Assembly: GCA_015709595.1 (NCBI GenBank)
Contig: CP054178.1
Coordinates: forward strand, 2,299,205-2,363,204
Length of the DNA: 64,000 bases
Direction of reading: 5' to 3'
From: Phycisphaeraceae bacterium
Lineage (GTDB): Bacteria; Planctomycetota; Phycisphaerae; Phycisphaerales; SM1A02
Position 1 is the stretch's first letter, and the number at the start of each line of letters is the position of its first letter. The notes under the pieces are model-generated. The model was not told the origin of the DNA and ran no database searches. It was given only the letters and a program-made list of their open reading frames with translations. Below are positions 1 to 64,000 of the stretch, piece by piece. Position numbers and translations under genes: made by a program.

Positions 1-147
1 GAGAACGATGAGACGACGGGGGGATGTGGAACCGTGGTGTGGCATGATCTGGGTCGGACGCGGCGGAGAATGAGTCACCCGCGAGGAACAGCGACTCCCA
101 TCAGGGTATCGAACAAGCCGGCGCCGGGTCGTCCTTGCCGACGCGCT

Positions 148-528
148 TCATCGCATCTCCGCCTCCTGCTCGTCGATCGCCTCCACCAGCCGCTTCGGCG
201 CGGCGGCGCGCCAGGCGGTCTGAAGAAGCCCGCGGACAAGCCCTTGCCGGGCTTTCGACAGCGTAATGATCGTGCATCCCTGACGTCCCCACGCGCCGCT
301 GGCGGGAGCGAGCGCCTCCGGGTGACTGGCGATGGCGGCGGCCTGTTGCGCGGGGCCGAGTTTCACCATCGCCCAGGTGGTGCGCCCCCGGGGTCCATCG
401 GGCGGACCCAGTGAGGCGAAGATCCGACCCTTGGACGCCGGGACGCGAAAATCCGGGTGACCCATGTGGGCGGATTCGATCGTGTCTGGAAGGGCGAGAG
501 CCAGGCGTCGAAAGGCATCGGCGGTCAT
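148..528 (-). CDS. MmcQ/YjbR-like family protein
   Basis: This encodes a small protein resembling the MmcQ/YjbR fold: an N-terminal helix with the family-like LALALPDTIESAHMGHPDFRV stretch (split here as LALALPDTIE and HMGHPDFRV), then a TTWAMVKL strand and a C-terminal GLVRGLLQTAWR helix. Members are cytosolic, double-wing DNA-binding-like proteins of mostly unknown function. The frame stays open upstream to an ATG at 594, but the family homology begins at the ATG at 528, which I prefer. It stands alone and is divergent from the dikinase gene. Confidence 0.7.
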   Translation of the reverse strand: MTADAFRRLALALPDTIESAHMGHPDFRVPASKGRIFASLGPPDGPRGRTTWAMVKLGPAQQAAAIASHPEALAPASGAWGRQGCTIITLSKARQGLVRGLLQTAWRAAAPKRLVEAIDEQEAEMR

Positions 529-678
529 GCCTGACGGTAGGCGGATGTCCGGTGCTTCGTCTCGAATCCGCGAGGCGATCGTCCATTGATCCACGGCTCC
601 GGGCGCTTACGATTGAACTTCCCCGAAACCGCCGCGACAGTGCTCAAAAACCGCGGTGAACCCCCAAGGACAACCCTG

Positions 679-3384
<2,706 letters not shown>

Positions 3385-3586
3385 AACCTCGCACGCTGGA
3401 TCGCTGTGTTGGCCTTGCGAGCCGCCAAACGTTCGGGCGAGTTCAGTAGTCGGTGCCCTTCACGCCATTCCTGGTTCCCATGATGGGCCATGGCGGTGTT
3501 CACTTCAAGTGGTGGGGGTGTGCGTGAACTGAAGGAACGCACGACGCGGGTCCGCGACAACTCGCGGGGCATCCGGGATGACTGGA

Positions 3587-4111
3587 TCACTCGTCGAGGG
3601 GCAGGTCGTTCGGTGCGATCCCGGCGGCGCGTCGCCATTGCCTGAGCTGGCCCAAGTGATGCGGCGGATGCGCCACGAGCAGCGTGATGGCGATGTGCCC
3701 GATGGTCGGCGAGTAGGGGTGGAACTTCTCCGGCGAGCGCCGCGGGAAGTAGTCCCGGTGCTTCCCGGCGACGACCGCGGCAAGGCGCGCGTTCCGGTCC
3801 CTGAACCGGTCAAGCAGTTCACGCTTCGTCGCATAGGCAGCGCGGTCGGGCACGGGCGTCGTGCCATATCCGAACCGCTCCATCTCGGCGTCGGCCGTCG
3901 GCACGCTTGGGTCGTCGAGCATCGACAGCAGTACGCCCGCGTATGCGTTGAGATGCGACAGCGTCCACGCCGGGTGGTTGACGATGGCGCCCGGCTGCTC
4001 GGTCATGCGTGATTCCGGAACGTCCTCGACGGTCTCGATGAGAAATCCGCTGACCATCGCGTGGATGTCCAGGATGGCGCGGATCGTGTCGGAGGTGTCG
4101 TGGGGGTTCAT
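3587..4111 (-). CDS. DinB-like domain protein
   Basis: A 174-aa protein of the DinB/YfiT four-helix-bundle superfamily. It has the typical histidines: one in the NHPAWTLSHLNAYAG helix and a pair in the C-terminal HPPHHLGQLRQWRR helix, which usually bind a divalent metal. Family members include thiol-dependent transferases and damage-induced proteins of unknown substrate. It is an isolated gene. The adjacent 200-bp gap on its right as read on plus (3385-3586) shows no feature. Confidence 0.85.
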   Translation of the reverse strand: MNPHDTSDTIRAILDIHAMVSGFLIETVEDVPESRMTEQPGAIVNHPAWTLSHLNAYAGVLLSMLDDPSVPTADAEMERFGYGTTPVPDRAAYATKRELLDRFRDRNARLAAVVAGKHRDYFPRRSPEKFHPYSPTIGHIAITLLVAHPPHHLGQLRQWRRAAGIAPNDLPLDE

Positions 4112-4284
4112 GCGGTGAATGCTACTCTACGCAGACAGCGCCCTTCATCGCGGAACGCGATCGCCAAAGCGACAACGCCCGCAAGTGATGGACTCGCGGA
4201 CGCCTTCAATCGTCAATCGAGGTGAGGGGACACGGTTCGTCCTCGGTGCTGAAGGCGCGATCGCTTTCTGTCCCTGCCGGCGGC

Positions 4285-4746
4285 TCACCTTGCCGATCCG
4301 TCCGGACTGGCCAGCACGACCGTGTATCCCTCGGGATCGCGCAGCCAGATCTCCCAGTGATTCGGTCCACCGTCGCCGGTCGGAGGATTGCGGTGCCTCG
4401 GCCTGACGATCTCGGCCTGCAACACAGCCGCGCGAGCGACAGCCGCGTCGAAGTCGTCGATCTCGAACCAGAGCAGTACCCCGTTGCCGTAGGGCCTTGC
4501 GGCGCGGTCGCCGATGAGACCGTGATGGTGTTCGACATCCCACTGGTAGAGCTGCAACACCAACCGCCCATTGCGGATCAGGCGCTCGTAGTGCGGCCCG
4601 CCGTGGGCGCTTCGCACGTTGAGGAGCTCCTGGTACCAGCGACTGACGGACTCGACGTCGCTTACGCAGATGAGCGGCTGGGGAGACGGATGAACGGAGT
4701 GACGCGAGGCCCCGGAGTCGGTGTGGCATGCTGATCTCGAACGCAT
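4285..4746 (-). CDS. VOC (glyoxalase-like) family protein
   Basis: A 153-aa vicinal-oxygen-chelate fold protein. The core reads LICVSDVESVSRWYQELLN, then GNGVLLWFEIDD, and ends with NHWEIWLRDPEGYTVVLASP, the standard beta-alpha-beta-beta-beta pairing with a metal-binding E/H pattern. The substrate is not predictable. The ATG at 4746 has a GGGAGAG ribosome site and lies 14 bp after the stop of the upstream AHSA1 gene, so it is probably the last gene of the ArsR-AHSA1-AHSA1-VOC operon. Confidence 0.85.
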   Translation of the reverse strand: MRSRSACHTDSGASRHSVHPSPQPLICVSDVESVSRWYQELLNVRSAHGGPHYERLIRNGRLVLQLYQWDVEHHHGLIGDRAARPYGNGVLLWFEIDDFDAAVARAAVLQAEIVRPRHRNPPTGDGGPNHWEIWLRDPEGYTVVLASPDGSAR

Positions 4747-4760
4747 GATCTCTCCCGGCT

Positions 4761-5294
4761 TCAGTGCCGAACCTGCTGGGCCAGAATCGCGTCGAGCTGC
4801 TGGTACCCGGCCTCCATGCCCTGATCCATTCCGGAGGCCAGCATGGCGTCGCGGACTTCCTTGGTCGGGCAGGCGATCGTCATCTTCATGTGGGTCTGGC
4901 CACCCTGTTCATCGAGCTCGAGCGTCACCAGCACGGTGCTCGGCTCGGCGTCCTCGCACGGCGAGCCGCAACCCGCCGCGCCGGGGCCCATCTCCATCAT
5001 CTCCGTGTGAACGATCCGCTCGGGGGAAACGACTTCGTGGTATGTTCCGTGGATCATCAGGGCCGCCTTCCCATCCGGCCCGGCCCACTGCCAGCGGAAT
5101 GTCCCGCCCGGTCGCACATCGCCCTTGCAGACCGTCATCTTCCAGTCCGGCGGCGCGAACAGCCACTTCCGCACCAGCCCGGGCTTCGTCATCGCGTCCC
5201 ACACCAGGCGGCGGGGGGCATCGAAGACCCGCGTCATCACGATGTGCAGGTCGTTGGGCGTCGTCACGGTCAGCTTCATCGAAGTCTGCGTCAC
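4761..5294 (-). CDS. SRPBCC/AHSA1 domain protein (second copy)
   Basis: A 177-aa START-like (SRPBCC) protein of the AHSA1 branch. Signatures are MTRVFDAPRRLVWDAMTKPGLVRKWL near the N terminus, RPGGTFRWQW in the middle and a C-terminal GMDQGMEAGYQQLDAIL helix. Such proteins bind hydrophobic ligands or act as small chaperones; no specific ligand is evident. It overlaps the upstream paralogue by 4 bp (ATGA), indicating translational coupling. A Cys-rich insertion (AAGCGSPCEDAE) is absent from the paralogue. Confidence 0.9.
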   Translation of the reverse strand: MTQTSMKLTVTTPNDLHIVMTRVFDAPRRLVWDAMTKPGLVRKWLFAPPDWKMTVCKGDVRPGGTFRWQWAGPDGKAALMIHGTYHEVVSPERIVHTEMMEMGPGAAGCGSPCEDAEPSTVLVTLELDEQGGQTHMKMTIACPTKEVRDAMLASGMDQGMEAGYQQLDAILAQQVRH

Positions 5295-5788
5295 GTGCCA
5301 CCTCCCATCGACGCCAGCAGCTTCTCCAGCCGCTGATAGCCGACTTCCATCCCCTCCTGCATGCCGGTCTTCAGCGCGCCGTCGCGCGCCTCGCGCGACG
5401 AGTACAGCACTGTCATCGCCACCGTCGTCTGGCCGGCGCGTTCGGTGAGCACGAGCGTGACCAGCGTCTCGCCCCCCGTCCAGTCCTCATCGAAGATCTC
5501 GGTGTGGACGAGCCGCTCCGGCGGAACGATCTCGCGGTACACGCCGCGGAGCCCCATTTCCGTCCCGTCGGGTCCGCGCCAGACCCAGCGGAATGCCCCG
5601 CCAGGCCGCAGGTCCATTTCGCATACCGCCAGCGTCCAGTCGTCCCACCCGTGCAGCCACTTCTTGAGCAACTCGGGCCTTGTCCACGCCTCCCACACCA
5701 GGCGCCGGGGCGCATCGAACGTCCGCGTCATCAAGACCTCACGGTCGCTCGGTGTCGTGACCTCCAGCTTGCAGCTTGTCGTCTTCAT
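5291..5788 (-). CDS. SRPBCC/AHSA1 domain protein (first copy)
   Basis: A 165-aa AHSA1-branch SRPBCC protein, clearly paralogous to the next gene (shared FDAPRRLVWEAWTRPELLKKWL, LRPGGAFRWVWRGPDG, GMQEGMEVGYQRLEKLL). The start at 5788 is fixed by a 4-bp ATGA overlap with the ArsR gene stop. ArsR plus AHSA1 is a common pairing in which the regulator controls the SRPBCC genes. The ligand is unknown. Confidence 0.9.
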   Translation of the reverse strand: MKTTSCKLEVTTPSDREVLMTRTFDAPRRLVWEAWTRPELLKKWLHGWDDWTLAVCEMDLRPGGAFRWVWRGPDGTEMGLRGVYREIVPPERLVHTEIFDEDWTGGETLVTLVLTERAGQTTVAMTVLYSSREARDGALKTGMQEGMEVGYQRLEKLLASMGGGT

Positions 5789-6162
5789 CGGGGGTTCCCT
5801 TTCTCGTTGCGGCCACCGGCGTCTTCCTCCGCGGCCTTCATTTGGTCCAGCAGCGCATCCAGTCGCAGGAAGTTCCGCTCCCAGCTTCGGCGGAACGCTT
5901 CCAGCCATCGCTCGGTCTCTTCCAGTGGCTTGCCTACGAGCCGGCAGATGTGCGTGCGCCCGACGACGCGTCGTCGCACGAGCCCGGCCCGTTCCAGCAC
6001 TCGGACGTGCTTGGACGCCGCGGGAAACGACATGCTCAGCGGGGCGGCCAGCTCGCTGAGGTTCCGCTCCTGATGGGCCAGGGAGCGCAGGATGGCCCGG
6101 CGGGCGGGATGCGCCAGAGCGTGAAAGGCGCGGTCCAGGATTGGGGAAAAATCCGAAACCAT
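5785..6162 (-). CDS. ArsR-family transcriptional regulator
   Basis: A 125-aa winged-helix repressor. The core AFHALAHPARRAILRSLAHQERNLSELA followed by FPAASKHVRVLERAGLV (split motif of the recognition helix) and RRRVVGRTHICRL wing is typical of the ArsR/SmtB type paired with AHSA1 genes. No metal-binding Cys pair is seen, so it probably does not sense metals. The ATG at 6162 lies inside the proximal operator-like palindrome, suggesting autorepression of the whole operon. Confidence 0.92.
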   Translation of the reverse strand: MVSDFSPILDRAFHALAHPARRAILRSLAHQERNLSELAAPLSMSFPAASKHVRVLERAGLVRRRVVGRTHICRLVGKPLEETERWLEAFRRSWERNFLRLDALLDQMKAAEEDAGGRNEKGNPR

Positions 6163-6207
6163 GTGGTTTAGTTTATCCGCGGGCAGGCATTTGTCAACCA
6201 TTTGGTT
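6157..6207 (-). promoter_or_regulatory. Paired palindromic operators of the ArsR operon
   Basis: Two nearly identical palindromes, AACCATGTGGTT at 6157-6168 and AACCATTTGGTT at 6196-6207, are centred 39 bp apart. The first covers the arsR start codon. Two spaced dyads before an autoregulated winged-helix gene fit dimeric ArsR sites; the binding itself is inferred. Confidence 0.7.
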
Positions 6208-6236
6208 TAATGTTTTTTGACCGCTGCGTCCCGGCG

Positions 6237-6343
6237 GTCTGTTTGAACTACCGTCTGGACGGCGCAACTCTCGTGTTGGCAACGAAAAAGCCCTGCGACG
6301 AGCTCGTCGAAGGGCTTGATCTCTCGAACAATCGGGGTGACAG
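6237..6343 (+). pseudogene. Remnant of a large serine recombinase 3' end
   Basis: About 107 bp align with the last codons of the intact recombinase gene at about 50825-50935, with roughly 87% identity by eye. The translated remnant VCLNYRLDGATLVLATKKP matches VCLNCRLDGATLVFTTRKP of the intact gene, and both end in ATCGGGGTGA/GTCGGGGTGA. In the intact copy that terminal sequence overlaps a tRNA-Pro 3' end. Here no tRNA follows. It is a decayed scar of a related element. Confidence 0.75.
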
Positions 6344-6474
6344 TACGCCAATAGAACTTTTTGTGCAGGGAATCCGCTCCTGGGGGCCAGAAACGCGGGT
6401 TCTGCTGGCCGTGAAACCGTGAAACGCGCCTGGCCAGGGGGGCAAGGGCCGACAGGGCACGGTTGAGGGGCATC

Positions 6475-6996
6475 TCACCCGGAGCTTCGCATCTGAGGCT
6501 TGGTCGTGGAAGTGTGTGCCGCGATGATCCGCCACTCGCCGTTGTCGCGTTGAGCAAGGATCAGAACGACCCCGGTGAACTCCGACACTGCTCGCTCACC
6601 TTGCCGGATTACAGTCGTGGTGCCAAGCTGCGCCCAGGCGGCGGAGTCCGACATCGGAACGATGCGAACCGAGGTGAGTTCATGGGAGTGTTGTAGGCCG
6701 GGCGGAAAGCTCGCCAGGGCGGCAACGACATCATCGGCGCTTTGATAGCGGGCCTCACCGTCTTCAAGCCAGACGAAACGCTCGTCATCCGCCAGCACCG
6801 ATCGGACGGCGGCCTCGTCGCGTGATTCAAACGATTGAATCCAGCGGTCGAGCAGGGCGCGAACATCCTCGTCGACCTGCGCGGTAGTTGCAACCGACTG
6901 CCGCAACGGGCAACTCTCGCACCCGGAGCCGATAGTGGCGAGCGCGGCGCAGACGATCAGTGCTACACGTGCCAGAGGCGATGTCGGCGTATTCAC
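6475..6996 (-). CDS. Lipoprotein with SnoaL/DUF4440-like domain
   Basis: A 173-aa protein with an N-terminal hydrophobic signal (LARVALIVCAALATIGSGC) and a lipobox-like ending at Cys26, so probably exported and lipidated. The mature part (VRALLDRWIQSFESRDEAAV, DDERFVWLEDGEARYQSADD, GEWRIIAAHTS) looks like the NTF2-like SnoaL/DUF4440 fold. Ligand unknown. It is translationally coupled (4-bp overlap) to the upstream VOC gene. Confidence 0.8.
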   Translation of the reverse strand: MNTPTSPLARVALIVCAALATIGSGCESCPLRQSVATTAQVDEDVRALLDRWIQSFESRDEAAVRSVLADDERFVWLEDGEARYQSADDVVAALASFPPGLQHSHELTSVRIVPMSDSAAWAQLGTTTVIRQGERAVSEFTGVVLILAQRDNGEWRIIAAHTSTTKPQMRSSG

Positions 6997-7388
6997 CGGC
7001 TTGCTCCCATCGATTCAAAGACACCCGGCAGGTATTGGATGGCGCTGGCGATGTTCCCCTCCGTGTCCTGGAACTTCATCACGGTCCCCACGCCCTGGAT
7101 CAGGAATGCCGGCATCACGACGTGGCCGCCGTGCTTGACGATCAGTTCCGCCATCGACTTGACATCACGCACGCTGATCGAGCACTCGAACCCGCGCATG
7201 CCGGTTCCGGTAAGCGGCTCCTGCCTCTTCTGAAGCGCCCCTTCGACGCCGGACTGTCCGGTGTGAATCCGCCAGAAGTCCGGCGGTCCCCACGGCTCGA
7301 AGCGCCAGCCAAAGACCGCTTGGTAGAACGCCATGGCGCGAGCGCAGTCATCGGCATGGATTGCAAAGTGGCAGAGTGGGTTCGACAT
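6993..7388 (-). CDS. VOC family protein
   Basis: A 131-aa glyoxalase/bleomycin-resistance-fold protein of the bacterial VOC type: CHFAIHADDCARAMAFYQAVFGW at the N terminus (the family's first beta-alpha unit) and MKFQDTEGNIASAIQY at the C terminus. The ATG at 7388 is preceded by AAAGGAG. It begins a two-gene operon with the lipoprotein and is divergent from the AraC regulator, which may control it. Confidence 0.9.
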   Translation of the reverse strand: MSNPLCHFAIHADDCARAMAFYQAVFGWRFEPWGPPDFWRIHTGQSGVEGALQKRQEPLTGTGMRGFECSISVRDVKSMAELIVKHGGHVVMPAFLIQGVGTVMKFQDTEGNIASAIQYLPGVFESMGASR

Positions 7389-7468
7389 CGAGCGGCTCCT
7401 TTGGACGATTGACACCGTGGAATCTACGGCGTGGATCGCGTGTCGTCGAGCCGATATACTGCCGATTG

Positions 7469-8344
7469 ATGTCGAGAAAACGACACGAGCCTTGTGTCCG
7501 CTGCCTCGGACTCACCCTCCCACCGGGCCACCGCATCGAGTTCCATGCCCACGATTGGCCGCAGCTCATCTACGCGGTTCGCGGCGTCATCTCGGTGACG
7601 ACGAGCGCCGGGGCGTGGGTTGTGCCGCCCATGCGTGCCCTTTGGGTGGCAGGGGGAGTTGAGCACGCACTCCACATGCAGGGGCGCGTCGAGATGCAGA
7701 CGCTCTACTTTCGACCCGATTTCGCACCAGTGATGGAGTCGGAGTGCTGCGTGATCAACATCTGGCCGCTCCTGCGTGAACTGATCGTTTCGATCGTTGC
7801 GGCGGGCGCCTTGAGCGATACAACGCCGAGCGATCGTGCGCGCTTGCGACTCCTGCTCGATCTGCTCGTCGTCGTCCCGAAACGCCCGCTCGCCCTGCCG
7901 ATGCCAATGGACCCCCGCGCCCGGAGGGTCGCCGAAAGGGTGCTCGATCGCGTCGGCGCCCCGGGTTCATTGGCCGATCTGGCACGGACGAGCGGCGCAA
8001 GCGCCCGTACCATCGAGCGGGCCTTTCTTGACCAGACCGGCATGACCTTCGGACGCTGGCGCCAGCGGGCACGCCTTCTGGAGGCGATCAGGCTGCTCGG
8101 TGAGGGAACGCAGGTGACGGCTGTGGCCATGAGCGTTGGCTACCGGAGCCCGAGCGCCTTCGTGGCGGCGTTCAAGAAATGCCTTGGGAGAACTCCAGCG
8201 CAGTATTTCCGCCTCGAGGAAGCATCGCCTGTCGAATCAGTAAGGGAACCGGCAGAAACTGCGGGCGCTCTGTCCGCGCCACGGCGGGGCCGTCGATCGA
8301 CCTTGCCGGGATCCGTGAACCGTCTCGTGGGGGATAGAGGGTGA
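7469..8344 (+). CDS. AraC-family transcriptional regulator
   Basis: A 291-aa regulator. The N-terminal half is a cupin-like sensor (HRIEFHAHDWPQLIYAVRG, HxH ligand-type motif). The C-terminal third carries two helix-turn-helix units (SLADLARTSGASARTIERAF and VTAVAMSVGYRSPSAFVAAF, then GRTPAQYFR), the AraC signature. It is divergent from the VOC/lipoprotein pair, with an 80-bp shared promoter gap. The inducer is unknown. A Pro/Arg-rich tail after the HTH seems nonconserved. Confidence 0.93.
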   Translation: MSRKRHEPCVRCLGLTLPPGHRIEFHAHDWPQLIYAVRGVISVTTSAGAWVVPPMRALWVAGGVEHALHMQGRVEMQTLYFRPDFAPVMESECCVINIWPLLRELIVSIVAAGALSDTTPSDRARLRLLLDLLVVVPKRPLALPMPMDPRARRVAERVLDRVGAPGSLADLARTSGASARTIERAFLDQTGMTFGRWRQRARLLEAIRLLGEGTQVTAVAMSVGYRSPSAFVAAFKKCLGRTPAQYFRLEEASPVESVREPAETAGALSAPRRGRRSTLPGSVNRLVGDRG

Positions 8345-11163
8345 GGCTTGGAGCGGGAGAAGGGCCGCGTCTCCCGTTCCATCAGCGTGGTCGGTCTGTG
8401 AAGTTCAGTGACAGGAAACTGGACGCGCGGGCGATTCTGCCCGGTGTCCATCCATCAGGGCCGCGTCGGCCTCCGCGGCAAGCCCGATCTTCACCGTGAC
8501 TTGCGGCGCGTTATTGGTGTCCATCCATCAGGGCCGCGTCGGCCTCCGCGGCGGCCAGCGTGCCGGGCGTGGCCTCGATCGAGGCCGCGAGTGTCCATCC
8601 ATCAGGGCCGCGTCGGCCTCCGCGGCCCGCCGACGCATACGAGCGCGTGTGCGCCGCTCTCGAGTGTCCATCCATCAGGGCCGCGTCGGCCTCCGCGGCT
8701 CGTGCAGGAATCCTCGCGGATCTCCCTGAAGGAGTTGTGTCCATCCATCAGGGCCGCGTCGGCCTCCGCGGCCCGGTTTTCACACCCCGCGGGCCAGCAG
8801 ATGCCAAGTGTCCATCCATCAGGGCCGCGTCGGTCGGCCTCCGCGGCGGCGAGATCAGCGCAGCTCGATGCGCTGATGGTGTGTCCATCCATCAGGGCCG
8901 CGTCGGCCTCTCTGGCGGCCATGCCGCGCACGACGAAACCTCGGCGTCAGCAGCTGTGTCCATCCATCAGGGCCGCGTCGGCCTCCGCGGCCCGGATCGG
9001 AGCGAGCCCGCCTGCACCCACCTCGTGTCCATCCATCAGGGCCGCGTCGGCCTCCGCGGCCTGTCAAGCATGTGTCGCATTTCAATCCATCTCCTGTGTC
9101 CATCCATCAGGGCCGCGTCGGCCTCCGCGGCGTTGGAGTACCGCTGCCATCAGGGCGTGAAGGCGCGGTGTCCATCCATCAGGGCCGCGTCGGCCTCCGC
9201 GGCCGCGACCATCGCGCGATGCCAACGTCGATCGAGGTGTCCATCCATCAGGGCCGCGTCGGCCTCCGCGGCGAGTGCGGCCCGTGTGGTGGCCAGCTAC
9301 AACCGGATGCGGTGTCCATCCATCAGGGCCGCGTCGGCCTCCGCGGCGGTGTTGGTGTCGTAGGTCTTGGTCCCGACGACGATGTGTCCATCCATCAGGG
9401 CCGCGTCGGCCTCCGCGGCCTCACTCACGGGGCCGCGTGCGTTCGATCAGGAGTGCATCGGTGTCCATCCATCAGGGCCGCGTCGGCCTCCGCGGCGGGT
9501 CGATTACACAGAGGAGCATCAGCCGATTGTCCGGGTGTCCATCCATCAGGGCCGCGTCGGCCTCCGCGGCCGTAACGCAACTCGCGTTACTTCATTCAGG
9601 AGAAAGTGTCCATCCATCAGGGCCGCGTCGGCCTCCGCGGCCGCGCCCCAGATCTTGAACAGCCCGCCGCCCTGTCGTGTCCATCCATCAGGGCCGCGTC
9701 GGCCTCCGCGGCCGCCCGACCACGCTGGCGGATGTCGGGCCAGCCGTGTCCATCCATCAGGGCCGCGTCGGCCTCTCCGCGGCGGGTCCGAAGTTTCACG
9801 CGGTCGAAGATCATCGACATCGTGTCCATCCATCAGGGCCGCGTCGGCCTCCGCGGCGCTCTGCACCGCGGCCAATCATCCCACGATGGAGGTGTGTCCA
9901 TCCATCAGGGCCGCGTCGGCCTCCGCGGCTGGCAGCGACCGGGAAGGAACAGGACATGGACTTCGAGTGTCCATCCATCAGGGCCGCGTCGGCCTCCGCG
10001 GCCAGCCGCGACCAGTTCAAGCCGCTCGAGGAGGCCCGGTGTCCATCCATCAGGGCCGCGTCGGCCTCCGCGGCGATCCGCGGGAGGCCGGCTCCAAGGA
10101 GACGGGCCTGTGTCCATCCATCAGGGCCGCGTCGGCCTCCGCGGCGGGCACGTACTACGAGCAGCTGACGGAGCGCGAGCAGGTGTCCATCCATCAGGGC
10201 CGCGTCGGCCTCCGCGCGCATCCCGCGCGGCTCAAGAACGCGACCGCCGCAGTGTCCATCCATCAGGGCCGCGTCGGCCTCCGCGGCAAGGCATCGAGCC
10301 CCGACACCGCGGGAGGCGGAGGTGTCCATCCATCAGGGCCGCGTCGGCCTCCGCGGCACTCGCCGAGACGCGCCGCCAACTCACCGACACGATGTGTCCA
10401 TCCATCAGGGCCGCGTCGGCCTCCGCGGCTTGAAGTCGAAGTCTTGCTCACCAGCTCCCTCAAAGTGTCCATCCATCAGGGCCGCGTCGGCCTCCGCGGC
10501 CCCGATGTCGATCGCGGTGGCGCCCAGGTTGTGGTGTCCATCCATCAGGGCCGCGTCGGCCTCCGCGGCCCGTCGCCATCGGACAGCATCACGCACGCCA
10601 GACAGTGTCCATCCATCAGGGCCGCGTCGGCCTCCGCGGCCAACGCGCGAAGGCGAATCGATCATCCACGCCGCGTGTCCATCCATCAGGGCCGCGTCGG
10701 CCTCCGCGGCCTGACGGCCGGGCATAGGAGTCGCCCAGGTTCACGTGTCCATCCATCAGGGCCGCGTCGGCCTCCGCGGCCGGACTTGCCGCGGCCGCGG
10801 GCCACGCCGCGGATGTGTCCATCCATCAGGGCCGCGTCGGCCTCCGCGGCTCTCGATGGTCATGTCGCATTGCTCCTAGACTCGAGTGTCCATCCATCAG
10901 GGCCGCGTCGGCCTCCGCGGCGGTCACCCTTCTTGCACCAGCAGCGCAAGTGAGCCATGTGTCCATCCATCAGGGCCGCGTCGGCCTCCGCGGCAATGCC
11001 GGCGGGGCACATCATCTACGTCGGCGTCAAGTGTCCATCCATCAGGGCCGCGTCGGCCTCCGCGGCATCGATCCCACCCATATTGTCTACGTCATGGTCA
11101 AGTGTCCATCCATCAGGGCCGCGTCGGCCTCCGCGGCCACGGAGACCCATGATGATCGTGCCG

Positions 11164-11522
11164 CGCCGCTCGGAGCCATCCATCAGGGCCGCGTCGGCGC
11201 TCCGCGGCCTGCTCGCAATGCGACCCGCTGGCGGCGCGCGACGGCGTGTCCATCCATCAGGGCCGCGTCGGCCTCCGCGGCCCCATGGGCTGCACGGCCA
11301 TCAACCTGACTGTCCATCCGCCATCAGGGCGTCCATCCATCGCAGGGCGGCGGGCCTGGCGGGCATCATCGGTCGGCCGTCCGCATCGTCGCGCTGCCAT
11401 CGTCAGGGCCATCCATCGGGCGCGCGTCGGCCTGCGCGGCCCAGGGCCCGAAGAGGTCACCACGCCTGACGGCCATACGCCGGCATCATCCATCCATCAG
11501 GCGCGTCGGCCTCCGCGGCCTG
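11164..11522 (-). repeat. Degenerate segment inside the CRISPR array
   Basis: Five consecutive units lose the regular repeat: fragments such as TGTCCATCCGCCATCAGGG and CCATCCATCGGGCGCGCG carry insertions, deletions and shuffled pieces, before the perfect repeat resumes at 11554. Smaller damaged units occur around 11780-11880, 14211, 15139 and 15633. Either real decay or consensus error in the assembly could explain this. Confidence 0.85.
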
Positions 11523-14500
11523 CTGTGGATCACCCGTGTGAGCGTCCTCAAGCGTGTCCATCCATCAGGGCCGCGTCGGCCTCCGCGGCGAAGAGGAGAT
11601 CGACCTCGCCCCCGTCGGCCTGTGTCCATCCATCAGGGCCGCGTCGGCCTCCGCGGCCGGAAATGTCACCCCGGCCATGACGGCGATCTGCGGTGTCCAT
11701 CCATCAGGGCCGCGTCGGCCTCCGCGGCGCCGGTCGCGTCCTCGACCGTGGGGGTGGTGGTCCCGTGTCCATCCATCAGGGCCGCGTCGTTGGCGGGCTG
11801 GATCCAACCGCTACACGGTGACGGGCACACGCAGGTCCATCCATCAGGTGGCGCGTCGGCGGCGCGGCCCCTCACGGTGCGCCGCAACCAGCACCACTTC
11901 CACGGTGTCCATCCATCAGGGCCGCGTCGGCCTCCGCGGCACACTTGAGCAGGCCGTCGCCCTGTGGCGGGAAAGGTGTCCATCCATCAGGGCCGCGTCG
12001 GCCTCCGCGGCCACTGAGGGCCGGTCAAAGGCCCCATCCACCAGGTTGTGTCCATCCATCAGGGCCGCGTCGGCCTCCGCGGCGACCACGACGTATGGCA
12101 TGTTCAAGGCGGAGATCATGTGTCCATCCATCAGGGCCGCGTCGGCCTCCGCGGCGCGCGGAGCGGAGAGTCACCCACGCCGAGCGTTCTTGTGTCCATC
12201 CATCAGGGCCGCGTCGGCCTCCGCGGCGTCGCACAATCACCGCGCGCGTCGATCCCTCCCACGGGTGTCCATCCATCAGGGCCGCGTCGGCCTCCGCAGC
12301 GGCGGCAGTTCCAGCAGGGGCCGTTCAAGTGCATCGAGTGTCCATCCATCAGGGCCGCGTCGGCCTCCGCGGCAGGCCGCCACGTCAGTGCCCAGGGCCG
12401 CACTGGCCCCGTGTCCATCCATCAGGGCCGCGTCGGCCTCCGCGGCTACGTTGTCCTGCGGCGACGAATCAACTGCTCAAGTGTCCATCCATCAGGGCCG
12501 CGTCGGCCTCCGCTGCGCGCATCGGGAGAGAGTCGATCACGTCGATCGGCTCAAGTGTCCATCCATCAGGGCCGCGTCGGCCTCCGCGGCGGCGACGATG
12601 AACTCGTGATCTCGATCGATTGATCCATGTGTCCATCCATCAGGGCCGCGTCGGCCTCCGCGGCGTCACGCCCGCCGCGTTGGCCGCCTCGAGGTTGGCC
12701 GAGTGTCCATCCATCAGGGCCGCGTCGGCCTCCGCGGCCGATCGAGGTCCTCGCGCTTCGACGAGTCACCACAGTGTCCATCCATCAGGGCCGCGTCGGC
12801 CTCCGCGGCGCTGGATGAATCTGGACTTCCTTTACAGATCCTGTGTCCATCCATCAGGGCCGCGTCGGCCTCCGCGGCATCATGTCTTCCGCCCGGACCG
12901 GAACCGACTTCGGGTGTCCATCCATCAGGGCAGCGTCGGCCAGCCATCGGCGAGGGTGATGGCAGTCGGGCGTGCGGCGACATCGCAGGAGGTGTCCATC
13001 CATCAGGGCCGCGTCGGCCTCCGCGGCCTGTGCGACACCGGGACGGGCCGTGGCGGGCCGATGTGTCCATCCATCAGGGCCGCGTCGGCCTCCGCGGCCG
13101 GATCGAAGCCGCGGCCCGCGAAGAGGAACGGCTCGTGTCCATCCATCAGGGCCGCGTCGGCCTCCGCGGCAAGTCCTCGCCGCCCACCCACGCGCCCCAC
13201 TGCTTGTGTCCATCCATCAGGGCCGCGTCGGCCTCCGCGGCGATCACAGTCAACACCACGCATCAGTTGCGAGAAGGGTGTCCATCCATCAGGGCCGCGT
13301 CGGCCTCCGCGGCTTCTTCGGTCCGGCCTCTACGGACGAGTCGATCTTGTGTCCATCCATCAGGGCCGCGTCGGCCTCCGCGGCGGCCGATGCGCTGGCG
13401 GGCCGGGCCGACCTGGACTAGTGTCCATCCATCAGGGCCGCGTCGGCCTCCGCGGCCCGTAATCTCTCGCATCGACGACCATCCGTCACCGGGTGTCCAT
13501 CCATCAGGGCCGCGTCGGCCTCCGCGGCATCGGGCTGGTCGGGGTCGACGTCGTCTCTCATGAGACGTGTCCATCCATCAGGGCCGCGTCGGCCTCCGCG
13601 GCAACGTTCCGTCCGCCGCTGCCGCCCGTCAGATCTGGTGTCCATCCATCAGGGCCGCGTCGGCCTCCGCGGCGGAACGCAACACCGAGGCGCTTCACGA
13701 GCAAGCGGAGTGTCCATCCATCAGGGCCGCGTCGGCCTCCGCGGCAAGGCCGAGCGTGCGATGAACCGTCTGATCCAGCGGTGTCCATCCATCAGGGCCG
13801 CGTCGGCCTCCGCGGCCCGCGCCGACAGCGAACAGGAGGATCGCCGGGTAGTGTCCATCCATCAGGGCCGCGTCGGCCTCCGCGGCGGTCCAGCGGATCG
13901 GTGCCGGGAGGCGTCTACGGAGTGTCCATCCATCAGGGCCGCGTCGGCCTCCGCGGCCAGTTCACAACGGGAGTACGCACATGAGTCGCAAGTGTCCATC
14001 CATCAGGGCCGCGTCGGCCTCCGCGGCGTAGATGGTGCCGCAGTCCAGAGCACCGTCGCTTCGGTGTCCATCCATCAGGTGCGCGTCGGCCTCCGCGGCG
14101 ATACCTGACGCGCGACGGGGTCGCGACCATTGTGTCCATCCATCAGGGCCGCGTCGGCCTCCGCGGCACGCAGCGAACCGTCTCCGGGTTCGCCAGCTTG
14201 CTGCACGCTCGTCATCCATCCATCAGGGGGCGTCGGCCCGCGGCCGAGGGAGTCGTGGCGTACTACAAGACGCCACCCGAGTGTCCATCCATCAGGGCCG
14301 CGTCGGCCTCCGCGGCCAACGCCCGCCTGGTGATCCCCGAGCAGCTGCTCGCGTGTCCATCCATCAGGGCCGCGTCGGCCTCCGCGGCGGCCTGAGACTC
14401 CGATGATCGCCATCCCAGTTCATCCGTGTCCATCCATCAGGGCCGCGTCGGCCTCCGCGGCCGTGCCGCTTGCCGATGGCGACCTGTGCGTACTCCCACT

Positions 14501-16426
14501 GTGTCCATCCATCAGGGCCGCGTCGGCCTCCGCGGCGGCGACCGCTTGGGGCTGTGCGAGTCCCGCGTGTCGGTGTCCATCCATCAGGGCCGCGTCGGCC
14601 TCCGCGGCAAGCGACGGTGGACGCCGCGCTCGCCAGTGCCGCGTGTCCATCCATCAGGGCCGCGTCGGCCTCCGCGGCAACACGACAGGAGCAGAACATG
14701 ATTCCCGATGTGTACGTGTCCATCCATCAGGGCCGCGTCGGCCTCCGCGGCTCGCCGCCGAACTGCTCGCCGTGCGGGACACGCTGCCGTGTCCATCCAT
14801 CAGGGCCGCGTCGGCCTCCGCGGCTGCTGAACGCACCGATACCGCGCGTGGCAGTCGAGTGTCCATCCATCAGGGCCGCGTCGGCCTCCGCGGCCGTCAT
14901 TCCCGGTCAAGGACTGACTCGGCATCAGTGTCCATCCATCAGGGCCGCGTCGGCCTCCGCGGCCAGCGCCGTCTCCGGTTCGCCAGCAGCCCGCGGTGTC
15001 CATCCATCAGGGCCGCGTCGGCCTCCGCGGCACCGGCACACGATGCAGTTCTACGCCCCGGCCTGGTGTCCATCCATCAGGGCCGCGTCGGCCTCCGCGG
15101 CCATCTGCGTTTGGGGTTGTCCCGGTCGGTCTTCGGGTCCATCATCCATCAGGGGCCGCGTCGGCCTCCGCGGCCGCCGACATCCTGCAGATATGCCGGC
15201 ATCTCGTCGTCCATCCATCAGGGCCGCGTCGGCCTCCGCGGCGCGACGCTCGATCCGACGGCCGGGCTCGCGGGAATGTGTCCATCCATCAGGGCCGCGT
15301 CGGCCTCCGCGGCGGTCGCCCGCCTCGTCCGCGCGGCGGCGGCACAACGGTGTCCATCCATCAGGGCCGCGGCGGCCTCCGCGGCGCGCGCGTTTCGCGC
15401 TTCACACACAACTCACGGGTGTCCATCCATCAGGGCCGCGTCGGCCTCCGCGGCCTGACATGCGGGCGATTGGCGGGGTCGGACTGCAGGTGTCCATCCA
15501 TCAGGGCCGCGTCGGCCTCCGCGGCAAGTTGGGGGGTGACGGTGGATCGACCACTAGATGTTGTGTCCATCCATCAGGGCCGCGTCGGCCTCCGCGGCTC
15601 GATCGGCTGGATCGAGTTGAAGCAGGTGGAGGAGTGTCCATCCATCAGGCCAGTCGGCCTCCGCGGCGCGGACGGCCTGAGACGGATCGCCATCCCAGTT
15701 CATCCGTGTCCATCCATCAGGGCCGCGTCGGCCTCGCGGCTCGCGTGCTGAAGGAAGACGTGCTGGACCTGCCGCCCAGTGTCCATCCATCAGGGCCGCG
15801 TCGGCCTCCGCGGCTGGCCGTGGTCTGGTTCGCGGCAGTTGCGGCCCCGGTCGGTGTCCATCCATCAGGGCCGCGTCGGCCTCCGCGGCAGACGGGCCGC
15901 CACATTCTTCGCACGACTGAAGTCGTGTCCATCCATCAGGGCCGCGTCGGCCTCCGCGGCCAGCGTCGCGTGCATCCTCGCGAGCGAGGGCGACGCGTGT
16001 CCATCCATCAGGGCCGCGTCGGCCTCCGCGGCCCCCAGCGCGGGCGAGGAGTTGCAGGGCAAGACCCGTGTCCATCCATCAGGGCCGCGTCGGCCTCCGC
16101 GGCGACAGGTGAAACACCCCGGAAACACCGAACGGCCCGTGTCCATCCATCAGGGCCGCGTCGGCCTCCGCGGCGGAGCCGTCAGCCATCAGCTGTCAGC
16201 TCTCAGCACGAGTGTCCATCCATCAGGGCCGCGTCGGCCTCCGCGGCGGCGAACTCGTGGTGATGGAGCACCGAATGGCGTCTTCGTGTCCATCCATCAG
16301 GGCCGCGTCGGCCTCCGCGGCACTTACTTACTCAGGAAATGGGGTGAAGTGTGTGTGGTGTCCATCCATCAGGGCCGCGTCGGCCTCCGCGGCAGCGGTG
16401 GCAGCGCATCGTGATCAAGGGTCCGT

Positions 16427-16610
16427 GTGTCCATCCATCAGGGCCGCGCCTCGCGGCGCAGGCGGTCCGTCCATCAGGCGCCGGAACGCGCCATGTCGGC
16501 GGTGTCCATCCATCAGGAACGCGTCGGCGCTCCGCGGCGGATCCATCAGGCCGCGATGCGACGTTCTCGGCGTGTCCATCCATCAGGGCCGCGTCGGCCT
16601 CCGCGCGCGA
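16427..16610 (-). repeat. Degenerate leader-proximal repeats
   Basis: Next to the leader end, four or five repeat copies are truncated or rearranged (for example the unit at 16427 lacks part of its centre, and partial ATCCATCAGG copies occur near 16475 and 16541). The spacer following this zone shares 33 identical nt with the spacer at about 16254-16286. Degeneration normally sits at the leader-distal end, so the location is unusual. Confidence 0.8.
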
Positions 16611-16689
16611 ACGCCACGCGACTCGTGGTGATGGAGCACCGAATGGCGTCTTCGTGTCCATCCATCAGGGCCGCGTCGGCCTCCGCGGC

Positions 16690-16899
16690 TGCCGCACTCG
16701 CAAACCCTTGAAAACAGGCCACTTGCGCGGCCTCTGGCGAGCATGAGCGATTTCGGAGCAGTCGAACGGTCATTTCTGGCACTCCGGACGCGGAAGAAAC
16801 CGCGAGAATCAGCCAAAAACCCGCGAGTGCGAGCGTGCCCGGCACCCCCCTTCACCACCGTCGCACTCGCGGCGAGGGGCCGCAGGAAGCCGACTTGTC
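16690..16899 (-). promoter_or_regulatory. Probable CRISPR leader
   Basis: This 210-bp stretch lies between the tracrRNA and the first repeat and holds no convincing gene. It contains three copies of a 9-nt motif in both orientations: CGCACTCGC at 16693-16701, GCGAGTGCG at 16823-16831 and CGCACTCGC at 16862-16870. These could form alternative hairpins or serve as protein sites for adaptation or transcription. The role is inferred from location only. Confidence 0.55.
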
Positions 16900-16930
16900 A
16901 AAGAACACCGGCCCGCCCTGCATCGGGCGG
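16900..16930 (-). terminator. Candidate tracrRNA terminator
   Basis: On minus, a perfect CCGCCC/GGGCGG stem (16925-16930 with 16913-16918, 6-nt loop) lies just after the tracrRNA anti-repeat and is followed within 10 nt by the T-rich TTCTTT (16900-16905). It is a weak Rho-independent-type signal, but well placed to end the tracrRNA. Confidence 0.45.
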
Positions 16931-17054
16931 CGGCAACGCGGTCCTGATTGATGCGCTCGGGACAAGCGGTTGCCCGCCTTCATCACTGAACACCCGGCGA
17001 GTTCCCCTCGGGCTGGGCCACAGGGGGCACGGGCTGAAGACACGTTCCCGAGAC
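16931..17054 (-). ncRNA. Predicted Cas12b tracrRNA
   Basis: Read on minus, the RNA would start near 17054. A 7-nt strand CTCGGGA (17046-17052) pairs perfectly with TCCCGAG (16956-16962). Directly after the first strand lies GTGTC (17039-17043), complementary to the crRNA repeat's terminal GACAC. Directly after the second strand lies CATCAATCAGGACCGCGT (16936-16953), pairing with 16 of 18 positions of the repeat's ACGCGGCCCTGATGGATG. This order (stem, short anti-repeat, internal hairpins, closing stem, long anti-repeat) is the known layout of the Alicyclobacillus Cas12b tracrRNA. Ends are approximate. Confidence 0.82.
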
Positions 17055-17060
17055 AAGCGC

Positions 17061-17089
17061 AGTATATCGGCCCGGGGACGCCCGCTCAA
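17061..17089 (-). promoter_or_regulatory. tracrRNA promoter overlapping cas12b stop
   Basis: On minus, TTGAGC (17084-17089) and TATACT (17061-17066) are separated by exactly 17 bp, a good sigma-70-like promoter in otherwise GC-rich DNA. The -35 element overlaps the TGA stop of cas12b (17086-17088). The start point expected 7 bp downstream, near 17054, lies just before the tracrRNA closing stem. Confidence 0.75.
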
Positions 17090-20000
17090 TCGTCGTCGTC
17101 GGACCCGAACCGCGAGGCGTTCGTGGCGTTGATCCCGGCCGCGCAGGCCCGGGCGACCGCGCCCCAGAAGACCTTGCCCTCGAACCAGCGGTCATTGGAG
17201 CGGAAGCCCCCGCTCGGGTCGCGGAACAGAATGCGCACGCCGCCGGACTCGTCATCATCTTCAATGTCGTCCGCCGGGGCAGGCGAGCCTGCAACCCCCT
17301 TGCGTCCTGCGGCAGTGCGTGTTCGTGAGCGGCCGCCGTCCCCATTGCCCCAATACGGCTCACGCTCCGACGCCTCCCCATCGCCAACCTGCACCAACAC
17401 CGTACCGGGGTCCACGTATCCAATACTCCTGGTGACCATGCCGTTCCCGCTGATCGTTGCGCGAATCCCGTCGATGCCGCGAAGGAACCGCAGGCCGACA
17501 TTCCCCGCTGCATTCTCATCCGCGTCAATGGGCGTGGAGTGAACGGGACACTTGGTGTTTGCGCAAACGAAGTGTGAGCCGCCATCACGAAGCACCCAAG
17601 GGCGGTCCTCTTCACGGTCGAAAGCGTGCGGATTCTTGTCGATCCCGGAACGTACCCTGTCAGCCACGCTCCGCATTGCCGCGTCACGGATGTCGTTGGA
17701 TTGGAGAACCCGTTGCATCCAAGTCTGGTTCAGCCACGCGGGATCGAATCGAACCGCGCGACAGCCCGGCGCGCCGCAGTGCGAGCAGTACCGTGACGAG
17801 AAGCGGGCATCCACGGTGGCGACCGGCACGCCGAACAGCCCGCCGATGTGCTGGGCAAACGCGAGAATCTGCCGGTGCGACCAACGGGCCAATCCGGCGT
17901 TCTCGTTCTTCGGACGGTCCGAACTCATCCTGTATCGGGTCAGGTCTTCGTAGACGAGAACATGTGCCGGGTCGTAGGCGGGGTGTGGATGCCGCGAGTC
18001 CTTGTCACCAAGACCGGCTGGCGCCGGGCATTGCACGCGAGCGTAGCCGTCTTCTCTGTAGAAGTGGCCTCGTTCTGGCCGGTGCCACAGAAGTTGGTCG
18101 GACCTGTCGGAGTATCGCCAGAGCCCGCGGCGAAGATCCTGCTCGAATCCGAGCGTCTGGGCCACGTCGGCATGTGCGATCAGCTTGGCGCGGTGTTCGC
18201 GGAGGTTGTCGAGGTGCTCGGTATCACCACGGTTGACTTTGGCGTCGCGTGGTACGCGGCGCACATCACCGGGCCAGCGCGGCCGGCAGGACCAGCGACG
18301 GACGAAGTTCTTCACGTCGTCGAGGAAGTTCAGGCGGTTCATCGACACGCCGCCGCGATGCGTGCGGCCGTGCGGCAGGTTGTTGGTGTCATCCTTGCGG
18401 TCGCCGTGCTTCGTGACAGGCGGCCGGCGCAGCAGGCGGAACAACCCGTTCTCGAACAGGTCGCGTTTGCCGCCATTGTCGCCGCGGTCGCCGTAGCTCA
18501 CCTCGCGCATCAGCGCGGCGTCGAACTCGTTCCAGAGGCCGGAAGTTGCCCGGCGGCACTTCTCGGCGTCGTACCCGTCGCACAGGGACTTGGCCAGCGG
18601 CATGCGGAGCTGGTGAACCCGCCCCGCGAACTCATCATCCTCTGCCTGGCGCTTCGTCTTGGCGGCATCGCGGTCGATGCCCTGTTTCTTGGCTTGCTTC
18701 TCGGTCGGCACCTCCGTCGTCGGCACCTTCTCAGCGAGCGCCTTGAGCGACGCATTGCGGTTGCCAAGCCAGTCCCATATCGAGCCCGTATGGCCGATCG
18801 CCTTCAGGGATTCGGTCATGGCGTCGGTGGATGCCCATCGCACCAGTTGCTCTGCCACCTTGCGGCAGTTCTCCTTGATCTCCGGCTCGTCGAGACTCCG
18901 TGTCTCCGTCTTCCACTTCGTCCCAATGCGTTTGGTGATGCCGTCGGCTCGCTTGCGAACCTTGGCGCCGTCGGGCTTCCGCTGGGTGATGGCCTCGAGC
19001 GCCAGAAGCCGGGTGATACGCAGGAGCGAGTTGTTCAGATTGAGACGGGTGCGGAGAGAATACAGCCGCTCACGCAGCGCCTGTTCTTCCGTGGGCAGCG
19101 CCTCGCCGTCGCCGGGGAGGGAGACCGCTGAGGTACGCTCAAGGACTGCGTAGACGGGTTTCCCCTCGCACTTGCCGACCTGCCACGCCGTTTTACCGTC
19201 GGGCTTGGTGAATGACAGCCGCCACAATGCGCCGGCTGACGATGTGCGATAGCCGAGGTCGGTTCCGCGAACAGTGAAGCCGTGATCGATGGCCTCCTTC
19301 GGCCACTGCCGTTGTCCTGGCGGTAGCCGTGTCCCTCCGTCCTCAGTGGCGCCGTCCTTGCTGATCGCCTTCTTCAGGAAGAATGCCCGTGTCATGCCGT
19401 CACGGGGCTTCTTGAGTTTCACGTCGGAACCCACGTGCTTCGTCAGCCAGTCGGGCAGTGCCGCCTCGCCGGCATCGCAACTGAAGTTTGCGTAAATGCG
19501 GGGCGACTTCTTCGTCGGCTGGCGCTTCTGATGGGATGCCTCAAGTTCATCGCGTTCCCAAGTCAGTTTCATGCCGCTGAGCGTCCCTTGGCGGGTCTGT
19601 CCGCCCAGGAGATCATCGCGGAACACGAGGGTCTGCTTGGCGGAAACGTCTCCCGCGTTATCCGGGAGAGCGAAGCTTCTCTCAAAGTCGTCGTAGCCGC
19701 GAAGTGCGATCTTCACGCGATCAACGGCCGAGTACGAACCGTCTGCCTGGCGTGCGAGCAGTTGCTTGAGAACCAGCACCAGGCGTGCGTCTCCGCTGGA
19801 CGTTTCTTCCCGCGTCAGCCAGTATTCAACGGCCGAGTTCTCGCCGAAAAAGGGCCAGACTGGATGCTTGACAGGATCAACCTGCGTCCAGGTGATTGAC
19901 TTCGGTTGGTCCGCAAGATGTTCGTTCTGGGCGATGAATGCCGTGAGGCAGTCGCGGTCCTCGCGGCCGCAGTCGTTGTCCTCGCCCTTATCCGCGCCAT

Positions 20001-21465
20001 CCCAGAGCCAGCGGCGTTCGGGAGACGCCAGCCACTCAAAGAGGCGTCGATCACCGAAGTCCCGTGTTTTCCGTGTCCGCATCTGGTCGAACGCTTCGAG
20101 CAGGTCGTCGGCCGATGGAGCTGGCTTGTCGGCCTTGCTCGCCTTGGCGATGAGATCATTCCACTTGTCACGAACCTTCGCCCACCCCTTGGCCGTTCGC
20201 CTCCGAATGCGGGGCTGCTCGGCGGCTCCGAACGCGACGGCTTCGAGATGCTTGGGCATCTCGTCAGTCTCGTACATGCGCAGGGCTTCGACCCATTTCC
20301 TGTTGGCATAGGCGTGCCGCTGATCGAAGTCGCCAGCCGCGCCGTCCGGCGGGGTATCGAACTGGATGTCGTCCGGCGTGAGGCCGTCCTTCCGGATGGA
20401 CTTGCCATCGCGCCTCGTGCGAATCCAGCCGCCACGCTCAAACAGCGTCGTTCGCAACTCCCACAGCATCCGCTCCGTCGCTCGACGGCGGACCCAACCC
20501 AGGTGGCTGCGTACCCGCTGACCGGCCATGTTCCACATGGCGTAGTTCCACTCCGCCGATCCATTGTCGATGTGGAGATATGCGCTCGGGCGCTGAAGGC
20601 CGGGAAGTGGGAGACAATCCATCTCCAAGAGTCGGCGATAGGCGGCGATGCTCCCACTCACGGCCGAATCTTCGACACGCTTTTCCGCCTTCGCCTTGTC
20701 AGCCTCCCAAGTGCTTGCATACTCACACAACTGTGCCTGAACGTCGTGCCACGCCCCTGTATATTTCTGCTTCAGTTGCCTGAGCAGGGATTTGCCGTCG
20801 TTTGCCGCGCTCTGAAACTCCTGAGTGGCAGTGATTCGAGTTTCAAAGTCGCTCCAGCTTGATGCGGAAGGTGCTGTGGCCGCGATCGCCTGCTTCAGCA
20901 TCCATCGCGGCCGGCGACCGCTCTTCTGCTTCGGCTTGCCTGTCTTGTCCACCCCGCGATCCCTGACTCCCTTCGCGGTTGACGTTTCGAGTGTCAACAG
21001 GTCCAAGTCGTCTCTCGGCATCTGGGCGCCGGAGGTGTCCTCGCTGGGTGGGCACAACTCCTTGGCGATGCGACGACAGCATTCGGCCAACTCGACGGCC
21101 TCGGCTTCAGACTTGCCCTTGCTCTTGAAAGCATCGAGAAGGTCGCGGTTCTCCAACAGCGCAAAGGAACTCGGATCGGCTGCGCGGCGTGACCTGGCCT
21201 TCTTGAGTTCGTCACAAGTCGTGATCTCCTGCCACTCGCGCCAGATGCCGTCCCGCTTCTCGCGCCAAACGCCGGTGCCGCGGTGCATCCGGAGCAGCCA
21301 GCCGGTGAGGTAATCGACGCCGGTGTTGAACGCTTCCCGCGTGTCATCAAGCCAGTGCTGGACCTGATTCGTTTCCTTTGTGCGATCGCTCTCGAAGCGC
21401 TGGCGATCAACCACGGGCTGCCCAGCCCGCAGTTCAAGCCGCAGTTTGTAGCTCTTCGTCGCCAC
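17086..21465 (-). CDS. cas12b: Cas12b (C2c1) CRISPR effector nuclease, long variant
   Basis: This is the RNA-guided effector of the type V-B system; the family uses crRNA plus tracrRNA and cuts both DNA strands with one RuvC site. Three RuvC motifs are present: GTDLGYRTS (Asp736), VLVYEDLTRYR (Glu1173) and DADENAAGN (Asp1316). Flanking signatures match Cas12b closely: DRPKNENAGLARWSHR after RuvC-II and RILFRDPSGGF near the C terminus. The N terminus (KSYKLRLEL) also fits. A putative zinc ribbon is formed by CSHC (Cys1227, Cys1230) and CANTKC (Cys1301, Cys1306). At 1459 codons it exceeds the usual 1100-1300. The start is GTG at 21465 after GAGGAG. It sits 91 bp after cas2. Confidence 0.96.
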   Translation of the reverse strand: MATKSYKLRLELRAGQPVVDRQRFESDRTKETNQVQHWLDDTREAFNTGVDYLTGWLLRMHRGTGVWREKRDGIWREWQEITTCDELKKARSRRAADPSSFALLENRDLLDAFKSKGKSEAEAVELAECCRRIAKELCPPSEDTSGAQMPRDDLDLLTLETSTAKGVRDRGVDKTGKPKQKSGRRPRWMLKQAIAATAPSASSWSDFETRITATQEFQSAANDGKSLLRQLKQKYTGAWHDVQAQLCEYASTWEADKAKAEKRVEDSAVSGSIAAYRRLLEMDCLPLPGLQRPSAYLHIDNGSAEWNYAMWNMAGQRVRSHLGWVRRRATERMLWELRTTLFERGGWIRTRRDGKSIRKDGLTPDDIQFDTPPDGAAGDFDQRHAYANRKWVEALRMYETDEMPKHLEAVAFGAAEQPRIRRRTAKGWAKVRDKWNDLIAKASKADKPAPSADDLLEAFDQMRTRKTRDFGDRRLFEWLASPERRWLWDGADKGEDNDCGREDRDCLTAFIAQNEHLADQPKSITWTQVDPVKHPVWPFFGENSAVEYWLTREETSSGDARLVLVLKQLLARQADGSYSAVDRVKIALRGYDDFERSFALPDNAGDVSAKQTLVFRDDLLGGQTRQGTLSGMKLTWERDELEASHQKRQPTKKSPRIYANFSCDAGEAALPDWLTKHVGSDVKLKKPRDGMTRAFFLKKAISKDGATEDGGTRLPPGQRQWPKEAIDHGFTVRGTDLGYRTSSAGALWRLSFTKPDGKTAWQVGKCEGKPVYAVLERTSAVSLPGDGEALPTEEQALRERLYSLRTRLNLNNSLLRITRLLALEAITQRKPDGAKVRKRADGITKRIGTKWKTETRSLDEPEIKENCRKVAEQLVRWASTDAMTESLKAIGHTGSIWDWLGNRNASLKALAEKVPTTEVPTEKQAKKQGIDRDAAKTKRQAEDDEFAGRVHQLRMPLAKSLCDGYDAEKCRRATSGLWNEFDAALMREVSYGDRGDNGGKRDLFENGLFRLLRRPPVTKHGDRKDDTNNLPHGRTHRGGVSMNRLNFLDDVKNFVRRWSCRPRWPGDVRRVPRDAKVNRGDTEHLDNLREHRAKLIAHADVAQTLGFEQDLRRGLWRYSDRSDQLLWHRPERGHFYREDGYARVQCPAPAGLGDKDSRHPHPAYDPAHVLVYEDLTRYRMSSDRPKNENAGLARWSHRQILAFAQHIGGLFGVPVATVDARFSSRYCSHCGAPGCRAVRFDPAWLNQTWMQRVLQSNDIRDAAMRSVADRVRSGIDKNPHAFDREEDRPWVLRDGGSHFVCANTKCPVHSTPIDADENAAGNVGLRFLRGIDGIRATISGNGMVTRSIGYVDPGTVLVQVGDGEASEREPYWGNGDGGRSRTRTAAGRKGVAGSPAPADDIEDDDESGGVRILFRDPSGGFRSNDRWFEGKVFWGAVARACAAGINATNASRFGSDDDD

Positions 21466-21556
21466 GATCTCCTCAGCGTCCTTCCGTCAGCGAGCGTCCG
21501 TTCATCCGAGCAACGGGTGCAGCGCGACCATGCCGGAAAGGATACCCGCATCGGGG

Positions 21557-21847
21557 TCAGATCACCACCATTCCGCTCTCCTGATCCGGCAAACTCTGCC
21601 CCAGGACGGTCGCCGACTCGCGGGCGGCGTCCTCGTTGCTGCCCAGGTCCACGATGAGGAGCTGGTCCTCTTTCAGGTTGAGGATCTCGCGGGCGGCGTT
21701 CTCCAGGCGGACGCGGTCGATGGCCTTGAGCGTGCAATAGAAGACGGAGTACTGCCACGGCTCGCCATACGCCTTCATCAGCTTGTGGATGCGGCGGAGG
21801 CGTTTGTCGTGCCGCACGTCGTAGCAGACGAGGTAGCAGCGGCGCAT
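21557..21847 (-). CDS. cas2: CRISPR adaptation protein Cas2
   Basis: A 96-aa Cas2: RRCYLVCYDVRHDKRLRRIH gives the first beta strand with the conserved Asp, followed by YGEPWQYSVFYCTL and EDQLLIVDLGS. Cas2 dimers bridge Cas1 dimers in the spacer-integration complex. The ATG at 21847 lies 4 bp after the cas4-cas1 stop, so the two are co-translated; cas12b follows in the same direction. Confidence 0.96.
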   Translation of the reverse strand: MRRCYLVCYDVRHDKRLRRIHKLMKAYGEPWQYSVFYCTLKAIDRVRLENAAREILNLKEDQLLIVDLGSNEDAARESATVLGQSLPDQESGMVVI

Positions 21848-21851
21848 GGCG

Positions 21852-23648
21852 TTACCTCGTGGTAAGGAAGGCGAGCGTCGGCACCTCGCCCAGGAGCCAG
21901 GCGGCGACGAGCCGGGCGTGCAGCATGAGCATCCGCCGATAGGACAGGCGGTACTCGAAGACGGGATGCCGGACCTCGGTGTCCATGCGGCGGCCATAGG
22001 CGGAGAAGAATCCCTTGCGGCCGGCGTCGGTCAGGGCGCAGCCGGCGGCGGTGTCGAGGAAATGGCCCTCGGTCAGTTCGCCACGGTTGAACGCCGAGAC
22101 GGCGATCGAGTCAGCGATCAGCGGCCGGAACGGCTCCATCAGGTCCAGCGCCAGCGCCGGGCGTCCGGGGCGCGTGGCGTGAAGCGCCCCGAGCGTCGGT
22201 TCCAGACTGGCGAGTCGCGCAGCGGCGGTACATTCGTGCGTCAGCATCGAATAGGCGAATGACAGCACGGCGTTGACGGGATCGGGCGGCGGGCGGCGTT
22301 TGCGGCCGTTGCTGTCGAAACGCGCGGCGATCTCCTTGACACCCTCCTTGAACATACCCGCGAAGTGGCGGAAGTAGATGGCGGCGGCGTTGCCTTCGTG
22401 GCCGCGGAGTTCGTCCAACGTAGTCGCGTGCTCGGCGGCGTTCACACTGTCCTGGAGGTCCGCCGCCACGCGCGACGGGAGCGCGGCGTGATTGCGCATA
22501 AGCAGCGTGCGCTGGTTGGCGATTTTGGCGACCGTGACGGCTCTGGCGAGTTCGAGGGCCTTGTCGGGCCGGTCGAGCGTCCTGATCTGCGCGGCGCGCA
22601 CGGCGGCGCTCGTCGGTCCCATCGGGTCCATCATGGCAACCAGCCGCCCGGCGGCGGTGAGGAACCCGACGGGAACCTCGTGGTCGGCGAAGACGGCGAG
22701 TGCCTGCGTCGAGACCTGCACGCCGCCGAGCACGGTGAGCGATTCGACGTTTGCCAGCGGCAGGTCGCGGACGACGCCGCCATCCTTGTCCGTGATTCGG
22801 ACGGACTGGCCGCGCACGCCGACGCGGACACCCTCCTTCTGGAGGACGACGTGGATGCCGTCGTCGCGCGGCGGCCAGAGTTTCCGCGGCGTGAGCTGCT
22901 CGTCGGCTGTCTCGCCGTTGATTGTGAGCGTCGTCAGACGCTGGTGATTGATCTCGTCAGGCAGGCAGATCGGCTGGAGCGAGCAGCGCGGGCACTTCGG
23001 ATCGTTCACCAGCGGCGGCGGGCGCTCTCCTGCCGCAGCGCGTTTCGCGGCCTCCAGTTCCGCGAGCGCCTCGCGTTTCAGTGCATCGTCAACCGGTATT
23101 CGGAGCTTCAACCGCTCGGCTGCGTAATAGAAGTACGCTTCGGGGACGGTGTACCCGGCTTCTTCCAGCAGGATTGCCTGGAGCCCGATCTGTACGCGGT
23201 CGGTGGGCCACGGCTCCGGACCGGGGAGCAGTCGCCCCTGCTCCATCATTTCATCCACGGGTTCGGCGACCTCGCCACAACGCTTCGGTCTGCCTTTGCG
23301 GTACTCGACGGGGATGGCGGTCGTGCCGTTGATCTCGGCCAAGTCGAGCTTGGCGGTCAGGCCCAGCCGGTCGCTGGTAAGCGCGAGGCTGCGGACGGAA
23401 CGCGGGCGATCCGGGTCGGTGTCAGATTGTTCCAGTTTCTCGGTCTTCTTCCTGCCGCGCCCGCTCTTCCCGTTGCCTTCTGGTGTTGGCGGGGCCTCGC
23501 TTGGCCGATCTACCCGGGTATGAACGCCGGCGCCCTGCTCGGTGTCGGCGCTGGGCAGAAAGACCCCCTCTACCGTCATGTAGTAGAACAGGCGCGGGCA
23601 ATAAGCATGCTCCGCCACGCCGCGACATGGCCAATGGGAGCCGTCCAT
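21852..23648 (-). CDS. cas4-cas1: Cas4-Cas1 fusion adaptation protein
   Basis: A 598-aa fusion typical of type V-B. The Cas4 nuclease part occupies about residues 1-235, with the first cluster Cys at 17 (AYCPRLFYY) and the C-terminal Cys219, Cys222 and Cys228 (CPRCSLQPIC), expected to bind an Fe-S cluster. The Cas1 integrase part follows from about residue 255 (VRVGVRGQSVRITDKDGG), with catalytic-type motifs RGHEGNAAAIYF, LTHECTAAARLASLEP and ALDLMEPFRPLIAD. Cas4 selects and trims PAM-containing prespacers and Cas1 integrates them. It heads the cas operon. No clear ribosome site precedes the ATG at 23648. Confidence 0.95.
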   Translation of the reverse strand: MDGSHWPCRGVAEHAYCPRLFYYMTVEGVFLPSADTEQGAGVHTRVDRPSEAPPTPEGNGKSGRGRKKTEKLEQSDTDPDRPRSVRSLALTSDRLGLTAKLDLAEINGTTAIPVEYRKGRPKRCGEVAEPVDEMMEQGRLLPGPEPWPTDRVQIGLQAILLEEAGYTVPEAYFYYAAERLKLRIPVDDALKREALAELEAAKRAAAGERPPPLVNDPKCPRCSLQPICLPDEINHQRLTTLTINGETADEQLTPRKLWPPRDDGIHVVLQKEGVRVGVRGQSVRITDKDGGVVRDLPLANVESLTVLGGVQVSTQALAVFADHEVPVGFLTAAGRLVAMMDPMGPTSAAVRAAQIRTLDRPDKALELARAVTVAKIANQRTLLMRNHAALPSRVAADLQDSVNAAEHATTLDELRGHEGNAAAIYFRHFAGMFKEGVKEIAARFDSNGRKRRPPPDPVNAVLSFAYSMLTHECTAAARLASLEPTLGALHATRPGRPALALDLMEPFRPLIADSIAVSAFNRGELTEGHFLDTAAGCALTDAGRKGFFSAYGRRMDTEVRHPVFEYRLSYRRMLMLHARLVAAWLLGEVPTLAFLTTR

Positions 23649-23859
23649 ATCGGAATCATCGGTTCCGTAGAGGACGCTCTTTTCGGTGTCTGCGGATGCG
23701 CGGGATAGAAAATACAGAAATCCGCCCGCATCGGTGCGGTTCTCGGACGCCGCGCCGCGGCGCTACCGTCCTGAGTCCCAGAACATCGAACTGCCCAACC
23801 CGTTATCTGCCAAGGACTTCAAGCCACGAACCGCTTGCGAGAAACTCGAAGTCAGGACA

Positions 23860-26412
23860 CTACTTCTCGTAGGGTCCAAGAAACCGCTCGCCGTTGAAGT
23901 GGATCAGGTGGGTTGGCGCATCGGCGACCCAGACTTCCGTTTCCCATGCGATGTCAGGCAGGTACTCGCGCATCGCCTGACGGTCCAGGAAGGCGGTGAC
24001 GAACACGAGTCCGGCCTTGGAGCCGGCGAACAAATCCTTGAGTTGCGTGTGCCGGAGCATGTTCACCGGGCCGTGTGATGTGACGGCCTCGACGAGCACA
24101 AGCCAGTTGCGGTCCTTGTAGTGGATCACCACGTCGGGCATCTTGCCGTGTCGGTCGATGACGACGCCGAGCTTCTTGAGGTACGCCTCGTCATAGACCA
24201 GATGCTTGTCACCGGCGTCGCCGACGTACACCAGGTGGCCGCCCGGCGTGAAGCGCGGCGCGAACTGCTCGATGATTTCCTTGATGAGGACGTTCTGTCC
24301 GCCGGCCGACAAGTGGAGCGTCTGGCCCGTCGGCAGCGTGACCGGAATCTGCGACATCTGACGGGCTGCCTCGCGCAGCCGGTTCTTCCCCTCCATCGAA
24401 TCCAGATACTCGGAGAGGTTCTTGTGCCAGTCGTCGGTGCCGAAGGTGCGCAGGAGTTCCAGCGCCGACGGTTCGACCTGGTAAACGTTCTTCGGGCTGT
24501 TGGTGGGGCGCTGCGGATCATCCGGATTGAGCAGCACAAACCCCATCTCCACGAACTGGTGGAGCGTGAAGCGGCGAATCGTCTCGCGGGTGTTGGGCGC
24601 GTACTTCTTGCCGTACTTGGCGGCCATCCAGTCCATCAGTTCCGTGACGCCGCGAAGCGGGTTGCCGGCCTTCGACCAAGGAGCGGTGGGTTCGAGATCG
24701 ACCAAGGCAAGCAGCGTCAGCGCCGAGCGCTCGTTGACCTGCCCCTTGGGCGCTTTGAGGGCTTTCAGCACGTCGAGGGCGGACTCGACCTTGGTCTTGT
24801 TCGCAATGGGGTCGTCGCCTTCGCTCATGCTCGGAATCTCCTCTCGTATCAATCGGTTGATCTCGTCGGTGGACGGCATCCGGCCGTTCACGTGACGGCC
24901 CAAGCGCTCCAGCGTCTCCCGGTCTGGGAAACGCAGCGAGCGGAGGTCGCGCGCGTTGACCTGCGTGTGGCCGCTGAACTGCCGGAAGTAGGCGTCCACC
25001 GCCGTTCCGTTGAGGAACAGCGCCAGGCCCTTGGCCAATGCCGGCGGCAAGCCGTGGTGGTCTTGATGGATGACGTTGAGTTTATTGTCGAAGGCGACAG
25101 GACTGCGCGGCAGTCGGTTCGGATCGCACAGCGCGGCTACGACACGGCGCTTCTCCTCCTTGGCGCTGAACCGCTTGACCAGCACGTACCAGCCGCGCGG
25201 CAGCAAGTCGGGATCTTCGTCGCCACGAACGTGAATCGCGTTGGGCTTGTCGCGAAGGTCGCGCGGCCACTCGACGAAGCCCTCCGGTGACAGGTGCCTG
25301 GGGAAGATGAGCGGCGCGTCTCCGTTGCTTGCTTTGGCGCGCAACCGATCCCGCGCGCGGAAGTCCACGACGCGACCGGTGGAGACGGCAATCTCCAACT
25401 CGGCAAGTGTGTATGGCAGCCGCCGCATTGCGTCGCCGATTTGAGCATCCGTCTCGTCGGGCACGACGTGCATGACCATGTCAGAGTCGGTCGGCGACAC
25501 GAACTGTTCGGGCGTCAGCGTCTGCGATGCCATGCCGTCGTCGCCAGGGCCGTGCGACGTGGTGACGAGAATCGGCGTCGGCTCACCGCCGCGCACGGCA
25601 TGAATGATTGCGTTCTCCTGGAGCACGTCGTCCTGGTTGAACGCCGCCTGGCGTGAGTCGTAAACATGCACGCGGTGGAATGCCATGCGATTGACGAGTG
25701 CCCGGCGGAACGGTCGGAAGTACGAGCCGTTCATGTAGCTGCGCGGCGTGATGGCGACGAGCTCGCCTTGGTCGGCCAGCAATTCAACCGTCAGCCATAC
25801 GAACGCCGCATAGAGATTACTCGTCTCGATGCCGGCGGCGCGCAGCCGCAATCGCTCCTCGCTGTCGCTGCGGAGCTTGCGGTACGGCGGATTGAGAATC
25901 GCCGCGTCGAATTGCGGTGCGTCGCCGGCGAACAAGCGGTTGGCGCCGACCATGTCGGCAGCTTCCAGGATAAAGTCGCCGTGGCGAAGGTCGGCGGTGA
26001 ACGCGACTCCTTCTCTGCGGCACGCTGCCTCGCACAGCCGAAGTGTGCCCTCCAAGGACGGGATGAGCGCGTCGTCCAGTTCCCATACCGTGGCGCTGAT
26101 GCGTTCCGGGCGCGCCGCTCGTCGTGAGCACAACTCGGCGACCGCCGCCGCCGTGAGCATTCCGTTGCCGCCGCCGGCGTCGAGCAGGCGCAGTGTCTTG
26201 GGCATCCGGGGAAACGCGAACAGCGACGCCATGAATCTGGCAACCGACTCCGGTGTAAAGAACTGCCCGAGTTTGGCTCGTCTCGCTTGGTCGTCGGCGA
26301 GTCTGGCTGACACGTCAAGGCGCAGCAGGTCGATGCGATCGAGCAGCGCGGCCGCGGTTACGGCGTGTTCCACGGTCGGCGTGTAAATCTGCGTCGATGC
26401 GGTCCGAGCCAC
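23860..26412 (-). CDS. Fused adenine methyltransferase and BsuBI/PstI-type restriction endonuclease
   Basis: One uninterrupted 850-codon frame. The first 528 or so residues form an Eco57I/BsuBI-like N6-adenine methyltransferase (LGQFFTPESVARFMASLF, LDAGGGNGMLTAA SAM motif, NPPY at 174-177). The remainder, beginning near an internal Met at 24828, matches the BsuBI/PstI endonuclease: NERSALTLLALVDL, YAPNTRETIRRFTLHQF, NSPKNVYQ, MPDVVIHY with VEAVTSHGP, and WETEVWVADAPTHLIHFNG. That family recognises CTGCAG; specificity here is unproven. The GTG start at 26412 has an exact AGGAGG six bases upstream. In the usual systems the two genes are separate. Internal re-initiation at 24828 could yield a free nuclease. 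Confidence 0.92.
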   Translation of the reverse strand: MARTASTQIYTPTVEHAVTAAALLDRIDLLRLDVSARLADDQARRAKLGQFFTPESVARFMASLFAFPRMPKTLRLLDAGGGNGMLTAAAVAELCSRRAARPERISATVWELDDALIPSLEGTLRLCEAACRREGVAFTADLRHGDFILEAADMVGANRLFAGDAPQFDAAILNPPYRKLRSDSEERLRLRAAGIETSNLYAAFVWLTVELLADQGELVAITPRSYMNGSYFRPFRRALVNRMAFHRVHVYDSRQAAFNQDDVLQENAIIHAVRGGEPTPILVTTSHGPGDDGMASQTLTPEQFVSPTDSDMVMHVVPDETDAQIGDAMRRLPYTLAELEIAVSTGRVVDFRARDRLRAKASNGDAPLIFPRHLSPEGFVEWPRDLRDKPNAIHVRGDEDPDLLPRGWYVLVKRFSAKEEKRRVVAALCDPNRLPRSPVAFDNKLNVIHQDHHGLPPALAKGLALFLNGTAVDAYFRQFSGHTQVNARDLRSLRFPDRETLERLGRHVNGRMPSTDEINRLIREEIPSMSEGDDPIANKTKVESALDVLKALKAPKGQVNERSALTLLALVDLEPTAPWSKAGNPLRGVTELMDWMAAKYGKKYAPNTRETIRRFTLHQFVEMGFVLLNPDDPQRPTNSPKNVYQVEPSALELLRTFGTDDWHKNLSEYLDSMEGKNRLREAARQMSQIPVTLPTGQTLHLSAGGQNVLIKEIIEQFAPRFTPGGHLVYVGDAGDKHLVYDEAYLKKLGVVIDRHGKMPDVVIHYKDRNWLVLVEAVTSHGPVNMLRHTQLKDLFAGSKAGLVFVTAFLDRQAMREYLPDIAWETEVWVADAPTHLIHFNGERFLGPYEK

Positions 26413-26578
26413 TGACGACCTCCTGTCGCTACCTGACTTGCCGTAGCACGGGTGCCTGGCTGCGTCAAGCCTCCTGCCCGCCGGCGCGAGGGCGGGACAG
26501 CGTTTGGACGGATTATTGCAGACGCGGCGCTCGCTGTCGCCCGATGTGTGTGAGATCGTCCGGTGCCAACCGCCGGGA

Positions 26579-27400
26579 TCAGGCTGCCTCGGCCGACTCG
26601 GCGGCGGCGGCGTGGACGGCCGCGATGATCTCGGCAGCGGTCTTCTGGATGCGGTCGAGGGAGGCGGCCAGCGTCTCGGCCTTGCCGTCGAAGAGTTGGA
26701 TGTAATCGCTGGCGGCGGTGCCGGTCTCCAGGCCGATCGCCTGACAGACGACGAAGGCGACCGCTTCGGCCTCGGTCTCGCGGACGGTCTTGCTGGTCGG
26801 GCGGTCCTCGCCGCGGTGGAGCAGCTCGTGGGCCAACTCGTGCGCGAGGACGGAGAACTCGATGGCCGGCTCCAGGTCAGGGCGGATGCTGATGCGGCCA
26901 CCGCGGGAGACGCCCAGAGCGTCGTGCGGCACGTCAATGTGGTCGAGCGTGATGCCGCGTTCGGTGACAAGTGCCTTGAGGCGGTCGGTGTGGTGGCGCG
27001 GGTCGCCGTTGACGCGCGCCGGCTCGGGCAACGACTCGCCATCCGTCTGCGACACGTCGAAGACGTAGACGCCGCGGAACCGCAGCACCGGCTTGGATTC
27101 TCCGTCGCCGTCGCTGTCCTGCTCGTCGCGCTTGCGGATGAGCATGGGGGCGATGATGACGATGCCCTTCTCGCCCTTGCGGACGAAGCGACCCATCTGC
27201 CGCCAGGTGTGGAAGCCGGCGACGTGCGTGGCGTCGGGCTTCTGCGAGAGGATCATCAGCACGTTCCCGAAGCTGTACTTGTGGAACTTCGCCAGCATGG
27301 CAAGGTAGCGGGTGAGCGCTTCGCTCTTGCCGTGCGCGAGCGCGTCGGCGAGTTGTTCGAGGGCCTGGTCGGCGATCTTCCTGGCTTGTTCGGCTTTCAT
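26579..27400 (-). CDS. ArdC-like antirestriction / zincin protein
   Basis: A 273-aa protein. The N-terminal part (YLAMLAKFHKYSFGNVLMIL, VAGFHTWRQMGRFVRKGEKG) matches the ArdC ssDNA-binding domain. The C-terminal part holds a zinc-metallopeptidase HExxH motif (HELAH, 187-191) followed by ETEAEAVAFVVCQAIGLETG. ArdC-type proteins of conjugative plasmids protect incoming single-stranded DNA from restriction. ATG at 27400 follows AAGGAG. It lies next to the restriction-modification fusion, which suits a mobile element. Confidence 0.88.
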   Translation of the reverse strand: MKAEQARKIADQALEQLADALAHGKSEALTRYLAMLAKFHKYSFGNVLMILSQKPDATHVAGFHTWRQMGRFVRKGEKGIVIIAPMLIRKRDEQDSDGDGESKPVLRFRGVYVFDVSQTDGESLPEPARVNGDPRHHTDRLKALVTERGITLDHIDVPHDALGVSRGGRISIRPDLEPAIEFSVLAHELAHELLHRGEDRPTSKTVRETEAEAVAFVVCQAIGLETGTAASDYIQLFDGKAETLAASLDRIQKTAAEIIAAVHAAAAESAEAA

Positions 27401-27757
27401 GGTTCTGCTCCTTGTCGGGCCCCGCGACGTGCGGTCCCTTCGCCAGGCACGAGGGACCACGTCGGGGGTGACAAGGAGCGAGCGGCGCGACGGCCGGCGG
27501 CCCGCCGGAGAGTCCCACGTCAGCGGAGCAGGCCGAATGACGGAGCGCACCCGCAGGGCGCGCAGCGGCGACGGCGTGAGGCGTGCATGACTCGGAGGCG
27601 GGCAGCGAAGCGGCGACGGCCGGGAGCGCCGCGGCAGAAAGCCGGAACGGGCGAAATCGCCGACAATCAGGGCCGTGCAAAGAGGCGGATGCTTCGCCAC
27701 CCCCGCGTTGCGCTGACCTGTGTCGCTAGAATTGCGCGAGTCATCGGGAGAGTGCGA
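27401..27757 (+). other. Intergenic region without recognised gene
   Basis: This 357-bp gap separates the ArdC-like gene and the zinc-ribbon gene, which diverge. It is GC-rich and open in several frames, but I see no family motif, tRNA or clear terminator. Promoters for both genes must lie here. Confidence 0.5.
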
Positions 27758-28009
27758 ATGGACGATCCTCAGTGCGACCGCTGCGCGTCCCGGCCCGTGA
27801 TGCGGCCGGCTTCGACGGAGAAGCTCATCGACTTCGGCGTGTCAACGCGCGGCGTGCCGCATGTGCAACGGCGGATGGGCCATCCCGCGCAGGCAATGGC
27901 GTGGACGCTCACGAACATGGCGTCGTCCGTCGGCAACTACTTCTTCGAGACGGTCGTTTACAAGTGCGACGAATGCGGCCACATGGTCAAGAAGACGTGC
28001 CGACGTTGA
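27758..28009 (+). CDS. Small zinc-ribbon-like protein
   Basis: An 83-aa product with paired CxxC knuckles: CDRC near the N terminus (residues 6-9) and CDEC about ten residues from the C terminus, suggesting a zinc-ribbon. No family is recognised. The frame is open far upstream, but the ATG at 27758 with a GGGAGAG sequence before it gives a compact protein. Function unknown; plausible but unproven gene. Confidence 0.5.
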   Translation: MDDPQCDRCASRPVMRPASTEKLIDFGVSTRGVPHVQRRMGHPAQAMAWTLTNMASSVGNYFFETVVYKCDECGHMVKKTCRR

Positions 28010-28028
28010 TGGGAGTCGGGTGGCGGAA

Positions 28029-28322
28029 TCAGCGCTCGCGATCGGGAGCAGTCGTCGATGGTTGGCGTACCTTGCCAGACCATGACGCGGTGCGGCGGTG
28101 CCGGACGATGTCGTAGATCAGCGCGCCCAGGGCGGCGACTCCGACTACGATGGCGAGCTTCCGGCTCCCCCTTTCCGGCAGGATTGTGTTGTGCCCGGCA
28201 GCGCCGGCAACGCCGGCGGCGACCAGCCCGACAGCACTCGCAGCGAGGCCGTCGCTCTTCGCACTGCGCTCGTTATCGTCGCCGAATGGGGGGTCGCTAC
28301 GACCCGGTTCCGTTTCCGTCAT
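28029..28322 (-). CDS. Small predicted membrane protein
   Basis: A 97-aa hypothetical protein with two hydrophobic stretches, GLAASAVGLVAAGVAGAAG and LAIVVGVAALGALIYDIV, each long enough to span a membrane, and a basic C-terminal tail. A start 15 bp upstream at 28337 is possible. No family recognised. It converges on the small zinc-ribbon gene. Confidence 0.45.
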   Translation of the reverse strand: MTETEPGRSDPPFGDDNERSAKSDGLAASAVGLVAAGVAGAAGHNTILPERGSRKLAIVVGVAALGALIYDIVRHRRTASWSGKVRQPSTTAPDRER

Positions 28323-28504
28323 GATGCACGCCCTCAACCTTCATTCTGCCACAGGTGCATCGGGACGTGTATGAAGGTTTTGTGACAGAAACTTCGGCCG
28401 TGGAGACAAGGGCTTGACGGTTGTCGGCTCGCGTCAATGCCAGTGCGCCGTGTCGAAGTGGCGGCGAGCGGCTCTGCCCCGGACCGGGTACGGATAGGCC
28501 CGAG

Positions 28505-28777
28505 CTATCGGCGGGTCTCGTCCTCGACGCGGGCGATCAGCGCCGACGGCCGGACCTTGAGTACCTTACAGATCTTGAACAGCATCTGGACGGTCGGCGA
28601 CTTCTGGTTCAGCTCCAAAAGGCTCACGTAGTTGCGCGAGACGCCGGCCCTGGCCGCAAGGGTTTCCTGCGTCAGCTTCGCCTTGAGCCGTTCTTCGCGG
28701 AGTTCATCGCCAAGCACCAAATGAAGGCTAAAGGCTGGATTTCGGCGAGTCTGCCAACTATAGTTGGAATGCGGCAC
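28505..28777 (-). CDS. XRE-family HTH regulator
   Basis: A 90-aa protein whose core (LGDELREERLKAKLTQETLAA, then RAGVSRNYVSLLELNQKSPT and ICKVLKVRPSALI) is a lambda-Cro/C1-type helix-turn-helix. Such single-domain regulators control mobile-element or restriction-modification genes. The start could be at an internal codon near the LGDELREERL segment. It diverges from the PEP-CTERM gene by about 45 bp. Confidence 0.85.
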   Translation of the reverse strand: MPHSNYSWQTRRNPAFSLHLVLGDELREERLKAKLTQETLAARAGVSRNYVSLLELNQKSPTVQMLFKICKVLKVRPSALIARVEDETRR

Positions 28778-28821
28778 GGTCGGGCCGGGCCGCGAGGCTC
28801 GCCTTCTTCGGAGGATCGGTC

Positions 28822-29466
28822 ATGCGTTGTTTGTCCGTTCTCGTCGGTCTCACCGTCACGCTCCTGTCTGCCCTGCCCGCCTCCGCCGACATCATCGAGG
28901 TCGGAGGGGCGGCGGTCCTCGCCGAGCCCCCCTCCTCCATCCTGCTCAACCAGTGGGAGAGCGACACCGAGATCCGCGGGTTCTTCGAGCGGCAGGTCGT
29001 CCTGTCCTCGGACGTGTCACTCGACCACGTCAACATCGGCCTCGTCGATCACGAGTCGCTGCTCGTGCCGGGATTCGTGTCCGCAGGCACGGCGGTCCAG
29101 AGCTACCTGTTCCACGCCGACTCGGTGAACGGTTTCGACGCGCTGCTCTCCGGCTACGTCGTGTTCGACGCGCCCATCCTCGGCGTGCTCATCCACAGTT
29201 CGTCGATGAACGGGACCGACGGCTTTCTTGGCCGGCCGGGGATCACCTACGGCCAGCATCCTGGCCGCCGTCTTGAACTCCCGCCCGGCTCGCTCGACAC
29301 GTTCGAGATTTCCGGGGACCGCATGCGGCTGGACTTCACGCTGAAGTTCGCCGCCGCGAACGACAACATCCGCATCATCACGGCCATCCCTGAACCCGGC
29401 TCGCTCGCCCTGCTCTCCCTGGTCGGGCTCGCCGGCCTGCGGCGACGGAGGGAGGCGCAACGGTGA
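28822..29466 (+). CDS. Exported PEP-CTERM protein
   Basis: A 214-aa secreted protein. It has an N-terminal signal peptide (LSVLVGLTVTLLSALPASA) and a C-terminal sorting tail of the PEP-CTERM type: IPEPGSLALLSLVGLAGL followed by RRRREAQR-like basic residues. In PEP-CTERM/exosortase bacteria such proteins are exported, trimmed and attached at the surface. The middle has no recognised domain. It overlaps the next gene by 4 bp. Confidence 0.85.
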   Translation: MRCLSVLVGLTVTLLSALPASADIIEVGGAAVLAEPPSSILLNQWESDTEIRGFFERQVVLSSDVSLDHVNIGLVDHESLLVPGFVSAGTAVQSYLFHADSVNGFDALLSGYVVFDAPILGVLIHSSSMNGTDGFLGRPGITYGQHPGRRLELPPGSLDTFEISGDRMRLDFTLKFAAANDNIRIITAIPEPGSLALLSLVGLAGLRRRREAQR

Positions 29467-30035
29467 GCGCGAACCCGTCAAGCACAACTTCCCTGCCGGC
29501 TCGGCTGTTCCGGGGTGCCGGCCTCGCCATCGCGTTCATTGCGCTGTTCGTGATTGGCCTTATGCTGCTGACCTCGGGCGTCGATCGCGAGTCACCTCTC
29601 CTGATCGCCGCCGGCGCGCTCTGCTCGCTCGGGGCGCTGATCCAGGGGATTCGGATGGCCGCCCGGAGCGAGCGGCACCGTGTTGCCGAATGGGCGGACC
29701 CTGCGTTTGCCGGTCAACTCGTGTGCGAACGATGCGGTGTGTTTCCCCACGAGAACGGCATCGCCCGTCCGCAATCGCGGGCACGGGCAGCGGTTCACTT
29801 CGTCTTCGGTATCGCGGTCTTACTGGTCATCGCGAATGCACTGCTGTCCGGGCTGGACAGGCAATCGCTTCTCGGGGCGGTCGGGGTCGTTCTCCTGGGT
29901 GCCTATGCCAGTCGGTGGGCATCGACGCCGCGATTCGGCTGCCCGACTTGCATGGGCGATTCCGTCGTCTCCCGCCAGAGCGCCAAGGGTGCTCGTTGGG
30001 CTGCAAGGTTTGAGCAACGCAGCGCCGTCGAGTAA
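29463..30035 (+). CDS. Predicted membrane protein with cysteine pairs
   Basis: A 190-aa protein translationally coupled to the PEP-CTERM gene (GTG at 29463). Hydrophobic stretches include AGLAIAFIALFVIGLMLLT, LIAAGALCSLGALI and VHFVFGIAVLLVIANALL. Two soluble segments carry Cys pairs, LVCERCGVFPH and FGCPTCMGD, suggesting metal binding. No family recognised. Co-expression with the exported neighbour is likely. Confidence 0.6.
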   Translation: MSANPSSTTSLPARLFRGAGLAIAFIALFVIGLMLLTSGVDRESPLLIAAGALCSLGALIQGIRMAARSERHRVAEWADPAFAGQLVCERCGVFPHENGIARPQSRARAAVHFVFGIAVLLVIANALLSGLDRQSLLGAVGVVLLGAYASRWASTPRFGCPTCMGDSVVSRQSAKGARWAARFEQRSAVE

Positions 30036-30567
30036 CCGCCTGCATCGATCTCAGTCCGCGAGAAATCGTCACTGAGGGGTCAGAGGATTCCTTCGGGCGG
30101 CTGACTGGCCTCGGAGTCGATTCCTCGCTTCTACGGGCCTCTATTGGGGCCGGAAACGATGCCATAGGCTTGAACCCTTCCCTGAGTGCCATCCAGGCCT
30201 CTCCTCGATGTGAAGGCGTCGCGGTCTGCTCAGTCGGGGCAACTCTCCGGCCTGTCGGCGGTGCTTTCTGGCTGCGGCTGCTGAGGTTTTCGTGGCGCTA
30301 TCCACAGCCGGCGCCGTTCTTTCGATGAGGCGTGCGAGCCGCCGCCTCGGCCAGCGCTGTCGGGGCGCGCTCGGCGGCGGTCGCGGCGCTTTGTATTGGA
30401 GTATAAGAAAGACCACGGGCGCAACCCGTTGATTCTGCTCGATCCGAACCGTCACGATCTGTCGGGCGACCGTCACGACCAGTCGGTGAACCGTCAAAAG
30501 GCGCTTGCGCTTCTGTCGGACATCTGCCAGTGTGTTGTCTGACTACTGACAAAATCGGAGGGCGAAA
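30036..30567 (+). other. Upstream region of the rep gene
   Basis: This 530-bp stretch has no convincing protein. It is less biased in composition than the flanks and could hold part of a replication origin or the rep promoter. Just before the rep ATG, TGTTGTCTGACTACTGACA and a CGGAGG ribosome site are seen. No tandem repeat of more than two units was found here. Confidence 0.4.
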
Positions 30568-31299
30568 ATGACGGATGATCGACAGAACGCGGCAGTGGCC
30601 CTTGGAGGCGCGGAAACCGCGCGCAGCACGAACCAGATCAGCACGAAGCGCGGCTTCCCGGTCTACCGCACCAACCCGAGCGTGCCGACCTCGAACGGGA
30701 TCACCACGCGGACCAAGCGTTTTCACGTGCCGGGCGGGAAGGGCTCGGTAATCGTGGACCACAGCAGCGGCGAGATCAAGGGCATCGGCGGCATGGGCTT
30801 CTGGTGGGAGGAGGAAGTCGATTCCAGCCGCTTCGTCAAGCTCTTCCTCGATGGGATCAAGCAGGCGGCGGGCCTGTCCAAAACCGGCATGCAGGTCTTC
30901 GAGCTCGTGTACCACGAGATGCGCGCCAACCCCGGCTCCGACGAGATCAAGCTCAACCAGTACCTCGCCAAGGACCACGGCATCAGCGACCGCACCTACC
31001 AGCGCGGCGTCCGCGAGCTCCTCGAAAAGGAATTCCTCTACCGCAGCCCGAGCGATGGCGTGTTCTTCGTCAACATCCGCTTCATGTTCAACGGGGACCG
31101 GCTGGCCTTCGTGCGATCGTACCACCTCAAAGGGTCGAGCCGGCAGCAGGAACTGCAACTGGATGCGGCCCCTTCCCTTCCCTCGCCGCCGGCGCAACTC
31201 GAAGCACCCGCCTCGCCCGATACACTCGAACCGGCCGGCGCTGACGGTGCCGGCAACACTGACGGCGGCGATGCGGGCGGAAGCAATCAGGGGATGTAG
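30568..31299 (+). CDS. Plasmid replication initiator-like protein
   Basis: A 243-aa protein. The central part (GLSKTGMQVFELVYHEMR, then DEIKLNQYLAKDHGISDRTY and REFLEKEFLYRSPSDGVFF-like sequence ending in NIRFMFNGDR) looks like a winged-helix replication protein of the RepL/RepA type. The C-terminal 50 residues are Pro/Ala-rich. Location beside ParA and a small partner supports a plasmid replication-partition module. Family assignment is from pattern only. Confidence 0.65.
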   Translation: MTDDRQNAAVALGGAETARSTNQISTKRGFPVYRTNPSVPTSNGITTRTKRFHVPGGKGSVIVDHSSGEIKGIGGMGFWWEEEVDSSRFVKLFLDGIKQAAGLSKTGMQVFELVYHEMRANPGSDEIKLNQYLAKDHGISDRTYQRGVRELLEKEFLYRSPSDGVFFVNIRFMFNGDRLAFVRSYHLKGSSRQQELQLDAAPSLPSPPAQLEAPASPDTLEPAGADGAGNTDGGDAGGSNQGM

Positions 31300-31601
31300 C
31301 CGTTCGAGCGCAGCCACGGTTCGATGGCCTGCTCCAGGATGTCCTGCAAGGTATTCGGCTCGACGCCCTTCAACTGGCGTTCGAGCGAGGCGCGCTTGAG
31401 CGCCTTGGCGTAGTCGTCGCGGATGCGTGTGCTGAGTGATACGCGGTTGATGACCGGCACTGGTGGCGTGGTGGTCTCCGGCTTCACAACGGCCGGCGTC
31501 GTACCTCCGGCCTTGCCTTCGTGGATGAACTCGCGGGCGACCACGGTATCCACCTTCGGCGTGGCCTTGAGTCCTTCGGCGAGTGAGCGGCGTTCGGCCA
31601 T
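31287..31601 (-). CDS. ParA-associated small partner protein
   Basis: A 104-aa protein encoded 11 bp after parA on the same strand. The basic, disordered N-terminal half is followed by INRVSLSTRIRDDYAKALKR, which resembles the beta strand and first helix of a ribbon-helix-helix DNA-binding domain, then an amphipathic C-terminal helix (LQDILEQAIEPWLRSNGY). It probably binds the centromere repeats and contacts ParA. Its 3' end overlaps the convergent rep gene by 13 bp. Confidence 0.7.
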   Translation of the reverse strand: MAERRSLAEGLKATPKVDTVVAREFIHEGKAGGTTPAVVKPETTTPPVPVINRVSLSTRIRDDYAKALKRASLERQLKGVEPNTLQDILEQAIEPWLRSNGYIP

Positions 31602-31612
31602 GCGTCCCTCCC

Positions 31613-32290
31613 CTATGTCGCCGCGGCCTGGCGTTTCCGCGCGGCCGGGCGCGACGATGCAGTCGCGTCGGGGAACAGTTCACGGAACAGCCGTTCCACC
31701 TCGACGGCGGCTTCCCTGGCGCGGGAGCCCATGTGCCACACCACGGCCGCCTGGCCGGGTGCGTCGGCGTAAATCTGGCGCAGCGTCATGAAGGTCGGCG
31801 TGATCGGCAGCTTGAGCAGCGCCGCGGCTTCCCGCATGTCCTGTGTCAGCCGGTAGTTCTTCCCCACCATGCTGAGCACGATTGTCGCCTTCGGCGGGCC
31901 GACGCGAATCTTCTGCGCCTGGCGGAGCACCTTGGTCGCGGCGTCCAGCGCGCGAATCTCCAGCATCGACGCCTTGCAGGGCACGATGGCCTGGTCTGCC
32001 ACTAGCAGCAGCGCCCGGCTTGTCTCGGCGAGGCTTCCCGGCCCGTCGGCGACGACGTAGTCGGTGTCCTGGGCGAGCATCGGCAGCTCGTTGATGATGG
32101 TGTCCGGGTCGCGCATGCACAGCGCTTTGACCTGCGGCGCCGCCTCGCGAATCCACTGCGACGACGACTGCTGCGTGTCGCAGTCGGCCAGCGTCACCCG
32201 GTGGCCCTGCTTGTCGAGCCACGCGGCCAGGTGAACGGCGAGCGTCGATTTCCCGACCCCGCCTTTGGAGTTCGCCACGGCGATAATCAT
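31613..32290 (-). CDS. parA: ParA-family partition ATPase
   Basis: A 225-aa ParA/MinD-like ATPase lacking the N-terminal HTH of type Ia. The deviant Walker A (KGGVGKST, residues 9-16) is perfect, followed by LADCDTQQSSSQW (Walker A') and VVADGPGSLAET. ParA drives segregation of low-copy plasmids and integrative elements together with a DNA-binding partner and a centromere. It is transcribed away from the repeat-rich region at 32.3-32.6 kb. Confidence 0.93.
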   Translation of the reverse strand: MIIAVANSKGGVGKSTLAVHLAAWLDKQGHRVTLADCDTQQSSSQWIREAAPQVKALCMRDPDTIINELPMLAQDTDYVVADGPGSLAETSRALLLVADQAIVPCKASMLEIRALDAATKVLRQAQKIRVGPPKATIVLSMVGKNYRLTQDMREAAALLKLPITPTFMTLRQIYADAPGQAAVVWHMGSRAREAAVEVERLFRELFPDATASSRPAARKRQAAAT

Positions 32291-32560
32291 GCCTGATGGC
32301 TAGCACGATTGCATGCCCGATGGCAAGCATTATTTGCAGCCTTCAGTCTGGCATGCCTTCACGCACGCATGCCGGACGGCAGGAGCGCCTGCATTCATGC
32401 TTTCATGATTGTCATCCGTCAAGCCGTCACGTCACCAAGCCTTCATGCCTGCAAGCCTGCCGACAGGATGGAACGCTTTCCTTCATGCCGTCGCGCCTGC
32501 ATGCACGCCGTCAGGACGGTAAGCCAGCCTGCAAGCATGACAGCTTGCCAGCCAGCACGC
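32286..32560. repeat. Degenerate short repeats, candidate centromere or iterons
   Basis: Immediately upstream of parA, variants of the same short words recur: GCCTGATGGCTAGCA (32291-32305) and GCCCGATGGCAAGCA (32315-32329) are 24 bp apart, and GCATGCC, TTCATGC and GCAAGC(A/C) recur many times. This fits a partition site or origin iterons bound by the small partner or Rep. No strict period was found. Confidence 0.55.
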
Positions 32561-32595
32561 TTTCACGGTGAAAGATGTCCTAAGCACTGCTTAGG
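32561..32595. promoter_or_regulatory. Two adjacent perfect palindromes
   Basis: TTTCACGGTGAAA (32561-32573) and CCTAAGCACTGCTTAGG (32579-32595) are perfect odd-length dyads six bases apart. They sit at the border of the repeat region and look like dimer operators. Downstream, GGGGAG and a GTG open a short frame (VQQIDFREILECIQ) that soon loses protein-like character, so no gene is called. Confidence 0.55.
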
Positions 32596-32972
32596 GGAGA
32601 TGTCTGTGCAACAAATCGATTTCCGCGAGATTCTGGAGTGCATTCAATCGGATGAATCAGTCAGTCGTTCAACTGTGTTGAGTCTGCCGTATACGGCCGT
32701 CGTCGTCGGGTCCTCACCGGCGGCTGGGACCCGACACGACGGGCGGCGGGCACGCCAAGTCTACCCCATCAATCTGCCGGTATGGTCCCGAGTCCGAGGG
32801 TTCCTCTTCTTTGGCTTCACGCGCATGGGACGTGACAGGCGATGCCCCGCCTGGCGCGGACCATGCTTCGGCGCGTTGCGGAATCAGGGAGCGGGGACGG
32901 CGGTCCAGAGCACGCTCGAACTGAACAGCGGCAAGGGCGTCCGCTGTCCAGCGTCGAGACGGTGCGAAGCCC
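32596..32972 (+). other. Region without recognised gene, with hairpin
   Basis: A plus-strand frame is open here, but after about 20 residues it looks non-coding. A 9-bp perfect stem (GTCGGGTCC at 32705-32713 with GGACCCGAC at 32727-32735) is present without a T run. I see nothing else. Confidence 0.4.
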
Positions 32973-33371
32973 TCAGTGTTCGGAGGGCAGGTAGAGCGTC
33001 CAGTAGCGGCCGTCGTAGGCGGCCCACACGTCCACATGGTCGAGCGGGAAGTCGGTCCACGGAATGTGGCGGGTGACGAAGGGAGGAACGCCGTCGTCGG
33101 CGCGGGCGGTCAGCGTCGCCGATCGGTCCTCGCGGACTTCAAGCCGCCAGAAGTGGAGGCTGAGCACGCGCTCGTCGGACCTGCCCGCCTTGGCAACGTC
33201 GCCCCCGGCGATCGCCAGCGCGATCTCGTCGATGAGCCAGTAGGCGCCGCCGCGCTGGGCGAGGTAGCGCACGCCCGGCGTGTAGATGACGCCGCGGGCG
33301 AGCGGGTGGCGGAAGCGTTCGAGGTCGCCGGTGAAACGGCGGAGGTCGGCATGGGTGAGCGGTGTGTCCAT
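32973..33371 (-). CDS. DUF6876-like conserved mobile-element protein
   Basis: A 132-aa soluble protein (LTHADLRRFTGDLERFRHPL, then GVRYLAQRGGAYWLIDEIALA, VLSLHFWRLEVREDRSATLT, and a C-terminal IPWTDFPLDHVDVWAA). I recall this as the DUF6876 family seen in accessory regions, but that name is from memory. Function unknown. ATG at 33371 has AAAGGAG upstream, the same signal as several neighbouring genes. Confidence 0.65.
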   Translation of the reverse strand: MDTPLTHADLRRFTGDLERFRHPLARGVIYTPGVRYLAQRGGAYWLIDEIALAIAGGDVAKAGRSDERVLSLHFWRLEVREDRSATLTARADDGVPPFVTRHIPWTDFPLDHVDVWAAYDGRYWTLYLPSEH

Positions 33372-33652
33372 CGGTTGCGTCTCCTTTCGTGGCTGGTTGA
33401 CCGATGCACACCGGACGGCGGCCGTGCAAAGCCGCCACGTCAAGGGGATGGTGCGGGCAGGAGCGAAGCGACAACACGGTCCCCTTGAGGCCGCAGGCCG
33501 CACGCGGTGGCGGCGGACGCCAGGATGTGCATCAACAGGTCAACCCCACGGAAAGGAGCCGGGGACACACGGCCGCGTGTCATGGCGAGCGCAAAGCGCG
33601 ACGGCATCGGCAGGTGCTGCCCTGACGAAGGCCAGGGCATCGGGCTGACACC

Positions 33653-33997
33653 TCAGAAGAGGGTGGGCTGGCGAAGGCGGGCCTCGACTTGGGCGCGCAT
33701 GGCGGCAAGCTCCGTACGCACGCTGTCCGGTTCGGAAGGGAAGGGGGCATGCCAGGAACGCAGCAGAAGTTCCAACGCGGCCGTGCGGGCGGCGTCCAAC
33801 GTCGAGAATCCCTCGGCGTGGATGCTGATGGGGAATGCGAAGCCGCCGTGGGCGTAGTGCATCTCGACACCGATGCGGTAAAGGCCGTCCTCGCAGAGCG
33901 CGACGCGGATGGCGGCGTAGCCGCGGCCATGCGTCGCGACGACTTCGCGCAGTCCCGCGTCGAGTACGCCGCAATCGTTGGGCTTACTCGGCTGCAT
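33653..33997 (-). CDS. Hypothetical accessory protein
   Basis: A 114-aa soluble protein (start ATG 33997 with GGAAGGAG; overlaps the 3' end of the upstream methyltransferase gene by 14 bp). It has strand-like GYAAIRVALCEDGLYRIGVE and helices AARTAALELLLRSW and RTELAAMRAQVEARL. No family recognised. The coupling suggests joint expression with the methyltransferase. Confidence 0.6.
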   Translation of the reverse strand: MQPSKPNDCGVLDAGLREVVATHGRGYAAIRVALCEDGLYRIGVEMHYAHGGFAFPISIHAEGFSTLDAARTAALELLLRSWHAPFPSEPDSVRTELAAMRAQVEARLRQPTLF

Positions 33998-34733
33998 GGC
34001 GACGCTCCTTCCTGGCCGCTTCGATGCGTTTGCAGGCGTAGTCGAAGTAGACCGGGTCGCGCTCGATGCCGACGAAGCGCTTGCCGGCGAGAACTGCGGC
34101 AACGCCGGTCGTGCCTGAACCCATGAACGGGTCAAGGATGGAGTCGGGGGATATCGAGTTGCAGATATAGCGCACCTGCTCCAGCGGGCGCGGGCAGGGC
34201 ACGGGATTATCGCTGATGCTGTCGGTCCACGGCCGCAGGTCGGCGACGTGCCAGTCGCGCGGCAGCTCGTCCTTGAGCAGCGATCGCCCGCTCCAGAAGA
34301 TGACCGGGTCCCAGCTCAGGCAGCGCGGCCGTCCGCGCTCGGGATAGACCTTGCACGCGGCGACGATGCGCCAGCCCTTCGGGAAGTAACGATGCCAGCG
34401 CTCGGCGGTGAGCGGACTCTGCCAGACGAAGCACGGGCCGTTGCCGGTGATGCGGACCAGTTCGGGTACGAGCCGCGCCATGAGGGCGTCGTACTTCTCC
34501 GGGGTGTCGTCGTAGCTCCGGTACTGGAAGCCGATGCCATACGGCGGGTCGGTGACGACGGCGCCGATGCCGGAGAGCGTCGGCAGGATGTCGAAGCAGT
34601 CGGCGCGGTAGAGCGTGGCGTTGCCGATGACTCGCATCTCGACGGGCGCGGAAGCGACTCTGGCGGAGGCCAAGCGCGGCTTACGGCGGAGACGCGCAGC
34701 GAAGAACGGGTTGATGAGAGCGACGGCGGTCAT
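33984..34733 (-). CDS. Orphan DNA methyltransferase (N4/N6 type)
   Basis: A 249-aa D21-class-like methyltransferase. Motif IV is DPPYGIGFQ, and motif X/I near the C terminus is LDPFMGSGTTGVAAVLAGKR with FVGIERDPVYFDYA, the order of the beta group. No restriction gene is adjacent, so it probably protects the element or acts as a regulator. The start may instead be the Met of MRVIGNATLYRAD about 33 residues in. Overlaps the upstream small gene by 4 bp. Confidence 0.9.
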   Translation of the reverse strand: MTAVALINPFFAARLRRKPRLASARVASAPVEMRVIGNATLYRADCFDILPTLSGIGAVVTDPPYGIGFQYRSYDDTPEKYDALMARLVPELVRITGNGPCFVWQSPLTAERWHRYFPKGWRIVAACKVYPERGRPRCLSWDPVIFWSGRSLLKDELPRDWHVADLRPWTDSISDNPVPCPRPLEQVRYICNSISPDSILDPFMGSGTTGVAAVLAGKRFVGIERDPVYFDYACKRIEAARKERRHAAE

Positions 34734-34975
34734 GGCCTGCCTCCGTTCTCGGATTGTCCTTTCGGGTACAGGTCGTCAGCGACGTACTCGATGAGCAGCC
34801 AGTTGAAGCCGACGGAGCAGTCATGCACGCGGCAGCACCGCTGCAAGACCTGCCACGCCTGGTCGTCGTTGAGGTCCGGGCGAACGGATTGCACGTCTTC
34901 GATGCTCCAGAGAACGGCAACCTGGCGCCGCTCGCGCAGAAGCTGATGGATGTCGATGTCAGTAGGTTGTGTCAC
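34730..34975 (-). CDS. Hypothetical accessory protein
   Basis: An 81-aa acidic protein (IDIHQLLRERRQVAVLWSIE, then DDQAWQVLQRCCRVHDCSVG, ending VADDLYPKGQSE). Similar short proteins (VLWSIEDVQ, RPDLNDDQAWQVL) are frequent in accessory elements, as far as I recall. It is translationally coupled to the methyltransferase gene (ATGA overlap). Function unknown. Confidence 0.65.
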   Translation of the reverse strand: MTQPTDIDIHQLLRERRQVAVLWSIEDVQSVRPDLNDDQAWQVLQRCCRVHDCSVGFNWLLIEYVADDLYPKGQSENGGRP

Positions 34976-35035
34976 GTGAAGTCTCCTTTCGATAAAGAAA
35001 GGGTGGGCCTTGCGGCCCGCCCGGTTGCGGATGGG

Positions 35036-35239
35036 TCAGTCTTTCTTGTCGCTCGCGACGCGGAGCGTGATGCGGCCGTCAAGCGGCACGACTTCAAGCT
35101 GGATGTTGAAGCCCTTGCCGTCGTTGTGCGGCCAGGCGGACCCGATGCGGGTCCAGAAGCCCTTCTTGCCTTCGCGGTCGCGCACCTGGTAGGCGATGTG
35201 CGTGGGAGCCTTGGAAGCGTTGTTGTTCGTGTCGGACAT
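35036..35239 (-). CDS. Small hypothetical protein
   Basis: A 67-aa protein with a central segment HIAYQVRDREGKKGFWTRIG and GFNIQLEVVPLDGRITLRV, compatible with a small beta-barrel. The ATG at 35239 has AAAGGAGAC, the same ribosome site as neighbouring element genes. Probably the first gene of the leftward operon with 34730-34975 and the methyltransferase. Confidence 0.65.
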   Translation of the reverse strand: MSDTNNNASKAPTHIAYQVRDREGKKGFWTRIGSAWPHNDGKGFNIQLEVVPLDGRITLRVASDKKD

Positions 35240-35770
35240 GTGAGTCTCCTTTCTGAGAGGTTTCCGGCCGCGCCCATCGCGGCCTGATGGCACGCGGTAA
35301 CCAGCCGCTCCAAGCCGGGGCGGAGCGCAACGGTCACAGCGGAAAACGGGAGGGACCCGCGTCTGCAACGCAGTGAAGATGTTGGGAGGAACCGGTTTTC
35401 TGCTTGACCGGACCGGCGGCGGCTGTAGCGATGCCGTCAATCAGGCCGGGTTGGGCGAAGGAGACCGGGGAAAGGCAGAGACGAACCCGGCACGTCAACG
35501 CCCGGGCGACCCACCGCTGCCGGACAGGAAGCGGGCGAGGGTGCCTTGGCGATGTGCCGCATCGCGCTGTCGCTGCACCGGGGGCGATTCAACGCCGGCG
35601 CTCGTGCCGCGGCCGTACCGCTTCGCGTAATGCAGAGGGAGAACCCATCCGACGGGTGAGCCGGCAGGCCGCCTGTTGCCGGCGTGAAACACCGCCGTGA
35701 AAGAAAGCAACCCTCACGCGAACAACTTCTTGACGATTGCGAATGAAGCGGTAGGAACTATCGCGTCACC
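35240..35770 (+). other. Intergenic region before relaxase, candidate oriT
   Basis: This 530-bp gap separates the leftward accessory operon from the rightward relaxase gene, the classical position of a transfer origin. No protein is evident. A strong imperfect hairpin at 35660-35683 has inner arms CAGGC/GCCTG around one base and outer arms GCCGG/CCGGC with a 3-nt bulge. The nick site cannot be placed. Confidence 0.4.
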
Positions 35771-38419
35771 ATGCTTCGCATCATCCAGAACAACTCGCCC
35801 GACCGAGCCAGAAGCTACTACTCCACCGCCGACTACTACGTGGAGGGCCAAGAGCTCGTCGGCGTCTGGAAAGGCAAAGGGGCAGCGCGGCTAGGGCTGT
35901 GCGGCAACGTCGGCCGCGAAGAGTGGGACGCCCTCTGCGACAATCGTGACCCACAGAGCGGAGAGGCACTAACACCCCGGACGAAGCGCGACCGCCGCGT
36001 CGGCTATGACTTCAACTTCCACGTGCCGAAGTCCGTGTCGATTCTCTACGGCCTCACGCGCGACGAGCGTATTCTCGATGCGTTCCGGGAGTCGGTTGAA
36101 GCCACGATGGAGGACATCGAGGCGGAAATGCAGGCGCGCGTGCGTGCCGGCGGTCGGAATGAGGACCGTGCGACCGGCAACATGGTCTGGGGCGAGTTTG
36201 TGCATTTCACGGCGCGCCCGGTCGAGGGTGTTCCCGACCCCCACCTGCACGCACACTGCTTCGTGTTCAACACCACCTGGGACGATACGGAATCCCGCTG
36301 GAAGGCGGGGCAGTTCGCGGGGCTGAAACGCGACGCGCCGTTCTTCGAGGCGGTGTTCCATTCTCGACTCGCGCGGCGGCTCGAAGAGTTGGGTCTGCCG
36401 ACGCAGCGCACGAAGCAGGGCTGGGAACTGGCGGGCGTGCCGCTGTCGGCGATTGGGAAGTTCTCGCGGCGCACGGCGCTCATCGAGGAACAGGCCCGCG
36501 AGAAGGGCGTCACGGACCCGGAGGCAAAGGACAGGCTGGGTGCGAAGACGCGGGAGAAGAAGCAGAAGGACCTGGCGCTGGATGAACTGAGAAGCGAGTG
36601 GGTGTCGCGAATGACGTCCGACGAGCTGGCCGCGCTTGAAGGGGTGAAGGGCCGGCTCGGCATGGACAGTCTGCCGGAAGACGGGCGTGCGGCCCGTGAG
36701 GCGGCGCTGCACGCCGTCGGCCACTGTTTCGAGCGCAGCGCCGTCGTACCGGAGCGGAAGATACTCACGGAGGCCATGAAGCGAGCCGTGGGCAAGGCGT
36801 CACCAGCATCGGTGATGCGCGGCCTTTCGGTGGAGAACCTGGTGGTGGCGGAGCGCAATGGCCGGCGGCTCGCCACCACTCGAAGCGTCCTGGAAGAGGA
36901 GACCCGGATGTTGGCCTTTGCCCGCAGCGGGCGCGGAGCATGCCGCCCGCTCGGGGCCGCCGGCTACGCGCTCAAGCGCGACTGGCTGAATGCCGACCAG
37001 CGACGCGCGGTGCGGCACGTGCTGGACTCGAACGACCGCGTCATCCTAGTTCGCGGCGCCGCCGGCACTGGCAAGACGACGATGATGAAGGAGGCGGTCG
37101 AAGGTATCGAAGCGGCCGGGAAGAGGGTGTTCGTCTTCGCGCCATCAGCCGACGCGAGCCGTGGCGTGCTGCGCGACGTGGAGGGCTTCGCCGAGGCCGA
37201 CACCGTGGCGCGGTTGCTGGTAGACGAGCGATTGCAGGCGCGGGTGGCCGGGCAGGTGATCTGGATTGACGAGGCTGGGCTTCTCGGCTCGCGGATGATG
37301 GGCCGGGTGTTCGACCTGGCCGACCGGCTGGGTGCCCGAGTCGTCCTTTCCGGTGACCGGCGGCAGCACGGCTCCGTAGAACGCGGGGCGGCGCTGCGGC
37401 TGCTCGAAGAGGAAGCCGGGCTGGTGCCAGCCGAGATACGTGAGATTCAGCGGCAGCGCGGCGACTACCGGGAAGCCGTGCGGGCGCTCTCCGAAGGCCG
37501 GACGCAGGACGGCTTCCGCGAGCTCGACCGGCTGGGCTGGGTACGCGAGGTCGGCGAGACGGAGCGTTACAAGGCGCTGGCTGAGGACTACGTGCGGACC
37601 GTGGAAGAGGGGAAGACAGGGCTTGTCGTCTCGCCGACGCACCTGGAGGGCGAGTGGATTACCGACGAAATCCGTGCCCGCCTCAAGCAGGCGGGAAAGC
37701 TGGGGGAGGGGGAACAGACCTTCCTGGCGTTGGAAAGCGCCAACCTGACCGGAGCGGAGAAAGCCGACGCGCTCAACTACGCGCCGGGCGACGTACTGGT
37801 CTACCACCAGAATGCCAAGGGGCATCGCAAAGGTGAGCGGGTCATTGTCGGCGACGATCCGCTGCCGCTCGACCAGGCAGAGCGCTTTCAGGTCTACCGG
37901 CCGTCGGTGCTGCCCATCGCCCCCGGCGACGTGCTGCGCATCACGCGCAACGGGACCACGGCCGACGGGCGGCACCGGCTCAACAACGGCTCGCTCTACG
38001 CGGTGCGCGGCTTCGACGCCGAAGGGAACATCGTGCTGGCCAACGGCTGGACCGTGTCGAAGGACTACGCCCACCTGGCGCACGGCTACGTCGTGACCAG
38101 CCATGCCTCCCAGGGCAAGACCGTGGACCGCGTGTTCATCGGTCAGTCGTCCGACTCACTGCCGGCTACGTCGCGCGAGCAGTTCTATGTCAGTGTCAGT
38201 CGTGCCCGTGAACGCGCGACCGTCTACACCGACGACAAGGAAGCGTTGCTGGAGGCGGTGAGCCGGTCCGACGACCGGCTGACGGCGACGGAGTTCATCG
38301 CGGGCCGTGACCAGCGTGACCGGGCAGCCACGCTTCAACGGCTGGAGCGCCTGGCGGCGATGTACGACGCCGGTCGGGCCATGCACCTTGAACAGGAGCG
38401 ATTGATCCATGAGCGATAG
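35771..38419 (+). CDS. MobF (TrwC/TraI-like) relaxase-helicase
   Basis: An 882-aa protein. Residues 1-300 form the TrwC-type relaxase: SYYSTADYYVEG near the N terminus with candidate catalytic Tyr residues, FHVPKSVSILYGL, and the metal-binding HLHAH at 158-162. A superfamily-1 helicase follows, with Walker A GAAGTGKTTM near 428, Walker B VIWIDEAGLL near 497 and a C-terminal GYVVTSHASQGKTVDRVFIG and FYVSVSRARER. It would nick oriT, stay covalently attached and unwind DNA for conjugative mobilization. The ribosome site is weak, so the exact start is less certain. Confidence 0.95.
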   Translation: MLRIIQNNSPDRARSYYSTADYYVEGQELVGVWKGKGAARLGLCGNVGREEWDALCDNRDPQSGEALTPRTKRDRRVGYDFNFHVPKSVSILYGLTRDERILDAFRESVEATMEDIEAEMQARVRAGGRNEDRATGNMVWGEFVHFTARPVEGVPDPHLHAHCFVFNTTWDDTESRWKAGQFAGLKRDAPFFEAVFHSRLARRLEELGLPTQRTKQGWELAGVPLSAIGKFSRRTALIEEQAREKGVTDPEAKDRLGAKTREKKQKDLALDELRSEWVSRMTSDELAALEGVKGRLGMDSLPEDGRAAREAALHAVGHCFERSAVVPERKILTEAMKRAVGKASPASVMRGLSVENLVVAERNGRRLATTRSVLEEETRMLAFARSGRGACRPLGAAGYALKRDWLNADQRRAVRHVLDSNDRVILVRGAAGTGKTTMMKEAVEGIEAAGKRVFVFAPSADASRGVLRDVEGFAEADTVARLLVDERLQARVAGQVIWIDEAGLLGSRMMGRVFDLADRLGARVVLSGDRRQHGSVERGAALRLLEEEAGLVPAEIREIQRQRGDYREAVRALSEGRTQDGFRELDRLGWVREVGETERYKALAEDYVRTVEEGKTGLVVSPTHLEGEWITDEIRARLKQAGKLGEGEQTFLALESANLTGAEKADALNYAPGDVLVYHQNAKGHRKGERVIVGDDPLPLDQAERFQVYRPSVLPIAPGDVLRITRNGTTADGRHRLNNGSLYAVRGFDAEGNIVLANGWTVSKDYAHLAHGYVVTSHASQGKTVDRVFIGQSSDSLPATSREQFYVSVSRARERATVYTDDKEALLEAVSRSDDRLTATEFIAGRDQRDRAATLQRLERLAAMYDAGRAMHLEQERLIHER

Positions 38420-38825
38420 TGCCGTGCTTCAGCGTTACGTGACGGGCAGGGATTCCCGTCTCGGCATGGCCGCCGAACACGCCGAGCCGGATGCCTGCGA
38501 CGATTTGGGCGCCTTCGGCTGGCTGCGCGGCATTCGTGAACGTGCCGTCATGCTGGAACTGCGTCGCAAGGACGGCAGCATCGTCGCCATCGGCTACGGC
38601 TGGCTGGAGCGGGTTGCCTTTGACCCGTCTGAGGGCATCACGATCTTGGCGGCCGGGAAGAAGATCCGCATCAGGGGTCGCAATCTGAACGCGGAAGTGC
38701 GTCCGTCGGTTCGGCTCTTCGAGGGCATCGCCCGGCACCGCGTGTCGTGGATACGCGAAGCAGATCGGAGCATCGGTTTGCAGGCCGGCGACCGCGATAC
38801 GATAGTGGATTCAATCGAGTGGTGA
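38409..38825 (+). CDS. Hypothetical protein coupled to relaxase
   Basis: A 138-aa protein overlapping the relaxase end by 11 bp. A central segment (AVMLELRRKDGSIVAIGYGW, ITILAAGKKIRIRG) suggests a small beta-rich fold. The tail is helical. No family recognised. Its position suggests an accessory mobilization role, which is only inference. Confidence 0.65.
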   Translation: MSDSAVLQRYVTGRDSRLGMAAEHAEPDACDDLGAFGWLRGIRERAVMLELRRKDGSIVAIGYGWLERVAFDPSEGITILAAGKKIRIRGRNLNAEVRPSVRLFEGIARHRVSWIREADRSIGLQAGDRDTIVDSIEW

Positions 38826-38830
38826 CGCAC

Positions 38831-39046
38831 TCAGCGGCCGCGCCCGCGTCCCCGGTGCTCGTCGGCGGCGTGTTTGCGGTTCAGCTCGCGCAGCAGCGGC
38901 TGGAGCACCTGCATGACCGATGCCGCGGCCATCACGCCCATGCAGATCATGGCGACCTTGTTGAACACGACGGCGTCGGAGGCCGGTGCGGTGCGGGCCA
39001 TCTGCTGGGCGGTGTTGGCGAGGTGCAATGGGTTAGGTGCGGACAT
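38831..39046 (-). CDS. Small predicted membrane protein
   Basis: A 71-aa protein with one hydrophobic segment (VVFNKVAMICMGVMAAASVMQVL) and a basic Gly/Arg-rich C terminus. It converges on the upstream hypothetical gene with a 5-bp gap. No family recognised. The following 263 bp (39047-39309) are AT-richer and show no gene. Confidence 0.5.
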   Translation of the reverse strand: MSAPNPLHLANTAQQMARTAPASDAVVFNKVAMICMGVMAAASVMQVLQPLLRELNRKHAADEHRGRGRGR

Positions 39047-39309
39047 GGTGAAGCGACTTGTTGACGTACTCGACCATAGCGCATCGCGTCGGGCTTGTGA
39101 ATGACATTTGTGTTACAGTTGCGCGACTCACCATTCGCATGCCTTGTGTTGCGATTGGTTTGCATATCGCATTTTCCACCTAGCGAGCACGATCGCGTTG
39201 TCGGCCACGTGCCGTTCACTGCGCGGCGGTGCTTCACTGCCACCTTGTCTTCGTAGTCCGCCGGGAGTAGTGTGGGCGAACACTCATTCAGTATTGATGG
39301 AGGGATCAC

Positions 39310-40320
39310 ATGGGACTTGGTTATGAAATGGTGGAGGCTCTGCTGCGAGAACACGCGTACAGGGCGTTGACCGGCAATGTGGTGACTATCGGCAAGCAAA
39401 CAATATACTTTCAGCCACATGAGATCATAGCGCTCATGCGCGAGCACGGCCATACTCCAGAAGTCGGGCCAGAGGACCTCCAAGTTGATAGCAGCACTGT
39501 AGGACGCCGCATCTCCCATGCCGGGCTAGACCTGATCAGCGATTCTGCTCTGTTTGCGCTATTGGGCGTGCCGCAGCTGCTTTCGCTCGATCATAGCGAC
39601 TACGAGGGCGCCGACATCATTCACGATCTGACCGAGCCGCTGCCCGAGACACTGAGAGGCTTCGCAGACTTCGTAGTTGATGGCAGTACATTGGATAACA
39701 CCTTTGACCCGGCCAGGACCGTGACGAACTTTGCAGACTTCCTCAAGCCGGGAGGCCGGCTGCTGATGATCAATCAGTACAGCAATCATCATAACCCGTA
39801 TGTGCTGCTACCACCACTGTGGTACTTGGACTACTTTACGATGAATCGGTTCGTGGACTGCAAAGTGTATGTTGTGCTGTATCCGCCGGCCACTGGCGGC
39901 TCCACAGGCCACCACAGCAACATATTCTGTATCGACCTGCGGTGCCTGCTCGACAAGGAGCGGCAAGTCTCCGCGTTTGTGTCCGACTGGGAAATGGGTG
40001 TCATTGTTCTGGCGGAGAAGGGCGTGGACTCAACGAGCCATGTCTATCCGTCGCAGCAGCACTACAGGCCGACTGGGGAATGGGACACGTATCGCGCCAA
40101 TCTGGCACGGATCGCAGCCTCGGCGCGCCCGCATCTTGTCAGGACGCGGGGCAGTATCACGTTCACGAACGTGAGCGGTGGTCACCTCTTCATCGATAAT
40201 GAATTCAATGCCTGCGACCCCACGAGCGCTATACGGCGAAGCAGCGGTACAGCCAGCAGTGTGGGGTCCTCGGCGCGTGGCGCGCTGCGTCGGCTCTGTC
40301 ATGCATTGAAGGCAGCATGA
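39310..40320 (+). CDS. Putative class I SAM-dependent methyltransferase-like protein
   Basis: A 336-aa protein with a Rossmann-like core: LLGVPQLLSLDHSDYEGADI, then IIHDLTEPLPETLRGFADFV, and FLKPGGRLLMINQYSNHHNP, the last resembling the post-motif strand of class I methyltransferases. The glycine-rich SAM loop is not obvious, so activity is doubtful. Its codon choice is visibly AT-richer than its neighbours, indicating a separate acquisition. ATG follows GGAGGG. Substrate unknown. Confidence 0.6.
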   Translation: MGLGYEMVEALLREHAYRALTGNVVTIGKQTIYFQPHEIIALMREHGHTPEVGPEDLQVDSSTVGRRISHAGLDLISDSALFALLGVPQLLSLDHSDYEGADIIHDLTEPLPETLRGFADFVVDGSTLDNTFDPARTVTNFADFLKPGGRLLMINQYSNHHNPYVLLPPLWYLDYFTMNRFVDCKVYVVLYPPATGGSTGHHSNIFCIDLRCLLDKERQVSAFVSDWEMGVIVLAEKGVDSTSHVYPSQQHYRPTGEWDTYRANLARIAASARPHLVRTRGSITFTNVSGGHLFIDNEFNACDPTSAIRRSSGTASSVGSSARGALRRLCHALKAA

Positions 40321-40416
40321 AGCGTGCGTGACACCACGGCGACCGTGGTCTGCAACTGCAACGGGGGCGGGGGACAGATGTTGCAGTGTGTCAAGTTGAG
40401 GTGTACCCCATCCTGA

Positions 40417-40507
40417 TGTCAGACAGTTCCGGGCGGTTCTGTCAGAATGGAGTCGCCGCAAGTATTTGTTGACAGGTGCGGCGCGATGTCATAGAGCTTT
40501 CCTGACA
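40417..40507 (+). promoter_or_regulatory. Candidate res site of the resolvase
   Basis: Five TGTCA/TGACA half-site-like elements lie just upstream of the resolvase: TGTCAGA at 40417 and 40440, TGACA at 40470, TGTCA at 40487 and TGACA at 40503. Paired inverted half-sites upstream of a Tn3-family resolvase are the usual res architecture and also autoregulate the gene. Confidence 0.6.
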
Positions 40508-40522
40508 GTTCATGGAGGGCGG

Positions 40523-41116
40523 GTGTCGGGGAAGGGGCAACGGATCGGGTACATTCGGGTCAGTACGCTTGATCAGAACGCGGAGCGGCAGCTCGATGGC
40601 GTCCAACTCGACCGCCTGTTCACCGACCACGCTTCCGGGAAGGATACAGAGCGGCCGCAACTCAAGGCGCTGCTCGCCTACGCCCGCGAGGGCGACACGG
40701 TCGTCGTTCACAGCATGGACCGCCTGGCCCGCAACGTGGACGACCTGCGCCGCATGGTGCAGGAGCAGACCCGCCGCGGCGTCCGCGTCCAGTTCATCAA
40801 GGAGAACCTGCTCTTCACCGGCGAGGATTCGCCCATGGCCAACCTGATGCTCACCGTCCTCGGCGCGGTAGGTCAGTTTGAGCGCGAACTTATCCGGGAG
40901 CGGCAGCGCGAGGGTATCGCACTGGCCAAGCAGCGCGGCGTGTACCGCGGCCGCAAGCGGGCGCTGTCGCCGGAACGCATCGCGGAATTGCGAGCCCGCG
41001 CCGCCGGCGGCGAGAAGAAGGCACGTCTCGCCCGTGAGTTCGGCATCAGCCGCGAGACGCTCTACCAGTACCTGCGGGAATCATCGGCGACGGAGGCGGC
41101 GTGCTCGAACTTCTGA
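40523..41116 (+). CDS. Tn3-family serine resolvase
   Basis: A 197-aa small serine recombinase: IGYIRVSTLDQNAERQLDG with the catalytic Ser, HSMDRLARNVDDLRRMV, ENLLFTGEDSPMANLMLTVL, then the E-helix and a C-terminal HTH (KKARLAREFGISRETLYQYL). It resolves cointegrates or plasmid multimers at res. The GTG at 40523 follows GGAGG and gives the family length; an upstream GTG/ATG at 40466 is in frame but less likely. No Tn3 transposase is present, so it is probably plasmid-borne rather than part of a transposon. Confidence 0.95.
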   Translation: MSGKGQRIGYIRVSTLDQNAERQLDGVQLDRLFTDHASGKDTERPQLKALLAYAREGDTVVVHSMDRLARNVDDLRRMVQEQTRRGVRVQFIKENLLFTGEDSPMANLMLTVLGAVGQFERELIRERQREGIALAKQRGVYRGRKRALSPERIAELRARAAGGEKKARLAREFGISRETLYQYLRESSATEAACSNF

Positions 41117-41430
41117 CGATCGCCCTTGAGGCGCACAGCGATCAACTCAACCATCACCGGCGGTACGAACTCGCCGTCGGCCAGGACCTGCTCGGCGACT
41201 GGGTCGTGACCGTCCGCTACGGCCGGGTGGGGCAACCCCTCCGGGAGCTTCGGTTCGCCAGCTCGGATGCGGAGAAAGCTCGCGCCATTCTGCACGATCG
41301 GTTTCGGCGGCGGCTTTCGGCACCGCGGCGGATCGGGTGTGCGTACCGGTTGGTCGGGTTCACCGCGGAGCATGGGTCGGAGCCGGGCAGGTGGGTTCCG
41401 AGCACCCTGTTGGCAAAGATGCTCTCGTGA
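41101..41430 (+). CDS. WGR-domain-like protein
   Basis: A 109-aa protein overlapping the resolvase end by 16 bp (GTG start). RRYELAVGQDLLGDWVVTVR and YGRVGQPLRELRF match the WGR domain (strand, W, GR) found in PARP and in many small plasmid proteins. WGR domains bind nucleic acid in some proteins. Function here unknown. Confidence 0.75.
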   Translation: MLELLTIALEAHSDQLNHHRRYELAVGQDLLGDWVVTVRYGRVGQPLRELRFASSDAEKARAILHDRFRRRLSAPRRIGCAYRLVGFTAEHGSEPGRWVPSTLLAKMLS

Positions 41431-41431
41431 A

Positions 41432-41734
41432 TCACCGACCGCGCCGCGGATGGCGCGGGGCGTTCTGGATGGCCCATGTCAACGTGTCGTAGATCTGCTC
41501 GTCGGTTCCCTGGATATGCAGCGTGTCATTGTCCGTGATTCCAAGCCCCGCCAGTAGACGGACGAATCGCTCCGTTGGCACCTCTTCATCTGGGACAACG
41601 TGGAAGATGAGCATTGACTGACCCTTGCCATCTCTGTTGAGCGATGCACTGAAATCAAAGGGCGACAGCCCGTGCCGTTCGGCCAGTTCATTCAGCCGAG
41701 TGAAGATCGCTACCTCCCAGTTGTCGGTCACCAC
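41432..41734 (-). CDS. Hypothetical protein
   Basis: A 100-aa acidic protein (WEVAIFTRLNELAERHGLSP, DKGQSMLIFHVVP-like strand, LHIQGTDEQIYDTLTWAIQN). No family recognised. It converges on the WGR gene (1-bp gap) and diverges from the HEAT-repeat gene. Confidence 0.6.
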   Translation of the reverse strand: MVTDNWEVAIFTRLNELAERHGLSPFDFSASLNRDGKGQSMLIFHVVPDEEVPTERFVRLLAGLGITDNDTLHIQGTDEQIYDTLTWAIQNAPRHPRRGR

Positions 41735-41894
41735 CTGTCATGCCTATCGAAGCGAGTTGCGCTCTCACCTGCGTAGCACGGTGTGGCGGCAGTCGGCAAG
41801 CCGATTCTGCGAGCAACGGGGCGGGGCCTGGTACCTGCGGAAGGCCGGTAGAATCTGGCGCGATGCACCGTCTGCCCTTGGGAGCCGCGAAAGG

Positions 41895-43808
41895 ATGCCT
41901 GCCGAGCCGTCACCGGACAATGAGAGTCCCCGAAAGCTCCGGCTTGTCTCGAACGAGGCCAGGCAAGCCGTTGACGCCTTCCTTCAGGCGATGGCGGAAG
42001 ACCCGCTGCGATTGACGACGGGTTTCTGCCGGCTGGACAACGTATTCGATCGGCTTGGAAATGAGCAGACCATTCCGGCCCTCATCGAGGCACTGGACGA
42101 TCCCGATACGCATCGCCGCTTGGTCGCCGCCGCCGTGCTCCGCGGGTTCGCGCTGCATGAACCGGGGAGCGTTGATGATGGCAAGGCGGTTGAGAGGGCA
42201 AGCGAGTTATTGATCGAGGCGCTGTGGCGGGGCAACTCTGATGTGAAGGCGGCGGCGTGTTACCTCATGGCGATCGGCGGCGCTCCGCCCGGTGCCGAGA
42301 CGTTCCTCAAGGGGCTGATGCGCGGGCCGGATGAACTGGTGCGCGTGATGGCTGCGGTGGCCCGGATCACGATTGCTCCCGCCAATGCCAGAGTGCTCGG
42401 GACGTTGCGGCGTGGCCTTCGCCACGAGCAGCAGTCAATCGTGATGATGTCGGCGATCGGGTTGCTATATGGCGACCCGTCAGCCCCCGAGGCGGTGGAG
42501 GCGATTACACCGATCCTGCTGAGCGGCGCGCCGGACGCGCAGTACGCGGTGCTGACCGCCATCAAGCGACATGGACACGCGGCGGTGGGGTTCATGGGCG
42601 CATTGCAGGAATTGATTGCAGACCCCCGCGTGCGACCGGACGTGCGCGGCTATGCCTGTTCGGTGCTGGGGTGGGTCACGCGCGGAACGGATGCTGCGAC
42701 AGACGCGTTACTGGCGATACTGTTCGCCGACGATTCGTACCTGATCCGAGGCGCAATCATGGGGTTCGCGGAAGTCGGTCATGTGCCCGATGACGCGCTT
42801 GAACGTCTGGCCGATCTGATAGCGGCCGAGGATGAGGACGTGCGTATCGCCGCCCTGAGCGGTGTGCGAATGATGGGGCCGCGGGCAGGGCCAGCTCTGC
42901 CACGGCTGCTGGAACGAGTAGGTGTTGATACCGGCGTGCGCGTCGCGGACGGGCTGGCGGACGCGCTCGCGTCGATCGGCGCTGTCGCTGCACCAGGAAT
43001 TGTTCGGCGCCTGCGTCAGGGAGACTGGCGGGAAGTACCGACGTTGGGCGTGGCGTTGACGCGCATGGGGACCGCAGGGGCACAGGCAGTCGTGGCGGCC
43101 CTCGAAGTGGAGCGGGAAGACCATGTGCGCGGGATGCTGGTCGGGGTGCTGCGCGACATGCCGGAGTCCGCGAAAGCGGCTGTCGTGCCCGCCTTGTCGT
43201 CGTTGCTTGACCGGACACGCGACGGCTTCGCTGCGAGCGTGCTCGTGGCCGCCATCGGATCGGCGGGCACGGCCGCGGTGCAGGCGGTGCCATCATTGAT
43301 TCGCTGTCTGCTTTCGGCGGACGATGAGCTGGCTTTCCGTGTTGAGCAGATTCTGCGAGGTATCGGGCCGGCGGCACTTCCCGCCTTGGAGGAGGCCCTG
43401 GAGACGGCGAGCAAGGAGGAGAAGCATCGGCTGGCTGGCCTTACGGCTTCGCTGTGGTCAGCCGGCGAGGGAGACTTCGAGGTCTATGAGTCGCTCGGCA
43501 ACGACAAGATCTGGGCGAGATTTGAGCATGTTTTAGATCTCCTCTCGGAAGGGCCCAAGTCATTCAAGAGCATGGAGGCCACACTCGAACAGCACCAACG
43601 TGCGGGTCTGATTCCGAGCGACCTTGAGATTTCCGAACGTTCGCTCCTCGACGCGATCGAGGCCATAGAGGCCCACCTCTCGCGCAGCATGGTCGATCGC
43701 AAACCGGGACGGCCGAGCGTGCTCACTGACGACGCGAGCCAGCTAGTCGGTGAGGTGAAGGAATACCTGCGGCGCAAACGGCTGCTTCAGCGCTCAGAAA
43801 GCGGTTGA
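41895..43808 (+). CDS. HEAT-repeat protein
   Basis: A 637-aa, soluble, mostly helical protein. Repeats of about 35-40 residues are visible from about residue 50 to 520, for example IPALIEALDDPDTHRRLVAA, VRVMAAVARITIAPANARVL, VRIAALSGVRMMGPRAGPAL and VQAVPSLIRCLLSADDELAF. The last 100 residues differ (ISERSLLDAIEAIEAHLSRS, VGEVKEYLRRKRLLQR) and may form a DNA-binding or coiled segment. HEAT solenoids bind partner proteins or DNA. The frame is open upstream, but the ATG at 41895 is the first codon before sequence with consistent protein-like composition; the ribosome site is poor. Confidence 0.75.
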   Translation: MPAEPSPDNESPRKLRLVSNEARQAVDAFLQAMAEDPLRLTTGFCRLDNVFDRLGNEQTIPALIEALDDPDTHRRLVAAAVLRGFALHEPGSVDDGKAVERASELLIEALWRGNSDVKAAACYLMAIGGAPPGAETFLKGLMRGPDELVRVMAAVARITIAPANARVLGTLRRGLRHEQQSIVMMSAIGLLYGDPSAPEAVEAITPILLSGAPDAQYAVLTAIKRHGHAAVGFMGALQELIADPRVRPDVRGYACSVLGWVTRGTDAATDALLAILFADDSYLIRGAIMGFAEVGHVPDDALERLADLIAAEDEDVRIAALSGVRMMGPRAGPALPRLLERVGVDTGVRVADGLADALASIGAVAAPGIVRRLRQGDWREVPTLGVALTRMGTAGAQAVVAALEVEREDHVRGMLVGVLRDMPESAKAAVVPALSSLLDRTRDGFAASVLVAAIGSAGTAAVQAVPSLIRCLLSADDELAFRVEQILRGIGPAALPALEEALETASKEEKHRLAGLTASLWSAGEGDFEVYESLGNDKIWARFEHVLDLLSEGPKSFKSMEATLEQHQRAGLIPSDLEISERSLLDAIEAIEAHLSRSMVDRKPGRPSVLTDDASQLVGEVKEYLRRKRLLQRSESG

Positions 43809-43858
43809 CAGCGCGTCGGCGCTGTGCCACCGGTAGCGGAGAGTACTACCGGAGGCAC

Positions 43859-44236
43859 ATGGGGGAAGAGGCGAAGACACCACGATTCGATCCGAGGGGC
43901 ATCAAGTTCCCAACCGATGCGATCACGCTCGGCCGAATGCGCGCGGAGGACCCAGCCATTTTCACAATCCAAGGGATGGGCAAGGCGCTGGCCTGGGAAA
44001 TCGACGCATTGCTCGTGCACAACGTGGAGTTACAGATCGCCGACCGGGCATTCGAGCTGGCGCTTGGTCGGCCTGAACCGATAGGCGACACGCGGCAGGA
44101 TCAGATCGGGATGCTCAACAAGGCATACAAAGAGTACGGACTTAGCGCAGGGATGCATCAAACGCGAGAACTAGTGCGGGACATTGAGGCCGCTGCAGTG
44201 GAACAGGCCAAACGACACAAGGGGCAGAGCCGCTAA
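43859..44236 (+). CDS. Hypothetical protein, tandem copy 1
   Basis: A 125-aa protein, paralogous to the next gene and of identical length. Both start MGEE(A/T)K and share PRFDPRGI(K/R)FP(T/S)DAITLG, and both end in a helix ending QAKRHKGQSR or QARGIAGRSR. The ribosome site and start context (CCGGAGGCACATGGGGG) is identical in both. No family recognised. Confidence 0.7.
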   Translation: MGEEAKTPRFDPRGIKFPTDAITLGRMRAEDPAIFTIQGMGKALAWEIDALLVHNVELQIADRAFELALGRPEPIGDTRQDQIGMLNKAYKEYGLSAGMHQTRELVRDIEAAAVEQAKRHKGQSR

Positions 44237-44259
44237 GTAAATGGCGTCACCGGAGGCAC

Positions 44260-44637
44260 ATGGGGGAAGAAACGAAAGCGCCACGATTCGATCCGAGGGG
44301 CATCAGGTTCCCGAGCGACGCGATTACGCTCGGGCAGATGCGAGCGCGGGAACCCACTCTCTTTCGTCCGCCTGTACTGGATCGACTCGGTGCCACGGGC
44401 ATTGATACCATTGCGACTCATCGCTGGGAACTCAGGCTCGCCGAGAAGGCGTTCGCCGAAGTCCTGGGGCTGCCGAATCCACTCCACGACGACGGGCGCA
44501 GCCTCGTCGAGATGCTCAATCGGGCGTACAAGCTGTTCGGCGTGAGTTCCGGCATCCAGCAGACCTGGCAGCTCGTGCGCGACTTCGAGTCCGCTGCGGC
44601 CGAACAGGCCCGGGGCATCGCCGGCAGGTCTCGCTGA
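44260..44637 (+). CDS. Hypothetical protein, tandem copy 2
   Basis: A 125-aa paralogue of the preceding gene, 23 bp after its stop. Conservation is high at the N terminus and in MLN(K/R)AYK and Q(T/Q)xxLVRD(I/F)E segments but low in the centre (residues 35-60), so the copies have diverged in the middle only. Function unknown; a variable central region may specify a partner. Confidence 0.7.
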   Translation: MGEETKAPRFDPRGIRFPSDAITLGQMRAREPTLFRPPVLDRLGATGIDTIATHRWELRLAEKAFAEVLGLPNPLHDDGRSLVEMLNRAYKLFGVSSGIQQTWQLVRDFESAAAEQARGIAGRSR

Positions 44638-44817
44638 CCCCCAAAGCTGCCCTCCATCCGTAATCAATCCCGCCCGGCCGCTCCGCAATCCGTTTGCGGA
44701 TGTTGAGCGTTTTGGCTCCCGCCCTCTAGAACCTGGCAGAAAACACGCGACCCCGCCCGACGGCCCGCCGGCGGGAGGCACGCGGCGGATGCCGGGCGGG
44801 TCAGGAGGAGCGCTGCC

Positions 44818-44982
44818 ATGCGCAAGATCGCCATCGTGCTTGGCTGTCTGTTGTACGTCGTATCCCCGATCGATCTGGCACCGGATTTTCTGCCGGTGCT
44901 GGGACAACTGGATGACCTCGGCGTCATTGCCCTCACCGTGCAGACGCTGCTTCGGAAGGAAGAGAGAGCAGGGAGAGCATGA
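44818..44982 (+). CDS. Small YkvA/DUF1232-like membrane protein
   Basis: A 54-aa product, KIAIVLGCLLYVVSPIDLAP followed by DFLPVLGQLDDLGVIALTVQ, which is the YkvA/DUF1232 signature (SPIDLxPDxxP...DD). One or two membrane segments. Function of the family is unknown. TCAGGAGGAG precedes the ATG. The stop overlaps the start region of the ParB-like gene by 4 bp. Confidence 0.75.
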   Translation: MRKIAIVLGCLLYVVSPIDLAPDFLPVLGQLDDLGVIALTVQTLLRKEERAGRA

Positions 44983-45812
44983 CCATGCCGGGACACGTCA
45001 TACAACAGGTTCCGACGAACAAGCCTGTGTCGCCCGGCAACGTGCGGGCGCGGCTCGACGAGGAAGAGCAGGTATCCCTGGCACAGAGCATCGCGCAGAA
45101 CGGCATCCTCGTGCCGCTGCTCGGCCATTACGAAGGCGACGCCATCATCGTGGACGACGGGCACCGCCGGCTCGATGCTGCGCGGCGCGCCGGCCTTGCG
45201 ACCGTGCCGATGCTGATTGCCGAGAAGGCCCCGTCGCCGGCGGAGCGTGTGACGCTGCAACTCCTGGCGAACACCCAGCGCCAGGGCCTGAAAGTCACGG
45301 AGCATGCCCGCGCGCTGCACGAGCTGATGCAGGCGACGGGCTGGTCGGCGGCGGAGGTGTCGCTGCGCTTGGGTCGTCCGTCCCCCGGCACGATCTCGAA
45401 GTTACTCTCGCTGCTCGTGCTGCCGCGCGATGTGCAGGACCAGATCGACGCGGGGCGCATTCCGATGAGCAGCGCTTACCAGATCGTCACCGTGCCGGAT
45501 GCGGCGGAGCGGCAGCGGCTTATCCAGGCGGTGCTCGAAGGCCGGCTGACGCGCGACCGCCTGGTCGCGGAGACGAAGGCCGTCAGAGCGGGCCGGCCCG
45601 TTCCTCGAACGAGCACGCGGCAACGGGTTGCGCGCGAGCGCGTCGTCATCCGGCTGGGCGAGGGGCGTTCAGTCGCCGTGTCGGCACCGACGCTCAGTGT
45701 TGATTCGGTCATCACCTGGTTCATGGACCTTGCCGAGCAGCTCCGGGACGCCGGCGCCGACGGTCGGCCGCTGGCGGAAGTCGCCAGGAGCATCTCGGGC
45801 AACGGCAAGTAG
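44979..45812 (+). CDS. ParB-like nuclease-domain protein
   Basis: A 277-aa ParB/Srx-fold protein. It shows the N-terminal ParB box (VRARLDEEEQVSLAQSIAQN, GILVPLLGHYEGDAIIVDDG, HRRLDAARRAG), then a helix-turn-helix (SAAEVSLRLGRPSPGTISKL) and RGRLTRDRLV-like region. It may be a partition or regulatory protein of the element, but it is 12 kb from parA and so perhaps a stand-alone regulator. ATG overlaps the upstream stop. Confidence 0.88.
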   Translation: MTMPGHVIQQVPTNKPVSPGNVRARLDEEEQVSLAQSIAQNGILVPLLGHYEGDAIIVDDGHRRLDAARRAGLATVPMLIAEKAPSPAERVTLQLLANTQRQGLKVTEHARALHELMQATGWSAAEVSLRLGRPSPGTISKLLSLLVLPRDVQDQIDAGRIPMSSAYQIVTVPDAAERQRLIQAVLEGRLTRDRLVAETKAVRAGRPVPRTSTRQRVARERVVIRLGEGRSVAVSAPTLSVDSVITWFMDLAEQLRDAGADGRPLAEVARSISGNGK

Positions 45813-45822
45813 GAGACTCATC

Positions 45823-45909
45823 ATGGAACTCATCCCGACATTCGTGCTGTTCATCATCGCCACGTTGTGGAAGTCGGAAGAGGACGCCAAGCGGAAGGCG
45901 GGCAAGTAG
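45823..45909 (+). CDS. Very small membrane peptide
   Basis: A 28-aa frame (LIPTFVLFIIATLW segment followed by a basic tail) begins at an ATG after AGGAGACTCATC and ends 2 bp before the coupling-protein start. The shared ribosome signal and tight spacing suggest it is translated. Confidence 0.5.
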   Translation: MELIPTFVLFIIATLWKSEEDAKRKAGK

Positions 45910-45911
45910 CC

Positions 45912-47408
45912 ATGCTCGGACTCTTCAGGAAACGCAGGCCCGCCGTGCGCGGGCCCTCCGACCTGCTGGCGCTCCCGCTGCTGCACTGGTCGCGGGACGA
46001 CGCCTGGACGCTGCGCGACGCGGTGGAAGGCGCACTCATCCTCGGCGCGACCGGCTCGGGCAAGACGAGCGGCTCCGGCCGGCTGCTCGCCCGCACGATG
46101 CTAACGTGCGGTTTCGGCGGTCTGGTGCTTACCGCCAAGGCGGACGAGCGCGCCCTGTGGGAGGGCTACTGCCGGGAGACGAAGCGGCTCGACGACCTGG
46201 TCGTCTTCGGCCCGGGCGAGCCGCATCGCTTCAACTTCCTCGACCACGAGATGACCCGCAAAGGCAGCGGCGCGGGATTGACCGAGAATGTGGTCAACTT
46301 GCTCTCAACAGTGCTGGAAGTGGCGGAGCGGCAGTCGGCTGGCGGCGGCGGGCGGGATGACGAAGGATACTGGAAGCGTGCCCTGCGCCAGCTCTGCCGC
46401 AACGTCGTGGACCTCCTGGCCCTGGGTAGGGGTCGCATCGCGGTGCCGGACCTCTACCGCGTGGTCGTTTCCGCGCCCGCGTCGCCGGAACAGGTCTGCT
46501 CGGACGGATGGAAGGCTGGTTCCGAGTGCTTTCGCTGGCTCTCGGAGGCAGACAAACGCGACAAGACACCGCGCGAGCGGGCGGATTTCGAGATCGTCGC
46601 CGACTACTGGCTGCGCGAGTTCCCTTCCCTCAGTGACAAGACGCGCAGCGTCATCGTCTCGACCTTCACATCGCTCGTGGACGTGCTGAACCGGGGAATG
46701 CTGCGGGAGCTCTTCTGCGGCGAGACGACCATCACGCCGGAAGCCGTGCAGGACGGCAGGATCATCCTCATCGACCTGCCGGTCAAGGAGTTCGGGGAGG
46801 TCGGGCAGTTCGCGCAGGTGCTGTGGAAGTATGCCTTCCAGCGCTGCATCGAACGGCGCAGTGTGCAGGCGAATCCCCGACCGGTGTTCCTGTGGGCGGA
46901 TGAAGCGCAGCACTTCCTCACCAGCTACGACTTCCAGTTCCAGGCGACGTGCCGGTCGGCATGGGTGGCAACGGTGCTGCTCAGCCAGAACTACAGCAAC
47001 TTCGTGGCCGCTCTCGGCGGCAGCGAGAAGGGCCGCGTCGAGACCGACTCGCTGCTGGCCAACCTCAATACGAAGGTCTTTCACGGCAACAGTGACCCGG
47101 TGACGAACGAGTGGGCCTCGCGGCTCATCGGCCGCACGTTGCAGTGCAGGGCAAGCGGCAATCACTCGCACGCCGCGGACGACCAGGTGAGTGCTCTGCT
47201 CGGGCTTGATTGGGCGCGGGAGAACGGCACGACGAGCGGCGGCTTCTCTGAGGTCATGGAGGCGGAGGTCGAACCGCGCGAGTTCACGCGGCTGCGAACG
47301 GGCGGGCCTCCGAAGTGGATCGTGGACGGCATCGTGTTTCAGAACGGACGGGTGTTCAACGCATCGGGTCGAAGCTGGCTCCCGGTGCAGTTCAACCAGA
47401 AGACTTGA
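45912..47408 (+). CDS. VirD4/TraG-like coupling ATPase
   Basis: A 498-aa AAA+-like DNA-transfer ATPase. Walker A GATGSGKT at 45-52; Walker B VFLWADEAQHF near 330; a TraM-recognition-like end (ATVLLSQNYSNFVAAL, VFHGNSDPVTNEWAS, FTRLRTGGPPKWIVDG). It would link the relaxase-DNA complex to a type IV secretion channel. No transmembrane segment is present at the N terminus, unlike canonical VirD4, so membrane attachment may use the small neighbouring membrane proteins. Confidence 0.88.
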   Translation: MLGLFRKRRPAVRGPSDLLALPLLHWSRDDAWTLRDAVEGALILGATGSGKTSGSGRLLARTMLTCGFGGLVLTAKADERALWEGYCRETKRLDDLVVFGPGEPHRFNFLDHEMTRKGSGAGLTENVVNLLSTVLEVAERQSAGGGGRDDEGYWKRALRQLCRNVVDLLALGRGRIAVPDLYRVVVSAPASPEQVCSDGWKAGSECFRWLSEADKRDKTPRERADFEIVADYWLREFPSLSDKTRSVIVSTFTSLVDVLNRGMLRELFCGETTITPEAVQDGRIILIDLPVKEFGEVGQFAQVLWKYAFQRCIERRSVQANPRPVFLWADEAQHFLTSYDFQFQATCRSAWVATVLLSQNYSNFVAALGGSEKGRVETDSLLANLNTKVFHGNSDPVTNEWASRLIGRTLQCRASGNHSHAADDQVSALLGLDWARENGTTSGGFSEVMEAEVEPREFTRLRTGGPPKWIVDGIVFQNGRVFNASGRSWLPVQFNQKT

Positions 47409-47492
47409 GCGCCAGCATGAAGTGAACGGCAAGGAAAGGCGGCATTGACCGCCCGCGCGGTCACTGCGCGCACGCGGACAGGAGACCTGATC

Positions 47493-48092
47493 ATGTGGCA
47501 ACGGCAGGAACCGGAACCGGTCGCATCAAAGAAGGACTTCAACAACTTCCTGGGTGTGATGACGTTCATCACCCGGACGCTCGGCGTCACGGTCGAGGTC
47601 TTCCTGCGCCGCTCGGATTCGTTCGGCGAGCGTTACTTCGGCCTCCAGGCCGCGGCTGGCACGCTGTGCATCCTCTTCTGGCCCGTCTTCTGGGAAGGCC
47701 ACAGCGCCGAGCCGATGCTCGTTTACCTCGCGCTCTACTGGCTCGCGCTGCTTTCGGCGCGGATTCGCACGAAGTCGCGCATCCGGCGCGGCGGTGCGCA
47801 ACCGCACACGCTCTACAACGGCACGCCGACGCTCGCGAAGGTCTGGAAGCGCAGCTCCGAACACCGGATCAAGACGGTCATCGAGCCGCTCTACATGCTC
47901 TTCATCGCGCTGTGCGTGGCCACCATCAGCGTCCCGCTCGCGGTGTACCTGGGGTTGGCCGGCATGTGCGCCGCCGCCTCGTCGGGCATGAGCGGCGCGC
48001 TCCAGCATCGTCGCTCGATGGACCTGCACGACGCCTTTGTTGAACAGCGCGACATGGCGGCCGCATTCCGCCGCATGCGCGACGGACGGTAA
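47493..48092 (+). CDS. Polytopic membrane protein of the mobile element
   Basis: A 199-aa protein with hydrophobic segments at about residues 52-90 (AAAGTLCILFWPVFW, MLVYLALYWLALLSA) and 130-165 (PLYMLFIALCVATISVPLAV, YLGLAGMCAAASSG). The remainder is basic and soluble. No family recognised. Adjacent to the coupling ATPase, so a membrane anchor for it is possible but unproven. ATG follows AGGAGACCTGATC. Confidence 0.65.
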   Translation: MWQRQEPEPVASKKDFNNFLGVMTFITRTLGVTVEVFLRRSDSFGERYFGLQAAAGTLCILFWPVFWEGHSAEPMLVYLALYWLALLSARIRTKSRIRRGGAQPHTLYNGTPTLAKVWKRSSEHRIKTVIEPLYMLFIALCVATISVPLAVYLGLAGMCAAASSGMSGALQHRRSMDLHDAFVEQRDMAAAFRRMRDGR

Positions 48093-48119
48093 TCCACTCA
48101 ATCACAGGAGACCTGAATC

Positions 48120-48416
48120 ATGGTACGCGAAGAGTCAACGCAGAAGATCGGCGCCGGGCACGCCTCGGCCATGTTCCGCCAGGGCCTCGCGGAACTGCGT
48201 GGCGCTCTCTATCCCGAATCCAACGTGGCGCAGCCGACCGTGTACGGCATCTACGGCACAAAGACGCCCGGCGAAGTGATGCAGGAGCGCCAGGGCGAAT
48301 CGCTCGACCCCGACGAACAGCCGTCCATCCTCGAAGAGCGCCTCAAGCAGGCCGAGCAGCAGCGCGACGCCGACAAGGGCCGCGAACCCGAACCCCCGCA
48401 GCAGGAGCGCGACTGA
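48120..48416 (+). CDS. Hypothetical protein
   Basis: A 98-aa hydrophilic protein ending in a long charged helix (EERLKQAEQQRDADKGREPE). The N-terminal half has HASAMFRQGLAELRGALYPE and PTVYGIYGTKTPGEVMQE. No family recognised. ATG follows AGGAGACCTGAATC, nearly the same leader as the preceding gene. Confidence 0.65.
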   Translation: MVREESTQKIGAGHASAMFRQGLAELRGALYPESNVAQPTVYGIYGTKTPGEVMQERQGESLDPDEQPSILEERLKQAEQQRDADKGREPEPPQQERD

Positions 48417-48437
48417 CGGCGCAGAAGGGAGCCGCGT

Positions 48438-49208
48438 ATGGACGTGGTCTTCATCGTTGCGGCGGTGCTGAGCGGCCTGTGGTCGGCTTGGCGGAGCCGT
48501 GGGAATGCCAGGACAGAGTTCGCGTCGAGCGCGACGTTGCGGGCGTACATGTCGCCGGCTGTCGCCCGACGCGAGGTCATCCGCTATCTGACTGCACGTG
48601 GCTGCACGCTTGTCAACAGCGTCGGAGAGTGCGACGGATTCCGCCGTGGCGAGGACGGTCTTCGGCGTCTTCGCGGCCCCGGCAGCGGGCCGTGGTATGC
48701 GCTGCCGGTCATCGTGGCGGCGGTGTGCTACGAGAGCGAGGGGCGGCTCGTGCTCCACATGCGGTTCAGCCTCGCCCCCTTTGTTTCCGTTTCGTCGTCC
48801 GGGACGCGGTATTTCCTGGAACGAGCGGGGGCTGAGTTCGCCCAGGTGGCGAGCTACGTGGAGCAGTTTGCGAGCGAATACGCACAGCGGCGTCGAGAGC
48901 ATAAGCGCCGGCGTCGCCCGAACCATCGCTGGTATCCGGGCGACGAAGAGGAAGCGCACGCGCAGGAATCGCCGGCGTCGCCCGACCCGACCGACGACGA
49001 TCTCGGCGTGCTCGGCCTGAAGCGCGGCGCTTCATGGGACGACGTGCAGCGCGCCTATCGCGACGCCTGCCGCAAGTACCACCCCGACGGCTTGAATGGG
49101 AAGAACGTCGAGCCGCACCTGGTCGAGCTAGCGGTGCAGCGTTTCAAGGAAGTGACCGTCGCCTACCAGCGCCTGCGCGACCGCATGGCGCGGCAGCACC
49201 AGACCTGA
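48438..49208 (+). CDS. J-domain protein with N-terminal membrane anchor
   Basis: A 256-aa protein. Residues 1-20 are hydrophobic (VVFIVAAVLSGLWSAWR). The middle has no recognised fold. The C-terminal 65 residues form a J domain: DDLGVLGLKRGASWDDVQRA, YRDACRKYHPDGL with the HPD triad, and FKEVTVAYQRLRDRM. J domains stimulate Hsp70. Tethered J proteins in mobile elements are unusual enough to note. Confidence 0.85.
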   Translation: MDVVFIVAAVLSGLWSAWRSRGNARTEFASSATLRAYMSPAVARREVIRYLTARGCTLVNSVGECDGFRRGEDGLRRLRGPGSGPWYALPVIVAAVCYESEGRLVLHMRFSLAPFVSVSSSGTRYFLERAGAEFAQVASYVEQFASEYAQRRREHKRRRRPNHRWYPGDEEEAHAQESPASPDPTDDDLGVLGLKRGASWDDVQRAYRDACRKYHPDGLNGKNVEPHLVELAVQRFKEVTVAYQRLRDRMARQHQT

Positions 49209-49223
49209 GGGAGGCGAGAGGAC

Positions 49224-49439
49224 GTGCGGACGCGGAAGGTCCATCCAGAACCGGAGAAGGCGCGCGGCGACGCGCCTGTCGCCGTCCCTCCCGGCACGCC
49301 GGAGTGGATCACGCCGGAGCTCATCCGCCGCACGCTCCAGGTCTGGCAGCCGTACTACGCGCAGAGGCTCACGCCCGAAGACGCCGTTACAATACTCCGC
49401 AACGCCGGAGAGTTGTTCGCGGTTCTGTCGCGGGAGTGA
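49224..49439 (+). CDS. Small hypothetical protein before integrase
   Basis: A 71-aa product from a GTG at 49224 with GAGAGG upstream. Its second half (TPEWITPELIRRTLQVWQPY and LTPEDAVTILRNAGELFAVL) is typical of a short protein often found just before large serine recombinases in planctomycete-type elements, as I recall. It ends 5 bp before the recombinase start. Confidence 0.65.
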   Translation: MRTRKVHPEPEKARGDAPVAVPPGTPEWITPELIRRTLQVWQPYYAQRLTPEDAVTILRNAGELFAVLSRE

Positions 49440-49444
49440 GCGTC

Positions 49445-50935
49445 ATGAAGCGGTTCGTCGCCCTGGCACGGGTCAGCAGTCGGGAACAGGAACGGGAGGG
49501 CTTCTCGCTCGCGGTCCAAGAGGACGCGCTCCGGCGGTACGCCGCCTCCGCCGGCGGCGAGATTGTTCGGCTCTTCCGCATCGCCGAGACGGCGAGCAAG
49601 AGCGACGAGCGCAAGACTTTCCGCGAGCTCATCGCCTACGCCAAGAAGCACGCGGAGGAACTCGACGGGCTGCTCTTCTACAAGGTCGATCGCGCCGCCC
49701 GCAACCTCTTCGACTACGTGGAGCTTGAGCGCCTGGAGAGCGAGTACGGCCTCGCCTTCATCTCCGTCTCGCAGCCGACGGAGAACAACCCCGCCGGCCG
49801 CATGATGCGGCGGACGCTCGCCAACATGGCGAGCTTCTACACCGAGCAGCAGTCCCTCGACGTGAAGGAGGGCCTCGCCCGGCGGGTTCAGGAAGGCTGG
49901 TTCGTCGGCAGGGCGCCCTACGGCTACAGGAACATCCGCCGGGACGGGCGCTGCATCTCGGAGGTCGATCCGCCGGCGGCGGAGAACGTCAAGCGCATCT
50001 TCCACCTCTACGCCTACGAGCCGCTCACGCTCGATGCGCTCCGCGACCGGCTGCACGTCGAGGGGCTGACCTACCGGCCGGAAGCGCCGAAGTTCACCCG
50101 CAGCAAGCTGCACGCGATGCTGACGGACCGCTCGTACATCGGGGAAATCCCGTTCAAGGGGCAGTGGTATCCGGGCCGGCAGCAGCCGCTCATCGACCGT
50201 GCTACGTGGGCCCGCGTGAAGGCCCTGCTCGGCGGCCACGTCTACCACACCCACCAGATGACCTACGCCGGCGACCGCATCGCCTGCGCCCACTGCGGCC
50301 GCGCCGTCACCGGCGAGCGCAAGACGAAGCAGACGAAGTCAGGGGAGCGGCACTACGTCTACTACCGGTGCAGCGGCTACACCGCGCCCGGGCATCCGCG
50401 CGTGCGGGTGACGGAAGCGGAACTGGACCGGCAGGTGCTCGCGCTCTTCGGCCGCATGAAGGTGGAGGACCCGGAAGTCCGCGACTGGTTCCGCCTTGTC
50501 CTGGCCTCACAGACGCGGGACGCGCAGCGGGACTCACGCGCCCAGCGGGAGGAACTGACGCGGCAGGCGTCCCTGCTCGTCAATCAGCAGGATCGGCTGC
50601 TCAACCTGCGGCTGGCCGACGACGTGGACCAGGAGACCTTCGCCCGCAAGCACACGGAACTCCGCGACCGGCTGGCGTCGATCAAGCTCCAGCTCGACGT
50701 GCTGGACCGCTCGCACGACGAGACGGCGGAACTGGCGTCGAAGGCGTTTGAACTCTCGCAAACCCTGCAAGAACAGTGGGTTACGGCCGACTACGCCACC
50801 AGGCGCCGGCTGCTCGAAATCGTCTGTTTGAACTGCCGGCTGGACGGCGCAACCCTCGTGTTTACAACGAGAAAGCCCTTCGACGTGCTCGCCGAAGGGC
50901 TTGAACTCTCGAAAAGTCGGGGTGAGAGGATTTGA
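49445..50935 (+). CDS. Large serine recombinase (integrase)
   Basis: A 496-aa site-specific recombinase. The N-terminal resolvase domain has FVALARVSSREQEREGFSLA with the catalytic Ser, KVDRAARNLFDYVELERLES and a TEQQSLDVKEGLARR E-helix. A recombinase domain (APYGYRNIRRDGRC) and a zinc ribbon (CAHCGRAVTGERK...YYRC) follow, then a coiled region. It would integrate and excise the element. Its last 19 bp overlap the tRNA-Pro 3' end, so the attachment site and the gene's end coincide. A decayed copy of the 3' end is at 6.24 kb. Confidence 0.95.
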   Translation: MKRFVALARVSSREQEREGFSLAVQEDALRRYAASAGGEIVRLFRIAETASKSDERKTFRELIAYAKKHAEELDGLLFYKVDRAARNLFDYVELERLESEYGLAFISVSQPTENNPAGRMMRRTLANMASFYTEQQSLDVKEGLARRVQEGWFVGRAPYGYRNIRRDGRCISEVDPPAAENVKRIFHLYAYEPLTLDALRDRLHVEGLTYRPEAPKFTRSKLHAMLTDRSYIGEIPFKGQWYPGRQQPLIDRATWARVKALLGGHVYHTHQMTYAGDRIACAHCGRAVTGERKTKQTKSGERHYVYYRCSGYTAPGHPRVRVTEAELDRQVLALFGRMKVEDPEVRDWFRLVLASQTRDAQRDSRAQREELTRQASLLVNQQDRLLNLRLADDVDQETFARKHTELRDRLASIKLQLDVLDRSHDETAELASKAFELSQTLQEQWVTADYATRRRLLEIVCLNCRLDGATLVFTTRKPFDVLAEGLELSKSRGERI

Positions 50936-50990
50936 ACCTCCGACCTTCTCGTCCCGAACGAGACGCGCTACCAAACTGCGCTACACCCCG
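50917..50990 (-). tRNA. tRNA-Pro(CGG)
   Basis: A complete cloverleaf on minus: acceptor CGGGGTG/CACCCCG with discriminator A, D arm GCGC...GCGC, anticodon stem TCTCG/CGAGA with loop TTCGGGA (anticodon CGG), and T arm GGAGG-TTCAAAT-CCTCT. No encoded CCA. The 3' end is overlapped by the serine recombinase coding end, so it is the likely integration site. Confidence 0.95.
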
Positions 50991-51167
50991 TGAGGCGCGG
51001 GCGCTGGCCCGAGTGGGCAGTAAAGGACGGATTCTCCCGATTGTCAATGAACCGGCGCGGACCGTCGGCCGCTTCACGGTTCCCGTATCGCGGGCCGGGA
51101 TCGGCGGCGGGGCCGCCTTACTCGCGGGCTTGACAGGATGGTGGTTGGCCATATACTTAGGACTCCT

Positions 51168-51905
51168 ATGCAAATGTCCGGACCAACTCGAACCGAGCCG
51201 GTTCTGGCGGATGAAGCGGCGACGAGACTCGCCGCCGGGCTGGCCCGGCTGAGCATGGCCATGCGGCACCACGCCTGGGCCGAGCGCGGGCGCGACGGGT
51301 TGACGCCCACGCAGTCGCAGATCCTCGCCCTGCTCGCGGTGCGGGACGGCCAGGGCCGGACCATGACGCAACTGGCCCGGGACATGGCGGTGACGCCGCC
51401 CACCGTGAGCGACGCCGTCGCCGCCCTGGAGCGCAAGAAGCTGGTGACGCGGACCCGGTCCGAGGTGGATGGCCGCCGGGTGGAGGTGCGTCTGTCGCGT
51501 CGCGGCGCACGGCGTGCCGCCGCCTCGACGCTGTGGCCCGAGGCGCTGCTGCGAGCCATCGACGCCATGGACGAGATGGAGCGGGCCACGCTCACACGCG
51601 CGGTGGTGAAGATGATTCACGCGCTGCAGGAAGCCGGTCACATTCCCGTGGCGCGGCTGTGCGTCACGTGCCGCTTCTTCCGGCCCAACGTCCATCCGGG
51701 GGAGCGGCGCCCGCACCACTGCGCCTACGTGGATGCGCCGCTTGGAGACGGCGACCTGCGGCTGGATTGTCCGGAGCACGACGTCGCCGCGCCGCCCGAG
51801 CGCGAGCGTCTGTGGATGCTGTTTATCGAGGGTCGGCCCGTCGTCGGGGCGTCTCCGGCGTCGGGCGCCTCGCCTTCACCCGATTTCAGGAGCCAGGCAT
51901 CATGA
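51168..51905 (+). CDS. MarR-family regulator with C-terminal Cys-rich domain
   Basis: A 245-aa protein (start ATG 51168; ATG 51174 equally possible). The winged-helix MarR domain spans about 25-155 (LTPTQSQILALLAVRDGQGR, MTQLARDMAVTPPTVSDAVA, ALERKKLVTRTRSEVDGRRV). A distinct C-terminal segment follows: CVTCRFFRPNVHPG, HHCAYVDAPLGDGDLRLDCP, with four Cys and several His that could bind metal or sense redox state. It overlaps the thiol-fold gene by 4 bp, so the two probably act together. Confidence 0.88.
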   Translation: MQMSGPTRTEPVLADEAATRLAAGLARLSMAMRHHAWAERGRDGLTPTQSQILALLAVRDGQGRTMTQLARDMAVTPPTVSDAVAALERKKLVTRTRSEVDGRRVEVRLSRRGARRAAASTLWPEALLRAIDAMDEMERATLTRAVVKMIHALQEAGHIPVARLCVTCRFFRPNVHPGERRPHHCAYVDAPLGDGDLRLDCPEHDVAAPPERERLWMLFIEGRPVVGASPASGASPSPDFRSQAS

Positions 51906-52138
51906 AAACCGCCACCTTCTATCACGCCGGATGCCCCATCTGCGTGGACGCGGAGCGCCAGCTGGCGACTTCGCTCGATCCATCGAAGTTCAAGGTCGAA
52001 GTCGTTCACCTGGGCCAGTCGAAGGCCCGCATCAGCGAGGCGGAGCGCGCCGGGGTGAAGTCGGTGCCTGCGCTGGTGATCGAGGGCAAGCCGTTTCACA
52101 TCAACTTCGGCGCCTCACTGGCTGACCTGAAGAAGTGA
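51902..52138 (+). CDS. Thioredoxin/glutaredoxin-fold protein
   Basis: A 78-aa minimal thioredoxin-like protein: ATFYHAGCPICVDAERQL gives the first strand and a CPIC active-site pair (Cys10 and Cys13), and SVPALVIEGKPFHINFG provides the cis-proline (VPAL). It probably reduces or transfers disulfides. Coupled (ATGA) to the MarR gene whose Cys-rich tail could be its partner; this is inference. Confidence 0.85.
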   Translation: MKTATFYHAGCPICVDAERQLATSLDPSKFKVEVVHLGQSKARISEAERAGVKSVPALVIEGKPFHINFGASLADLKK

Positions 52139-52172
52139 AGCGTCCCGATCGTCTGACTGCGTGGGCGTGGAC

Positions 52173-52201
52173 ACGGCCCGGGCGCGACATGCCCGGGCCG
52201 T
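52173..52201. terminator. Strong bidirectional terminator hairpin
   Basis: ACGGCCCGGGC (52173-52183) and GCCCGGGCCGT (52191-52201) form a perfect 11-bp stem with a 7-nt loop between the converging thiol-fold and topA genes, followed by a modest T-rich TCTTCGT. It serves both directions. Confidence 0.75.
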
Positions 52202-52273
52202 CTTCGTCATCGGGTTGATCCGCGGGGGCGGAAGGAGGCGTGCCCGGCGTCTGATCGTGGCTATCGAGGCGGT

Positions 52274-55021
52274 TCACGCCGCCTCGCGTTCCCTCTCCGC
52301 CGCGGCGTCGGGGTGGATCTCGAGGTGAGCCACACCGCCGGGGATGAGGAGGGACTGGATGGGCGTGCCATCCGGGATCGGCTTGCCGTCGAGCGTGCGC
52401 AGGTCGATGGGCGGGTGACTCTTCATGTGTTCCGCGAGCTGGCTTTCCAGCCGCTGCTGTGTGGGACCATCAAGTTTGTTCCACGCCAGCCGCCCGCGGC
52501 ACTTGGGGAACTTCGAGCAGCCCAGCCACGGTCCGCGTTTGCCGTCGCGCAGGTTGAGCGGGGACTGGCACTTGGGGCAGGGCAGGTCCGTCACCACCGG
52601 CGGCGGGGCGGGATACTTGATGCCGCCTTTCTTGTCGAGGTTCAGAATGTACTTGACGGCGGGGTAGTTCACGCTGGCAAGGAAGCGGCCGAACCGCCCG
52701 GTGCGCAGAATCATGGGCGATCCATCCTCCGGGCAGGCGATGTTGACGCGCTCGGGCAGCAGCGGGCGACCCTCGCGGTCGATCGGGGCGGCATAGTCGC
52801 ACGCGGGGTAGGCGGAGCAGGAGAGGAAACGCCCGTTCTTGCCGAAGCGATAGCACGTACGGTGACCGCACTTCGGACACTTGTAGGGGGCTGGCTCGAT
52901 CTCGGCCTTGGCGTGGGACATCTCCTCGTGGGCGCGTTCAAGCGACCGACGGAACTCGCGGTAGAACTCGGCGAGCATGGCCGTCCAGTCGATGTGCTGC
53001 TCCTCGATGCGGTCGAGCTGGGCTTCCATTTCGCGCGTGTAGCCCACATCCATCAGGTCGGGGAAGCCCTCGATGAGTTTGTCGGTGACGACCTCGCCCA
53101 GATCGGTGGCGTGGAATCGCCGGTCGATCTGCTCGACGTAGGCGCGATCCTGAATCACCTGGATGATTGACGCATAGGTAGACGGACGCCCGATCCCTTC
53201 GGCCTCGAGCTTCTTGACCAGCGAGGCCTCGGTGTAGCGGGGCGGGGGAGACGTGAATCGCTGCCCGGCGTCGATGTCAAAGGGCGTGAGCTCCTGCCCT
53301 TCCTTCAGCGGCGGCAACGTCTGCTCCTCCGCGGCGGCGGGCACGCCCGAGACGCGGTAGAAGCCGTCGAAGACCAGCACTCGCCCCGTCGCCTTGAGGA
53401 CCGCACCGGTGTCCTTGTCCGAGCGGCGCAGGAGGATGGTCGTGGCGTCCCACTGCGCCTCGGTCATCTGGCAGGCGACGAAGCGGTTCCAGATGAGGCG
53501 GTAGAGCTTCACCTGCTCGGGGGGCAGGATGCCCTCCAGCGTGTCCGGGTGCCGGGATGCGTCGGTGGGGCGGATGGCCTCGTGGGCTTCCTGCGCGTCC
53601 TTGTTGGAGGAGCCGTAGAAGTTGGGCTTCTCGGGCAGGTACCTGGGCCCGAACGTGCGGCCGATGTACTCCCGGGCCATGCTCAGCGCCTCGCCCGAAA
53701 GGTGCGTCGAGTCGGTGCGCATGTAGGTGATGAGCCCGACCTGTCCCTCGCCGGGGATGTTGACGCCCTCATACAGCGCCTGGGCCGTGCGCATGGTGCG
53801 CTGCGTGGAGAAACCCAGCGCGGTGGAGGCGGCCATCTGCAGCGTGGACGTGATGAACGGCGGGCCGGGGCGCGAAGTCGTCCGCCTGGTCTCGATGGAC
53901 GCCACCCGGTAGCGGGCCCCGGGATCCACCGTGCCCGACACGGTGCGCAGCGTCTTCGCCGGACCCTTCCCGTCGGGGTTCGGCTGGCTGGCGACGCGCA
54001 CGTCGCGCAGCCCCACGGCGGCGGCGATGCGCTCCACGTCCTTCGACAGGTCGCGCGGCTCGGCCGCGGGGCAGGTGAGCTCGAACTTCGAGCCGCCCAG
54101 TTCGGCCAGCTCGGCGGAGACGGCTTTACGCTCACCGAGCCAGGCGTTGCGCACCTTGAGCGTGGGCGGCTTGCCCTTCTCATCGCGCTGGGAAAGGAGT
54201 TGCTTCCACGCCGGGCCGAGTTTCGCGGCTTGGGCGGCGTCGAGGGCCAGCCGCACGTCCACTTCCCAGTACTCGTCGGGCACGAAGGCGCGGATCTCGC
54301 GCTCGCGCTCGACGATCAGTCGCACGGCGACGGACTGCACGCGGCCCGCGCTCAGCCCTCGCGCTACCTTCTTCCAGAGAAGAGGCGAAACCTGGTAGCC
54401 CACGATGCGGTCGAGAATCCGACGCGCCTGCTGGGCGTTGACCTTGAACTCGTCGATCGGGTGCGGGTGGGAGAACGCCCGCTCGATCTCCTGCCTGGTG
54501 ATGGCGTTGAAGATGACACGCTTGGCCTGGGCCGGCTCAATGCCCAGTTCCTGCGCCAGGTGCCAGGCAATGGCCTCGCCCTCGCGGTCCAAGTCGGTGG
54601 CGAACCAGACTTCGGAGGCCTTGCGGGCCAGCTGCTTGAGTTCCGTGACGGTCTTCTTCTTGCCCGGCAGGATCTCGTAGGTGGGTTGGAACTTGTGCTC
54701 CAGGTCCACCCCCGGAACCGGTTGCTTGACGCCCTTGGGATTCTTGCTGGGCAGGTCGCGGATATGCCCCACCGAGGCCCGGACGGTGAAGCCGGGACCG
54801 AGGTACTTGTTGATGGTCTTGGCCTTGGCGGGCGACTCGACGATGACCAACTGTCCACCCCCGGAAGCGCCACCCCCGGAAGCGCCACCCCCGGAAGCGC
54901 CACCCCCGGAAGCGCCACCTTCGCCTCCGGCTCTGCCCGACTGGCGGAGCCCGGCGCGCTTCACGCCGCCCTTGGCTGAAGGGGGGGTGCGGCTGGCGGA
55001 GGTGTTCTTCCTGGTGGCCAT
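52274..55021 (-). CDS. topA: DNA topoisomerase I
   Basis: A 915-aa type IA topoisomerase that relaxes negative supercoils. A low-complexity head (GASGGG repeated four times) precedes the Toprim domain (QLVIVESPAKAKTINKYLGP, DLDREGEAIAWHLAQEL). The active-site region has GLITYMRTDSTHLS with the catalytic Tyr. Three C-terminal zinc-ribbon repeats follow; the first (CPKCGHRTC...CSAYPAC) and third (CPKCQSPLN...CSKFPKC) have four Cys, the middle one has lost them (CPEDGSPMILRTGRFGRFLA). It is the only gene between two gaps. Confidence 0.97.
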   Translation of the reverse strand: MATRKNTSASRTPPSAKGGVKRAGLRQSGRAGGEGGASGGGASGGGASGGGASGGGQLVIVESPAKAKTINKYLGPGFTVRASVGHIRDLPSKNPKGVKQPVPGVDLEHKFQPTYEILPGKKKTVTELKQLARKASEVWFATDLDREGEAIAWHLAQELGIEPAQAKRVIFNAITRQEIERAFSHPHPIDEFKVNAQQARRILDRIVGYQVSPLLWKKVARGLSAGRVQSVAVRLIVEREREIRAFVPDEYWEVDVRLALDAAQAAKLGPAWKQLLSQRDEKGKPPTLKVRNAWLGERKAVSAELAELGGSKFELTCPAAEPRDLSKDVERIAAAVGLRDVRVASQPNPDGKGPAKTLRTVSGTVDPGARYRVASIETRRTTSRPGPPFITSTLQMAASTALGFSTQRTMRTAQALYEGVNIPGEGQVGLITYMRTDSTHLSGEALSMAREYIGRTFGPRYLPEKPNFYGSSNKDAQEAHEAIRPTDASRHPDTLEGILPPEQVKLYRLIWNRFVACQMTEAQWDATTILLRRSDKDTGAVLKATGRVLVFDGFYRVSGVPAAAEEQTLPPLKEGQELTPFDIDAGQRFTSPPPRYTEASLVKKLEAEGIGRPSTYASIIQVIQDRAYVEQIDRRFHATDLGEVVTDKLIEGFPDLMDVGYTREMEAQLDRIEEQHIDWTAMLAEFYREFRRSLERAHEEMSHAKAEIEPAPYKCPKCGHRTCYRFGKNGRFLSCSAYPACDYAAPIDREGRPLLPERVNIACPEDGSPMILRTGRFGRFLASVNYPAVKYILNLDKKGGIKYPAPPPVVTDLPCPKCQSPLNLRDGKRGPWLGCSKFPKCRGRLAWNKLDGPTQQRLESQLAEHMKSHPPIDLRTLDGKPIPDGTPIQSLLIPGGVAHLEIHPDAAAEREREAA
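54855..54914. repeat. 15-bp tandem repeat, four units, in topA
   Basis: Four identical CCACCCCCGGAAGCG units (plus strand) encode GASGG-type Gly/Ser-rich residues near the TopA N terminus. An in-frame 15-bp unit can change copy number by slippage without breaking the gene. Confidence 0.9.
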
Positions 55022-55409
55022 GGACGAGGGGCGTATCGGTCAGGGACCGAGAGAACGATGACAAAGCGGGGGCCGAATGGTCACTTCGGCCAGTCGGACG
55101 GGGTGCCGAGAGGAGGCGATCACACGGTGAGAGGCGACTCCCCGGGCAGGGTTCTATTCAACCGGAGCCGCGGGTCGGGTCAAGGAACGCGAGCGGCGGT
55201 TCCTGATCCCGGGTACGTGGGGAGTCGGGGCGGATGCCTCGCCGGGCGTGGCTCGGACCTGGCGTCTGGCGCGCGGAAAAAGGCCGCCGGAAAGCCGGTC
55301 GCGCCTCCGATCGACTCATGGCACGTGGGGGCAGGGCGTCGTGAACCATGAACCGTCGCAAGGTCGCGACCGACTCGTCCGGCGGCCTTGGAATGCCGAG
55401 CAACTCGGC
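55022..55409 (-). other. Intergenic region, no gene seen
   Basis: This 388-bp gap lies upstream of topA and downstream of the DUF378 gene. It must hold the topA promoter. I found no protein family, RNA gene or repeat in it. Confidence 0.5.
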
Positions 55410-55634
55410 TCAGGCCACCGCGCCGCGGGCGCCCCAGCGGGCGGAAAGCCCCTTGACGGCGGCGATCTGGTACACCGCAGCCAGCCCGACGAGGATGTAG
55501 ACCACCTTGGCCAGCATGGCGGTGTTGCCGCCGAAGATCGTGGCCACCAGGTCGAACTGGAACGCGCCCCACAGGCCCCAGTTGAGCCCGCCGACCACGA
55601 GAAGAACCGCCGCGAGAATGTCGAATGCCTTCAT
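55410..55634 (-). CDS. DUF378-family membrane protein
   Basis: A 74-aa protein of the DUF378 type: FDILAAVLLVVGGLNWGLWG, then FDLVATIFGGNTAMLAKVVY and ILVGLAAVYQIAA, giving two membrane segments. Function of the family is unknown. GAAAGG precedes the ATG at 55634. Confidence 0.9.
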   Translation of the reverse strand: MKAFDILAAVLLVVGGLNWGLWGAFQFDLVATIFGGNTAMLAKVVYILVGLAAVYQIAAVKGLSARWGARGAVA

Positions 55635-55675
55635 GACTGCCGCCTTTCGTTGCAAGGGTGTGAAACCGATGTGGA

Positions 55676-56347
55676 TCAACCGCTGAGAAGGGCCGTGATC
55701 ACCTCGGCCCGACGATGTTCGTTGGTCTCGAACTCGCCCCGGAAGGCGAGAGTGCGCATGGATGGGTGTGTCTTGCACACGCCGCGCATTTTCATGCACA
55801 GGTGCTCCGCCTCGACGATCACCGCCACCCCGCGCGGCCGCACGTGGCGGTCGATGGCGTCGGCGATCTGATTGGTCAGCCGTTCCTGCAGCTGGGGCCG
55901 TCGCGCGTAGACCTCGACCACGCGGGCCAGCTTTGACAGTCCGACGACTCGCCCGTGATCCGGCAGGTAGGCGATGTGGACGTGTCCGAGGAATGGGAGC
56001 AGGTGATGCTCGCAGATGCTGAACAACTCGATCTTCCGCAGTGCGACCAGGTCATCGCACCGCTGTTCGAAGATCCGCGAGAGGTGCTCCGCCGGGTCGG
56101 CGAATCGACCCGCCATGAGCTGGGCCATGGCCTTCGCCACGCGCCGGGGCGTGTCGCGCAGGCCGTCCCGCGAGGGGTCTTCTCCGAGGGCGATCAGAAG
56201 GTCGCGCACCGCCAGTTCGGCGGCTTCAAGATCGACGGCGCCGGGCGGGGCCTGCTCCTCTCCGAGTCCCACACCGTCGGGAACCGGCGCGAAGTGGTCC
56301 GTCAGCCCCGGGTCGTCGAGTTGGAGTTGGGCGGGTCGGGCGATCAT
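55676..56347 (-). CDS. folE: GTP cyclohydrolase I
   Basis: A 223-aa FolE converting GTP to 7,8-dihydroneopterin triphosphate, the first step of folate/pterin synthesis. Signatures: [16 protein letters not shown], the zinc-binding [40 protein letters not shown] and a C-terminal [12 protein letters not shown]. The ATG at 56347 follows TTTTGGAG. Two ATCGTTCA copies lie immediately upstream, shared in style with the divergent MerR gene promoter, which suggests light-linked control together with the photolyase; folate or pterin is a photolyase antenna cofactor in many cases. Confidence 0.95.
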
Positions 56348-56359
56348 GGCGGCTCCAAA

Positions 56360-56517
56360 ATCGTTCAAATCGTTCACCAGTCTAGTGAGAGACGGAGATC
56401 GGTCAAGTCGAATGTGTAAAAAAATCCGAAAAATAAGCTGTTTGTTTCCTGGACGATCCGCGTTCGTAGAGTAAAATCGTCCAAAGCGTTCGATCGGATT
56501 CATCCACCTGGACGATT
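56360..56517. promoter_or_regulatory. Divergent folE/merR promoter with operator repeats
   Basis: Motifs: ATCGTTCA at 56360-56367 and 56369-56376 (next to folE), TGGACGAT at 56450-56457, and AATCGTCCA (56475-56483) with TGGACGATT (56509-56517) forming a perfect 9-bp inverted repeat just before merR. Related words on both sides suggest one regulator, most simply the adjacent MerR protein, controls both directions. Confidence 0.7.
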
Positions 56518-56525
56518 CTCCTCCC

Positions 56526-57434
56526 ATGTCCCGCTCCTTGACACCCCGAGAACTGGCCGCCGCCGTGGGGCTGAGCGAGTCCTCTCTCAAACGCTGGGCG
56601 GACGACGGGCTGGTGCGCGTGACTCGCACGGCGGGAGGTCACCGGCGCATCGCGGTGCCGGAGGCGGTGCGGTTCATCCGCGCCATGGGGCTTCCGGTGG
56701 TGGATCCGAGACCGCTGGGCATCACGATGCCGTCCCGAGCGCGGCGGGTTTCCGAAGGCGAGGCCTCAGTGGGCGGGAGCGCCGCCGCGTGGCTGCAGAC
56801 CGCCCTGAGCGAGGGCGACGCGGAAGCCGCCCGGGGCATGATCGTGGCGATGTATCTCGACGGGCACGAGCCGCACGACATCTGTGACGGCCCGGTCGCC
56901 CGAGCGCTGCGCGAGATCGGCGAGCTGTGGAAGCACGGCGAGGAAGGCATCTTCATCGAGCATCGCGCCACCGACCTCTGCCTCCAGGCGATGAGCGAAC
57001 TGCGGCGGCTGATTCCGGAGCCGCCCGAAGGCGCGCCCATCGCCGTGGGCGGTGCGCCGCCCGGCGACCCCTACATCCTGCCATCCATGATGGTCGCCAC
57101 CGTGCTGGCGGCGGAGGGATGGAGGCCGATCAACCTCGGGCCTGAAACCCCCGATCACGTCCTTCTGAGCGCGGCCAGAGTGAACCACGCGGTGCTTCTG
57201 TGGCGCTGCCTGAGCGTGGCCGAGCATGAACGGACCAGTGGGGCGGAACTGGCGTCCCTGGCTGACCACGTGCGACTCGAGGGAGCGCACGTGGTCGCCG
57301 GGGGACGCGGCTGTCCGTCTCGCGTCATGCCGCATCGAGACAACCTGATGCTCGCCTCCAGCATGGGGGAACTGGCCGCCTTCGCCCGCGGGCTGCGAGC
57401 CGCACACCGTCCAGTTGAGGGCGGAGGCGCCTGA
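56526..57434 (+). CDS. MerR regulator with CarH-like B12-binding fold, ligand His absent
   Basis: A 302-aa protein. An N-terminal MerR HTH ([35 protein letters not shown]) is followed by a four-helix cap with the Trp-x9-Glu-His pattern (Trp135, Glu145, His146) of adenosylcobalamin photoreceptors, then a Rossmann cobalamin fold ([29 protein letters not shown]). The usual ExH segment with the axial His reads Asp181-Pro-Tyr183 here, so the lower ligand is missing. CarH proteins repress in the dark and release DNA in light. Photolyase follows 1 bp downstream. Confidence 0.9.
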
Positions 57435-57435
57435 C

Positions 57436-58884
57436 ATGCGCGCCCTGGTATGGTTCCGCGCCGATCTGCGCGTGGATGACAACCCGGCGCTCGCGGCGGC
57501 ATGCAGACAGGCGACGGAAGGCGTGATCGGCGTGTTCCTCATCGCTCACGAGCAGTGGCGCGAACACGACTGGGGCGACCTCCGCATGGACTTCGTTCGG
57601 CGTACGCTCGCGGCGCTGTCGGCGGACCTGTCGCACCTTGGCGTTCCGCTGCTCGTCCGTTCCGCGCCGCGCTTCTCCCAGGCGACGTCGGTCCTGCTCG
57701 GCGTGGCCCGCGAACATCGTTGTGAGGCGCTGTTCTTCAATCGCGAATACGAGGTCAACGAACGAGAACGGGACGAGCACGTCACGCAGATGCTGGAAAA
57801 CGCGGGCGTCGCGGTGCATTCCAGCACCGATCAGGTCATCCTGCGACCCGGCGCGCTTCGCACGGGGACAGGCGGCTGGTACACCGTGTTCACGCCCTTC
57901 CGCAAGGCGTGGCTGTCGCGCGTGGCGGAGGATGGCCTGGGCGACGTGGAGTCGCCGCGGCGCATCACGCGACCCGTGACGGTGAAGTCCGACCCCGTGC
58001 CGCCGGCCATTCCGGGGTTCAAGCCGGTCGCCGCCGCGCCACAGGAACGCTGGATTGCGGGAGAATCAGAAGCCCGTTCACGCCTGGAGCGTTTCATCGA
58101 AGACCGCATTCGAGAGTACCACGCACAGCGTAACCTGCCAGCGTGCGGCGGCACCAGCACGCTCTCTCCGTACCTGGCCGTCGGTGCCATCTCGGTGCGT
58201 CGCTGTCTGCACGCGGCGGTCGAGGCGAACCGCGGGCGGCTCGAAGCGACCGGCTCCGGTCCGGCATCATGGATCAACGAGCTGATCTGGCGAGAGTTCT
58301 ACCGGAACATTCTCGTCGGCTTCCCCCGCGTGTCGATGGGGCGGGCGTTCAGGCGGGAGACGGAAGCGATCCGTTGGCGCGAGAACGAGAGTGATTTCCA
58401 GGCGTGGTGCGAGGGAAGAACCGGCTTCCCCATCGTCGATGCCGCCATGCGATGCCTCCGCGAGACGGGATGGATGCACAATCGTCTGCGCATGATCGTC
58501 GCCATGTTCCTGACCAAGGATCTCTTTCTTGACTGGCGGCTCGGCGAGCGCCACTTCATGCGCCATCTGATTGATGGCGACCTGGCCAGCAACAACGGCG
58601 GATGGCAGTGGTCGGCTTCGACGGGGACTGACGCCGCCCCGTACTTTCGCATCTTCAACCCGACGGAGCAGAGCCGCACATGCGACCCGAACGGGGCGTT
58701 CATTCGCCAGTGGGTTCCGGAACTCCGTGATCTCGATGACCGGGTGATCCACGATCCTTCATCGGCTCCGCCGCTGATGATGGGTCGGATCGACTACCCC
58801 GCGCCGATCGTTGACCATCGAGCGGCGCGAGAGCGTGTGCTGCGAGCGTTTCAGGCGTTGAAACAGGGCGAACATCAATCTTGA
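57436..58884 (+). CDS. phr: Class I deoxyribodipyrimidine photolyase
   Basis: A 482-aa photolyase that repairs UV-induced pyrimidine dimers using blue light. The N-terminal antenna domain begins ALVWFRADLRVDDNPAL. The FAD domain has TSTLSPYLAVGAISVRRC, SWINELIWREFYRNIL, GFPIVDAAMRCLRETGWMHN and RLRMIVAMFLTKDLFLDWR, GDLASNNGGWQWSASTGTDA and YFRIFNPTEQSRTCDP, characteristic of CPD class I. It is co-transcribed with the upstream MerR regulator. The cofactor may be folate or deazaflavin. Confidence 0.95.
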   Translation: MRALVWFRADLRVDDNPALAAACRQATEGVIGVFLIAHEQWREHDWGDLRMDFVRRTLAALSADLSHLGVPLLVRSAPRFSQATSVLLGVAREHRCEALFFNREYEVNERERDEHVTQMLENAGVAVHSSTDQVILRPGALRTGTGGWYTVFTPFRKAWLSRVAEDGLGDVESPRRITRPVTVKSDPVPPAIPGFKPVAAAPQERWIAGESEARSRLERFIEDRIREYHAQRNLPACGGTSTLSPYLAVGAISVRRCLHAAVEANRGRLEATGSGPASWINELIWREFYRNILVGFPRVSMGRAFRRETEAIRWRENESDFQAWCEGRTGFPIVDAAMRCLRETGWMHNRLRMIVAMFLTKDLFLDWRLGERHFMRHLIDGDLASNNGGWQWSASTGTDAAPYFRIFNPTEQSRTCDPNGAFIRQWVPELRDLDDRVIHDPSSAPPLMMGRIDYPAPIVDHRAARERVLRAFQALKQGEHQS

Positions 58885-58942
58885 GGGTGAGTGACGGTGT
58901 CCGCCCCCCCACGGTCGCGGCTCGCTGCTCCGGGACATCGCG

Positions 58943-60496
58943 TCATCGTTGACGTTTGCGCTCCATCAGCCACGCCACCGCCTCGGGCAGCACCGCGCCG
59001 ACGACCAGCACATGGCCCTGGTCTCTGGCGAGTCGGAACTCGATGTCCGCCCCGGCGGCCCTGGCCTGCTCGGCGGCGCGCTGCGCCCCGGCGGCGTTCA
59101 TGAGGAAGTCGATCTCGGCGGCGTAGATGAGGGCGGGAGGTGAGCTTGGCGCTCCATCGTTCGCCCCGCCGCGCGGCCCCGCCATGCCGCCGCCCGCGAT
59201 GAGGCAGACCCCCGCCAGCCGGTCGCCGATGCGCCGCGCGATGCCCGCGGTGGCCATGGCGCCCATCGAGTGGCCGACGACGTACACGCGATCGTCGTCG
59301 ATTTCGTACAGCCCTCTCATCGCGTCGATCAGGTCGCCCGCCAGCGCGCCGCGCATGGTGAAGGGGTAGGTCAGCGGCGAGACCACGATGAAGCCGTGCC
59401 GGTCGGCCAGGTTGCGGATGACGCCGCCGCCATACGCCTCGAAGAACATGTGCTCGTTGCCCCCCGCGCCGTGCAGGGCGATGAGCAGAGGCATGGGCTT
59501 GCTCTCCGCCGACGCGGCGGGTGCATAGATGCGGCAGGGCACGGTCGTTTCGCTCAGCGTCAGCGTCACCCACCAGTCGCCGACGCGGCCGCGAAACGGA
59601 TCACGTCCGGACGTGATGGCCTGAACGTCCGCCTCGACTTCGTGTCGCAGCGAGGCCCGCCTGATGAGCGCGAGGTTGAGGTTGGACATCGCCGACTCGT
59701 CCGACAGCAGCGACGCCCGTGACCGCGCCATGGCGACCGCGCGGGCCAGCGACGGATCGTTTACCGAGTCGAGCGTGCGCTCCAGGTCCGCCCGCGACTC
59801 GGCCAGGGGTCGGTCCACGACCGTCCATGTACCCATGGGAACCGCGATACGGCTCGATGCGGCCAGCGTCATCTCGTAGTCGCCGGTCGGCAGCGCGGAC
59901 GGCAGGGTCCGCAGCGGCGCGGAGACGCCGGAGGCAACGCCGCGCTCGTCCCAGGTGACGTTGAAAGGCAGCCGCACGGGCTGATCCGCTTCGTCTGACC
60001 GGCGCAGCACAAGCGAGAAGTCGATGGTCCGCCCCGCGGCCTGCTCGGCGGCGTAGACCGAGGTCGCCACCAGACGCGGTTGCTCATCTCCGCCGGGGAC
60101 GAACACGTCCGGCACGAGCCGCACGCGCAACGACGCGGCGGCGAGTTCATCGGCCGTGGGATCGCCCGCGCCCTGCCGAGCGAAGGTCAGCTCGCGAATG
60201 CGCCGCACCGCCGCGCCGAAGTTGCGGGAGAAGAACGCCGCCGCCGCGCTGTCGAACGCGCGGTTGACGGGGGCGATGTCGGCCTCATCAAGCGGGTGAG
60301 CCCGCAAGGTCCGCTCAAAGTCCATGAACGCCAGCCCCAGGTCGATCTCGGTGGCGACGGGGCGCGGCGGCGCAGGCGGGTCATCCTGCGCTGTGACAGC
60401 CGGCGCCGCGGTGAGGACCATCAGAGCGGCGGCCAACACCAGCGCCGCCCGAGATTCACTGGCGTCGATCCCCTGACCTGTCGTGACGCTTCGCAT
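58943..60496 (-). CDS. Secreted alpha/beta-hydrolase (PHB-depolymerase-like esterase)
   Basis: A 517-aa exported protein with an N-terminal signal (LVLAAALMVLTAAPAVTAQ). Residues 60-310 are a poorly conserved helical and beta region. The C-terminal 210 residues form an alpha/beta hydrolase: LLIALHGAGGNEHMFFEAYG oxyanion region, VYVVGHSMGAMATAG nucleophile elbow with the Ser, and a late DQGH containing the probable His. Substrate unknown; likely a serine esterase. It converges on photolyase. Confidence 0.85.
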   Translation of the reverse strand: MRSVTTGQGIDASESRAALVLAAALMVLTAAPAVTAQDDPPAPPRPVATEIDLGLAFMDFERTLRAHPLDEADIAPVNRAFDSAAAAFFSRNFGAAVRRIRELTFARQGAGDPTADELAAASLRVRLVPDVFVPGGDEQPRLVATSVYAAEQAAGRTIDFSLVLRRSDEADQPVRLPFNVTWDERGVASGVSAPLRTLPSALPTGDYEMTLAASSRIAVPMGTWTVVDRPLAESRADLERTLDSVNDPSLARAVAMARSRASLLSDESAMSNLNLALIRRASLRHEVEADVQAITSGRDPFRGRVGDWWVTLTLSETTVPCRIYAPAASAESKPMPLLIALHGAGGNEHMFFEAYGGGVIRNLADRHGFIVVSPLTYPFTMRGALAGDLIDAMRGLYEIDDDRVYVVGHSMGAMATAGIARRIGDRLAGVCLIAGGGMAGPRGGANDGAPSSPPALIYAAEIDFLMNAAGAQRAAEQARAAGADIEFRLARDQGHVLVVGAVLPEAVAWLMERKRQR

Positions 60497-60607
60497 GAAA
60501 CCACGCTCCCGCGCGGGCGATTCCCGCGCTGAATGTGCTACGATCCGCCCCGTTGAGCGCCGCCGCCGCGCGGCGGCCCGTCATCACCCCTGACTGTGGT
60601 TCGTGCC

Positions 60608-61660
60608 ATGAACATCTCCCGTTTCATCAAGCATCACTATCGCCATTACAACGCCGCCTCGGTGGTGGAAGCCGCCGAGGGGTACGCCGCACACCTGGAA
60701 AAGGGTGGGAAGATGTTCGTCACGCTCGCCGGCGCCATGAGCACCGCGGAACTGGGGCTTTCTCTGGCCGAGATGATCCGACGGGACAAGGTGCATGGCA
60801 TTTCCTGCACCGGCGCGAACCTGGAGGAGGACATTTTCAACCTCGTCGCCCACGATCACTACGAGCGCATCCCCAACTGGCGCAACCTCACCAAGGAGCA
60901 GGAGAAGGATCTGGAGCGCCGCGGCCGCAACCGGGTCACCGACACGTGCATCCCGGAGGGAGAGGCCTTCCGGGCCATTGAGCACCAGATCCTCGAACTC
61001 TGGCAGCGCGCCGACACGTCAGGACAGCGGTTCTTCCCGCACGAGTACTTCTACCAGTTGATTCGGGAGGGCCTCATCAAGGATTCCTACCAGATCGACC
61101 CCAAGGATTCGTGGCTGGTCGCCGCGTGCGAGAAGAACCTGCCGATCTTCGTGCCCGGGTGGGAGGATTCGACGCTGGGCAACATCTTCGTGTCGCATGT
61201 GATCGAGAAGGACATCAAGAACTACGGCATCGTGCGATCCGGTCCGGAGTACATGGGCGCGCTGGCCTCGTGGTACGTCAGGACCACGATGGGAAGGGAG
61301 ATCCACGAGATCCCGCCCGTGGAAGGCGACGACTCGGAGGAATCTGTCCACATGCGGGCGATTCCCGGGAGCCAGGCCAAGACCACGATCGGCTTCTTCC
61401 AGATCGGCGGCGGCATTGCGGGCGACTTCCCGATCTGCGTGGTGCCGATGATCCACCAGGATCTGCGCCGCCCCTGCCCCTACTGGGGGTATTTCTGCCA
61501 GATCAGCGACTCGACCACGAGTTACGGCGGCTATTCCGGGGCGATCCCCAGCGAGAAGATCACGTGGGGCAAGCTGGATGTTCACACCCCGATGTACGTG
61601 ATCGAAAGCGACGCGACGATCGTGGCGCCGCTGATCTTCGCGTATCAACTGGGGTGGTGA
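60608..61660 (+). CDS. Deoxyhypusine-synthase-like enzyme
   Basis: A 350-aa protein of the deoxyhypusine synthase superfamily: FVTLAGAMSTAELGLSLAEM, HGISCTGANLEEDIFNLVAH, NLPIFVPGWEDSTLGNIFVS and a C-terminal SEKITWGKLD whose Lys aligns with the catalytic Lys of eukaryotic DHS. Bacteria lack eIF5A, so the bacterial relatives are thought to use spermidine or NAD in polyamine (homospermidine-type) synthesis; the exact reaction here is not shown. Start ATG 60608; a GTG 12 bp upstream is also in frame. Confidence 0.9.
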   Translation: MNISRFIKHHYRHYNAASVVEAAEGYAAHLEKGGKMFVTLAGAMSTAELGLSLAEMIRRDKVHGISCTGANLEEDIFNLVAHDHYERIPNWRNLTKEQEKDLERRGRNRVTDTCIPEGEAFRAIEHQILELWQRADTSGQRFFPHEYFYQLIREGLIKDSYQIDPKDSWLVAACEKNLPIFVPGWEDSTLGNIFVSHVIEKDIKNYGIVRSGPEYMGALASWYVRTTMGREIHEIPPVEGDDSEESVHMRAIPGSQAKTTIGFFQIGGGIAGDFPICVVPMIHQDLRRPCPYWGYFCQISDSTTSYGGYSGAIPSEKITWGKLDVHTPMYVIESDATIVAPLIFAYQLGW

Positions 61661-61743
61661 CGGGGCGAATCGAGGCAGGGCGTGAATCGGTACAATCGAT
61701 CGGGGGGCATCCGATCCCGTTCGCTTGTCGAATGTGACATGCC

Positions 61744-63171
61744 ATGAAGGACGCGAATCGCCCCACGACACTGGCTGACTTGCGACGTTCCGGCTGGGTG
61801 TCCCGCCCGGTCAAGCAGGAGCTGCGCGAGAACTTCATCGCCGCGATCGAGCGGGGAGAGACGCTCTTTCCCGGCATCCTCGGCTACGACGACACGGTGA
61901 TTCCCGAGCTGAGCACCGCGATACTTGCCGGCCACGATCTGCTCTTCCTGGGCGAGAAAGGGCAGGCCAAGAGCCGACTGATGCGGCTGCTGACGCGGTT
62001 CCTCGACCCGGAGATTCCGTATCTCGACATCCCCATGTGTCCGGTGCATGAGGATCCATACCGGCCCATCACCAAGCTGGGGCGCGACCTGCTGCGCAAC
62101 TCGCCTGAGCATGACATCCCCATCGCTTGGTGGAGACGCGAGGATCGCTACGCCGAGCGGCTGGCGCCCGGCACCAAGTTCGCCGACATCATCGGCGAGA
62201 TCGACCCGGCCAGACTGGCGGGCGGCGCCAGCATGGGTGCGGAGGAGGCGCTGCACTTCGGGCTCATTCCGCGCATGCACCGCGGCATCTTCGCCATGAA
62301 TGAACTGCCCGATCTGGATGACCTGGTGCAGGTGGGGCTGTTCAACATCCTGGAAGAACGGGACGTGCAGATTCGCGGCTACCCGATCAAGTTCGACCTG
62401 GATGTGCTGATCCTCTTCAGCGCCAACCCCACCACGTACAACCGTTCCGGCAAGGTCATTCCGCAACTGAAGGACCGCATCGGCTCCACGATCCAGACCC
62501 ACTACCCGCGGGAACGCGAGGAGGGCGTCCGGATCATGAAGCAGGAGGCCGGCATCGACCTGGGCGGCCGATACCCCGTGCTGGTGCCGCCTTTCATGGA
62601 CGAGATCATCGAACAGGTGTCGATCGCGGCGCGGAAGAGCAAGTACGTGGATCACCAGTCGGGCGTGAGTGCTCGCTTCACCATCGCCAACTACCGGACC
62701 ATGATCGCCAGCGCGCGGCGGCGCGGCATCCTGCTGGGGGAGACGCCCGCTGTGCCACGCATCAGCGATCTGGGGCATCTGGCGGCGTCCAGCGTCGGCA
62801 AGCTGGAACTGGACCTGATGGGCACGCACCAGATGTCGGAGAAGCAGGTGCTCAACGCGATTCTCGCCGAGGCGATCCGAACGGTGTTCGAGGAATACGT
62901 GGATGACCACGGGCTGGGCGAGATTGCCGACATCTTCTCCCGAGGCGTCAAGATCGAAGTGGGGGACATGCTGCCTTCGTCCGCCTACGCCGAGCGCCTG
63001 CGGCGCGTGCCGCCCGCGTGGGACAAGGCATTTGAGGTGAACGCATCCGAGAGCGAGGCGGTGCGGGCCAGTTGCGTGGAGTTCGTGCTGGCCGGGCTGT
63101 ACGCGACGGACCGGATCTCGCGGTCGGAGCGACATGGGCGGGTGTTCTTTGAGTTTCCGGATCGGACGTGA
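61744..63171 (+). CDS. MoxR/ChlI-like AAA+ ATPase
   Basis: A 475-aa AAA+ protein with Walker A-like GEKGQAKS (70-77), [40 protein letters not shown] (Walker B with NE) and [20 protein letters not shown] (sensor-1-like). The C terminus is helical. It resembles magnesium-chelatase-subunit-I/MoxR ATPases that remodel protein complexes; no VWA partner is adjacent in the window. Function not assignable. Confidence 0.85.
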
Positions 63172-63186
63172 GAGTGGGTGACTGGG

Positions 63187-63259
63187 ATATGGGGCGGCAA
63201 CCCATATTGCTGGGTGCCGACTGGAATCCACCCATATTGGATGATATGGTTACCCATAT
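63187..63259 (+). promoter_or_regulatory. VapB-type operator repeats
   Basis: Two inverted repeats precede the antitoxin start: ATATGGG (63187-63193) with CCCATAT (63201-63207), and CCATAT (63232-63237) with ATATGG (63244-63249); a third ACCCATAT at 63252-63259 overlaps the start codon. These fit autoregulation by a VapB-VapC complex. Confidence 0.65.
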
Positions 63260-63524
63260 GAAGACGACCATCGAAATCTCGGATGATGTGCTGCTTCGAG
63301 CGCGTCAACTGGCTCAGCGAGATGGCACCACCATTCGCGCACTCGCAGAAGAGGGCCTGCGGCTGGTTCTCGAACGTCGAGAAGCGAGTCCTCCGTCGAC
63401 TTTTGAGCCGGTGGTTGTCTACGGCACGACTCCCCTGGAATCGTTGGCCGATCTTCATCAACTGATTCTCGACTCCTATGGCGAGCGCACCGTCGATCGC
63501 TTCCGGAGGTTGAAGTCTGCGTGA
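63258..63524 (+). CDS. VapB-like antitoxin
   Basis: An 88-aa protein. The N terminus (KTTIEISDDVLLRARQLAQR, DGTTIRALAEEGLRLVLERR) is a ribbon-helix-helix/VapB-type DNA-binding domain; the tail would neutralise the toxin. Overlaps the toxin start by 4 bp. Starts within an operator half-site, so strongly autoregulated. Confidence 0.88.
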   Translation: MKTTIEISDDVLLRARQLAQRDGTTIRALAEEGLRLVLERREASPPSTFEPVVVYGTTPLESLADLHQLILDSYGERTVDRFRRLKSA

Positions 63525-63952
63525 TCGCGCTGGACACGAACATTCTGGTGTACGCCCACCGAGGCGAGATGCCGCTCCATCCACAAGCGAAAGCCCTGTT
63601 GATCGAACTCGTCCGATCAGGTCGCCCATGGGCCTTGCCGTGGGCGTGCGTTCACGAATTTCTTGTGGTGGTGACGCAAACAGTGTTTCGGCCGCCGTCG
63701 ACGCTGGCACAGGCCTTCGACGCCATCGAGGCCATTGTTGCGACCGGTACCGCGCAGTTGATCGGAGAGGGGCCACGCCATCTCGCACGCCTGCGCGAGC
63801 AGGTCGAGCGGAGCGGCATCACCGGGTCGCGCCTGTTCGATGCGCGCATCGCCGCCATCTGCCTGGCGAACGGCGTGAAGGAACTCTGGTCCATCGACCG
63901 CGACTTCTCGCGCTTCCCGGATCTCAAGGTCGTCAACCCGCTGGTGAGGTGA
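63521..63952 (+). CDS. VapC-like PIN-domain toxin
   Basis: A 143-aa PIN ribonuclease: IALDTNILVYAHRG with the first Asp, VHEFLVVV with Glu, and SRLFDARIAAICLANGVKEL followed by IDRDFSRFPDL with the later Asp residues. VapC toxins cut RNA, often tRNA. GTG start at 63521. Complete within the window. Confidence 0.9.
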   Translation: MIALDTNILVYAHRGEMPLHPQAKALLIELVRSGRPWALPWACVHEFLVVVTQTVFRPPSTLAQAFDAIEAIVATGTAQLIGEGPRHLARLREQVERSGITGSRLFDARIAAICLANGVKELWSIDRDFSRFPDLKVVNPLVR

Positions 63953-64000
63953 GCGGTCGGGGGGCTATTGTTGAACATGAATCGCCCGGGGCCGCGCCAT

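What the first reader, a model, noticed from the sequence alone, without database searches (positions are those of the whole stretch)
10995..11101. Two adjacent spacers encode the same peptide pattern
The spacers after the repeats at 10959 and 11032 read, in the same phase, ...GHIIYVGVK and ...THIVYVMVK. The DNA differs at many positions but the amino acids agree, and both end at the same codon position. This implies homologous genes of two different invaders were sampled at the same site, consistent with one PAM position or primed-like acquisition.
Basis: partly seen in the sequence, partly recalled or inferred. Interest (0 to 1): 0.6.

Follow-up and report, generated by a model that had tools for sequence, protein, structure and literature searches.

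The report
Two similar neighbouring CRISPR spacers
Two neighbouring entries in a bacterium's CRISPR memory array look alike at one end, as if the same spot in two related invaders had been recorded, but no matching invader was found, so the resemblance may still be chance.

Summary
The spacers are real neighbours in a long type V-B (Cas12b) array: S1 10995-11030 (36 nt), S2 11067-11101 (35 nt). In the stated phase they read MPAGHIIYVGV(K) and IDPTHIVYVMV(K); the K codons borrow their last base from the repeat. Aligned at their + strand 3' end they agree at 17 of 23 bases: third of 5995 spacer pairs after two near-duplicate pairs, first among adjacent pairs. In DNA of the host and three related genomes that score has P about 2e-5 per pair, so about 0.002 is expected among 104 adjacent pairs and 0.11 among 5778 pairs. 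The peptide likeness alone is not unusual (about 0.06 and 3 expected), and without anchoring it ranks 68 of 6216. Both spacers score best in the same coding frame. No protospacer was found in the searches made of phages, plasmids, viral contigs, genome contigs, the own genome and phylum relatives; several used only patterns. Gene, invader and PAM stay unknown. Sampling of homologous sites in two invaders is my slight favourite; chance is a strong rival. Priming has no support here and was not seen in type V-B (PMC9419969).

The parts
8444..16689 (-). CRISPR array with 36-nt repeat GTGTCCATCCATCAGGGCCGCGTCGGCCTCCGCGGC (+ strand); 113 repeat positions with at most 14 mismatches. The minus strand as crRNA strand is an inference.
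   Evidence: promoter-like and terminator-like sites on the minus strand at 17089-16819; the anti-repeat does not settle the strand
10959..10994 (.). repeat before S1
   Evidence: exact copy
10995..11030 (+). spacer S1, 36 nt; best-scoring coding frame reads MPAGHIIYVGV(K)
11031..11066 (.). repeat between S1 and S2 (starts at 11031, not 11032)
   Evidence: exact copy
11067..11101 (+). spacer S2, 35 nt; best-scoring coding frame reads IDPTHIVYVMV(K)
11102..11137 (.). repeat after S2
   Evidence: exact copy
16927..16953 (-). weak anti-repeat-like stretch, possible tracrRNA region between array and cas12b
   Evidence: alignment score 29 against 28 for a stretch near 22790 inside the cas4-cas1 gene; duplex energy within the range of 400 random controls; no Rfam match in 8000-24000
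17086..21465 (-). Cas12b, 1459 aa
   Evidence: NCBIfam NF033949 497.1 bits, cut-off 150; Pfam C2c1 domains; PADLOC Cas12b
21557..21850 (-). Cas2
   Evidence: Pfam PF09827 61.6 bits; TIGR01573 37.8 bits
21852..23648 (-). Cas4-Cas1 fusion, 598 aa
   Evidence: NF049935 cas4g_cas1g 619.9 bits, cut-off 560; Pfam Cas1 and Cas4

Best explanation
S1 and S2 are two independently acquired spacers of a type V-B (Cas12b, Cas4-Cas1, Cas2) array. They were most likely taken from the same position in homologous genes of two related but diverged invaders. The Cas4-Cas1/Cas2 machinery picks fragments next to a fixed motif, so a conserved motif in two relatives gives spacers that begin at the same base and share the adjacent bases. 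Shown: the spacers, the array and cas genes, the end-anchored likeness. Inferred: the common gene, two invaders, the shared PAM, and the crRNA strand (minus, which would make the shared end the PAM-proximal seed end).
For: 17/23 and 13/16 identity at the shared end: above every pair but two near-duplicate pairs, first of 104 adjacent pairs, while the best pair aligned at the other end reaches only 14/23. P about 2e-5 per pair in DNA of the host and three related genomes, 3.5e-5 when fragments pass a crude PAM filter. Both spacers have their best coding score in the same phase and strand. The array does sample invader genes: one spacer matches an integrated element at 37/37 and another at 35/37, and one matches two methylase-like genes of the own genome at 31/35 and 30/35.
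Against: No protospacer or homologous gene was found. The peptide likeness alone is about what chance gives. The excess depends on choosing the 3' end and a window near 16-23 bases (over 30 bases an unrelated-looking pair scores higher), so a look-elsewhere correction of several-fold applies. The DNA-level motif HI[IV]YVxV[KN] occurs in 0 of 399 other genomes of the order and 3 of 391 others of a phylum sample, no clear excess over the reversed control pattern (1 and 2 hits). S1 scores higher, as a peptide, against the neighbouring restriction gene (38) than against S2 (29).
Confidence: 0.5

Rival explanations
1. Chance: two unrelated GC-rich coding fragments, each covering a short beta-strand-like stretch, happen to share bases at one end.
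For: Peptide score 27 is expected about 3 times among 5778 end-anchored pairs, and 3 of 3828 were seen; rank 68 of 6216 without anchoring; no homologous gene found.
Against: The anchored nucleotide identity stands clear of the other non-duplicate pairs over 23 and 16 bases (next best 15/23 and 11/16) and falls on neighbours.
Confidence: 0.4
2. Primed-like or feedback updating: S1 partly recognised a diverged relative of the first invader and triggered acquisition of S2 at the same site.
For: Adjacency, and a shared end that would be the seed end if the array is transcribed from the minus strand (inference).
Against: No evidence of priming was seen experimentally for type V-A or V-B (PMC9419969, section 13). 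The authors expected priming to enrich spacers from the target, possibly close to the old site. No protospacers to test here.
Confidence: 0.05
3. One spacer is a decayed duplicate of the other within the array.
For: The array does hold imperfect duplicates: spacers at 14389 and 15670, and at 16248 and 16608.
Against: Those duplicates keep 21 and 33 identical bases and differ by insertions or deletions. S1 and S2 differ at 15 of 35 aligned bases without a gap, while the flanking repeats are perfect copies.
Confidence: 0.02
4. S1 comes from a BsuBI/PstI-type restriction gene carried by an invader, like the gene at 23860-27042, and S2 is unrelated.
For: S1's best match in the window, by DNA (24/36, next 23) and by peptide (TPGGHLVYVGDA, 38, next 32), lies in frame in that gene; among 542 kb of other fetched DNA only one pattern-selected locus reached 34 or more.
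Against: The residue after YxG is D in that gene and in the four relatives where the motif could be read (5 of 8 loci looked at, own gene included), but V in S1. Found after the fact.
Confidence: 0.02
5. The true coding frame is on the other strand (DADVDDV / DHDVDNM), or the shared stretch is non-coding.
For: The reverse frame is open in both and also similar.
Against: Codon scores favour the forward frame in both: 4.5 against 1.6 and 4.6 against 2.0 bits.
Confidence: 0.01

Closest known systems
Type V-B CRISPR-Cas (Cas12b with Cas4-Cas1 fusion and Cas2), as studied in Alicyclobacillus acidoterrestris (PMC9419969)
   Same: Same gene set: Cas12b, Cas4/1 fusion, Cas2 and an array of repeats and spacers.
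   Different: Cas12b here is 1459 aa and the array is long (113 repeat positions); two self-matching protospacers lack the TTN flank reported for that system.
Primed adaptation (named for types I-B, I-E, I-F and II-A in PMC9419969)
   Same: Two similar targets recorded next to each other could look like updating of a memory.
   Different: No protospacers and no mapped cluster here, and no evidence of priming for type V-B in the study consulted.

Membership tests
Type V-B CRISPR-Cas | Cas12b effector | tested here: met
   NF033949 497.1 bits, cut-off 150
Type V-B CRISPR-Cas | Cas4-Cas1 fusion and Cas2 | tested here: met
   NF049935 619.9 bits against cut-off 560; PF09827 61.6 bits against 23.8
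Type V-B CRISPR-Cas | repeat-spacer array beside the cas genes | tested here: met
   8444-16689
Type V-B CRISPR-Cas | tracrRNA with anti-repeat | tested here: inconclusive
   weak anti-repeat at 16927-16953, no better than chance by duplex energy; no Rfam hit
Type V-B CRISPR-Cas | 5' TTN-type PAM | tested here: inconclusive
   two protospacers in the own genome have CTC and GTC in the presumed position; they may be tolerated because the PAM is absent, or the PAM or strand differs
Spacers from homologous sites of two invaders | both protospacers identified, aligned and sharing a PAM | tested here: inconclusive
   searched, none found
Primed adaptation | acquisition stimulated by an existing partly matching spacer | not testable with these tools
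   needs an acquisition assay
GIY-YIG nuclease as the sampled gene | spacer motif followed by the YIG half of the domain in a protospacer-bearing gene | tested here: inconclusive
   4 viral contigs fit a pattern joining both halves (HIVYVIVNNVTG.RYVG), one of them scanned and a GIY-YIG domain by Pfam; none carries either spacer's sequence
BsuBI/PstI restriction nuclease as the source of S1 | YxGD motif | tested here: not met
   D in 5 of the 5 loci where the motif was read, of 8 looked at; V in S1

The most novel reading that the evidence does not exclude
A type V-B system updated its memory at the same site: recognition of a diverged relative by the older spacer led to capture of the homologous protospacer next to it, a feedback that the one type V study consulted looked for and did not see.
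Probability: 0.05. Interest if true: 0.6.

Novelty: new member of a known kind. Interest (0 to 1): 0.2.

Why it matters
If protospacers of both spacers are found at the same position of homologous genes, the pair would be a natural example of repeated sampling of a conserved motif by a type V-B system and a lead for testing feedback in class 2 adaptation. As it stands it is an ordinary array with one statistically suggestive pair.

Tried and rejected
Exact 3' parts of S1 and S2 in viral contigs: one hit for S1, 26/36 overall, in a hydrophobic stretch of a short open frame (ALIIYVGVNELV), judged chance; none for S2. Blastn of S1 in phages: 21 records (20 listed), none covering 80% of S1, E of 1 or worse; in plasmids: 3 records, two covering 89-92% at 86-88% identity, E 0.1-0.3. 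S2 in phages: none. S2 alone was not run against plasmids; the whole array was. Of these hits I opened three: H21 lies outside any listed gene (the plasmid gene table is incomplete), H22 at the end of a small gene on the other strand, H14 in a small gene on the other strand. Peptide patterns in viral contigs: HI[IV]YVxV[KN] with TAC for Y gave 30 loci with no common family that I could see (one, a GIY-YIG protein, was scanned); PAGHIIYV gave one locus where the match goes on as RWQIV; DPTHIVYV none. One genome-contig scan with a codon-restricted pattern gave one archaeal locus (its ATPase look is my own reading, no call made it). Scans of the two peptides with their repeat-coded flanks gave nothing in PHROGs or Pfam.

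BsuBI/PstI idea: see the rivals; the D that follows YxG is absent from S1. GIY-YIG idea: a lead only; my first pattern was mis-spaced by one base and was repeated correctly. P-loop ATPase idea: a scan of L045:7001-20000 gave one hit, on the minus strand.

Array against phages: 202 records, 30 shown, best E 0.06 among those; plasmids none at E 0.01. A relative of the element's 275-aa protein was sought in viral contigs: none. Dropped before counts: one search kept 88 spacers (repeats with at most 3 mismatches, 28-42 nt). One search kept 108 of 112 (30-42 nt), which left out one near-duplicate pair (16248/16608); one search put two of the four back. In one search long spacers were cut to 47 nt and only same-strand pairs were compared.

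Full report
What is there. The window lies in a 3.84 Mb single-contig bacterial genome. A CRISPR array runs from 8444 to 16689 with a 36-nt repeat; 113 repeat positions have at most 14 mismatches, and several stretches hold degenerate repeats. Beside it, on the minus strand, lie Cas12b (17086-21465, 1459 aa), Cas2 and a Cas4-Cas1 fusion. This is type V-B. S1 is 10995-11030 and S2 is 11067-11101; the repeats before, between and after them are perfect copies.

The observation. Ungapped DNA identity is 20 of 35 overall. At the 3' end it is 17 of 23, 13 of 16 and 18 of 30. Codon scores from four genes of the window put this frame first in both spacers.

Is it chance? I compared every pair of the 108 spacers of 30-42 nt, aligned at the 3' end. 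Over 23 and 16 bases the pair is second of 5778; with two longer spacers added it is third of 5995; the pairs above it are near-duplicates. It is first of 104 adjacent pairs. Over 30 bases it is third and fourth, an unrelated-looking pair (10146/11208) scoring 19. The best pair aligned at the 5' end reaches 14 of 23. Fragments drawn from the host's DNA and three related genomes reach 17/23 with probability about 2e-5 (79 of 4,000,000 pairings, fragments re-used; 4 of 400,000 in a first run), or 3.5e-5 with a crude PAM filter. That is about 0.002 to 0.004 expected among 104 neighbours and 0.11 to 0.2 among 5778 pairs. The peptide score is weaker: probability 5.6e-4, so 0.06 expected among neighbours and about 3 among all; 3 of 3828 pairs of the 88 spacers reached it. 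With any frame and offset on the same relative strand the pair is 68th of 6216; 77 pairs reach its score, this one being the only adjacent one. When the order of spacers is shuffled, some adjacent pair reaches the nucleotide threshold in 4% of shuffles, a near-duplicate pair included.

Where does it come from? Not found. An exact-pattern search and one allowing 2 mismatches find the motif in the own genome only in the two spacers. Phages and plasmids gave nothing convincing. Viral-contig scans by exact parts and by peptide patterns gave one chance hit, 30 loci without a common family that I could see, and one more locus. Of 399 other genomes of the order none carries HI[IV]YVxV[KN] at the DNA level; of 391 others in a phylum sample that partly overlaps the first, three do. 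The reversed control pattern hit once and twice, so three is no clear excess. Two of the three lie in open frames of 255 and 590 codons, one in 62; none was scanned for families. A blastn of the S1-repeat-S2 stretch against 392 genomes gave a capped list; the rows shown lie mostly on the repeat, two mainly in S1 with 20 to 31 bases at E 0.0025 to 0.0029, which I judge chance.

S1 and the restriction gene next door. S1's best match in the window is in frame in the BsuBI/PstI-type gene at 23860-27042, peptide score 38 against 29 for S1 and S2. That gene and four relatives from the order have D after YxG (5 of the 8 loci could be read), S1 has V, so I do not take it as the source.

What the array does target. 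One spacer (15526-15562) matches the own chromosome at 37/37, at the 3' end of an integrase gene near 3254118, and another (10146-10182) at 35/37 about 7 kb away. Of the element's frames that I scanned, only the integrase gave a match over its cut-off; one had a sub-threshold TAL-repeat hit, and some likely genes were not scanned. The flanks in the presumed PAM position are CTC and GTC, not TTN. PMC9419969 (abstract, passages and section 13 read) gives NTTN as the interference PAM of the A. acidoterrestris system and ATTN for acquisition, so these self-matches may be tolerated for lack of a PAM; or this system's PAM or strand differs. A third spacer (12739-12773) matches two methylase-like genes at 31/35 and 30/35 (the label is my reading of the sequence, not a family search).

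Strand. A promoter-like site at 17089-17061 and two terminator-like sites, all on the minus strand, lie between cas12b and the array, which suggests minus-strand transcription. The anti-repeat found nearby is no better than chance. If the minus strand is right, the shared end of S1 and S2 is the PAM-proximal end; this is an inference.

Mechanism. The simplest account that uses the excess is naive acquisition by Cas4-Cas1/Cas2 from the same site of homologous genes in two related invaders. Priming is not needed, and PMC9419969 reports no evidence of primed adaptation for type V-A or V-B. Chance remains nearly as likely. Three paper searches for adjacent spacers with homologous targets listed two papers each, none on this topic by title and start of abstract; that is a statement about those searches only.

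Verdict.

Noticed in passing
window 15526-15562 and 10146-10182; own genome 3254118 and 3247386: Two spacers match an integrated element in the same genome at 37/37 and 35/37; the perfect match lies at the 3' end of its integrase. Presumed PAM flanks are GTC and CTC, not TTN.
   Followed up: partly
own genome about 3243000-3254200 (L045); L077: Element of about 10 kb with an integrase and otherwise unrecognised proteins among those scanned. A 275-aa protein has relatives in 4 of 200 other genomes of the order; a 10.8-kb contig (L077) shows, by eye, a similar gene order. It reminds me of tailless icosahedral phages (recalled, not tested).
   Followed up: partly
window 14389-14425 / 15670-15705 and 16248-16285 / 16608-16653: Near-duplicate spacer pairs that keep 21 and 33 identical bases and differ by insertions or deletions at the other end.
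   Followed up: partly
window 11172-11520, 11765-11868, 14200-14240, 15102-15242, 15634-15741, 16427-16607: Islands of degenerate or scrambled repeats inside an otherwise mostly perfect array; decay, rearrangement or assembly error.
   Followed up: no
window 12739-12773; L048, L049: Spacer matching two methylase-like genes of the own genome at 31/35 and 30/35, which looks like sampling of a conserved gene.
   Followed up: partly
window 23860-27042: Fused restriction-modification gene (methylase plus BsuBI/PstI-type nuclease) directly beside the cas genes; S1's best match in the window (24/36) lies in it. Family found in 7 of 200 other genomes of the order.
   Followed up: partly
window 12447-12480 and 12517-12554: Another adjacent spacer pair with the same last six bases (GCTCAA). 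Two of 104 adjacent pairs share 5 or more end bases where 0.14 were expected from all pairs.
   Followed up: no
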